Of a stretch of DNA of 35,578 bases, positions 1 through 35,578 are shown one piece after another; position 1 is the stretch's first letter, and every line of letters begins with the position of its first letter. A model generated the notes under the pieces. The model was not told the DNA's origin and searched no databases. It saw only the letters and a list, made by a program, of their open reading frames with translations. This DNA is from a virus: IMG/VR virus record IMGVR_UViG_3300037296_000043, positions 1-35,578 of that record. One strand, given 5' to 3'. Both the position numbers and the translations under genes were made by a program.

Positions 1-11
1 GGGGTAAAGCT

Positions 12-1025
12 GTGACCGTACATCTAATCCACGGGTTTAACGTGAGCGATGGCGGCAAAGGCAGCGTCGGAAAGCTGACGCCGTATGTAGGCCTATGCAG
101 GATGCACGATTATGGTTGGACCGGGTTACTCCGACTTCGCGCAACAAACGCCAGCGCAGTAAAGCATATCGGCCCAATCATTAAGTCTGGCGATGTTCTG
201 GTAGCGCACAGCAACGGCGCAATGATTTGCTGGTCCCTCGCACAAATGCACTCCGATAAACTCGCCGGTATCATTCTGATAAACCCCGCACTACGCCGCG
301 ACACGATTTGGCCCAACGATCTCAAAGTGATGTGCATTTACAATTCGACTGACTGGGTGGTGTCGCTCGGGCGCATGTGGTCGCGCCTGGTGTCGCTGGG
401 TGGGCTGAATTTTCACGGCTGGGGCGCCGCCGGGCGCTATGGATTTAATCAAGGACAGTTCCACGTAACAAACTGGGACAGCGCAAAGGACGAGGTATCT
501 TTGCCGGCAGAGGGGCACAGCGGACTGTTCAAGATGCCTCAGTTGCACGACTGGGGTACGCTGATCGGTAAAATTTCACTTAAATGGGCAAGGAGATACA
601 AAATGAATATAAAATATTTGGTGATTCACGTTAGCGATAGCCCACCACACCGCGGCGATACCGCAAAAGATATCCATTTGTGGCACAAACAGCGAGGGTG
701 GGATGGCATCGGATACAACGCTGTTATTACTGGTACCGCAAAATTTGAGTCAGGTCGACCGGATTACTGGCAGGGCGCTCATGTTCGTGATTTCGACAAA
801 GACGGACAAGGTGACAATTCCGACAGCTTGGGCATTTGCATTATAACTGACACCGCGCCCGACGACGCGCAGCTCAGAGTCCTGGAGGGCTGGGTGGTCG
901 CGAAACTTTCGCAATACCCTGGCGCCGAAGTTGTCGGGCATCGCGATCTGGACAGCCGCAAGACCTGCCCCAACATGGACGTTCCGGCCTGGTGGAGTAC
1001 TCGAGTAAAAAATCACATCTTTTGA
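12..1025 (+). CDS. Two-domain lysis enzyme: alpha/beta hydrolase fused to T7-type amidase
   Basis: The 337-residue product has two enzyme domains. Residues 1-190 look like an alpha/beta hydrolase: oxyanion motif HGFN (7-10), nucleophile elbow AHSNGA with Ser67, probable acid Asp114 and His169 in EGHSG. Residues 198-337 are an N-acetylmuramoyl-L-alanine amidase (Amidase_2, T7 lysozyme type). The zinc ligands His206, His310 and Cys319 and the catalytic Tyr235 and Lys317 are all present in the T7 spacing (GHRD, KTCP). The amidase should cut the peptidoglycan amide bond at lysis. The hydrolase substrate is unknown; an esterase acting on lipid or cell-wall ester is an inference by analogy with phage LysB enzymes. 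Start is GTG with GGGG 7 bp upstream; the frame stays open to the window edge, so an earlier start is possible. A nuclease and a holin follow. Confidence 0.85.
   Translation: MTVHLIHGFNVSDGGKGSVGKLTPYVGLCRMHDYGWTGLLRLRATNASAVKHIGPIIKSGDVLVAHSNGAMICWSLAQMHSDKLAGIILINPALRRDTIWPNDLKVMCIYNSTDWVVSLGRMWSRLVSLGGLNFHGWGAAGRYGFNQGQFHVTNWDSAKDEVSLPAEGHSGLFKMPQLHDWGTLIGKISLKWARRYKMNIKYLVIHVSDSPPHRGDTAKDIHLWHKQRGWDGIGYNAVITGTAKFESGRPDYWQGAHVRDFDKDGQGDNSDSLGICIITDTAPDDAQLRVLEGWVVAKLSQYPGAEVVGHRDLDSRKTCPNMDVPAWWSTRVKNHIF
591..605 (+). promoter_or_regulatory. Internal ribosome binding site and start before the amidase domain
   Basis: AGGAG at 591-595 lies 7 bp before an in-frame ATG at 603, exactly at the border between the hydrolase and the amidase. 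Translation from here would give a free 140-residue amidase ending at 1025. The signal is stronger than that of the annotated GTG start, so two products from one gene are plausible. Confidence 0.55.
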
Positions 1026-1037
1026 CAAGGGCTTATC

Positions 1038-1385
1038 GTGGCTATCAGGCGCGCAGCAAAAATTGACGATAACCAGCCGCAACTGGTGCAGCTCATACGC
1101 GCGATGGGCGTGAGTGTGGCCATAACCAGTGCGGCCCACGACGGTTTCACAGACCTGGTACTGGGATTTGGAGGCGTAACGGTCCTGGTAGAAGTAAAAG
1201 ACGGCAGCAAGGAGCCGTCACGCCGCAAGCTGACACCGCAACAACAGATATTCCACGGATCATTCAAGGGGGCCATAACGGTTATCGAAACCGATTTGCA
1301 AGCCACTGAGCTGGTGAAACGTATGAAAGCAGTGGCTGCATCAACGCAGGTGGATTGGTATGTGGGAGCAAAAGCGTATGCCTGA
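1038..1385 (+). CDS. Small PD-(D/E)XK (VRR-NUC-like) nuclease
   Basis: The 115-residue protein has the core of a restriction-type nuclease: Asp39 in a GFTDLVLGF strand, then Glu52-Val-Lys54 in the next strand, followed by Gln/Arg-rich helices (TPQQQ) as in VRR-NUC and phage resolvase-like nucleases. In that family a divalent metal is held by the Asp and Glu and the Lys is catalytic. The start is GTG with AAGGG 6 bp upstream. It sits between the endolysin and the holin and just before the terminase genes, so a role in resolving branched DNA before packaging is possible. That role is inferred from position only. Confidence 0.7.
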   Translation: MAIRRAAKIDDNQPQLVQLIRAMGVSVAITSAAHDGFTDLVLGFGGVTVLVEVKDGSKEPSRRKLTPQQQIFHGSFKGAITVIETDLQATELVKRMKAVAASTQVDWYVGAKAYA

Positions 1386-1749
1386 TGGTCAAAATGGTTC
1401 AAGTATATTCAAAGCGCTGCTTGATGGCGGATTCGGATATGCTTGGTTCGCACTTATTGCACTGTGGGGAGGCACTGTGAGCTATATCAGCCGCGTCCGC
1501 AGAAAAAATATTCCGTTTAGCTTCATGGAACTGATTGGCGAGTGGACCATATCGGCGTTTGCAGGGATCATGACCGCTCTGTTGTGCCAAGAAATGGGGT
1601 TCAGCCTAATGCTGACAAGTGCCCTGGCTGGTATAAGCGGTCACATGGGAGGCAGGGCCACTTATATCATCGAACAAATGTTTTGCAGAAAGTTGGGCGT
1701 AAGTTTTAAGCGAGATGGTGGCAACGATGACCCAGACGCCAGAGACTAA
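1378..1749 (+). CDS. Phage holin, LydA/holin superfamily III type
   Basis: The 123-residue protein has about three hydrophobic segments: around FGYAWFALIALWGG, WTISAFAGIMTALL and SLMLTSALAGISGHMGG. The GHMGGRA stretch followed by a charged cytoplasmic tail is typical of the P1 LydA-like holin family. It would form the inner-membrane lesion that lets the endolysin reach the peptidoglycan. I chose the ATG at 1378, which overlaps the nuclease stop (ATGCCTGA) and has GGGAG 9 bp upstream. An ATG at 1360 would add six residues but lies deeper in the upstream gene. The 3' end overlaps the terminase small subunit by 35 bp. Confidence 0.75.
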   Translation: MPDGQNGSSIFKALLDGGFGYAWFALIALWGGTVSYISRVRRKNIPFSFMELIGEWTISAFAGIMTALLCQEMGFSLMLTSALAGISGHMGGRATYIIEQMFCRKLGVSFKRDGGNDDPDARD

Positions 1750-2338
1750 TCTGACGCCAGAGCAGAGAAAGCTGGCGGCAAAGCTCACTCACTTACAGAA
1801 GTGGACCATAATTCATTCAGTCAGTGGGATGAGCCGATACGATGGTTACAAGAAGGCTGGAGGCAAGGGGACCAAGAAATCAGCCAACAACGTGATTGGT
1901 AAGATGTTGGAAAAAGCGGCTGTGCTGGAATTTTATGACAGTTTGGTGAGCAGCGCAGCCGCAAAGTCAGTGATGACTCGCGAGGAAGCTCTGGAAACCC
2001 TGAGTAAGCTCGCTCGCACTACCGTCAAAGACGTTGTTGAATTCAAGGATGCGCAAGTTGGTCAGGACGCAGACGGTAACCCAGTTTATCAGACAGTCTG
2101 GAAGCTGAAGGACTATGACGCCATGGACGCCGGTACCGCCGCGGCTATTTCAGAGCTGAGCACCGGGCGCGATGGGTTCAAGTTCAAGCTGCACAGCCAG
2201 ACTGGCGCGATCAAGCAGCTTTCAGACCTGGAGGGCTGGGACGCTCCCAAAAAGATTGAGGGCAGCCTGGTCCTGGACGGCAACGTAGATTCGCAAGAAA
2301 TAGCAGAAGCACTCAGCAAATTGTTGGATAAGCTGTAA
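1715..2338 (+). CDS. Terminase small subunit (Terminase_2-like)
   Basis: The 207-residue protein resembles small terminase subunits. A helix-turn-helix-like N-terminus (about residues 28-65, with YDGYKKAGGKGTKKSA) matches the usual AGY-x-A pattern that binds the packaging site. A central helix pair and an acidic C-terminus complete it. It would recognise the phage packaging site and deliver DNA to the large subunit. It is directly followed by the large subunit, its stop overlapping the next start (TAATG). The start is either ATG 1715 or the ATG at 1727; both have weak ribosome binding sites and translational coupling to the holin is likely. Confidence 0.8.
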   Translation: MVATMTQTPETNLTPEQRKLAAKLTHLQKWTIIHSVSGMSRYDGYKKAGGKGTKKSANNVIGKMLEKAAVLEFYDSLVSSAAAKSVMTREEALETLSKLARTTVKDVVEFKDAQVGQDADGNPVYQTVWKLKDYDAMDAGTAAAISELSTGRDGFKFKLHSQTGAIKQLSDLEGWDAPKKIEGSLVLDGNVDSQEIAEALSKLLDKL

Positions 2339-3957
2339 TGCTGAACTGGGATGAAATGACCAATGCAGAAAAGCTGGCTGTGAAAGTGGCTTGCGAAGCA
2401 TCGTTTGAAGCCTTCATGAGAATATTCTTTCAGCTGATTCAAGGGCAGCTGTTCCGCAAGAACTGGCACCACACGTATGAATGCCGCTTGGCCGAATCTG
2501 CCTATCGCATGGAAATGCCTAGGACCATTATCAACGTGGCGCCGGGCAGCACTAAAACTGAGATCTGGTCTATACATTGGGTGGCCTGGTGCATCTTGAA
2601 GTGCATCATCGATAAACGATCTAGCCGGTGGCTTCCATTGTCCTATTCTGACGACCTGGTGAGTGAAAACGCTATTCGTGTGCGTGAGATCCTGAGCAGC
2701 GAGGAATATCAGACGTTGTGGCCGCTGACACCGTCCAAGGACACAAAGAGCAAGCACAACTGGAAGTACTTCGACGAGAACGGCAACCAGCACAGGCTTT
2801 ACGGTACCAGCATAAACGGCCAGGTAACCGGACGCCGAGCTGGTTTTATGGAAAAAGGATTCACCGGCGCTCTGGTGATGGATGACCCACTGCCGCCCAA
2901 GGACGCTGAGAGCGGTCGCCTGATCGACAAAGGCAACAAGCGCATTAACCGTATCGTTCGGTCAAGGCTGGCGCATGACGGGGTGCCCATCATTGTCGTG
3001 CAGCAGCGCATAGCCAAGGGCGACAGCACCGACTACCTGAACAGCGATAAAAGCCCGGACAAATACAAAATATTCAAAGTTCCTGCGATAATCGACGCCA
3101 GTTACCTAGACCAGCTAAACGACGAAATGCGCGAAGCCTGCATACGGGACACCGGCTTTACTGGCAAACGTTGCAGTTACTGGCCCGCCAAAGAGCCCAC
3201 GGAGACACTCCTGGCCATGGAAAAAGCAGATAACTATATGTTCAGCGCTCAATATCAACAGTCGCCAGACGATGCGCTGGCGGAAGGTGTGGTGTATAAA
3301 TCCGAAATGGAGCTGTTGATTGAGGAAAACCGTGTTGCCAACATTCCTGTTGAGCGAAGCCTTCCCGTTCATACCTATTGGGATCTTGGCATCAATGACG
3401 ATATGACGATTTGGTTGGTACAGTTTCATCAAAAGGAAATCCGTTGTATTGCCTGCTACGGCAATCGGGACGAGGGCATGGAGCATTACATCAACTGGCT
3501 GCATGACTTCCGGGACAAATACAGCATTCGGTTTGGACAGCACATGGCACCGCACGATATTGAGGTCCGGGAGCTAATTTCAGGTGAAAGCCGGTTGCAA
3601 ACAGCCAAGCGCATGGGTATTAAGTTTAAAAAAGTAGAAAGAACCAAGAGCACTCGTGAATCCATCAACGCATTGAAGGCAATATTCCAGCGTATCTGGA
3701 TCGACAAGGTGCGGTGTGACACTGACCTGGAGGGCAATCAGGGCGACATGGCCAATCACACTGGTTTAAAAGCGATCAAGGCGCTACGCCGAGTATGGGA
3801 TCACGACAACGAAACTTTCAAAGATGCGGTTGGACCCAAGTGGGCAACCAACTACACCGACGCGCTCCAACAGATGGGGCTCCATTTCAAAGAAGAAAAG
3901 CCAAAGCCTTCGAGTCCTGCGCCAAGGCCAGTCTCTGGCGGCTGGATGGGCGCTTAG
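2338..3957 (+). CDS. Terminase large subunit (packaging ATPase and nuclease)
   Basis: The 539-residue protein has the two expected domains. The ATPase part carries a deviant Walker A APGSTKT (residues 68-74, Lys73) and a Walker B strand ending in Asp182-Asp183 (ALVMDDP). The C-terminal RNase H-like nuclease part carries candidate metal ligands Asp349 (YWDLGIND), Asp407 (PHDIE) and Asp508 (YTDAL). It pumps DNA into the prohead through the portal and cuts the concatemer. Its length is normal for the family. It is translationally coupled to the small subunit and followed closely by the portal gene. Confidence 0.93.
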   Translation: MLNWDEMTNAEKLAVKVACEASFEAFMRIFFQLIQGQLFRKNWHHTYECRLAESAYRMEMPRTIINVAPGSTKTEIWSIHWVAWCILKCIIDKRSSRWLPLSYSDDLVSENAIRVREILSSEEYQTLWPLTPSKDTKSKHNWKYFDENGNQHRLYGTSINGQVTGRRAGFMEKGFTGALVMDDPLPPKDAESGRLIDKGNKRINRIVRSRLAHDGVPIIVVQQRIAKGDSTDYLNSDKSPDKYKIFKVPAIIDASYLDQLNDEMREACIRDTGFTGKRCSYWPAKEPTETLLAMEKADNYMFSAQYQQSPDDALAEGVVYKSEMELLIEENRVANIPVERSLPVHTYWDLGINDDMTIWLVQFHQKEIRCIACYGNRDEGMEHYINWLHDFRDKYSIRFGQHMAPHDIEVRELISGESRLQTAKRMGIKFKKVERTKSTRESINALKAIFQRIWIDKVRCDTDLEGNQGDMANHTGLKAIKALRRVWDHDNETFKDAVGPKWATNYTDALQQMGLHFKEEKPKPSSPAPRPVSGGWMGA

Positions 3958-3969
3958 GAGAGATACATC

Positions 3970-6066
3970 ATGTTGCCAGGCAAAGAACCGATTAAAACCC
4001 GCGATGGAGACAGCGAAGAAGACGTGCTGAAGGAAATCCGGGATCGTGCGTCCTATGCCAAAACGGCATGGCAGCATAATTTTGACGCCGCGCAGGAGGA
4101 TATTCAATTTCTGGCCGGTGAGCAATGGCCAGAGGCGATCAGGGTAGCGCGGGAACTGAAACAGCGCCCATGCCTGACCCTGAACAAGCTGCCGCAGTAC
4201 GTGGACCAGGTGCTTGGTGACCAGCGCCAGAACAGGCCCGCTATCCACGTTCACCCGACAGAGGCCAACACAGCAGGCGCAGGCGCCGAAGATCCGCAGC
4301 AGATGCCCAACATTACCGGCAAAAAGAACTACTCGCTGGCGGAGGTGTACGAGGCACTGATACGCAACATCGAATACACAAGCAAAGCCGAAATGCACTA
4401 TGACACAGCATTCCAGCACGCTGTTGAGGGTGGATTTGGCTGGTTGAGAGTGCTAACGAAGTATTCAACCGATGACGCCTTTGAACAGGACCTGTCCATT
4501 AAGAGCGTGCACAACCGGTTTGCCGTGCTTATGGACCCGGATGCAGTGGAGCCGGATTTCTCAGACTCTAACTTTTGCTTCATTGGCGAGCGGATGCGCA
4601 AAAATGAATTTCAAAAGCGCTATCCGAACGCCCGTCGCGGTGAATTGCTCGACACTGACCGTGGCGAATACTCATGGTGGGTGAGTGAAGAAGGCATAAG
4701 GGTGGCCGAGTACTTCTGGCGTGAGCCCAAAAACCGCACGCTGTTGCTGTTAAGTGACGATCGGACTGTCTGGGAAGACGAAGTAAAGCCCGTGCTCGAT
4801 GAACTGGAAGAAATGGGCGTGACGGTTGTCCGAACGCGCAAGGTGAAAACCTACATTGTGAAGTGGGCCAAGGTGACCGCTTACGACATTCTGGAGGGCC
4901 CTATAACGTGGCCAGGGCGAACCATTCCAGTAGTTCCTGTGCTGGGCAAGGAAATGACGCTGGGTGATAAAACCTATTACCGAGGTCTTATCCGGTTCGG
5001 CAAAGACGCCCAACGGATGCACAATTTCTGGATGACAGCGGCAACAGAGAAATCTGCACTGGCTCCAAAGGCGCCGTGGGTAGCAGATGCTGAATCCATC
5101 GAAGGCTATGAGCAGGAGTGGGAAAGCGCCAACGTCGAAAATGCCAGCGTACTGCGATACAACGCCCGTGCTGACATACCACCACCGCAACGCAACTCCG
5201 GCACGCCCATGCCCACGGCAGAGCTACAGATTGCCATGAGCTTCACGGATGAAATGAAGGCCACCATTGGTTTGTACGATGCCAGCGTAGGCGCACAGAG
5301 CAACGAGACAAGCGGCCGGGCAATACTGGCCCGCCAGCAGCAAGGCGATCGGGGCACGTTTGCCTACAACGACAACCTGAGCCGCGCGATCAGCCGTGTT
5401 GGTCAGATCCTGATTGAGCTTATTCCCAAGATCTACGACAGTGAGCGGGTGATTCGCGTGCAGTTTGAGGACGGCACCGGTGACTGGCTGCAGATCAACC
5501 AGACAATTATGGACGAGGAAACCGGAAAGCCCGTGATGGTCAGTGACATGGCGCAAGGGAAGTTTGACGTTACCGTGAAGTCTGGGCCCGGGTACCAGAC
5601 GCAGCGAATGGAAGCGGCCGACAGCCTAATCCAGTTTGCACAGGCCGTTCCATCGTCTGCCGCGGTGCTGGCGGACCTGATAGCCAAAAACATGGACTGG
5701 CCGGGAGCCGAAGAAATTAGCAAGCGCCTGAAGAAGATCCTGCCACCAGGCATACTGGATCAGGAAGAAGCCGACGAGCTGGGTATCAAGCCACCAGAGC
5801 CAACGCCGGAGCAACAGGCCGCTATGGCAAGGGCTGAAGCTGATATGGCGCAGGCAGAAGCTGACACCGCAAAAGCGCAGGCTGACATTGCCAAGGCCGA
5901 GGCCACAACCGCAGAAGCGCAGGCCAAGCTGGCGGAGATCGAGCGTGATGCTGCACTGGCTGGACCGGGCAGTATCGAGGAAACCGTGCGCAATCTGGTG
6001 GCTGAAGCCATGGCTGAAATCATGGCCCAAAGCCAGCAAAGCGGTGATGTTGTTGGTAACGCCTGA
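3970..6066 (+). CDS. Portal protein, P22 gp1-like
   Basis: The 698-residue protein matches P22-type portals in length (P22 gp1 is about 725) and in context, between the terminase and the scaffold. The N-terminal half includes the stretch LAGEQWPEAIRVARELKQRPCLTLN (shortened here to its ends) seen in this family. The last 100 or so residues contain a heptad-like Ala/Glu/Gln series (AEADMAQAEADTAKAQADIA) that should form the coiled-coil barrel reaching into the head. Twelve copies would make the DNA channel. The ribosome binding site AGGAG is at a normal distance from ATG 3970. Confidence 0.9.
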   Translation: MLPGKEPIKTRDGDSEEDVLKEIRDRASYAKTAWQHNFDAAQEDIQFLAGEQWPEAIRVARELKQRPCLTLNKLPQYVDQVLGDQRQNRPAIHVHPTEANTAGAGAEDPQQMPNITGKKNYSLAEVYEALIRNIEYTSKAEMHYDTAFQHAVEGGFGWLRVLTKYSTDDAFEQDLSIKSVHNRFAVLMDPDAVEPDFSDSNFCFIGERMRKNEFQKRYPNARRGELLDTDRGEYSWWVSEEGIRVAEYFWREPKNRTLLLLSDDRTVWEDEVKPVLDELEEMGVTVVRTRKVKTYIVKWAKVTAYDILEGPITWPGRTIPVVPVLGKEMTLGDKTYYRGLIRFGKDAQRMHNFWMTAATEKSALAPKAPWVADAESIEGYEQEWESANVENASVLRYNARADIPPPQRNSGTPMPTAELQIAMSFTDEMKATIGLYDASVGAQSNETSGRAILARQQQGDRGTFAYNDNLSRAISRVGQILIELIPKIYDSERVIRVQFEDGTGDWLQINQTIMDEETGKPVMVSDMAQGKFDVTVKSGPGYQTQRMEAADSLIQFAQAVPSSAAVLADLIAKNMDWPGAEEISKRLKKILPPGILDQEEADELGIKPPEPTPEQQAAMARAEADMAQAEADTAKAQADIAKAEATTAEAQAKLAEIERDAALAGPGSIEETVRNLVAEAMAEIMAQSQQSGDVVGNA

Positions 6067-6080
6067 TTTCAGGCTATAAT
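6061..6080 (+). promoter_or_regulatory. Hairpin plus TATAAT, candidate promoter before scaffold and coat genes
   Basis: GCCTGA-TT-TCAGGC (6061-6074) is a perfect 6-bp stem directly followed by TATAAT (6075-6080). A TTGGTA lies 16 bp upstream of the hexamer. The 10-bp word AGGCTATAAT recurs only before the tail fibre gene (25606), also next to a hairpin. This could be a sigma-70 promoter boosting scaffold and coat expression. Function is not proven by sequence. Confidence 0.4.
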
Positions 6081-6139
6081 ATGACACAAGCTACCTGTGG
6101 CTGTTCATAGGGTAAAATCCGCGATGGAGACAACGCGAC

Positions 6140-7042
6140 ATGGCAGACGAAGCCAAGACACCTGAGCAAGAAACCGAAAGCTATGAGGTTTTCGTTACCG
6201 AGGCCGTTGGTGATCTGCCGGAAGGCGATAACCAGGAATTGCAGGGTGAAGGATCGGCCAAAGCCCAACCAGATGTAAACGTCCAGCCGGAAGGCCAAGA
6301 CGATGCCGATAACGATCCCGCCGCTGATGCCGGCGAGGAAAAAGCCAAAGGGAAATCCCGTGGCAGATTCCAAAAGCGCATTGACCGTTTGACCGAGAGA
6401 GCGAAAAAGGCAGAGCAGGAGCTGCAGCAGTTTAAGGGCCAAGGTAAGAACCCCGACAACGCCAGCGAAGCCAACACCGACGAGCCCGACCCTTCGAGCT
6501 TTGACAGTTACGATGATTACCTTGGTTCATTGGCCGACTGGAAAGCCGGCAAAGGTAAAGACTCGGACAAGGCAAAGGACAAGGGCGCCGAAGAAGACGC
6601 GCAAAGCAAAGACCTGGACGAAGACACTGAATACACCGAAGCGCTTGACGACGTGAACGATGCGTTTGAAGACAGCCGAAAGGTTTATACCGACTTCGAT
6701 GAAGTGGTGACCGCCAAAGACGTGCAGATCACCAAAGATATGGTCAAAGCCCTTGCGGAAACAGACGATCCCGGTGAAGTAGCCTACTATCTCGGCAAGC
6801 ACAAATACGAAGCCAGCCGCATTGCTGGTATGAAGCCATTGGCCCAAGCCCGAGAAATCGGAAAGCTGGAAGCCAAATTGGCAAATCGCAAACCGCCCGG
6901 TAAAAAGACAACCCAGGCGCCTGACCCTATCGACCCGGTGAGAGGTAGTGATTCATCCTCGAAAAGTACCAATGACATGGACTTTCGAGAGTATGAGCAG
7001 ACCATGAACGAACGGGAGCGAAACGGCAGGGGTTTCTGGTAA
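6140..7042 (+). CDS. Scaffolding protein (P22 gp8 position)
   Basis: The 300-residue product is very acidic and helical, with Glu/Asp/Lys-rich stretches, a basic segment GKSRGRFQKRIDRLTERAKKAEQELQQF that suggests a short coiled coil, and a charged C-terminus. P22 scaffold has about 303 residues and sits between portal and coat, as here. It would direct coat assembly and then leave the prohead. Sequence identity is not needed for the call; it rests mainly on position, size and composition. GGAG precedes ATG 6140. Confidence 0.75.
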   Translation: MADEAKTPEQETESYEVFVTEAVGDLPEGDNQELQGEGSAKAQPDVNVQPEGQDDADNDPAADAGEEKAKGKSRGRFQKRIDRLTERAKKAEQELQQFKGQGKNPDNASEANTDEPDPSSFDSYDDYLGSLADWKAGKGKDSDKAKDKGAEEDAQSKDLDEDTEYTEALDDVNDAFEDSRKVYTDFDEVVTAKDVQITKDMVKALAETDDPGEVAYYLGKHKYEASRIAGMKPLAQAREIGKLEAKLANRKPPGKKTTQAPDPIDPVRGSDSSSKSTNDMDFREYEQTMNERERNGRGFW

Positions 7043-7057
7043 CAGGAGAATTGAGCT

Positions 7058-8320
7058 ATGCCTTCAGTTAACGGTGAAAAAGGTAACCGTCTATTAACAG
7101 ACGACATTATCGTGAAGGAGGCCCTGCGCCTTCTTAAAAACAGTCTGGTGGCCGCACCATTGGTACACCGCGATCTGGAAAAGCGCTTTGCAAAGGTGGG
7201 TGATTCCATTTCTCTGCAAAAGCCTTTCCGCACAAAAACTGCGTCTGGCCGTGTGCTGGTTAAACAGCCCATGACTGACTTGAGCGTGCCGTTCAACATT
7301 GACCGCCAAGAGCACTTCGGCTTGGAAGTCACCATGCGCGATCGGACCCTGAGTGTTGAAAACTTCAGCGATCGTTACCTCAAGTCTGGCATGACCCAGA
7401 TTGCCAACGTCATTGACCGCTCTATTTTGCTAACCGCAAAAGAAGCGTTTTTCAGCTCCGGCACGCCCGGCACCGCAACCACACTGAAAAACTTTCACTT
7501 TGCCAAAGCCTTTATGGGCCAGGTGGCCGTGCCTGACGATGGTATGCGCCGTTGTATCTTGAACATGCTTGACGCAGCTGAAATTTCAGAAGAAATCAGC
7601 AACAAGAACAACGAAATGCTGGTCAAAAAAGCGATCCAAAAGGGCTACATGGGGCCGCTGGCTGGCTTTGATCTGTTTGAATCGGCAAACCTACCGACTC
7701 ATACCGTAGGCGCCCATGGTGGCACGCCGTTGACCGCAGGCGCAGACCAAACCGGCACCAGCATTACCACTGATGGATGGGATACCAGTGTAACCGGGAT
7801 TTTGAAAGCCGGTGACGTGATCCAGTTTGCTGGCACAAAAGAGATCAACCCACAAAGCTATGCGTCAACTGGCCGCTTGAAGCACTTTGTTGTTCAGGAA
7901 GACGTTAATTCTGATGGTTCAGGACTTGCCACCATCAAGATTAGCCCGGCTATCAACGATGGTACGCTGAACACCACCAACCAGGCAGGCGACACAATCA
8001 GCACCGCTGCATACCAGAACGTGGATTTTGCACCGGCTGACAACGCGGCTATTACTGTATTGGGCACAGCGGATACCACTTACCGCGAAAACTTCCTATT
8101 CCACCGTGACGCTATTGCCTTGGCAATGGTTGATCTGGAATTGCCACAGTCGGCAACCGTGAAGTCTCGTGTTCGTGATCCTGATTCCGGCATGTCACTG
8201 TCTATGACCGGGGCGTATGACATTACCCAGCAAACGGAAATTACACGGATTGATGCTGTTTGGGGGACTCACATGATTTACCCCGAATTGGCTCACAGAA
8301 TGTGGAGCGCTGAAGGCTAA
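7058..8320 (+). CDS. Major capsid (coat) protein, P22 gp5-like
   Basis: The 420-residue protein is close to the P22 coat (430) in length and pattern. The N-terminal region (IIVKEALRLLKNSLVAAPLVHRDLE) with PFRTKTASGR and SVPFNIDRQEHF is the typical start of P22-type HK97-fold coats. A Gly/Thr-rich insertion at about residues 220-330 fits the telokin-like insertion domain of this family. The C-terminal strand contains WGTHMIYPELAHRM. It would build the icosahedral shell. A clear terminator follows the gene, consistent with high expression. Confidence 0.9.
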   Translation: MPSVNGEKGNRLLTDDIIVKEALRLLKNSLVAAPLVHRDLEKRFAKVGDSISLQKPFRTKTASGRVLVKQPMTDLSVPFNIDRQEHFGLEVTMRDRTLSVENFSDRYLKSGMTQIANVIDRSILLTAKEAFFSSGTPGTATTLKNFHFAKAFMGQVAVPDDGMRRCILNMLDAAEISEEISNKNNEMLVKKAIQKGYMGPLAGFDLFESANLPTHTVGAHGGTPLTAGADQTGTSITTDGWDTSVTGILKAGDVIQFAGTKEINPQSYASTGRLKHFVVQEDVNSDGSGLATIKISPAINDGTLNTTNQAGDTISTAAYQNVDFAPADNAAITVLGTADTTYRENFLFHRDAIALAMVDLELPQSATVKSRVRDPDSGMSLSMTGAYDITQQTEITRIDAVWGTHMIYPELAHRMWSAEG

Positions 8321-8341
8321 AGCAGGCAAAGCAGATAAAAT

Positions 8342-8372
8342 AAAGACCGGGGAATATTCCGGTTTTTATTTA
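8342..8372 (+). terminator. Rho-independent terminator after the coat gene
   Basis: ACCGG (8346-8350) pairs with CCGGT (8359-8363) around an 8-nt loop. The stem extends through AAAG opposite CTTT-like bases, and the 3' arm runs into TTTTTATTT. The A-run on the left makes it usable from both strands. It would limit transcription from coat into the tail genes. Confidence 0.8.
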
Positions 8373-8393
8373 TAACGTCATTGGAGTAGCACC

Positions 8394-8702
8394 ATGAATG
8401 AGCAGAAAAAACACCGTACATGGATCTATCACGCTGACCAAAAGCCAAAGCTGGTAAATTCTACGCCGGCAGAGCTTGAGGTATTACAGGCTGATGGCTG
8501 GGAGTTTTCGCCAGTGGAAGAAAACGCCAAAGTGGAAGAAAACGACCGCGAGCGCGACGAGCTGCTAGACCAGTTCCATGATGACCCGGAACAGTTGAGC
8601 AAAGACCAGCTTGTGATGCTGGGCCGGTACCTTGGCGTCAAGATGATGAAGGCTTGGCAGACAGACACCCTGATTAACAAGGTTCGCAGCGGCCTGGAGT
8701 AA
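8394..8702 (+). CDS. Small acidic head-associated protein with SAP/Rho-N-like C-terminus
   Basis: The 102-residue product begins with TWIYHADQKPKLVNS and ELEVLQADGWEFSPV, a pattern seen in small proteins encoded next to phage capsid genes. The C-terminal 35 residues (LSKDQLVMLGRYLGVK...TDTLINKVR) resemble the helix-extended-helix fold of SAP or Rho N-terminal domains, which bind nucleic acid. The function is unknown. GGAG lies 7 bp before ATG, and the gene is placed after the coat terminator and 6 bp before the gp4-like gene. Confidence 0.6.
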   Translation: MNEQKKHRTWIYHADQKPKLVNSTPAELEVLQADGWEFSPVEENAKVEENDRERDELLDQFHDDPEQLSKDQLVMLGRYLGVKMMKAWQTDTLINKVRSGLE

Positions 8703-8708
8703 AGCGCC

Positions 8709-9413
8709 ATGGCAACTACAAAGCGATTGATTGAAAGTGCACTGCGGAGCATAGGCGTCCTGGCCAGCGGGGAAGAAGCAAAGCCCGCTGAATTGCAGGA
8801 CGCTTTGTTGTATGCAAAGCAGATGCTGGACAGCTGGACGAACGAAACCTTGCTTGTGCCTGCACTGATACACGAGCAGTTTGATCTGACCGAGCAAAAC
8901 GCATTCACCATTGGGCCGGGTGGCGACTTTGATACCGTGCGGCCGACCCTGATTGAGAAGCTGAATATCCGGGAAGCATCCGGGCACCAGGTACCCGTTG
9001 AAATTGTCGGGCTCAATACGTGGTCTGACATTCCCATCAAGAACAACGTGCAAACATTCCCGCTATACGCCTACTACACGTCTGGAAGCCCGCTTGGCAC
9101 CTTGCGGTTCAGTGCTGTTACCGCGGCAGGCAATAAGCTGGTGATGGTCAGTTCAAAGCCCATTCAGGATCTGCCAGAGCTGACAGAAGAAGTAGAGTTT
9201 CCGCCAGGGTATGAGCGTGCAATCCGCCTTGGCCTGGCCATGGAGCTGGCGCCGGAGTACGGCAAGCCATTTGACCAAGTAATTGCACTGCAATACTCGC
9301 AAGCCCGCAAGATCCTAAAGCGCACCAACAGTTCAACCAGGCTTCGTGATCTGCAGGTAGACCCGGCACTGTTACAGCCGAGGGGATACGACATTTACAA
9401 CGGGCCAGGCTAA
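8709..9413 (+). CDS. Head-tail connector / tail accessory factor, P22 gp4-like
   Basis: The 234-residue protein opens with a helical segment (LIESALRSIGVLASGEE..ELQDALLYAKQMLDSW) typical of gp4 and gp6-type adaptors. It also carries the family motif FPPGYERAIRLGLAMELAPEYG. In P22, twelve gp4 copies bind the portal after packaging and hold DNA in the head. P22 gp4 is about 166 residues, so this version is longer. Its stop overlaps the next start (TAATG), coupling it with the gp10-like hub. Confidence 0.8.
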   Translation: MATTKRLIESALRSIGVLASGEEAKPAELQDALLYAKQMLDSWTNETLLVPALIHEQFDLTEQNAFTIGPGGDFDTVRPTLIEKLNIREASGHQVPVEIVGLNTWSDIPIKNNVQTFPLYAYYTSGSPLGTLRFSAVTAAGNKLVMVSSKPIQDLPELTEEVEFPPGYERAIRLGLAMELAPEYGKPFDQVIALQYSQARKILKRTNSSTRLRDLQVDPALLQPRGYDIYNGPG

Positions 9414-10798
9414 TGATTCGACCAATCCAGTGGGCAACCGGCAGTAACCAGACTCGATCCGAGGCAGCAAACGGTTCCCGGCTGGTTAATCTGTACGCCG
9501 AGGCATTGCCGCCAGACAGCAAAACGTCCGTTGCTTTGTACGGTACGCCCGGGACAAACCCATTTTCCCGGTTACCCACTGCACCGGTTAAAGCGCTGCA
9601 CACTTTCAAAGATCAGCTGTACGCCGTTACTTCGTCTCGCTTGTACCGGATAGATAAGTTTGGGGCATACACAGATCTGGGTGAAGTAGATCAATCAGGG
9701 CCGGTATCCGCCGCCACAAATGGCATTGATCTGTTGTTTGTTGATGGGGCAAAGGGATACGCCTACAGTGCAGCCGATGGATTGCGCCAACTATCAGGCG
9801 ACGGCTGGTATCCGGCATCAACCGTGACCTACCAAGACGGCTATTTCATTTTCAACAGAGCCGGTACCGGGCAGTTCTTTATCTCTGACCTGCTATCCGT
9901 TGATTTTGACCCATTGAAATTTGCCACCGCCGAGGGATCCCCCGACGATGCCGTTGCCGTGTTGTCAGATCACCGGGAGCTTTGGGTTTTTGGTACCGAT
10001 TCAATCGAGGTCTGGTACAACAGCGGTGGCGCTGATTTCCCGTTTGAGCGAATGCAGGGCGCCTTTATAGAAAAAGGGTGCGGTGCGGCACAAACAGCGC
10101 AGAAGCTGGACAACTCCGTTTTCTGGATGGGCAACGACGGCATTGTGTACCGCGCGTCCGGTTACCAGCCAATGAGGATCAGCACACACGCCATAGAAGC
10201 CAGGATGGGCGACGACAACCCGGACGCCTACGCTTACACCTACATTGAGGAAGGGCACGCCTTCTACGTGTTGACGCTCCCAGGCAAGAGCCTGACTCTG
10301 GCGTTTGACGTATCAACCGGGCTTTGGCACGAGCGCAGCCATTACTATTGGGGCCGGCATCATGCCGCCTGTTACGTTTATGCCTACAACCGGCACATGG
10401 TGGGAGACTTTCAAAATGGCTTGGTTTACGCCATGGCTCTCAACATCTACACCGATGACGTTGACGAGATCCTACGCATTGCGATATCGCCGCCAGTGCA
10501 CGCCAACCGGCGCCGGGCAGTAATGCACTCCTTAGAACTGGATATGGAAAGCGGTGTCGGCCTGGTAACAGGACAGGGCAACAATCCGCAGGCCATGCTG
10601 CAATGGTCTGACGATGGCGGTAAGACGTGGAGCAATGAGCACTGGGCAGCGATAGGGAAAGTGGGCGAATACCTTACACGAGTTCTGTGGAACCGATTAG
10701 GCATGTTCCGCCAGCGCCAGTACAAAGTGCAGATCAGCGATCCTATTCCCGTGGTCATTTTGGGAGCGTATGCGGAGGTCATAAGTGTCGATAACTAG
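9413..10798 (+). CDS. Tail hub / packaged-DNA stabilisation protein, P22 gp10-like
   Basis: The 461-residue protein matches P22 gp10 in length (472) and in order. Landmarks are the N-terminal SRLVNLYAEALP and YGTPGTNPF, then repeated beta-propeller-like strands (VLSDHRELWVFGTDSIEVW; VFWMGNDGIVYRASGYQPMRIS). Six copies would extend the tail below gp4 and carry the needle. It overlaps the gp4-like gene by its ATG and the needle-like gene by 14 bp. Confidence 0.88.
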   Translation: MIRPIQWATGSNQTRSEAANGSRLVNLYAEALPPDSKTSVALYGTPGTNPFSRLPTAPVKALHTFKDQLYAVTSSRLYRIDKFGAYTDLGEVDQSGPVSAATNGIDLLFVDGAKGYAYSAADGLRQLSGDGWYPASTVTYQDGYFIFNRAGTGQFFISDLLSVDFDPLKFATAEGSPDDAVAVLSDHRELWVFGTDSIEVWYNSGGADFPFERMQGAFIEKGCGAAQTAQKLDNSVFWMGNDGIVYRASGYQPMRISTHAIEARMGDDNPDAYAYTYIEEGHAFYVLTLPGKSLTLAFDVSTGLWHERSHYYWGRHHAACYVYAYNRHMVGDFQNGLVYAMALNIYTDDVDEILRIAISPPVHANRRRAVMHSLELDMESGVGLVTGQGNNPQAMLQWSDDGGKTWSNEHWAAIGKVGEYLTRVLWNRLGMFRQRQYKVQISDPIPVVILGAYAEVISVDN

Positions 10799-11507
10799 AG
10801 CGATCAAGGTTAGCCCGCCGCCAATGAGCCTTCCGCTGATAACGGAAAATGGAACACCTACGCGAGCGTTTACCGACTTTCTTTATCAAATGTGGGCGCG
10901 CAGTGGCGGAAACGAAGACAAGCCGGAAGCCGTGAGAGAACAGGCCGGCGCTGCACAGGGTACCGCAAATTCAGCACAGGAATCCGCCAATACCGCACAG
11001 GGCACCGCAGATACGGGCGTCGAAAAGGCCGATACCGCACAGGGCACAGCGGATACGGGAGTAAGCAAGGCCGACACTGCGCAAGACCGAGCCGATGAGG
11101 CTTACAGCCTGGCAGATTTCGGGCAGGTGCCTATTGGCGGTATCATGCCAATAGCTGGGGGGTTCACAATACCGTCGAATTGGGCGCTTTGTGACGGAAC
11201 CAACGGGACGCCAGACCTGCGCGACAGGTTCATCGTTGCAGCAGGCACAATCTACGCAGCAGGAAGCACTGGCGGAAGTGACGAAGCTGAAGTGACCACT
11301 GCCCAAGGGGGATCAGGCAGCACGGCAACCGCAACAGCGTCAATCAGCACCACAACGGCCGGCGCTGCAGCAGGCACTGACGTTACAGCCGTTTTAGGCG
11401 TAACAGCAGGCGGGCATTCGCATAGTATTCCCGACCACAATCACACAGTTACAGTGGCGACAGTGCCGCCTTACTACGCCATGGCCATGATAATGCGCAC
11501 CGAATAG
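10785..11507 (+). CDS. Needle-like tail protein with coiled coil and tail-collar domain
   Basis: The 240-residue product lies in the slot of P22 gene 26 (needle, 233 residues). Residues about 55-105 form a strict heptad series (AQGTADTGVEKAD) that predicts a trimeric coiled coil. Residues about 110-240 are a phage tail-collar domain: GQVPIGGIMPIAGG, WALCDGTNGTPDLRDRF and the terminal HSHSIPDHNHT..PPYYAMAMIMR. P22-type needles plug the tail and pierce the outer membrane; some have a C-terminal knob, which the collar domain would supply. Start is GTG with GGAGG 6 bp upstream. A short side fibre is the alternative. Confidence 0.7.
   Translation: MSITRAIKVSPPPMSLPLITENGTPTRAFTDFLYQMWARSGGNEDKPEAVREQAGAAQGTANSAQESANTAQGTADTGVEKADTAQGTADTGVSKADTAQDRADEAYSLADFGQVPIGGIMPIAGGFTIPSNWALCDGTNGTPDLRDRFIVAAGTIYAAGSTGGSDEAEVTTAQGGSGSTATATASISTTTAGAAAGTDVTAVLGVTAGGHSHSIPDHNHTVTVATVPPYYAMAMIMRTE
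10992..11090 (+). repeat. 42-bp in-frame tandem repeat in the needle coiled coil
   Basis: Two near-identical 42-bp units (10992-11033 and 11034-11075) and the start of a third encode the 14-residue double heptad TAQGTADTGVxKAD. Unit loss or gain would change rod length in steps without breaking the frame. Confidence 0.8.
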
Positions 11508-11520
11508 GAGATTACCGAAC

Positions 11521-11991
11521 GTGACAATGCCTATAGATCGGTCAATAAAGGTGAAGCGCACTTATGACACAAAATTAGTCCGATCTATATTGGCGAACAA
11601 GCGGTTAAAGATGCGAATTTTAGATGCTCCTATAGAAGCCTTTGACCCTGCAAGCCAGGAAAATCTTTATTACCTGGTGTGCAAGCGTGGAGAAACCGCT
11701 ATAGGCATCGTTGTCTTTCACGCCTTCAATAGTCTGGCCTGCTGCCAAGGGCACGTAAACTATCTGCCCGAATACTGGGGGGAGAATCTTCACGAGTACA
11801 CGAAACAAGCTATAAAATGGATGTTTAAAAACACGGATTTTATAAAGGTAGTGGCATTGATTCCCGACTATTACGCCGTTGTTCTGAAGCACGCACTCGC
11901 GGCCGGGATGAGGAAGGAAGGCTATCTAGCCAACGCGGTAATATCCAATGGTAAAGTTGATAACATGACGCTGGTGGGGATTGAGAAGTGA
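11521..11991 (+). CDS. GNAT-like protein, P22 gp14 (DUF2824) position
   Basis: The 156-residue protein looks like a small acetyltransferase-fold protein: GETAIGIVVFHAFNS and LPEYWGENLHEYTKQAIKWMF, then an AGMRKEGYL strand typical of GNAT C-termini. P22 gp14, a DUF2824 protein of unknown function, sits at the same place between needle and ejection genes. No acetyl-acceptor can be inferred. Start is GTG with AGGAG 10 bp upstream; an ATG two codons later is possible but is 16 bp from it. Its stop overlaps the next gene's GTG. Confidence 0.65.
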   Translation: MTMPIDRSIKVKRTYDTKLVRSILANKRLKMRILDAPIEAFDPASQENLYYLVCKRGETAIGIVVFHAFNSLACCQGHVNYLPEYWGENLHEYTKQAIKWMFKNTDFIKVVALIPDYYAVVLKHALAAGMRKEGYLANAVISNGKVDNMTLVGIEK

Positions 11992-12623
11992 GTGATGATG
12001 CAATGGTGACGTTTATTCGCATCCCAAAAAATGCCAGCACGTCCCTTTATGCTTTTTTTGGCAGGGCAAACACTGTCAGAAACGAATACCTGAGCGCAGA
12101 CAATCCTAAGCACCTGAACATATTTGAGTCGTCGCACCAGAGCATATCTGAGCTACAAGAAAACCTTGGCAGTCACGTTTTAGAAAAGCCCGTGTTGGCC
12201 GTGGTCAGAAACCCGTTTGATCGACTGGTATCCATGTACTTCTTTGCTCAGAAGCATGACCTGGGGAAAATATACGACATAGACACTGAAAGTTTCCTCA
12301 GTTTTGCCAGGGGATTTCACCGTTTGAGCAAAGACGCAAACTTTTTCCACGCAATGCCGCAGGTTAAATTTATAGAACATGACCAGAGCTATTGGTTCAC
12401 AGTGGTAAAGTTTGAGAATCTGAAAGAAGGGATCAGGGGCTTCATAGAAGAAAACGGGTTCAATGATTTTTTCGACGTGGATAAGCTGGAAACCCTCAAC
12501 ACTACGGACCATCTTCACTATAGCGACTATTATGATGACGAGACAAAACAGATAGTTAAGAATATGTGGGGGTGTGATTTAGACGCTTTTTCATATTCCT
12601 TTGACGACAGCGGGAATAGGTGA
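11988..12623 (+). CDS. Sulfotransferase family protein
   Basis: The 211-residue protein has both PAPS-binding signatures of sulfotransferases. The 5'-phosphosulfate loop is RIPKNASTSL (residues 11-20, Lys14, Ser17-Thr18-Ser19). The 3'-phosphate motif is VVRNPFDRLVSMY with Arg74 and Ser82. The family moves sulfate from PAPS to a hydroxyl or amine, commonly on a sugar. The target here is unknown; host surface glycan or a virion component are guesses. It is not a P22 gene: it is inserted between the gp14- and gp7-like genes, coupled to the former by GTGA. The base composition is somewhat AT-richer than the flanking genes, consistent with acquisition as a moron. Confidence 0.8.
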   Translation: MSDDAMVTFIRIPKNASTSLYAFFGRANTVRNEYLSADNPKHLNIFESSHQSISELQENLGSHVLEKPVLAVVRNPFDRLVSMYFFAQKHDLGKIYDIDTESFLSFARGFHRLSKDANFFHAMPQVKFIEHDQSYWFTVVKFENLKEGIRGFIEENGFNDFFDVDKLETLNTTDHLHYSDYYDDETKQIVKNMWGCDLDAFSYSFDDSGNR

Positions 12624-12626
12624 TTT

Positions 12627-13388
12627 ATGGGTATTGGAGCAGCAATAGTAGGAAGTGCAGTTGTTGGTGGCGTAGTTGCCAGCCAATCCGCAAGCAAGCA
12701 AGCCAAAGCCGCAGGACAGGCAACCGATGCCCAAGTTGCATCAAATGCAGAAAACATAGCCTTCCAGAAAGAAGTATTTGCTCAACAAAGGGAGGACAAC
12801 GCGCCGTGGCGTGAAATTGGAGCTGACTCTCTTAAAAGACTTGAGCAAGGTATTGCGTCCGGCGATTACGATCCCGGAAAATTAAATTTGAGCGAATTTA
12901 GCTTTGATTTTAAAGCAGACCCAGGCTATCAATTCCGAAAACAGGAAGGCATTAACGCACTGGATGCCAGCGCATCCGCAAGGGGCCGGCTGCAATCTGG
13001 AGCTCAATCCAGAGCGGTATCTCGTTATGGTTCTGACTTAGCCAGCCAGGAGTACGGAAATGCTTTTAATCGCAGCCTGGCGGAATACCAAAACGAAACA
13101 AGCCGAACAATGGCTGAATACAACAGTGGTGCAAGTCGCAAACAAGGAAACTTTAACCGCCTGGCGTCACTGGCTAACGTAGGTCAGGTTGCCAACAGCG
13201 CAGACCAGGCGGCGCGCAGCAACATGGCGTCAAACGTAAGTGCCAGTACAACCGCTTCCGGAAACGCTATTGCTCAGGGTGCGATCAACAAAGGCAACGC
13301 ACGGGCCAGTGCTTACCAGGGTATTGGGCAGTCAGTTAACCAGGGTATGCAAAACTACCTGCTTTACGACGCATTGGGGACAGGTTGA
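12627..13388 (+). CDS. DNA ejection protein, P22 gp7-like
   Basis: The 253-residue protein starts with a glycine-zipper hydrophobic segment (GIGAAIVGSAVVGGVVA) and then long Gln/Ala/Ser-rich helices. The block DPGYQFRKQEGINALDASAS..SGAQSRAVSRYGSDLASQEY is characteristic of gp7-type ejection or DNA transfer proteins. P22 gp7 (229 residues) leaves the capsid with the DNA and helps form the conduit across the periplasm. It is followed one base later by a second ejection gene. Confidence 0.8.
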   Translation: MGIGAAIVGSAVVGGVVASQSASKQAKAAGQATDAQVASNAENIAFQKEVFAQQREDNAPWREIGADSLKRLEQGIASGDYDPGKLNLSEFSFDFKADPGYQFRKQEGINALDASASARGRLQSGAQSRAVSRYGSDLASQEYGNAFNRSLAEYQNETSRTMAEYNSGASRKQGNFNRLASLANVGQVANSADQAARSNMASNVSASTTASGNAIAQGAINKGNARASAYQGIGQSVNQGMQNYLLYDALGTG

Positions 13389-13389
13389 T

Positions 13390-14277
13390 ATGGCTAACCA
13401 ATTTGGTATTGATCTGGGCCAGATGTACCGCACTTCCGAAGCTATAAAGGGATCCCGGCAGACTCGAAAAAGTAATGAACTGACAATGCAGTTGGACAAA
13501 AAGGACAGGGAAAGCGCTCGCCAAAGAGGCCAAACGCTCAACCAATTGCGCTCCCGCGTAGCCGCAGGTGGTGACGATGGTGAAACCGCAGAGCGTGAGC
13601 TTATTGCTTTTGCACCAGAAGAAGCCACCAAGTTGCAGGAAGCGTTTAAAAACATGGATGATCGCCAGCGCACAGAAATGGAAGACAAGGTGGAAACCCT
13701 GGGCCGTATTGCCGCGTTTGTCATGGACGGAGGAACGCCGGAGGAACAAAGCCAGCGTTACCAGCGTGCGCGGACAAACATAAGCCCGGAAATTGCCGCC
13801 AATATGCCAGAAGAATACGATCCCAACTTTGTGCAAATGGGCCTGGCCCGCGCGCGTGAGCTGGACGACATGCTGAAAAACCCGGAGAAGATCACTTTTG
13901 GCGGCAAAGATCGTCTATACCAAGATGGTAATATGGTGGAGTCAACCACCAGCAACGCCTTGCTAAAAGCGCAAGCTGGCGGATCTGGCAGTGATTTCAA
14001 ATCAGCCGATGAAAGCCTGATGTTCCGCCAAGCCGGGGAATTGTTGGGCGGTATCTTCGATCAACAGGGCAACCTGCAAAACCTGGACCCGGACCAACGC
14101 TCAAAAGTACAGGCCATTACCACCAGAGCCGCACAGGTGTTCCAGGGCGGCGAAGCAAGCACACGTTCGCAAGCCGTTACGATGGCAGCACGCCAGCTGG
14201 GCATAAGCGTGCAGAACCTTCAGGGTGGCGGTAGTATTAAGGATCGCAACGAATTACTTGAGTTTTACAGCCAGTGA
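13390..14277 (+). CDS. DNA ejection protein, P22 gp20 position
   Basis: The 295-residue product is almost entirely charged helix and Gln-rich, beginning MANQFGIDLGQMYRTSEAIK and with few aromatic residues. It lies directly after the gp7-like gene, where P22 has gp20 (471 residues), so it is shorter. Ejection of the protein with DNA is inferred from order and composition. The open frame extends 50 codons upstream inside the gp7-like gene, but ATG 13390 follows the upstream stop and has AGGT nearby. It is followed by the giant gene after 7 bp. Confidence 0.65.
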   Translation: MANQFGIDLGQMYRTSEAIKGSRQTRKSNELTMQLDKKDRESARQRGQTLNQLRSRVAAGGDDGETAERELIAFAPEEATKLQEAFKNMDDRQRTEMEDKVETLGRIAAFVMDGGTPEEQSQRYQRARTNISPEIAANMPEEYDPNFVQMGLARARELDDMLKNPEKITFGGKDRLYQDGNMVESTTSNALLKAQAGGSGSDFKSADESLMFRQAGELLGGIFDQQGNLQNLDPDQRSKVQAITTRAAQVFQGGEASTRSQAVTMAARQLGISVQNLQGGGSIKDRNELLEFYSQ

Positions 14278-14284
14278 GGTAGTA

Positions 14285-17200
14285 ATGAGCGAAAACCAGC
14301 AGCCTTCCAAGGACCAGTTACTGAATGCGCTTGAGAAGGCGCACCTTGCGGGTGACACCGAAGGGGCAAAGGAGCTGGCCCGCTGGCACAACGAGATTTA
14401 CCAGCCACAACCGGAGCCAGAGATAGCGCAGGAAGGCCCAGGGCTGCCGCCGTTAAACCTTCAGCCTGATACTGGCAGCAAGATTGCCGACGCTGGGCGC
14501 CGTGGACCAGATCCTTCTATTGGTCCCGCAAACGATCCCGCAACTAGCCTGACAGCCGAGGAAATGGCCGCAACGCCGCAACCGTCAGATCAATCAACTG
14601 TGGCAAATACTTCAGAGCAAGTAGCGCTAAACAGGAACCTGCTAAAAGAACAGTTCCCTGAACAATACGAATCGCCTTCAGCAAGCCCGGCAAGATCGAC
14701 TCCCGGAAAGCCAGAGCAGGAATCACCGTCATTTAATGCTGCCCGTGGCGCAGTAGAGCGATCAGGTGATCTTGCGGCCGGTTTAGGCACAAGCATAAAC
14801 ACCGCAGCACAGGCCGCAGAAGATAAATTCGGAGTGGGTGGACTGGTGTGGGATGGCGAAGGCCTGATCCCAAAGTACCTCAATGCACAAGACTACTCTG
14901 ACTTTTTGGCAGAAGGCGGATCAGACCTTGGGGCCGTTGCGACAGACAATCTGAAAAATATTGATGCTGGTTATGTTCCCGAAAACACTTGGGAGTCTGT
15001 TAAGGCAGAGTTTTCGGAAGGTGGCGTTTTTAGCGCAAGCGCCTATGGGGAGGTTTTAGCCTACGGATTTGAGCAGGGAATAAAATCTGTCCCTGATATG
15101 GTTGCCGTCACTTTGTCGCTTCCCGCTTATGTGATTGCACGATCTGGTGAAATTGGTGAAACCCGAGCCCAAAATAAGGGCAAAGAAAAAGCTGAATTGA
15201 CCGACATAGTTGAGGCCGCGCCCTTTGCGCTCGGTTCCGCCATATTGGAAAGAATTGGCGCAAGAGGAATAACCCAAGCCGGAGCCGAAGCGTTTGGCGC
15301 AGCAGCCTTAAAGCGTGGAGTCAAAGCAGCTGCAAAGCGTATCGCAGCAGCCGGGGGCTCCGCGACACTGCGAGAGTCAGGAACAGAGTTTGTTCAGGAG
15401 GGCATACTTGAATATCTTGGTGAGCGATTCGGAACCGATGCAAAACTGGATGTTGCCGAAGCGTTTGACCGAGGCCTTGCGGGCCTAGTTGCTGGTGGAA
15501 CCTTTGGTGGTGCAGTGGGCACCAGTGTTGCAACTGGTAGAGAGATCGCCCGGCCATCCCAAGCGGCAGAGTTAGGACAAGCGCTAAACGAGGGTGTCGA
15601 TAACGCCGAGTTTGTGCCGGCAGACCAGGCTGTTACGGATAGTTTGGACCCTTCCCGCGCGCAGGTGGAACAAACACAGGCATCGCAGCGCCCGAGCATG
15701 GCCGAGCTTGTGTCACAAAAGATGAAAGAGCGTGGTTTTGACTTTACGCCGCGACCAGGGCAAATGCCGCCGGGCATTAATGTGCCTTTTCAGCCTGCGC
15801 AGTCACAGCAACAAGAACAAACAGTTCCTGTAGAAACTGAACGCCAACAAAATACAGAACAGCGTGAAAAAGAAATTGTGCCAGAAGAATCGCAAACCCT
15901 GGACGTTTACGCAGAAGTTCAATCAAACGGATCTTACACCGTGCTTACTACGCCAGCCGGGCAACCGTTGGACGTAAGCCCTGCGCAGAATGCGCGCATT
16001 GAGCCCGTAGCCACAAGTGTTCCTATTGAGGCGCATCGTTCACTAAAAACCAACGCAGGCCGTGAGTCTGTAGAAACACTGAAACGCAGCTACAAGAACG
16101 CTGAAGTGTCTGGCCAGCCTGTAACCGGTAACAAAGATCGTTCAAGAAAAATTACTGAGCAAACAAAGAATGCAGAAAAAGGAGAGGTTGGCGGGACTGT
16201 TGGCAGCAAAGCCATAATTAATGGACCTACAGAGCGGATTAGCTTAGATAGTACGCTTAGCCGCACCGGAAAACCAATGCGTGCCACTGGATACCGTGTT
16301 GACGGAATCGACCCAAACAAGCTTTACAGTGGTGCCCAAGTACCCATCCTTGGTGATGGGGTGTATGTTGCCCCCACCGAACAGGATGCCAAGTCATTCT
16401 CTGGAGAAGACAACTCGGTCATTGCCGAGCAAGAGGTCAATCTCAAAAATCCGCTGGTAATCAATTCGGATAGCGAGTGGCGTGCGCTGACTAAAGAAGC
16501 TGGGTGGCAGAGCCCGAACCCCTTTGGACAGTCCGAGGCTGATACCCAGAAAGCGGTCGATGATCTTCGCGCCATCCTGGCAGCCCGTGGGCATGATGGC
16601 GTGGCGGTGTTGTGGAACGACGACACCATTTACGACTTCGACGCAAAAACCGGCAATCGGATCAAGACCCTGCGGAGCGTGTTCAGTAAGCCGCAAGTAG
16701 TACAGTTCAATAACGCCAAATCTGAAGTCCCAATAGTTCGCCGCGAACAAACTACGCTTAAAGAAACAATCGAGGAGGCAGCGACCAATGAACCTACAGA
16801 ACTGGGTGAACAAGGCCCGGATTCACTGGCAGGAGAATCGGCCGAAGTTTTACCAGAGCCTGAAGGCGCAGGGAACACTGGAGCCGATGCTGAAACAGGC
16901 AGCGGAACAAACGTACCAGCAGGTGGACGAGCTGGAGCAAGCCGGGTTCCAGCCGGACGAGGCGTACCAGATGGTACGGGAGAAATACCTGTTTCCCCCG
17001 GGCGAACCGGAGAGCGAGCAGATGGACAACAACGGGCCGGCGATCCTGGACAGCGCGCTACAGACAATGAGCCGGACACTGGAAGTGGAGAACCCGCAAC
17101 CCGAGGATCAGAGGGTAATGTAGATGCGACAGAAAAAGCGGCAAAAGAAGCGCCAACGCCAAAAGGCGCAACGACGCAAAGATCAGAGCCAGCAGGTGAG

Positions 17201-20200
17201 CGTCCGGCTAAGTTCTTTACGCTAACCCCTGAAATGAACATTGGCGCCGGCGGGGCCAAAACCAAGTTCAAGAACAACTTAAAAGCAATACAGACCCTTA
17301 AACAATTGAGCGAAGAAGGGCGCCAGGCTACGCCGGAGGAACAGCAGATCCTTGCCGGTTACGTTGGCTTTGGTGGTATCCCGCAGGCGTTTGTTGGTGA
17401 TGGTGGCAAGATTACCAAAGGCTGGGAGAAAGAGACAAAGCAACTGCAGGAGGCATTGACCGATGCAGAATATGACGCGGCTCGACGTAGCACTCAGGAT
17501 GCTCATTACACTAGCCCGGAAATTGTGTCCGAGATGTGGAATGCCGTTAAGAATATGGGATTTCAGGGTGGCCGCGTGCTGGAGCCTTCGGTGGGAACGG
17601 GAAACTTCCTGGGCTTTATGCCTGGTGGTGTGCGATCAAAAAGCAGCATTGCCGGGGTGGAGTTGGATCATATCACCGGGGGAATTGCCCAAAAACTCTA
17701 TCCCGGAGCCAACATACAAGCGCCATTAGGATTTCAAGAGTTCACCATGCCGGACAATTATTTTGATCTGGCCATTGGTAACCCGCCGTTTGGCAGTCAA
17801 AAGCTGTATGACGGCAAGCGCAAATCCTTGTCAAAGATGAGCATTCACAACTATTTCTTTGCCAAGTCAATGGCGGGGCTCAAGCCCAATGGTGTGCTGG
17901 CCATGGTGGTATCCAGCCGGTTGATGGACGGCGGCAACAAAATGGCCCGTGATTACCTGGCTGATCGTGCGGACCTGTTGGGTGCTGTAAGAATGCCCAA
18001 TAACGCTTTCCTGAAAAATGCCGGTACCGAGGTCACCACTGACATTATTTTCATGCGCAAGCGTGCGGAAGGTGAGCAGGCAACGGGTGATTCCTGGTCT
18101 GTGGTGAACACTGTTCAGGATGCCAAGGGCATTGATGTGCCTTTGAATGAATATTACAGCAAAAATCCGGCAATGATGCTGGGCGAATGGGGCGCCTATG
18201 GCTCAATGTACGGGCCAAACGATCCTGCACTGGTAGCGAGGGAGGGCCAAGACACTAACGCCTTACTGCGCGAGGCGCTGGCCAGCTTGCCAAAAGGTTT
18301 TATGACCAAGGCTGGAGCTGATGTTGTAACGGAAGACGTGCAGCTGCCTACCAGCATTGAGAACGTAAAAGTGGGCAGCATGTTTATCGACGGTGGCCAG
18401 ATCAGCATTCGTCTTGAAAGCGAAATGGGAAAGGCCCGATCCGAGGCTATTGATGTACCCAGCAAAAAAGCTGAAGAACGAGTGCGCGGGCTGATTAAAG
18501 TGCGTGACGTTTTTGCTGATCTTCGCAAGGCGCAGCTCACTGACAACGTGAAAGACGAGGCGCTGGCGGCATTACGTGACCGGTTAAATCGCACTTATGA
18601 CCAGTTTGTTAGCAAGAATGGGCCGATCAACCTGGATGCCAACAAGCGATTGTTCCGGGATGACCCGACGTGGCCGCAGCTGGCGGCACTGGAAGAATCG
18701 TTTGACAAAGGCATAAGTGCAACCGTTGCAAAGCGCACCGGTGAAACATCCCGCATCCCAAGCGCCAAAAAGGCCGCTATCTTCCGCACTCGCACGCAGC
18801 AGCCGTACAAGGCGCCGGACAAGGCCAGCACAGCCAAAGACTCGCTAACCGCCAGCCTGTCAGAGAAAGGCCAGGTAGACATGGCCTACATGAGCCAGCT
18901 GTACGGTAAGACCGAAAGCGCCATTGTTGACGAGCTGGGCGATTTAATCTTTGAAAGCACGCCCAACAACTGGGAATCCCGTGACGAATACTTGTCTGGC
19001 AACGTCAAAAACAAGTTGGCCATGGCCGAACGCATGGCGAAGGACACACCGCGGCTCCAGCGCAACGTCGCCGCATTGAAAGAAATTCAGCCAGAGGACA
19101 TTGAGGCCGTCGATATTCGCGTGAAGCTGGGCGCGCATTGGCTGCCGACAGAGGTGGTGACCGCTTTTGCAAACCTCATTTTGGGTAACGAAACCGGAAA
19201 AGCGACCTACAACCCGGTTATGGCCAAGTGGTCAATCCGTGGTGGCGCAAGGGATGCGGCCGCAACGCAATACGGCACCGACCGCGCAGAAGTAAAAGAC
19301 GTTTTGACCGCTGCCGCAAATGAAAAAAGCCTTGTTATCCGTGACTCCATTGGTGACGGCAAAACAGTGCTGAACGAATCCGCCACGAACGCCGCAAACG
19401 AAAAAGTAAACCGGGTAAAGGCGGAGTTTCGCCGCTGGGTATGGTCAGACGACGCTCGCCGCGAAAGGTTAATCAGGCTTTACAACGATACGTTCAACAC
19501 GGACCGGGTGCGCGAGTATGACGGCTCACACCTGACATTCCCGGGTAAGGTAAGCGACGACATTATAAAACTGCGGCCGCACCAGGCCAATGCCGCATGG
19601 CGAATTGTTCAAAGCGGTACCACCTTGCTGGACCAGGTGGTTGGATCGGGTAAAACCTTCACCATGATCGCCGGTTCTATGGAACTGCGCCGCACCGGCC
19701 GGGCCAAGAAACCCATGTTTGTGGTACCGAATCATTTGGTTGGCCAATGGGCAGAAGATTTTACCAAGCTGTATCCAAACGCCAACATTCTGGCCGCAAC
19801 CAAACGGGACTTCGAGAAAGGCAACCGCAAGCGCTTGTTTGCCCGCATTTCTACCGGGGACTGGGACGCCGTTATTGTGGCGCATTCATCGTTTGGCAAA
19901 GTTGAAATGGACGCAGAGTTTCAAGAGCGGTTCATCAACCAGCAAATCCGCGACATTGACACGGCCATTGCCACTATCCGGGACCAAGACGGCAAGGATT
20001 CACGGTCAATTAAGCAAATTGAAAAGCAGAAAGAGCGCCTTCAGGAGCGTTTGAAGCGCCTGTTTGATTCGGAAAACAAAGACGACAACCTGACATTCAG
20101 CGAGCTGGGTGTCGATGCTTTGTTCTTGGATGAGGCGCACGAGTTTAAAAACCTGGGGTTTGCCACCGGTATGACCCGTGTTGCAGGCCTGGGAGATCCA

Positions 20201-23200
20201 AAGGGAAGCCAGAAAGCCGCTGACATGTTTATGAAGGTCCAGTCCATCCTGGAGCGCACCGGCGGCAACAACGTGATCTTTGCGACCGGCACGCCCATTA
20301 GCAACACCATGGCCGAAATGTACACGGTTCAGCGCTTCCTGGACTACCAGACCCTGCAAGACCAAGGCATTGCTCACTTTGATGCCTGGGCTCGCATGTA
20401 CGGAGAAGTAATCACGGATTGGGAGCTGTCACCCACCGGCAGCTACAAACTGAATAGCCGATTCAGCAAGTTTGTGAATTTGCCAGAGTTGATGCAGCGG
20501 TACCTGACGTTTGCAGACGTGATAAATCGCGATGACATCAACCGCCAGCTGGCGGCAATGGGAAAGCGCCTTCCGGTACCGAAAATAAAAGGCGGGAAAC
20601 CGAACAACATTATTGTCGATCGGAGTGAGGACCAAGCGGATTACATCGGTGTAGCCGTGAAAGATGAACGCGGCAATGAATCGTATCCAAGGGGATCCCT
20701 AGTCTATCGTGCTGAAAACCTGCCCAAGAAGCCGGAGAAGGGCCAGGACAACATGCTCAAGATCATGAGCGACGCGCGTAAGGCCGCGCTGGATATGCGC
20801 CTGATTGATCCAACGTTGTATGGCGACAACCCCGCCAGCAAGATAAACGAGGCCGCAGGCCGCATCAAAACCATTTACGACAAATGGACTGACGACAAGG
20901 GTGCGCAACTGGTATTCATTGACCTGAGCACGCCCAAGGCTGCAAAAACACGGGAAGCTAACCGCATACGCGACCTTATCCAGCGCTCAGAGAACGGTGA
21001 AGATGCCGCAACTGAACAACTGGACAACATGAGCCCGGATGAACTCGAAGCGCTTAACAGTGATTTTAGTGTGTATGACGACCTGCGCCAGAAGCTGATT
21101 AACCTGGGAATAGCAGAATCAGAAATAGAATTTATTCACAGCGCCAACACCGATATCCAGAAAGCAGAGCTGTTTGCCAAAGTGCGCACTGGCCGCGTCA
21201 GGGTAATGCTGGGATCTACCGCCAAGATGGGCGCCGGCATGAACGTACAGACCCGTCTGGTGGCATTGCACCACATGGATGCGCCGTGGCGCCCTTCAGA
21301 CCTTGAGCAGCGTGAAGGCCGCATTATCCGCCAGGGTAACGTGCTCTATGACCGTGACCCGAACGGTTTCGAAATCGAGATCAACCGCTATGCGACCAAG
21401 CAAACGCTAGACAGTCGCATGTGGCAGACCATTGAAACCAAAGCCCGGTTTATTGAGCAGGTGCGAAAAGGCAACTCCAGTGCCCGGGAAGTAGAAGATC
21501 TTGGCATTGAGTCATCCAACGCCGCAGAAATGAAAGCGGCATCAAGCGGCAACCCGCTTGTTCTGGAAGAAATGGACCTTCGCCAGAAGGTGAGAAAGCT
21601 GGAACAGGCAGAAGAAGAACACGATCGCGAGCAGTTCCGGGTGCGTGACGCAATTCGCCGGGAAAAAAGCATTGTTGAACGTGGCAAAAAGCGCTTGCTG
21701 CAGTTTGCGCAGGACGTGAAGAAGGCGAAGGACGCGCCAAAAGACTTTTCAATGACCGTTAACGGGAAAAAGTTCGACAAAAACAAAGATGCCGGGCAAC
21801 AGATATTGGCCGAAGCTGCAAAAATGGCAAAATCTGGTGTTGAATCCAAGGCCATTGGCAGCTATTCCGGTTTTAGTATGACGCTTGAAAACATCGACGG
21901 TACCCGGTTTGTGATATCGCTTCAGGGAGCACAGGAATACCAAGCCAACATACAAAATATCGAAGAAGCAGACGCCACTGGTGTTTCTCGCCGTGTAACC
22001 AACGCAATACTGTCCATTGATGGTAGTGCAAAAGAAACCGCCGCAAACGTAAGGTTTGCCGAAAAAGACTTGCCGCAGCTGGAAGCGCAGGTGAAGGAGT
22101 GGGAACAGGCCGAGGAACTGGCCAAAGCAAAAAGCAGGCACCAGCTGGTCATTGCCGAGTTGCAGCCAAAGAAAAAAGAGTCACAAGAGGGCGAGGTAGA
22201 CAGCGATATAAGTTCTATGGCCACTCCCATAGATTCGCCAATGCCGCAATGGCAGCCCACATACCGGATACTGGGAGTAAGCCCAAGGCGCCCAGAGTCC
22301 GGAATCATAACGGTAGGTGATCGAAATGTACGCCTGAAGCAAGAGGATGCGCCTACGCGCCGTGAAGGCATCCGAACCATGGTGATTGACCTTATTGGCA
22401 CAAGGCTTTATCAGCAAAAAATAAAAGGAAAATCAAAACTTGGGTTCTATCGTAAATCCAATAGCGAAGTAAGAATCGCAAACTTTGATGATGTTGAGGT
22501 GATGGCGCACGAGCTGGCGCACTTCCTGGACATGCACTATTCGTTCAACGAGCGTTTCACCCGGGCCTACCGTGACCCGAGATACCTCGAAGAAGTTCAG
22601 GCCCTGTCCTACACCAGCAAGGATAAGCTAAAGACAACAGAGGGATTTGCCGAGTTCGTGCGCCTGTGGTTGACGCAGTACAGCGAGGCCAAGTCCCGGG
22701 CGCCGTTGTTCACTCAGAAGTTTGAAACGGTCCTGTCCAACGACAAGCCGCTGCAAAAGAAGCTGACCAACATGCAGGAAGAAATGCACCGATGGTTTGG
22801 CCAGGGCGAATTGGCGCAACTATATGCCGCTACAAGCGGCAACCAGTATACAAAAGCACAACAGCTTTCATTGATGATTGCCCGGCGCCCGGGACAGATG
22901 TGGCGGCAGCAGTATATTGACAAGATCCACGCCGCCAAGGTGATGGGCCGCACTCTAAACGGTGACATGCGTACCGCCAGCGAGGACGCTTACAAGCAAC
23001 TTCAGCTGCTAAACGGCATTGAGGGCATAAGCCAAGAGTCGTTCAAGCACGGCGCTATGGTCATAAATGAGAATGGAGATATCACGTTCAAGGGCCCATC
23101 TCTACGTGATGTGTGGTCAAAGTCTTTGAAGTCGGGACCGAAAGTAGTGCGCGAGCAGGAACTGTATTGGGCCGCACGCCGCGCGAAGGAGCTTGCCGGC

Positions 23201-25579
23201 CAAGGCCGCGAGAACCGGATCAGCAAGGGAATGATTGACGAGGGCCTGGCCCTAGCCCGAAAGCACCCTCATTTTGTGCAGGCGTTCAGTGACTACCAGG
23301 AATACCGCAAGAACATGATGGAATTTTACGTGGATTCCGGCTATGTGACGCCCGATGCAGCTAAGGCAATGCTTAATCGCAACCGCAACTACGTCCCTTT
23401 CCATCGTGTGGTTGAGAGCGTCAACGACACCTACACCGCAGGTTCTGGCTTTCAGCGTCTCAAGGGCGGGCAGCAAAACATAAAACCAATATTCGACAAC
23501 ACGATGATGCAGGAACAGCGGCATATGTATGCCGCACTCAAGGCCAGGGCCCTGCGATCTCTGTATGAGGACGCCTTGAACAGCCAGGACAACGTGTTCC
23601 TTTCAAAGATTGGGCCAGACAGCAAACCGGTAAGAGCAGCGCTTGACCAGATGGTGTCAAAGACAGCCGGCGCCATGGCAGACCTCGGGATTACCATTTC
23701 AGAAGATGGAGTGTTCACAGGTGACGGTGAAACGATCGTAGACAAAGCAGATATTGAAGCCTACTACGAAAAAAACTCAGAAGAATTGATGTTCTGGACG
23801 TTCGGACACAAGCCAAAGACCAGCGAAACCATGGTCGATAGCTTTATAGACCGCCGCGGCAAGCGAGTATGGATTGAGATCCAGAAGGAAAACGAATTGT
23901 TGGTCGACATGCTTGACGGCATGGATAATGTGGCGCTTCCAAAAGGATCCCTTGGCACAGCCGTTAAGTTTGCCATGGCCGTGAAGAAGTTCCAAACACT
24001 GACCATTACCAGCATGGCTCAATTTGCCGGGCCAAACGCAGTACGTGACGCACAGCAGGCCTTCGTGCTGTCTGGTGGTAAGTTCGTTCCTGTGTGGGAC
24101 ACCATGAAAGGATTTGGAGCACAGCTTCACGCCTTGGTTAGCTCAAAAAGTGCATTGTCAGAGATGAGAGCGCAAGGCGGTCCCGTGGCCGGACGTGTAG
24201 GGACGTTTTATAACGACAACTGGGGGCTGGCGTCAGATTCGCCCGCTGCCCCACGCACGCCATTCTTCTACCCCACTCAATGGGCAAGCTCAGTGCTCGA
24301 CATTTACATGGCCATTGTCGATTCGTTTGAGATCGCAACCCGTGTTGGATTCTATCTCAGGATGCGGCCGACTGTTGGCGCCAGAGAAGCTGCATGGCAG
24401 GCCAGGGAGATCAGCACCGACTTCCGTAAGCACGGAACCTACGCCCCGTGGGTGCTACTGCAACGGACAGTGCCATTCCTTGGCGCCTATGTGCAGTCGG
24501 TTGATCGAGACATCAGGGCCCTGGCAGAAAACAAAGGGGAGATGAAGCTGGCCAACTTGGTTAAAACCGAAAGCGGGCGGGCAACCTTGGCCGACATGAA
24601 GGTTCGTATCTGGTTGGCCGGCAGCTTAATAATCGCCGTCACCGCCGTTCTAGCATTGTTGAACGACGACGATGATCGATACCGGGCACTGGCGCCGGAC
24701 CAGAAAGTACGCTTCTACCATTTCTTCATTGGTGGGCGTCACTACACTTTGCCCAAAGGCCACGGTTTCATTCAGCTTATTGGCCAGGGCACAGAATCGG
24801 CAATAGATGTTATCGGCCAACAGGAATCCAAAGCCGCTCAGAAGACTATGGCTTTCGCCGTTGCCTATCACTTTGGAATGGACGCTACGCCAGGCATTAT
24901 CAACCCGGTGGCAGAGATCGCACTGAACCGCACGTTCACAGGAGCGCCAGTGGTGTCTCGCTATGCAAAGGACAGGGAGCCGCGCTATCAATACGACGAT
25001 CGCACGCCGCTGATCTACGTCAACGTAGGGCGGGAGCTGAACATTAGCCCGGACAAGGCTCACCACCTGATGCGGGGCTACACCGGCTACCTGAGCGACT
25101 TTATAGACGAGGCCAGCGAAAACATGCTGTGGGACAACACTGCCTGGGGTGAACGACCCTTTGCCCGCGACTTTGCGAAGATGGCGGGTAAGCAGTTTAA
25201 TCCGCGTGACGTTCCATACCGCACCAAGTGGACCGTTGGCTATTACGAGCTACGACAGCGGGCCGCAACAGCCCAGGCGAACCTTTCGTTTTTGGGAAAA
25301 GAACAGGCAATTCGTGACCAGGAGCCGCTTAAAAATTTCGCGTCAAATGAAGTCAATGCCTCACTGGTGGCTATCAACAAAGTGTTTTCACAGATTGATT
25401 CTGCGTTCTCAAATCAAGGCGAGGTAATTGCCAGCATAAAATACAACCCAGAGCTGTCCGCCAAAGAAAAGGAAAAAGACATTGAATCCTGGTACGCGCA
25501 AAAGAACGAGGTGATGAAGGATGTGTATCAGCAAGTTGTTAAAGAAATTGAAAAAGTGGAAGCCAAGGTTTCACAATAA
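14285..25579 (+). CDS. Giant polyvalent (DarB-like) protein: ART-like, N6-adenine methyltransferase, SF2 helicase, zincin
   Basis: The 3764-residue protein is one unbroken frame. In order: Pro/Gln-rich start; Gly/Ala helices (about 311-420); an ADP-ribosyltransferase-like segment (about 652-812, with GDGVYVAPTEQDAKSF); a disordered linker (about 835-960); an N12-class adenine methyltransferase with EPSVGTGNF (1100-1108) and catalytic NPPF (1166-1169); an SF2 helicase with GSGKT (1787-1791), DEAH (1949-1952) and QREGRIIRQ (2342-2350); a metallopeptidase HELAH (2742-2746) with Glu2786/Glu2790; an LPD38-like region from about 3270 and a hydrophobic helix at 3442-3459. Such polyvalent proteins are thought to be injected and to protect or remodel DNA against host defence. 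It occupies the gene 16 (ejection) slot. Start 14285 has GAGG 5 bp upstream; the open frame's earlier ATG lies inside the previous gene. Confidence 0.9.
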   Translation: MSENQQPSKDQLLNALEKAHLAGDTEGAKELARWHNEIYQPQPEPEIAQEGPGLPPLNLQPDTGSKIADAGRRGPDPSIGPANDPATSLTAEEMAATPQPSDQSTVANTSEQVALNRNLLKEQFPEQYESPSASPARSTPGKPEQESPSFNAARGAVERSGDLAAGLGTSINTAAQAAEDKFGVGGLVWDGEGLIPKYLNAQDYSDFLAEGGSDLGAVATDNLKNIDAGYVPENTWESVKAEFSEGGVFSASAYGEVLAYGFEQGIKSVPDMVAVTLSLPAYVIARSGEIGETRAQNKGKEKAELTDIVEAAPFALGSAILERIGARGITQAGAEAFGAAALKRGVKAAAKRIAAAGGSATLRESGTEFVQEGILEYLGERFGTDAKLDVAEAFDRGLAGLVAGGTFGGAVGTSVATGREIARPSQAAELGQALNEGVDNAEFVPADQAVTDSLDPSRAQVEQTQASQRPSMAELVSQKMKERGFDFTPRPGQMPPGINVPFQPAQSQQQEQTVPVETERQQNTEQREKEIVPEESQTLDVYAEVQSNGSYTVLTTPAGQPLDVSPAQNARIEPVATSVPIEAHRSLKTNAGRESVETLKRSYKNAEVSGQPVTGNKDRSRKITEQTKNAEKGEVGGTVGSKAIINGPTERISLDSTLSRTGKPMRATGYRVDGIDPNKLYSGAQVPILGDGVYVAPTEQDAKSFSGEDNSVIAEQEVNLKNPLVINSDSEWRALTKEAGWQSPNPFGQSEADTQKAVDDLRAILAARGHDGVAVLWNDDTIYDFDAKTGNRIKTLRSVFSKPQVVQFNNAKSEVPIVRREQTTLKETIEEAATNEPTELGEQGPDSLAGESAEVLPEPEGAGNTGADAETGSGTNVPAGGRAGASRVPAGRGVPDGTGEIPVSPGRTGERADGQQRAGDPGQRATDNEPDTGSGEPATRGSEGNVDATEKAAKEAPTPKGATTQRSEPAGERPAKFFTLTPEMNIGAGGAKTKFKNNLKAIQTLKQLSEEGRQATPEEQQILAGYVGFGGIPQAFVGDGGKITKGWEKETKQLQEALTDAEYDAARRSTQDAHYTSPEIVSEMWNAVKNMGFQGGRVLEPSVGTGNFLGFMPGGVRSKSSIAGVELDHITGGIAQKLYPGANIQAPLGFQEFTMPDNYFDLAIGNPPFGSQKLYDGKRKSLSKMSIHNYFFAKSMAGLKPNGVLAMVVSSRLMDGGNKMARDYLADRADLLGAVRMPNNAFLKNAGTEVTTDIIFMRKRAEGEQATGDSWSVVNTVQDAKGIDVPLNEYYSKNPAMMLGEWGAYGSMYGPNDPALVAREGQDTNALLREALASLPKGFMTKAGADVVTEDVQLPTSIENVKVGSMFIDGGQISIRLESEMGKARSEAIDVPSKKAEERVRGLIKVRDVFADLRKAQLTDNVKDEALAALRDRLNRTYDQFVSKNGPINLDANKRLFRDDPTWPQLAALEESFDKGISATVAKRTGETSRIPSAKKAAIFRTRTQQPYKAPDKASTAKDSLTASLSEKGQVDMAYMSQLYGKTESAIVDELGDLIFESTPNNWESRDEYLSGNVKNKLAMAERMAKDTPRLQRNVAALKEIQPEDIEAVDIRVKLGAHWLPTEVVTAFANLILGNETGKATYNPVMAKWSIRGGARDAAATQYGTDRAEVKDVLTAAANEKSLVIRDSIGDGKTVLNESATNAANEKVNRVKAEFRRWVWSDDARRERLIRLYNDTFNTDRVREYDGSHLTFPGKVSDDIIKLRPHQANAAWRIVQSGTTLLDQVVGSGKTFTMIAGSMELRRTGRAKKPMFVVPNHLVGQWAEDFTKLYPNANILAATKRDFEKGNRKRLFARISTGDWDAVIVAHSSFGKVEMDAEFQERFINQQIRDIDTAIATIRDQDGKDSRSIKQIEKQKERLQERLKRLFDSENKDDNLTFSELGVDALFLDEAHEFKNLGFATGMTRVAGLGDPKGSQKAADMFMKVQSILERTGGNNVIFATGTPISNTMAEMYTVQRFLDYQTLQDQGIAHFDAWARMYGEVITDWELSPTGSYKLNSRFSKFVNLPELMQRYLTFADVINRDDINRQLAAMGKRLPVPKIKGGKPNNIIVDRSEDQADYIGVAVKDERGNESYPRGSLVYRAENLPKKPEKGQDNMLKIMSDARKAALDMRLIDPTLYGDNPASKINEAAGRIKTIYDKWTDDKGAQLVFIDLSTPKAAKTREANRIRDLIQRSENGEDAATEQLDNMSPDELEALNSDFSVYDDLRQKLINLGIAESEIEFIHSANTDIQKAELFAKVRTGRVRVMLGSTAKMGAGMNVQTRLVALHHMDAPWRPSDLEQREGRIIRQGNVLYDRDPNGFEIEINRYATKQTLDSRMWQTIETKARFIEQVRKGNSSAREVEDLGIESSNAAEMKAASSGNPLVLEEMDLRQKVRKLEQAEEEHDREQFRVRDAIRREKSIVERGKKRLLQFAQDVKKAKDAPKDFSMTVNGKKFDKNKDAGQQILAEAAKMAKSGVESKAIGSYSGFSMTLENIDGTRFVISLQGAQEYQANIQNIEEADATGVSRRVTNAILSIDGSAKETAANVRFAEKDLPQLEAQVKEWEQAEELAKAKSRHQLVIAELQPKKKESQEGEVDSDISSMATPIDSPMPQWQPTYRILGVSPRRPESGIITVGDRNVRLKQEDAPTRREGIRTMVIDLIGTRLYQQKIKGKSKLGFYRKSNSEVRIANFDDVEVMAHELAHFLDMHYSFNERFTRAYRDPRYLEEVQALSYTSKDKLKTTEGFAEFVRLWLTQYSEAKSRAPLFTQKFETVLSNDKPLQKKLTNMQEEMHRWFGQGELAQLYAATSGNQYTKAQQLSLMIARRPGQMWRQQYIDKIHAAKVMGRTLNGDMRTASEDAYKQLQLLNGIEGISQESFKHGAMVINENGDITFKGPSLRDVWSKSLKSGPKVVREQELYWAARRAKELAGQGRENRISKGMIDEGLALARKHPHFVQAFSDYQEYRKNMMEFYVDSGYVTPDAAKAMLNRNRNYVPFHRVVESVNDTYTAGSGFQRLKGGQQNIKPIFDNTMMQEQRHMYAALKARALRSLYEDALNSQDNVFLSKIGPDSKPVRAALDQMVSKTAGAMADLGITISEDGVFTGDGETIVDKADIEAYYEKNSEELMFWTFGHKPKTSETMVDSFIDRRGKRVWIEIQKENELLVDMLDGMDNVALPKGSLGTAVKFAMAVKKFQTLTITSMAQFAGPNAVRDAQQAFVLSGGKFVPVWDTMKGFGAQLHALVSSKSALSEMRAQGGPVAGRVGTFYNDNWGLASDSPAAPRTPFFYPTQWASSVLDIYMAIVDSFEIATRVGFYLRMRPTVGAREAAWQAREISTDFRKHGTYAPWVLLQRTVPFLGAYVQSVDRDIRALAENKGEMKLANLVKTESGRATLADMKVRIWLAGSLIIAVTAVLALLNDDDDRYRALAPDQKVRFYHFFIGGRHYTLPKGHGFIQLIGQGTESAIDVIGQQESKAAQKTMAFAVAYHFGMDATPGIINPVAEIALNRTFTGAPVVSRYAKDREPRYQYDDRTPLIYVNVGRELNISPDKAHHLMRGYTGYLSDFIDEASENMLWDNTAWGERPFARDFAKMAGKQFNPRDVPYRTKWTVGYYELRQRAATAQANLSFLGKEQAIRDQEPLKNFASNEVNASLVAINKVFSQIDSAFSNQGEVIASIKYNPELSAKEKEKDIESWYAQKNEVMKDVYQQVVKEIEKVEAKVSQ
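16788..17123 (+). CDS. Embedded +1-frame gene inside the giant gene, 111 residues
   Basis: This frame lies wholly inside the giant gene, shifted by +1. It has ATG with GGAGG 9 bp upstream and a stop at 17121. The product looks like a folded helical protein, with evenly spaced Trp, Tyr and Phe: NWVNKARIHWQENRPKFYQ, then TYQQVDELEQAGFQPDEAYQ and MVREKYLFPPGEP. The giant protein in the same stretch reads as a low-complexity Gly/Ala/Glu/Pro linker, which suggests that the embedded frame is the constrained one. The sequence style recalls small proteins encoded with such giant genes in other phages, but I cannot name a family and do not assign a function. Confidence 0.7.
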   Translation: MNLQNWVNKARIHWQENRPKFYQSLKAQGTLEPMLKQAAEQTYQQVDELEQAGFQPDEAYQMVREKYLFPPGEPESEQMDNNGPAILDSALQTMSRTLEVENPQPEDQRVM

Positions 25580-25590
25580 CCACAATGCGC

Positions 25591-25615
25591 ATGGCGAAAC
25601 GCCATAGGCTATAAT
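25591..25615 (+). promoter_or_regulatory. Hairpin plus TATAAT before the tail fibre gene
   Basis: ATGGCG-AAA-CGCCAT (25591-25605) is a perfect 6-bp stem with a 3-nt loop, followed at once by AGGCTATAAT (25606-25615), the same 10-bp word as at 6071-6080. There is no good -35 hexamer at 16-18 bp, so it is a weaker promoter candidate than the first site. It lies between the end of the giant gene and the fibre start. Confidence 0.35.
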
Positions 25616-25642
25616 CAGCCAAAGACAACCAGGGGAAAGATC

Positions 25643-28144
25643 ATGGCAGTATCAATCATTGGGCCAAAATTCTACGCATTCGACAACGTCACCGGTAACC
25701 CGCTGGCCTTCGGCAAGGTCTACACCTACCAGGCAGGCACCAACACGCCCAAGGCCACGTTTCAAAGCGAGGATGGCGTCACAGCCAATGCCAACCCTAC
25801 CATTTTGAATGGTGCGGGCTATGCAAATATCTACCTTGACGGCAGTTACAAGGTAGTCGTCAAAGACGCTGATGATGTTGAAGTGTGGACTTCTGATCCT
25901 GTTACTGATCCTTCCGGACTGCAAAAAGAATGGATCAATGAGCGTGCGGCAACACAGGTATCACCTACGAGCTTTTCTATTGTAGGAAACCACACAGACG
26001 TTTATACCGCAGGAAAAGCGTTGCAGCTTGACGATGCAAGCTACCTATACGGGTATGTCGATAGCGTTACCTACGTTGGCGGCAATACAGTAGTAGAGGT
26101 TCTATCGGACGATCCTTTAACCGGATCTTTGACCCGATCCTGGACCGGCATCGTAGGCATGAATAGCTTGCCTCAGTTCCTATCGGGGAGCTCTGAAAGC
26201 CTGCAAGACGCAGTAAAAAAGCGGGTAATTCGCGTAACAAGCGTAGCGGCAATGGTGGCGATAGATGCCCCCATAGGTGCGGCAATACAAACGCTTGGTT
26301 ATTATTCTGCGGGGGATGGCGGTGGCAACACCTATCAAGTTGTAGCTGGCGGAACAGGAACCGCAGACGGCGGCAGTTTTATTGATCTTGATAGTGGCTT
26401 GCAATCAAAAGGCCTATTTAAGGGAAAAGAAAACGTAAGACAATTTGGGGCTCGGGGTAACGGCCAAAGTTCCCAAAATGAAGATACTCTCGCGATTGAT
26501 GCGTACTTTCAATATATTGAAGATAATCCAAGCAAAGATGCTCAATCATTAAATGGTGCAAGAGGAATATTTTTATCTTACGACGCTGTTGTTATGCGTT
26601 TTCCAAGAGGTGATTATTATTATAATGGTTTAGGCTACACCCCTGTAGAAAATAAAGTAATTGTTATAAAAGGCGATTCTCCCGATAGTTCTAGCATTTC
26701 AATAGTCTCAGATGTTCACTTTACTAATCCGAAAAATGCAAGCAAAGTAATGTCCTATGTTGAGTTTTCAGATATAAAAATAGTAGGTGGGAGGGGAGCT
26801 TTTTTCAATGAAAAAACCGACGTTGTAAATGTTGCACACGGAAAGCGGGTATATAATTGCGTATTTAGCGGGTATACTTCTGTGGCTTTTGGCACAACAC
26901 AGGGATCAGATGCTAGATGGGCAATTAAACAAACTGTTTTTGACGGGGGCAATGTCGGAACTCCTGTTGGCCTTTTGCTAGGCAGCGAAATTGCAGAGCC
27001 TGATATTGGTGGGTGCAACACATTCTCAGGTAATAAATACGATATTATAACAGCCAATGACGGGATTTCTGAGCTTATTATAGGCCCGTCTAATACCTTT
27101 TTTAATACCGCTTCTAATAATATAAAAGAGGCAGATGTATGGTTTCAGCCGGGAGATATTAAACAAGGACTTGCTTCTAAATTATTTGGTAACAGGCACT
27201 CTAATGAAAACTTAGACGTAACAAGACCTAACATACTAATTGCAGATCGAGACGGGTCGACAGCTTCACACGTGTTTACTCATCTAACCACGCTATCCGC
27301 TGGATTTTTAAAAGGAGTAACAATACAAGACTGCTCGCTTAATAGCTCATTAAACCCGTCAACCGGTTCGGCAGCCATTGGTTACATACTATCTTATGCA
27401 AATAAAGTATCGGGGCTTAGATTTGTAGGTAACCAGATTGGTCAGTGGCGACCCGAAATAATCACTTATGCGTCGGTGGTAACAGCAGCCGATGTAGATA
27501 CGGGCGGAGCTTACACTAATTTTGCAAAGCTAAACCTTTCATTTTTTGGAGGTAATTCTTACAAACCTATTAATATTTCAAACATTGCCGGCGCGGGGAT
27601 TGTTGAGTATGAAAACAGAACCAACACTGGCGGGCACGGTATGCTCGACACGGTGTCTGATGGCACTGTGGGTCTTTCTTTAATTCACGCAACCTCTGAC
27701 CCAAGGGGGTGGTTAAAAGGGGGGAGCGTGACGTCAGCAAGCGCAACAGATGCAACGGGGGGTGTTGATGCGGGAAAATTTACATTCGGTGCTGATCAAC
27801 TAATTGCTGCAAGCTTAAATAGAGCTAACATTAAGCCCGGCTTTACTATGTTTATAGAGGGGGACGTTAAAAAAAGTGAAACAACCTCCCTTAGAGCTAT
27901 ACAGCTTGAGTATACCATATATGGAACTAAATTTAGTTACACGTTAGCACTTACGGATGAGTGGCAAAGGTTCCGAGTACCCATAATCTGCGCTAGCGGA
28001 AATCATAGCAGCGGAACGTTTTCCATAGTATTTGCACCGAGACTTTTTTTAGATGTCGGGGTAGAAGATAGCTTTCTTCTCGGTCGCTTCTGTTTGTATA
28101 ACAGCCAAGGCCCGGTCCCGTATTCTGTGTCAGTTATAACTTGA
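25643..28144 (+). CDS. Tail fibre or tailspike, receptor-binding protein
   Basis: The 833-residue protein is in the P22 gene 9 slot. Residues 1-95 (FYAFDNVTGNPLAFGKVYTYQAG, NGAGYANIYLDGSYKVVVKD) resemble the head-binding domain that attaches spikes and fibres of this phage group to the tail. Residues about 265-680 have the regular short-strand pattern of a parallel beta-helix, starting ENVRQFGARGNG. The last 150 residues look like a carbohydrate-binding or tip domain. It would recognise and perhaps cut host surface polysaccharide; no catalytic residues can be assigned. From about 26,450 on the DNA is clearly AT-richer than the start of the gene, a sign that the distal part was swapped in. Confidence 0.82.
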   Translation: MAVSIIGPKFYAFDNVTGNPLAFGKVYTYQAGTNTPKATFQSEDGVTANANPTILNGAGYANIYLDGSYKVVVKDADDVEVWTSDPVTDPSGLQKEWINERAATQVSPTSFSIVGNHTDVYTAGKALQLDDASYLYGYVDSVTYVGGNTVVEVLSDDPLTGSLTRSWTGIVGMNSLPQFLSGSSESLQDAVKKRVIRVTSVAAMVAIDAPIGAAIQTLGYYSAGDGGGNTYQVVAGGTGTADGGSFIDLDSGLQSKGLFKGKENVRQFGARGNGQSSQNEDTLAIDAYFQYIEDNPSKDAQSLNGARGIFLSYDAVVMRFPRGDYYYNGLGYTPVENKVIVIKGDSPDSSSISIVSDVHFTNPKNASKVMSYVEFSDIKIVGGRGAFFNEKTDVVNVAHGKRVYNCVFSGYTSVAFGTTQGSDARWAIKQTVFDGGNVGTPVGLLLGSEIAEPDIGGCNTFSGNKYDIITANDGISELIIGPSNTFFNTASNNIKEADVWFQPGDIKQGLASKLFGNRHSNENLDVTRPNILIADRDGSTASHVFTHLTTLSAGFLKGVTIQDCSLNSSLNPSTGSAAIGYILSYANKVSGLRFVGNQIGQWRPEIITYASVVTAADVDTGGAYTNFAKLNLSFFGGNSYKPINISNIAGAGIVEYENRTNTGGHGMLDTVSDGTVGLSLIHATSDPRGWLKGGSVTSASATDATGGVDAGKFTFGADQLIAASLNRANIKPGFTMFIEGDVKKSETTSLRAIQLEYTIYGTKFSYTLALTDEWQRFRVPIICASGNHSSGTFSIVFAPRLFLDVGVEDSFLLGRFCLYNSQGPVPYSVSVIT

Positions 28145-28262
28145 ATACCAATCATGAAAATTAAAAAAAAAGTAGTAATTTACGTCGCCGCGACGCCGAC
28201 CGTACTGGGCATTGGATCTGCATAGATACGCCGCTAACACGCGGAGGAAAGAGGGGTATAGA
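28145..28262. other. Intergenic stretch after the tail fibre
   Basis: No convincing gene. A 23-codon frame at 28154-28225 encodes a Lys-rich start and a hydrophobic tail but lacks a ribosome binding site. An A-rich run (28157-28170) and a short palindrome follow (see the terminator entry). Near the right end, GAGG-rich sequence is the ribosome binding site of the next, truncated gene. Confidence 0.4.
28157..28195 (-). terminator. Possible terminator for leftward transcription
   Basis: Read on the minus strand, the stem CGTCG-CGG-CGACG (28195-28183) is followed about 12 nt later by a run of T (opposite the A-run at 28162-28170). The place, at the end of the leftward operon, is right. The gap between stem and T-run makes it a weak candidate. 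Confidence 0.3.
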
Positions 28263-28388
28263 ATGATCTATGCCCAACATTTCAGCCAAAAAGAGTTTAG
28301 GAATTGGGCCGGAGACATGAGCGCGCGCCTAGTCACCATGCTGGACGTGCTCAGGTTTCGCATTAGCCAAAAGCCAAAAGCTGGTTAA
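28263..28388 (+). pseudogene. Truncated start of an M15-type peptidase gene
   Basis: A 41-codon frame with GAGGGG 6 bp before ATG encodes a start (FSQKEFRNWAGDMSARLV, then TMLDVLRFRIS) that closely recalls the N-terminus of phage M15 (D-Ala-D-Ala type) peptidases, where the conserved helix is followed by a His/Asp zinc domain. Here it ends after about 35 family-like residues; the last five codons and stop come from the neighbouring remnant. The catalytic part is missing, so it should be inactive as an enzyme. The family match is from memory of the pattern. Translation of the short peptide remains possible because the ribosome binding site is intact. Confidence 0.55.
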
Positions 28389-28454
28389 TGGCGCTATCTG
28401 CCTGATCCTCGTTCTCAAATGTTCGGGACAGGCCAGCAGACATTGAACGCGGCT
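28363..28454 (-). pseudogene. Remnant of a second DUF1367 gene (C-terminus)
   Basis: Read leftward into the stop at 28365-28363, the frame ends RTFENEDQADSAINQLLAFG. The intact DUF1367 protein encoded at 29089-29691 ends RAFPDEHEAQNAIDQLLQFG. They share 12 of the last 22 residues and an identical relation to the stop. The DNA is much more diverged than a fresh duplication would be, so this is the tail of a different DUF1367 allele. It is out of frame with the HNH gene, whose stop it follows directly. Its other end abuts the truncated peptidase gene. Confidence 0.6.
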
Positions 28455-28994
28455 TTACACCAATCCCATCATTTTGTTGGTCAATGCGTATTCGCCAAAC
28501 GCGACAATGGCAACTTCGTCATAAGCCTTGGCAGCTTCACGAGGGCAGTCAAAATTACCTATCTGCCTTACCGTTCCTGAAATACCAATTCTGGCACGAT
28601 ATTTACCTTCACGGCGATGGAATGAAACACCCTTAAATCCCGATGTGTTGCCGCGCCTAACGTTAGTGTTAGCTCTATTGTGTTTCATACTGGCGCAGCG
28701 CAGGTTGTCCCAGGCGTTATTTGTCTTAACTCGGTCTCTGTGATCTACCGTAGGCGGCACTGACCCTGTCATGAAAAGAAACGCCAAGCGGTGAGCCAGG
28801 CGACCCTTTCCATCAATCCATATTGAAATGTATCCCTGATTAACTGTGCCAGCTGGCTTTCCAGAAAACCTGGCGTTCCAAGCGTAACAGATCCAATTGG
28901 CTTTAAAGTCTGATGGTTTTCGTTCGAGCCATGTAAACTCGCCCGTTTCTGGATTGTAATGCAGTAGGCTTTTGATTCGCTGAATCGTCAACAT
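28455..28994 (-). CDS. HNH homing endonuclease with AP2 domain
   Basis: The 179-residue protein has an N-terminal DNA-contact region, an HNH nuclease core (RLAHRLAFLFMTG, VDHRD with His85, DNL with Asn97, and KHNRAN with His105), then an AP2-type DNA-binding domain at 118-171 (SGFKGVSFHRREGKYRARI and EAAKAYDEVAIVAFG). Such HNH-AP2 proteins are free-standing homing endonucleases that spread by cutting homologous sites in related phages. It stands at the end of the leftward operon, 94 bp after the DUF1367 gene, and is bordered on the other side by a remnant of a second DUF1367 allele. GAGGG precedes the ATG. Confidence 0.9.
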   Translation of the reverse strand: MLTIQRIKSLLHYNPETGEFTWLERKPSDFKANWICYAWNARFSGKPAGTVNQGYISIWIDGKGRLAHRLAFLFMTGSVPPTVDHRDRVKTNNAWDNLRCASMKHNRANTNVRRGNTSGFKGVSFHRREGKYRARIGISGTVRQIGNFDCPREAAKAYDEVAIVAFGEYALTNKMMGLV

Positions 28995-29088
28995 ATCTCT
29001 ACCCTCAGAGATTCCCGAAATATGAATGCGGCAGTACGCTTCGGGTGACGCGCACGTTCGGTAGCTGGCCTAGCCGCACAAATCGAGA

Positions 29089-29691
29089 CTATCCGAATTG
29101 TAAGAGCTGATCAATGGCGTTTTGGGCTTCATGCTCGTCTGGAAAAGCCCTATACAATACGAACCTCCATATTACAGAGAAGCAACGCCGGTAAAAGTCA
29201 CGGAACCCATCTTCGTCAAGACTGTTGAAGTTAATGCTTCGTGTGCGCTTCACCACACCTCGTGGAGTAGATATCAAATCGTAGTGCCCGGTTTCCAGCT
29301 TTAGCCATTCGAGAAACGCCTCTACAGACTTCTCAGGGGCTTCCATTTTTAATGCTCGCCTATGCTCAAGGTCAGCCATAAATTCACCCTGAGCGCGCCG
29401 TATTGCTCCTGTGTTGCCACCTTGTATGTCTAACCACGATGCAAAGTTAGCGAGCGTTTGCCGTTCTGCCGATGTAACCAGGCCGCCAGGTGGCTCGTAA
29501 TAGTCCATAGCAAGAGTGATAAGGCCACCAAAAAAAAGTTTGTGGTGCTGCAGAGATCGAGCCTTAATCTGTGTAACTGACACGCGCACAGCCTGGCCAG
29601 TCTTAAACTTGCCCATGTGGTCCTGGTCAGCGGCAGACGCCGGCCGCAATGCGCCGTCCTGACCTTTCACCAGCGTTACTTCAATCGGCAC
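29089..29691 (-). CDS. DUF1367 family phage protein
   Basis: The 200-residue protein matches the DUF1367 pattern of lambdoid and related prophages: basic N-terminal region, then the hallmark RSLQHHKLFFGGLITLAMDYYEP, a KSVEAFLEWLKLETGHYD region and the C-terminal FRDFYRRCFSVIWRFVLYR. The family has no settled function; its usual place next to replication genes suggests DNA metabolism. Start is GTG 29691, inside the end of the helicase loader gene (11-bp overlap) with GGGGGA upstream, so translation is coupled. Confidence 0.8.
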   Translation of the reverse strand: MPIEVTLVKGQDGALRPASAADQDHMGKFKTGQAVRVSVTQIKARSLQHHKLFFGGLITLAMDYYEPPGGLVTSAERQTLANFASWLDIQGGNTGAIRRAQGEFMADLEHRRALKMEAPEKSVEAFLEWLKLETGHYDLISTPRGVVKRTRSINFNSLDEDGFRDFYRRCFSVIWRFVLYRAFPDEHEAQNAIDQLLQFG

Positions 29692-30391
29692 CTTTCAGAT
29701 CCCCCATGAGCTTTGCCAGCGTTTCCCGGCCTTTCTTGCGACTGGACTCAGTAACAACGCCCGTTGGATTTCCGTGCTCGATCATTGCAGGCTGCTCATA
29801 AAAATCATGGCCGTTCATCCAGTGGTCAATCATTTCGTCATAAGCCCGCGCCATGGCCTTGGTTGCCTTTTCGGCATCGTTGGTTTTCATTTCGTACCAG
29901 TCAATAAACCGGCTCATGGTATACATGGCAGGGCTCAACCTGGACCGGCGCCGGTTATGATCGCCTTTGCGTAGCAGTGCCATCATCTGGCTTATCGCGT
30001 TGTCCTTGCCTGGTATGCCCGCCTTCTCCTTAGCTGCCTCTATGCACCATGCCACGAACTGACCGGCGCTTGGTGGTCGAACCCATCCGCAGGCCCGAGA
30101 CTGTTCCAAGCCTGCCTGTATCATCTCAATATCACTTACGCCTTTTTTAATAAGCGTCTTTGCCCACTGTCGCTTCGCCGCCTTGACCTCTCCCTCGGTC
30201 GGCCAGATCTCTCGCCACTTAGGAAAGATTTCTTGTAGGCGCTTGAACAATTTGTTGATGACCTTCTGGTCCATTTCCTCAAAGGTTTTCGAAGTCCCCG
30301 GCGTGGGGGTCGAATCCATCGGCCCAGCTTGTGTCGTTTGGGTCTGAGACTTGGACTGTATTTGATTGATAACCTGTGTCATGTCCTGCAT
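29681..30391 (-). CDS. Replication protein P-like helicase loader
   Basis: The 236-residue protein has the core of phage replication protein P: LFKRLQEIFPKWREIWPTEGEVKAAKRQWAK (shown by its ends), SDIEMIQAGLEQSR and WVRPPSAGQFVAWC. In lambda, P brings host DnaB helicase to the origin complex built by O. The first 40 residues are Gln/Ser/Thr-rich and poorly conserved in style. The chosen ATG 30391 has GGAG 10 bp upstream and overlaps the upstream replication gene by 113 bp in another frame. Later ATGs at 30319 or 30274 lack good signals. Confidence 0.82.
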   Translation of the reverse strand: MQDMTQVINQIQSKSQTQTTQAGPMDSTPTPGTSKTFEEMDQKVINKLFKRLQEIFPKWREIWPTEGEVKAAKRQWAKTLIKKGVSDIEMIQAGLEQSRACGWVRPPSAGQFVAWCIEAAKEKAGIPGKDNAISQMMALLRKGDHNRRRSRLSPAMYTMSRFIDWYEMKTNDAEKATKAMARAYDEMIDHWMNGHDFYEQPAMIEHGNPTGVVTESSRKKGRETLAKLMGDLKGAD

Positions 30392-31121
30392 TTTTCATCC
30401 ACTCCGCTTTGAATCCTCGCCAGCCCCTGGTGGCTGCTTCTGCCAGACATTCATCGACCGATATTCCCATTGCCGCCGCTTTGCGCAATTCTTTGCCGAT
30501 CTGGTTCATGGCGGTTTGGCTATGCGTTGCTTTGGCCTTACGCCGTGCTGCAAGCCAATCATTGAACACCTGCTCCGATGGACTATCTGGCCATGACGAA
30601 TAATCAATCGCGGCAGCGGGTGTCTTTGTATTCTTTTGTTTTTTACCTTCTGTATCTGTATCTGTATCTGTATCTGTATCTGTATCTGTATCTGTATCTT
30701 TATTCGTTGGTTTCTCGTTGCCATCCCGTTGCAACGAATCGTCAACGGACGTTGAACGGTCGTTGCCTTTCCGTTTGTTTCCTTCCTGTTTTGACCGCTT
30801 TCTGGCTTCAGCTGACGCCCTGCCAGCACGAACCCGCTGTTCCTGTGCATCCTTTACCGCCTCAAGGTCACGTTCAATTCGGTCGTGTACCCATTCCGTT
30901 CCTGTGTCGTTGAAAAACTCGCTCAACGAAACTTCAACGGTCGTCCAACGGTCGTTGGAAAGTCGGGCAATTCTTGAAAGCCTGTTTTTTGGTATCGGCT
31001 TCCCTGTCTGCCAGTAGTTCATTATCAAAAGCAGGTAGGCGCCATGCTCCTCTGTGGATAGGTGCATTGTGTCGGCCAGGTAATCAGCCACGTACAGCTG
31101 CATGTAAGGTAAGGCCGCCAT
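30279..31121 (-). CDS. DUF1376 replication initiator-like (O-type) protein
   Basis: The 280-residue protein starts with the DUF1376 pattern: MQLYVADYLADTMHLSTEEHGAYLLLIMNYW and PIPKNRLSRIARLSNDRW, a winged-helix type domain found in phage initiators. A basic linker (RKRSKQEGNKRKG) and nine Asp-Thr repeats follow, then a C-terminal helical part (AMGISVDECLAEAATRGWRGFKAEWM) common in replisome organisers. It would bind the origin and recruit the P-like loader encoded next. The gene itself holds the candidate origin repeats, as lambda O does. AAGGAG is 5 bp before ATG 31121. Confidence 0.75.
   Translation of the reverse strand: MAALPYMQLYVADYLADTMHLSTEEHGAYLLLIMNYWQTGKPIPKNRLSRIARLSNDRWTTVEVSLSEFFNDTGTEWVHDRIERDLEAVKDAQEQRVRAGRASAEARKRSKQEGNKRKGNDRSTSVDDSLQRDGNEKPTNKDTDTDTDTDTDTDTDTEGKKQKNTKTPAAAIDYSSWPDSPSEQVFNDWLAARRKAKATHSQTAMNQIGKELRKAAAMGISVDECLAEAATRGWRGFKAEWMKNAGHDTGYQSNTVQVSDPNDTSWADGFDPHAGDFENL
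30651..30704 (-). repeat. Nine tandem TGTATC hexamers (Asp-Thr codon pairs)
   Basis: Nine perfect copies of TGTATC (GATACA on the coding strand) run for 54 bp and encode (Asp-Thr)9 in the linker of the DUF1376 protein. Perfect copies imply recent slippage or selection. Since the unit is 6 bp, changes in number keep the frame and only alter linker length. Confidence 0.95.
30732..30957. repeat. Two 34-bp iteron blocks, candidate replication origin
   Basis: Blocks 30732-30765 and 30924-30957 match at 29 of 34 positions without gaps. Each holds three CAACG-type units at an 11-bp step (about one helical turn); the last units form dyads such as CAACGGTCGTTG (30946-30957) and CAACGGACGTTG (30743-30754). 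The blocks are 192 bp apart, lie inside the initiator-like gene and are followed by the hexamer run. Lambda's origin is likewise a set of dyad iterons within gene O. Origin activity is inferred. Confidence 0.6.
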
Positions 31122-31123
31122 GG

Positions 31124-31348
31124 TTACTCCTTCTCAGGATCGAATTCACCAAGGGCCACATACTCAGAAAGTGACAGACCGAATAGATCCGCCATTTTTT
31201 CCATTGTGCCCTGGGATGCGTTTGGACTATTCATTATCAGGCTGGCCCGTTGCGGGGAAATCTTCAGCTGTTCCGCCAGCCAGGCCCGCCCTTTATTTCG
31301 CTGCACCATGCCGACCTTTGCCGCCCTGCCTGCATGAAAACATGCCAT
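31124..31348 (-). CDS. Cro-like helix-turn-helix regulator
   Basis: The 74-residue protein is mostly one XRE/Cro-type helix-turn-helix domain: RAWLAEQLKISPQRASLIM with the turn at about ISPQR, then TMEKMADLFGLSLSEYV. Size and operon position (first gene of the replication operon) fit Cro rather than a full CI repressor, which would carry a dimerisation or peptidase domain. I chose ATG 31348, which has AGGAG 8 bp upstream; the frame runs open for 20 more codons through the promoter region. It probably binds the intergenic region at 31349-31471. The next gene begins 2 bp after its stop. Confidence 0.75.
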   Translation of the reverse strand: MACFHAGRAAKVGMVQRNKGRAWLAEQLKISPQRASLIMNSPNASQGTMEKMADLFGLSLSEYVALGEFDPEKE

Positions 31349-31471
31349 AACTGATACTCCTATATTATTGATGTGTCTTACAGTAAATAAATAATGGGGC
31401 GAAAGCAATCAAAAGGCTTGCACGGCCTGTAAATGACTTGTAGAGTTTGGGGTGTCGAAACGGAGGTGGGC
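31349..31471. promoter_or_regulatory. Divergent early promoter and operator region
   Basis: This 123-bp AT-rich gap separates the leftward replication operon from the rightward operon. Rightward: TTGCAC (31418-31423), 17 bp, TAGAGT (31441-31446). Leftward: a TTGATT with a TATTTA 17 bp on is possible but weak. A 9-bp palindrome TTACAGTAA (31378-31386) and its partial inverted copy CTGTAA (31427-31432) are candidate operator sites for the Cro-like protein. Confidence 0.5.
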
Positions 31472-31648
31472 ATGACAAAACGCAAAGCAATCCTGATAGC
31501 AACAGTCGTTTTAATCCTTGGCCTGGTTGGGACAGCCGACTACGAGGACGAGCTAAAAGCGCAAGAGCACTACTGCAACATGGTCGAAGAAGGCACCTGG
31601 CCAGCATTCAACCCCAAAGCCAACTGCGATATGGAGTATGGCAAATGA
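31472..31648 (+). CDS. Small membrane-anchored protein of unknown function
   Basis: The 58-residue protein has a basic start (MTKRK), one hydrophobic helix (AILIATVVLILGLVGTA) and a 35-residue acidic tail with two Cys (HYCNMVEEGTWPAF..ANC). It is predicted to be an inner-membrane protein with the tail outside the cytoplasm. The two Cys could form a disulfide there. It opens the rightward early operon. ATG 31472 has GGAGG 5 bp upstream and is preferred over an ATG at 31433 that lies in the promoter. Function not recognised. Confidence 0.7.
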   Translation: MTKRKAILIATVVLILGLVGTADYEDELKAQEHYCNMVEEGTWPAFNPKANCDMEYGK

Positions 31649-31944
31649 AAAGCACCATTCCTGAAACCGTCAAAGTAACCCTGCACATCCACCATTCCCC
31701 CCACGGTAACGAGCCATACGTGTCAACCAGTGACATGAGTGAGTACGGTTACATTCTCATGGGTACCGACACCGTGATTATCACGATCCCTGACGTTGAT
31801 ATTGTTCAAGCGGAAATCGACATGCTGAACCGCCAGACCGCGAAGGTGCGTGAGGAATTTGGCAGGCAGCTTGCGATTCTTGATCGCCGAATCAGCGAGC
31901 TGACCGCATTGGAGTACAAGCCGGAGGAAAGCGACAGTGAGTAA
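31645..31944 (+). CDS. Unknown early protein, 99 residues, coiled-coil end
   Basis: The product begins MKSTIPETVKVTLHIHHSPHG and contains a short beta-rich part (GYILMGTDTVIITIPD) followed by a helical, heptad-like end (EIDMLNRQTAKVREEFGRQL). ATG overlaps the preceding stop (ATGA) and has GGAG 7 bp upstream. A longer frame from 31447 is open only because it crosses the upstream gene. The gene is coupled to both neighbours, so a role in the same early recombination program is likely but unspecified. Confidence 0.6.
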   Translation: MKSTIPETVKVTLHIHHSPHGNEPYVSTSDMSEYGYILMGTDTVIITIPDVDIVQAEIDMLNRQTAKVREEFGRQLAILDRRISELTALEYKPEESDSE

Positions 31945-32788
31945 TTTGGACCTGTGGAAATCCGTCGAAGAAACCGCGCCAGGCTACACCAAGACTGGCG
32001 ACCTGGACGGCCGGAAAGTGACCAGCATCAACGGCACTTACATGGTGAAGCGCGCAACAGAGGCGTTTGGGCCAATCGGTAAGGGCTGGGGCTATGAGAT
32101 CGAGGACGAAGTATTCCAGCCGGGCGCTACGATTACGCACGGCGGCGAAAAGATCGGTACCGCGATCATGCACACGCTCAAGGTGCGGCTGTGGTACATG
32201 CAAGGCCGACAAAAATGTGAGGTGGTTCACTTTGGCCACACGCCCTATATCCGGGGCACGCACTACGGCGCCATGACCGACTTTGACGCTCCCAAGAAAT
32301 CCCTGACGGACGCCATAAAGAAATGCCTGTCCATGCTGGGATTCAGCGCTGACGTGTTCCTGGGCATGTACGACGATACCAATTACGTCGAAGCCGCGAA
32401 GATCAAAGAGAACGTGCGCAACGCCGACGATGCTGAAGAAGAAATGGTGAAGGCGCGCACAGAGTTCAGCAAGTGGCTGAAGCGGGAAACCGAAACCTAC
32501 GCCATGGTACCGAACGCTGCACCTCTACGGCTGATGTATCAAGGCCATCTAAGAAAAGCCGATCGCCAGTGTGCAGTGCTGGGTGTGGACTTTGAAAAGG
32601 TGAAAGCCCGGATTACAGAGGCGTACAAAGCGCAATACGACAAGCTGGTACCGGACGTTGACCTGGTTTGTCACGAGTGTGGAACCCCGGGCACTGGCAA
32701 GCCTCACAGCAAGTGCCCGGATTGTGGAAACGCAAAAAGAAGCCCGGCAGAACCGGGCGAAAATGCACAACAAAAGGAAGGAAAATAA
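31937..32788 (+). CDS. Rad52-like single-strand annealing protein with zinc ribbon
   Basis: The 283-residue protein recalls phage Rad52/Sak-type annealing proteins. It has an N-terminal region with NGTYMVKRATEAFGPIGKGWGYEI, then the family-style KKSLTDAIKKCLSMLGFSADVFLG helix. It ends with a Cys4 zinc ribbon (Cys245, Cys248, Cys260, Cys263). Such proteins coat single strands and pair complementary DNA, working with an exonuclease. Here a coiled-coil partner and a DnaQ-type exonuclease follow. Start is GTG with GGAGG 9 bp upstream; the gene overlaps its neighbours by 8 bp and 1 bp. Family assignment is by pattern and could be refined by a profile search. Confidence 0.65.
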   Translation: MSNLDLWKSVEETAPGYTKTGDLDGRKVTSINGTYMVKRATEAFGPIGKGWGYEIEDEVFQPGATITHGGEKIGTAIMHTLKVRLWYMQGRQKCEVVHFGHTPYIRGTHYGAMTDFDAPKKSLTDAIKKCLSMLGFSADVFLGMYDDTNYVEAAKIKENVRNADDAEEEMVKARTEFSKWLKRETETYAMVPNAAPLRLMYQGHLRKADRQCAVLGVDFEKVKARITEAYKAQYDKLVPDVDLVCHECGTPGTGKPHSKCPDCGNAKRSPAEPGENAQQKEGK

Positions 32789-33897
32789 TGACTGATCTAA
32801 GCCAAGTAGACATTGAGCAGGGAAAAGTGAACGTCGAAGTGTTCAATCAAACAGACGCCGCCTTATCTGTGCTTACGGAGAAGTATAGCAGCATCCCTGA
32901 CGTAACCACGAAGGACGGTTACGAGTTTGTGAAAGCTGGCGTGAAAGAGCTGACAGGGTACCGCACCAACCTGGACGCCGAGCGTAAGCGGATCAAACAG
33001 CCGTACCTGGAGGCTGGGCGCATCATTGACGCCGAGGCCAAGCGCATCACCGAAAAGCTGGTAGTTCTTGAAGACCCAATGAAAGTCGAGAAAAAGAAGA
33101 TCGACGACCAGAAGAAGCGCCAGGAAGAAGAACGCATGACCCGGCTGGCGGAAAAAGTGCAGGCCATTTACTCAATGATTACCAAGGCGCGAAACGAGCC
33201 AAGCGCTGCAATCGCCAAAATGATCGACGAATTGGACGCAATCGACACCAAGCGCGACTACTACGATCTGACCCGAGAGGCCATTAAGGCGCAGCAGGAC
33301 GTGTTGCAGGATCTGTCTGAAATGTACGGCCAGCAGCTCAAGTACGAACAGGCCCAGATAGAGCAGGAGCGGTTTCGCAAGGAGCAAGCCATCGAGCAAG
33401 AGACGCGCCGGATCAGCGACAAAGTAAACCAGATGCGCATGATCCCGGCGGATCTTATGGGGCGCCCGGCTAGTGAGATTGAGGGCAACTTGAAGAACCT
33501 GCAAAACTACGACATCCCGCGTGACGAGTTTGGCGACCAGTACGATGAAGGCCAGGCCGCACGGAAGAAAGCCATACAGCAGCTGGAAGGCATGCTGAAA
33601 CAGCAGCGCATGGTTGATGAAGCGCAGGCGAAGATCGACGCCCAAGCAAAGATCGACGCGGAAGAAGTCAAAGCCGCGAGCCTACCAGCAGAGCCTGAAG
33701 CTGTGGAAGTTCCCGCGAAGGAAGTACCGGATGCGTGGTCAGAGCTGATCGCAACAACCGAATCATTCCAGCCTGAGACAAAATCAGAGGCAACCCCCCT
33801 TGAGACATCTGACGAACTTTCGGGGTGGTGCGAAAAATGGGGTGTGTCCCGCCAGGCCCGCAATGAGCTGAACGACATTCTTAGTCGCTACCTGTAA
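32788..33897 (+). CDS. Coiled-coil protein (DUF1351-like), recombination partner
   Basis: The 369-residue protein is dominated by charged helix. The region YRTNLDAERKRIKQPYLEAG, then IIDAEAKRITEKLVVLEDPM, resembles DUF1351-type phage proteins encoded beside annealing proteins. The central part is a long coiled coil and the end has an acidic, Ala/Glu/Pro-rich tail followed by WCEKWGVSRQARNELNDIL. I placed the start at ATG 32788 (AAGGAAGG upstream; TAATG overlap with the annealing gene). The longer frame from 32668 is an artefact of the overlap. The role as a partner is inferred from context. Confidence 0.6.
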   Translation: MTDLSQVDIEQGKVNVEVFNQTDAALSVLTEKYSSIPDVTTKDGYEFVKAGVKELTGYRTNLDAERKRIKQPYLEAGRIIDAEAKRITEKLVVLEDPMKVEKKKIDDQKKRQEEERMTRLAEKVQAIYSMITKARNEPSAAIAKMIDELDAIDTKRDYYDLTREAIKAQQDVLQDLSEMYGQQLKYEQAQIEQERFRKEQAIEQETRRISDKVNQMRMIPADLMGRPASEIEGNLKNLQNYDIPRDEFGDQYDEGQAARKKAIQQLEGMLKQQRMVDEAQAKIDAQAKIDAEEVKAASLPAEPEAVEVPAKEVPDAWSELIATTESFQPETKSEATPLETSDELSGWCEKWGVSRQARNELNDILSRYL

Positions 33898-33903
33898 CCG
33901 ATA

Positions 33904-33919
33904 GGGCGCTACGGCGCCC
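33904..33919 (+). other. Stable UACG tetraloop hairpin between genes
   Basis: GGGCGC-TACG-GCGCCC is a perfect 6-bp GC-rich stem closed by a C-G pair around a UACG loop, one of the very stable UNCG-type tetraloops. No T-run follows, so it is not a standard terminator. It lies 17 bp before the exonuclease start (GGAG at 33927-33930) and could protect or attenuate the mRNA. Confidence 0.6.
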
Positions 33920-33936
33920 GTAACCTGGAGAACACC

Positions 33937-34542
33937 ATGAATAGAGTATTGGCATTTGACACCGAAACAACCGGCCTGCCGGACTGGAAGAACCCAAGCG
34001 ACAGCCACCACCAGCCGCACCTGGTACAGCTGGCCGCGATACTGGCCGACGAGGACACCGGCAAGATCATTTCCAGCATGGACGTGATTATCAAACCCAA
34101 CGGCTGGGAGATCCCGCAGGTAGTAACCGATATCCACGGGATTACCACGGAATTCGCCACTGAAGTGGGCGTGGCAGAGGAAGATGCCCTGTCTATGCTG
34201 TTTCAAATGGTGGGTAAGGCCAAGCGCCTGGCGCACAACAAGACTTTCGACCAGCGCATCATCCGCATTGGCGCTAAGCGCTATTTGAACGAAGCGGTCC
34301 AAGAGCAATGGGCCAGAAAAGACAACTTCGAGTGCACCGTGCAGATGGCCAAGCCCATTATGGAAATGCAGCCCAAGGGCCGGTACGGTTTCAAATCGCC
34401 GAAACTGTCCGAAGCCTACCTGTATTTCTTCGGCAAGGAGCTGGTGGACGCGCACAGCGCTATGGCCGATGCCAAAGCCTGCCTCGATATTTACTTGGCC
34501 ATGAAGGAGCTGAAAGGTGCTGATACTGACACGGCGCTTTAA
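33937..34542 (+). CDS. DnaQ-like (DEDDh) 3'-5' exonuclease
   Basis: The 201-residue protein carries all five catalytic residues of the DEDDh exonuclease family: Asp8 and Glu10 (FDTETTG), Asp105 (NKTFDQR), His173 and Asp178 (DAHSAMADA). Two metal ions bound by these acids remove nucleotides from 3' ends. Beside a Rad52-like annealing protein it may trim ends for recombination or proofread. GGAG is 6 bp before ATG 33937. The end overlaps csrA by 26 bp. Confidence 0.88.
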   Translation: MNRVLAFDTETTGLPDWKNPSDSHHQPHLVQLAAILADEDTGKIISSMDVIIKPNGWEIPQVVTDIHGITTEFATEVGVAEEDALSMLFQMVGKAKRLAHNKTFDQRIIRIGAKRYLNEAVQEQWARKDNFECTVQMAKPIMEMQPKGRYGFKSPKLSEAYLYFFGKELVDAHSAMADAKACLDIYLAMKELKGADTDTAL

Positions 34543-34714
34543 CGAAAAGATTGTGATCGAGACAGCAAGCGGGGAAGTGATCGAAGTATTCCCGCTGGCG
34601 GTCAACGGTTCACAAATAAAGATCGGGGTGAACGCATCCCGTGAAACCGCGATTGACCGTGAAGAAATCGCAATCAAAAAGAAGGAAAGCAAAAATGCCA
34701 ACAAAAGTGGATAA
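34517..34714 (+). CDS. csrA: CsrA/RsmA-like translational regulator
   Basis: The 65-residue product starts MLILTRRFNEKIVIE and contains IKIGVNASRETAIDREEI, the core signature of CsrA. Leu4 and the RNA-binding Arg (here Arg48 in DREEI, Arg44 in E. coli) are kept; a few residues are inserted between strands 1 and 2. CsrA dimers bind GGA motifs in mRNA leaders and block or alter translation. A phage copy could retune host mRNAs or its own. Start is GTG with AAGGAG 7 bp upstream, inside the exonuclease gene; it also overlaps the next gene by 20 bp. Confidence 0.88.
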   Translation: MLILTRRFNEKIVIETASGEVIEVFPLAVNGSQIKIGVNASRETAIDREEIAIKKKESKNANKSG

Positions 34715-35051
34715 GTTCATTGAGGATCTGGACGGCGGTGTATTCGAGGAAAAGCTGTCACAGATCCTGAGTGACGTGGCTGGCGCCGTGATCGACCAGG
34801 GCAAGCTGGGGAAGGTGAATATTTCGTTCACCATCCGCCAGATTGGTAACAGTCACCAGGTGCAGGTTGACCACACGCTGAAGTACCAGCGCCCAACCGC
34901 ACGCGGCAGCATGAGCGAGGACAACACCACCAGCACGCCCATGCACGTTGGCAGCCGTGGCGCCCTGACGTTCTTTGCCGAAAACCAGGCGCAAATATTT
35001 GACCGCAGCGGGCAACCGGCTAAAACCCCATACCCAGATGACGGTCGGTAA
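34695..35051 (+). CDS. Unknown early phage protein, 118 residues
   Basis: The protein begins MPTKVDKFIEDLDGGVFEEKL and has a two-part form: a short helical start, then beta strands (KVNISFTIRQIG, HQVQVDHTLKYQRP) and a Thr/Pro-rich end. I placed the start at ATG 34695 with AGGAAAG upstream; an ATG 18 codons earlier lies inside csrA. I do not recognise a named family. It is coupled to csrA and is followed by the DUF2303 gene. Confidence 0.6.
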   Translation: MPTKVDKFIEDLDGGVFEEKLSQILSDVAGAVIDQGKLGKVNISFTIRQIGNSHQVQVDHTLKYQRPTARGSMSEDNTTSTPMHVGSRGALTFFAENQAQIFDRSGQPAKTPYPDDGR

Positions 35052-35087
35052 CGCCGGTCTTACTCAACCACGAATAAGGAAACGATC

Positions 35088-35578
35088 ATGGATAAGTCAG
35101 CTATTGAGCAAATCCAGCAGTGCCACACCACTGACGTTCTGAATGCAGCCCTCGATCAAGAAGATCTCGCCGTGCCCATTCTGGTAGCACCGGACAACTA
35201 CAAAATTCACGATCTGGAAAGCAAGCTAACCGGACGTGTTCGGTACCGGGGCAAATTTGAAACCCGAATCCCGGAATCGTTCATCAGCTACTGCGCAGAT
35301 CACGACGTTGTGGGCGCTGTGTGCTTTGTCGATCCCGAGAGCATGAATGCGGTGTCGGTATTGAACCTGGGTACCGAGTCAGCGCCAGGACACGGCGACT
35401 TCACGGCAACTCTGAACATGAAGCGCACAGCAGAGTTCACGGCGCTACTGGAAGTGAACGGCAAGAAAGTAACGCAGCGTACTCTGGCTGAGTTCGTTGA
35501 GGATTGGCGGCACTGTTTCGCTGCCCTGGACAACGAAGGCAAGCCCGTGAACCTGGCCCGCGCGATTATGGCCATTCG
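35088..35578 (+). CDS. DUF2303 (YfdQ-like) protein, cut by window end
   Basis: At least 163 codons are present and the frame is open at the window edge. The sequence has the DUF2303 pattern: NYKIHDLESKLTGRVRYRG, TRIPESFISYCADH, then CFVDPESMNAVSVLNLG and HGDFTATLNMKRTAEF. The family is common in prophages and phages and has no firm function. ATG 35088 has AAGGA 7 bp upstream. The missing part lies beyond the window. Confidence 0.8.
   Translation, partial: MDKSAIEQIQQCHTTDVLNAALDQEDLAVPILVAPDNYKIHDLESKLTGRVRYRGKFETRIPESFISYCADHDVVGAVCFVDPESMNAVSVLNLGTESAPGHGDFTATLNMKRTAEFTALLEVNGKKVTQRTLAEFVEDWRHCFAALDNEGKPVNLARAIMAI

Follow-up and report, generated by a model that had tools for sequence, protein, structure and literature searches.

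A conserved small gene nested out of frame within a giant DarB-like antirestriction gene

The giant gene of a phage DarB-like, DNA-protecting protein contains a second, overlapping gene for a small protein predicted to be helical. The same nested gene is found in phages, plasmids and conjugative-type elements of very different bacteria, suggesting that the two proteins work together. We analysed a window of 35,578 nucleotides, the virus record IMGVR_UViG_3300037296_000043. On its plus strand, the ORF 16788-17123 comprises 111 codons, begins with ATG and is preceded by a GGAGG Shine-Dalgarno (SD) sequence (16774-16778) with a spacing of 9 nt. It lies in the +1 frame of a 3784-residue ORF (14225-25579, plus strand). 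The product of the latter matches DarB-like polyvalent antirestriction proteins, with matches to an Eco57I-type methyltransferase (17738-17974, residues 1172-1250), a ResIII/SNF2 helicase (19565-20149, residues 1781-1975), Helicase_C (21116-21337, residues 2298-2371) and LPD38 (24671-25120, residues 3483-3632). In the overlap (16787-17122, residues 855-966) the host frame reads NEPTELGEQGPDSLAGESAEVLPEPEGAGN..., a G/A/E/P-rich stretch, as the earlier note had described. The first nearly invariant glycines of the region preceding the methylase (residues 213 and 216 of the examined segment) lie about 40 codons after the nested stop.

The observation of the earlier note, a 111-codon overprinted frame with a good ribosome binding site, is confirmed. 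The length of this frame alone proves nothing, since the window contains 84 ORFs of 90 residues or more and 1144 of 2000 host-synonymous codon shuffles keep the +1 frame open. Conversely, only 3 of 2000 small-synonymous shuffles keep the host frame open, indicating that the host frame is kept open across a stretch written for the small gene. What exceeds chance is conservation. The note had named in advance three outcomes that would count against the gene, namely a lack of homologues in other phages, stop codons in the +1 frame of close relatives and no suppression of synonymous change over the overlap, and none of them was observed.

A tblastn search found the small protein in 21 records of 12 phages, at 39-55% identity. 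In all 11 phages whose records were examined, the long open frame has the same offset to the small one, and in none of them is the small ORF annotated as a gene of its own. Ten of the 11 annotate the long gene on that strand, in two pieces for Sinorhizobium phage PBC5 (NC_003324.1). In Pseudomonas phage Itty13 (NC_070969.1) the annotated hypothetical proteins are on the opposite strand, whereas a frame of 2765 residues is open through the examined stretch on the strand of the giant gene. In PBC5 the upstream part of the giant gene lies in the small frame and, by BLAST, the frame changes just before the small start (about 3957-4001), which splits the giant gene and fuses its upstream part to the small domain. 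The older PBC5 record also has the small domain only as the end of orf33, and the data are compatible with either a sequencing error or a real fusion. This fusion is probably the source of a match of the host protein to phrog_938 "endolysin" (profile length 2185, PBC5 gp22 about 2180 residues), which was not taken as indicating function.

Profile scans yielded 77 viral and 27 bacterial-genome loci. Including the window and the phages, there are 98 distinct copies, of which 89 are nested with the same offset, none with the other and 9 are not nested (loci L060, L101, L105, L108, L112, L114, L115, L116 and L119 of our collection). Among the latter, the Pseudidiomarina copy of L115 (5974-6762, 262 residues) is extended by a hydrophobic-looking C-terminal region and its sister copy in L114 is interrupted by a stop, while the L119 copy (2083-2634) has an N-terminal extension and lies beside a 947-residue SNF2 helicase encoded on the other strand. 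In a sample of 394 genomes of one family, that of L093 (Shinella), the profile matched 5, two of them weakly. A plasmid search with the window protein gave no match.

To examine which frame is under selection, differences per site were counted in four groups of relatives (5, 6, 11 and 5 sequences). Outside the overlap, third positions of the host frame vary most (0.254-0.684). Inside, the host third position becomes the least variable (0.109, 0.030, 0.087, 0.164), whereas the first, which is the third of the small frame, is the most variable (0.217, 0.145, 0.224, 0.311). Amino-acid differences over the overlap are also smaller in the small frame (0.195, 0.067, 0.124, 0.282) than in the host frame (0.305, 0.172, 0.277, 0.422). 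Sliding windows over 2,294-3,429 alignment columns, with L022 and L036 left out of their groups and every third window considered outside the overlap, show a negative difference of third minus first position only at the overlap, including one window straddling its edge in the fourth group. Three windows at overlap edges were slightly positive and some windows had too few codons. The same flip is seen in three Campylobacter plasmids (host positions in the overlap 0.283, 0.110, 0.063; downstream 0.053, 0.030, 0.183), whose ORF occurs in 212 plasmid records. A relative of this ORF is present in the Helicobacter suis plasmid pHS_2 (2501-2791), in the +1 frame of a shorter hypothetical gene (850-2856).

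Start signals are likewise conserved. An SD core 4-11 nt before the start is present in 82 of 88 nested copies (PBC5 and the 9 non-nested copies were left out), against 550/6291, 67/643 and 635/6071 internal ATGs of the same genes in frames +1, +2 and 0, about 10%. Starts are ATG in 80 and GTG in 8 copies. In 17 of 87 copies (L118 also left out) an in-frame stop lies within 5 codons upstream. Internal initiation is the simplest reading of these data, although translation itself was not measured. A published C. jejuni Ribo-seq study (PMC11955535) provided no test, since it used strain NCTC11168 and pTet is not mentioned.

An AlphaFold2 model built with 87 sequences gives helices 3-17, 19-28, 31-51 and 56-67, with block pLDDT of 86-93 over residues 1-70 and a low-confidence tail (mean pLDDT 76.7, pTM 0.55). 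By contrast, the host frame over the overlap (residues 61-172 of a modelled 321-residue segment, 44 sequences) has block pLDDT of 41-57 and no helix or strand except for its last residue, while the blocks from residue 211 to 290 exceed 90. Thus, the predicted folded product is the nested one and the host linker is predicted disordered. Searches of the PDB by sequence returned only a designed repeat protein (E 0.0068) and a weak hit. Foldseek returned no PDB match at E<=0.001 and, in the viral library, a single one, the unnamed Q8W6J4_2 (E 2.8e-7), presumably the PBC5 fusion, though this was not checked. Creb_binding, perm_prefix_1 and other weak profile hits were below cut-off and were disregarded.

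To avoid selecting on the ORF, we next searched with the methylase region alone. Of the best 79 of 568 viral loci, 77 contain the upstream DNA. In 68 of these the small-gene profile (A2) matches at E<1e-3, always nested, and the other 9 have an unmatched +1 ORF of 88-146 residues at the same place, three of them scoring weakly with the profile. However, the 22 rows of the methylase alignment come from hosts that carry the ORF, so this viral census leans to relatives. Over 72 distinct loci, +1 ORFs of 75 residues or more cover 62/72 at 400 nt before the methylase match and +2 ORFs 0/72; away from this peak the +1 coverage is 4-27 of about 72. Among 13 more distant phage and plasmid hosts, 8 have a +1 ORF of 90 residues or more 5' of the methylase (one, L260, with a profile match), two have 69-residue ORFs and three (L261, L265 and L268) have none. 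For most of these, ORF presence alone is weak evidence. In a B. vietnamiensis plasmid (L262) the small ORF (2519-2899) is partly annotated as a hypothetical protein (WP_196481225.1, 2597-2902) just before the helicase gene, which is annotated as starting after it. A profile comparison of TnpV with the plasmid/8P-type group gave no support for kinship, and this group rests on position, offset, its alignment with the A2 profile (probability 66) and, for Campylobacter, the codon test.

The family is related to TnpV (Pfam PF14198) of Tn4451-type elements, as the two profiles align at hhalign probability 90.9 and E 1.1e-6 over 51 columns. The window protein itself scores 17.5-18.2 bits on PF14198, below the curated cut-off of 27, whereas the nested ORF of L110 (Eubacteriales) scores 39.1. 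In Clostridia-type genomes, PF14198 matched 15 of 60 genomes at 23 places, of which 10 are nested in a long ORF with the same offset, 10 are not and 3 were not classed. Methylase matches were found at 65 places in 46 of 148 genomes of the class. A first analysis with 1.5 kb of upstream DNA showed any +1 ORF in 15 of 33 bacterial loci and a +2 ORF in none. With longer upstream DNA, 29 of the 65 places and 2 from a proteobacterial class (a match in 13 of 229 genomes) were examined, and in 28 of these 31 a TnpV or A2 match is nested +1. Four of these matches are weak (E 2e-5 to 4e-4) and in one locus (L315) the TnpV match begins 12 codons before the long frame opens; L339, L343 and L344 have none. 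All seven Firmicutes host proteins scanned with Pfam have helicase domains, and a methylase match was listed for six, below the cut-off in four. That these hosts lie in conjugative elements follows from the families and was not tested here.

A possible unoverlapped state was found in Bacteroidota-type genomes. The best solved-structure match of the nested protein model is PG0816 (PDB 2apl; Z 7.0, rmsd 2.3, 64 aligned residues), a DUF1896 (PF08989) protein by profile (E 6.3e-25). Since Z 7 is common for helical proteins, this resemblance leaves a shared fold undecided. In 148 genomes of the phylum of L106 (a Chlorobiaceae MAG; Bacteroidota), DUF1896 occurs at 5 places in 4 genomes, and all 5 lie directly 5', on the same strand, of a methylase-helicase ORF of 1775-1862 residues, as a separate gene with at most about 45 nt of possible overlap. 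Sequence kinship was not shown: hhalign did not join DUF1896 to the nested family (E 0.5, with only 5 DUF1896 sequences), and two of these sequences gave weak TnpV-profile scores of 10.4 and 7.4 bits. If they are nevertheless one family, the overlap would have arisen when the big gene gained N-terminal domains across an older small gene, which is an inference.

In phage P1, the large methylase-helicase DarB is packaged with companions, Ulx among them (PMC9024508, PMC12810830), and Ulx is listed as aiding DarB localization (PMC9024508). However, the ulx gene is 3' of darB and not nested, Ulx gives no significant match to the A2 or TnpV profiles, and no +1 or +2 ORF of 50 residues lies 5' of the P1 methylase match. 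Ulx was therefore rejected as the homologue, and the comparison is an analogy only. Out-of-frame nested phage genes with their own start signal are exemplified by lambda Rz1 in Rz. Here, the nested gene keeps its frame and partner across phages, plasmids and conjugative-type elements of several phyla, and the host segment is a linker. No description of this nesting was found in our searches of the open-licence literature, including the papers on TnpV.

Collectively, these data make the coding status of the ORF near certain, and the interpretation of the earlier note, a separately initiated small gene whose coding need dictates the host linker, is supported. Its suggestion of a regulator, immunity factor or partner is untested, but constant linkage to the methylase-helicase core, in elements that share little else, favours a dedicated partner made in step with it; the note foresaw neither the kinship with TnpV nor the recurrence in conjugative elements and plasmids. 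Our best explanation, held with a probability of about 0.6, is that the ORF is translated by internal initiation from the giant gene's mRNA and yields a small protein, with a four-helix N-terminal part, that serves as a dedicated assembly, loading or regulatory subunit of the methylase-helicase encoded just downstream in the other frame. Conservation, frame, start signal, dominance of the small frame in selection, kinship with TnpV, recurrent position 5' of the methylase core in phages, Clostridia-type elements and some plasmids, and predicted disorder of the host linker are established by computation. That the protein is made separately, that it binds and serves the methylase-helicase, and that the overlap arose when the big gene gained an N-terminal extension reading over an older neighbouring gene are inferences, as no expression, interaction or phenotype data were available, and its biochemical role is not defined.

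Other explanations could be considered. The nested protein could be an independent effector, for instance an inhibitor of another host defence or an excision factor, that merely shares the transcript. Indeed, the 10 free TnpV matches and seven phage-type copies without a methylase match in the DNA examined (L101, L105, L108, L112, L114, L115 and L119) are compatible with this view. Tn4451 TnpV has been postulated to act in excision (PMC3158075), a role not assayed here, and DUF1896 proteins were found near AcrIIA9 homologues (PMC6739104). Nevertheless, the recurrent position 5' of the methylase core, also seen for DUF1896, is hard to explain without a functional tie, and we consider this possibility unlikely. 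Programmed +1 frameshifting, giving a truncated N-terminal giant protein ending in the small domain, could be suggested by the PBC5 record and by a median open stretch of 24 codons upstream of the start. It is very unlikely given the conserved SD and start codons, the close upstream stops and a conserved alignment that begins at the start codon, although slippery sites were not searched for. It is equally improbable that translation of the ORF matters only for regulating or pacing translation of the giant gene, as its position in a predicted disordered linker before the enzymatic core might suggest, since the amino-acid sequence is conserved (20 invariant columns in 13 proteins, 4 in 87) and copies outside the giant gene exist. 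Finally, a chance ORF in GC-rich DNA is refuted by homology, the codon-position flip and SD conservation.

A broader view, which is possible but tentative, is that DarB-like antirestriction enzymes of phages, plasmids and conjugative elements are two-component machines. Their small subunit, known only as TnpV, DUF1896 or not at all, would be an ancient gene read over by N-terminal extension of the big gene, so that hundreds of annotated giant genes would hide a second gene. In S. suis, cargoes integrated in the snf2 gene of conjugative elements carry TnpV genes (PMC9815147), and free-standing TnpV genes of mobilizable elements may then act in trans on the helper element's enzyme. The finding exposes an annotation gap and shows a nested gene recurring in three kinds of mobile element. 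It points to an unrecognised component of a widespread counter-restriction system and would give an orphan family, TnpV, a physical partner and a testable role.

Follow-up and report, generated by a model that had tools for sequence, protein, structure and literature searches.

We consider it likely that the peptidase-like frame and the DUF1367 remnant that meet within a few bases in this viral DNA record two events: an older joint, and the later entry of an HNH cassette that replaced the 3' end of the DUF1367 gene. On this account, a "gene remnant" at the border of two phage modules can be something that a selfish element produces and probably also uses: the orphan DUF1367 tail would probably stand in that relation to the HNH cassette, as its likely right homology arm, and the host gene persists with a foreign tail. 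The window, that is the whole 35,578-nucleotide stretch analysed (IMG/VR record IMGVR_UViG_3300037296_000043), holds the following features around the joint:

25643-28144, plus strand: tail-fibre-like gene, 833 aa, N-terminal part conserved, distal part variable
28154-28225, plus strand: broken short frame of 24 codons with stop, between fibre gene and peptidase start
28263-28388, plus strand: 41-codon frame; codons 1-33 of an M15-like peptidase gene (28263-28361), the remainder antisense of the DUF1367 end
28360-28365, no strand: joint of the peptidase homology end with the stop codon of the DUF1367 tail, at the same base in L002, L003, L059 and L014
28363-28456, minus strand: orphan 3' end of DUF1367, native from around codon 168 onward and with a gap of 8 nt; aligns with L088 from gene base 501
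28455-28994, minus strand: HNH endonuclease gene, 179 aa, HNH_3 plus AP2-like domain (PF13392, 7.2e-13; phrog_99, 5.4e-61)
28995-29012, minus strand: predicted hairpin AUCUCUGAGGGUAGAGAU that takes in the Shine-Dalgarno sequence immediately ahead of the HNH start (whole-leader z = -1.04, weak when taken alone)
29000-29080, minus strand: int-alpA-type structured RNA leader (a model built on 31 other leaders scores it at 46.4 bits, E 3.4e-10)
29089-29691, minus strand: intact DUF1367 / NinB-Orf-like gene, 200 aa (PF07105, 2.5e-41; phrog_319, 9.9e-39)

The plus-strand frame opens with an ATG at 28263 and runs for 41 codons (MIYAQHFSQKEFRNWAGDMSARLVTMLDVLRFRISQKPKAG) to a stop at 28386-28388. Peptidase homology ceases after codon 33 (..TTTCGC, 28361), where full-length copies go on with LG or similar; alignments place the break between TTTCGC and ATTAGCC at 28361/28362, and the DUF1367 stop starts at 28363. 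On the minus strand, the frame ..LSRTFENEDQADSAINQLLAFG* terminates with its stop at 28365-28363. The peptidase start and the DUF1367 end lie 2-3 bases apart, and the frames converge with a few codons of overlap. Sequence and alignments confirm both pieces and their coordinates, and the junction that the earlier note described is real. The joint falls at the identical base in L002, L003-L006 and L059, and for L014, which lacks the start codon of the frame, the alignments recover just its right part. A different joint, at codon 24 of the peptidase and likewise adjoining DUF1367, is found in L088 and L089. Since L059 and L014 carry the window's joint without an HNH gene, the joint is older than the HNH cassette; it is ordinary phage mosaicism that predates HNH entry.

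The earlier note took this junction for a deletion scar in which both genes had been cut. A peptidase-like start does abut a DUF1367 end, as it had claimed, but the joint did not truncate DUF1367. More specifically, an intact gene lies at 29089-29691, separated from the orphan tail by the HNH gene and the structured RNA leader, and in L059 and L014 DUF1367 continues uninterrupted to the same joint. L059 carries a 200-aa DUF1367 with the same tail, RAFEDEDQADSAINQLLAFG, overlapping the peptidase fragment, and no HNH gene; L014 has DUF1367 without insert up to the joint, with an internal frameshift in the gene (L002 and L016 also carry frameshifts, and in all three contigs these may be sequencing errors; several contigs are short). 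The window's orphan matches the DUF1367 3' end of L059 and L014 at 96.7% over 60 nt, compared with 73% over 37 nt for the tail of the window's own DUF1367. A single deletion between the late and early modules, removing the rest of the peptidase and most of DUF1367 and leaving both stumps, would account for a truncated peptidase and for stumps 2-3 bases apart; we nevertheless consider it unlikely, because DUF1367 is whole both here and, at the same joint, in L059, and because the upper edge of the orphan is the HNH gene rather than the joint. A search of genome contigs found no DUF1367 relatives.

As a single query, the 41-aa frame had no match in Pfam, PHROGs, PDB sequences or annotated phages. 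Its relatives were detected only when an alignment of three variants served as query, which returned 32 IMG/VR loci, nearly all at E 1e-9 to 1e-22, so the match is not due to chance. The same start opens a 151-aa gene in most of these loci, and full-length peptidase-like relatives were found in many other viral contigs, which bears out the peptidase-like gene start proposed in the earlier note, with an M15 type as probable. Thirteen aligned full-length copies show 62-91% identity to the first, with H59, D71 and H116 invariant. The full-length protein has a weak match to phrog_894 (endolysin; 1.7e-5) and none to a Pfam or NCBIfam family. Its predicted model (pLDDT 81) gave nothing under E 0.001 in Foldseek, and clan MD stands at the top of the VIA list for that model (zinc DD-peptidase 1lbu, Z 6.6; Hedgehog-N, about 6; LysECD7, 5.7), with further enzymes and folds of the clan (VldE, Ply500 and MepA) also high in it. 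From this model, the full-length gene is a probable M15-type, clan MD peptidase. Holin-like genes follow the full-length peptidase in L065, and neighbours are similar at other loci; the window's codons 1-33 are the start of a probable lysis-cassette enzyme. Phage M15-type endolysins and zinc DD-peptidases of clan MD are the closest known systems, being the best fold matches and sharing holin-like neighbours with the full-length relatives; they differ in that the window retains 33 of 151 codons, and the fold scores are moderate, with no Pfam family.

An older event would have placed the end of a tail-fibre gene, together with the initial ~100 bp of such a peptidase gene, directly behind the DUF1367 stop, and the peptidase start is probably the ragged edge of imported fibre DNA. 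The N-terminal 248 aa of the fibre-like gene are 82% identical to L003-L006, and the gene has a weak match to a tail spike (phrog_3783, 0.012). In L059, DNA upstream of the fragment matches L085, which has a full-length peptidase, at 83% over 275 nt, and window positions 28154-28255 match the DNA preceding the L076 peptidase start at 76% over 102 nt; both matches are to phages otherwise without the window's genes. Peptidase starts of 19 to 80 codons with unrelated ends occur in otherwise different phages, where there are six different breakpoints; examples are L090 (19 codons, then a cell-wall hydrolase), L084 (about 46, then a T7-type holin), L076 (about 50, then an M15_4-like peptidase just below the Pfam cut-off) and L083 (about 80, then a terminase small subunit). 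Such scattered starts may mark the ends of imported fibre regions. Bases 67-99 of the fragment are more alike among window-type phages (0.92) than to full-length genes (0.79), whereas over bases 1-66 the fragments resemble each other no more than they resemble full-length genes; this pattern fits import of a fibre end with a ragged right edge, followed by exchange through the retained start.

The earlier note had also concluded that an ancestor possessed another lysis enzyme after the fibre gene. A full-length peptidase is missing from all window-type relatives found, and inspection of VvAW1, D478, ZP9 and L009 revealed no full peptidase between fibre and DUF1367. Given this lack of full-length copies and the starts of other lengths in unrelated phages, that conclusion is better moved from the ancestor to the donor of the fibre region, which would have had the enzyme. 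A deletion that truncated the peptidase alone, in an ancestor with a full lysis gene at this place, is possible.

The 41-codon frame could instead be a retained working mini-gene rather than a leftover, a reading that the earlier note had set against its own and that we judge improbable. Across four fragments pN/pS is 0.15 at a pS of 0.50, similar to full-length genes (0.13), and start and stop are conserved in all four. The low ratio speaks for a conserved gene, and exchange with intact donors explains part of it: the value fits repeated renewal from intact donors as well as a kept mini-gene, and since fragment sequences intermix with full-length ones we do not accept a mini-gene on pN/pS alone. 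The final codons, moreover, are set by the overlapping DUF1367 end, bases 1-66 are as near to full-length genes as renewal by exchange would have them, stumps in other phages have unrelated ends, and L014 lacks the start. The window also carries E10K, D/E14N and D/E17G at sites that are acidic in 13 of 13 aligned full-length copies.

The later event is seen on the DUF1367 side of the joint. The window's HNH protein scores 48.4 bits for HNH_3 (PF13392; cut-off 24.8) and 26.2 bits for AP2, below the cut-off of 33.3 for that domain. L003-L006 have the leader and orphan of the window, with the same 8-nt gap, and an HNH gene of a different family (best PHROG 59, not 99); as judged from sequence, one HNH gene is swapped for another inside the same leader and orphan frame. 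The last ~30 bases of the window's DUF1367 and the leader are common to L003 and L016 although the gene body has diverged, and the block 29120-28441 is nearly 100% identical between the window and L016, while the DUF1367 body is at ~65%. Together, the L003-L006 and L016 comparisons indicate that HNH genes are exchanged in one slot and that the cassette has moved between diverged bodies. L003 and L059 agree at 97-98% over codons 1-110 of DUF1367, and L003 differs in its tail end and adds the HNH gene, leader and orphan. The window's DUF1367 matches the empty alleles over the first ~30 codons and no further in the identity profile; as there is no cassette-free relative with the same DUF1367 body, the tail swap in the window is read by analogy with L003 and L105.

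In L105, DUF1367 is followed by a leader, then an HNH gene that matches the one of L003 at 50%, then an orphan tail. Its DUF1367 agrees with L104, L108 and L109 at 89-92% over codons 51-167 and at about 60% over codons 168-200. The L105 orphan, in turn, matches empty alleles at 91-96%, and L104 at 96% over 99 nt from gene base 503. At the level of alignment, this comparison demonstrates tail replacement cleanly and in an independent case, and the anatomy of the cassette is established with it. Tail replacement explains mosaic C-terminal ends in DUF1367/NinB. The orphan tail is not always made or retained: L097, L098 and L114 have HNH gene and leader and no orphan. Codons 1-50 of L097 and L098 are at 93-97% to cassette-free VvAW1 and L112, with divergence thereafter up to the next gene, as expected if repair had ended in that gene. 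L114 has two HNH genes in tandem right behind DUF1367 (3199-3986), an arrangement expected from repeated entry at one site. Pseudomonas phage D3, in which an HNH gene lies upstream of NinB, was set aside as a different arrangement.

These comparisons bear on two other origins of the orphan. Plain tandem duplication, or loss of a second DUF1367 gene, with the HNH gene there by chance, draws on the fact that 3'-end duplicates can arise without an endonuclease and on the HNH genes of L097 and L098, which have no orphan; it is very improbable against two independent lineages (window/L003 and L105) with the same order and an orphan from the same codon, and against an orphan closer to empty alleles than to the gene's own tail. 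That a self-splicing intron carries the HNH gene, with the orphan as exon 2, is scarcely credible: HNH genes are often intronic and the leader is structured, but the gene upstream already ends in a full homologous tail with its stop, and no intron family was found in 28100-29300 at E up to 10.

For the preferred account of an older joint and a later cassette, we envisage that the cassette, consisting of a replacement DUF1367 3' end, an int-alpA-type leader and an HNH gene, would have entered at about codon 168, so that DUF1367 was rebuilt with a foreign tail and its native tail stranded behind the endonuclease gene. The HNH protein would cut cassette-free DUF1367 in a conserved C-terminal stretch (FYKAAFSVCW), and in donor-templated repair the DUF1367 body would serve as the left homology arm, the orphan tail as the right one. 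With its new tail the gene would stay functional and would no longer carry the cut site, and the leader probably limits or delays HNH translation. We infer this homing activity, namely cutting, direction and mobility, by analogy with known systems.

The closest parallels are fungal. WHO elements of Torulaspora and Lachancea yeasts cut the aldolase gene and replace its 3' end at each entry, and the duplicated 3' fragment behind the endonuclease is the second homology arm (PMC7282813). As in WHO elements, the window's endonuclease gene follows immediately on a full-length host gene and has a 3' fragment of that gene behind it; the 3' end would likewise be replaced, and endonucleases vary at the one locus. 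The window differs in that WHO elements have an endonuclease of intein-zinc finger type and target aldolase, as opposed to an HNH protein, phage DUF1367, an RNA leader and putative homing. Fungal mitochondrial mORFs (Allomyces, Glomus atp6 and others) have a C-terminal duplication (PMC3630166), in which a foreign C-terminal end and an endonuclease ORF are followed by the native C-terminal end left behind; here too the orphan closely resembles the gene of relatives, and the inserted tail has diverged. The mORFs differ in being mitochondrial, with LAGLIDADG or GIY-YIG endonucleases, and transcription of their hybrid genes has been demonstrated. Free-standing phage homing endonucleases (T4 seg and mob, Aeh1 mobE) share with the window an endonuclease between phage genes and an RNA hairpin over the ribosome-binding site, with flank co-conversion expected; the sections of PMC2988022 drawn on here describe no replacement 3' end or duplicated tail for them. 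A limited search of open-access literature found no published phage case of 3'-end-replacing homing. By its sequence, then, this is WHO or mORF anatomy in a phage. If the account is true, 3'-end-replacing homing, described in the cited literature from fungi only, would gain a phage model that lends itself readily to testing.

The ~90 nt between the DUF1367 stop and the HNH start are conserved in six lineages. An exact pattern of this leader retrieved six contigs, none of them new, and a relaxed pattern retrieved 77 IMG/VR stretches, most of which come soon after a stop codon and have a start 50-100 nt further on. The leader groups with int-alpA RNA (RF02996), although the window's copy, at 20.4 bits, is itself below the gathering score of 35.8; that score was passed by 9 of 20 searched leader loci, and leaders of the same type elsewhere reach 36.6-55 bits. 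Many genes downstream of the leaders code for HNH or other endonucleases, with HNH_3 in 14 of 53 cases and one HNH PHROG in 19 of 53, others being DUF1376-type or unknown. A promoter and terminator scan gave nothing above chance.

Pairing within the leaders was compared with a null of 500 trials in which loops were swapped between sequences, a procedure that retains relatedness and leaves the P3 stem inside the compared region; by this measure, at least 5 contiguous Watson-Crick pairs connect the P3 region with the stretch behind P1 in 46 of 54 leaders (loop swap mean 8.9, maximum 16). The P3 region is likewise complementary to the last 17 nt before the start codon in 40 of 54 (mean 12.9, maximum 22), and to both stretches in 34 of 54 (mean 3.8, maximum 9); a score-based test was similar. 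This pairing of the P3 loop region in two ways (window 29000-29080, minus strand; L128-L198) suggests that the leader is a cis-acting translation switch and not an sRNA. The window's leader and int-alpA RNA have the conserved core and stems in common; Rfam types the latter as sRNA, whereas here it is a leader before a start codon with a loop region complementary to the Shine-Dalgarno region. Hairpins holding the Shine-Dalgarno sequence are described for T4-type homing endonucleases (PMC2988022).

More tentatively, and with the balance slightly on the side of doubt, we propose that WHO-like phage cassettes overwrite the 3' end of DUF1367/NinB, the recombination-mediator gene, and travel with int-alpA RNA as a portable cis translation switch that precedes homing endonucleases and further accessory genes of phages. 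As part of this tentative proposal, the loop would pair either with the nearby stretch, forming a pseudoknot that leaves the start free, or with the Shine-Dalgarno sequence, closing the start. With this leader family, int-alpA RNA gains a candidate role that can be put to the test. A lower-scoring copy of the leader (26.7 bits, E 6e-5) lies at L056:10256-10332 (minus strand), at the start of an annotated HNH homing endonuclease; L056 is Vibrio phage vB_ValP_FGH, which is in culture and might serve as a laboratory system.

Other observations concern the flanks of this region. Upstream of the DUF1367 start region, 320 bases (29681-30000) are identical or differ by 1 base in L002, L003, L014 and L016, and there is a sharp recombination edge near 29600-29680, beyond which three of four DUF1367 bodies are only ~65% like that of the window. 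Positions 14225-25579 form a single frame of 3784 codons with methylase/helicase-like stretches recognized by eye. Within the DUF1376 (primosomal-type) gene at 30279-31121, a short repeated unit at 30639-30760 codes for DTDTDT...
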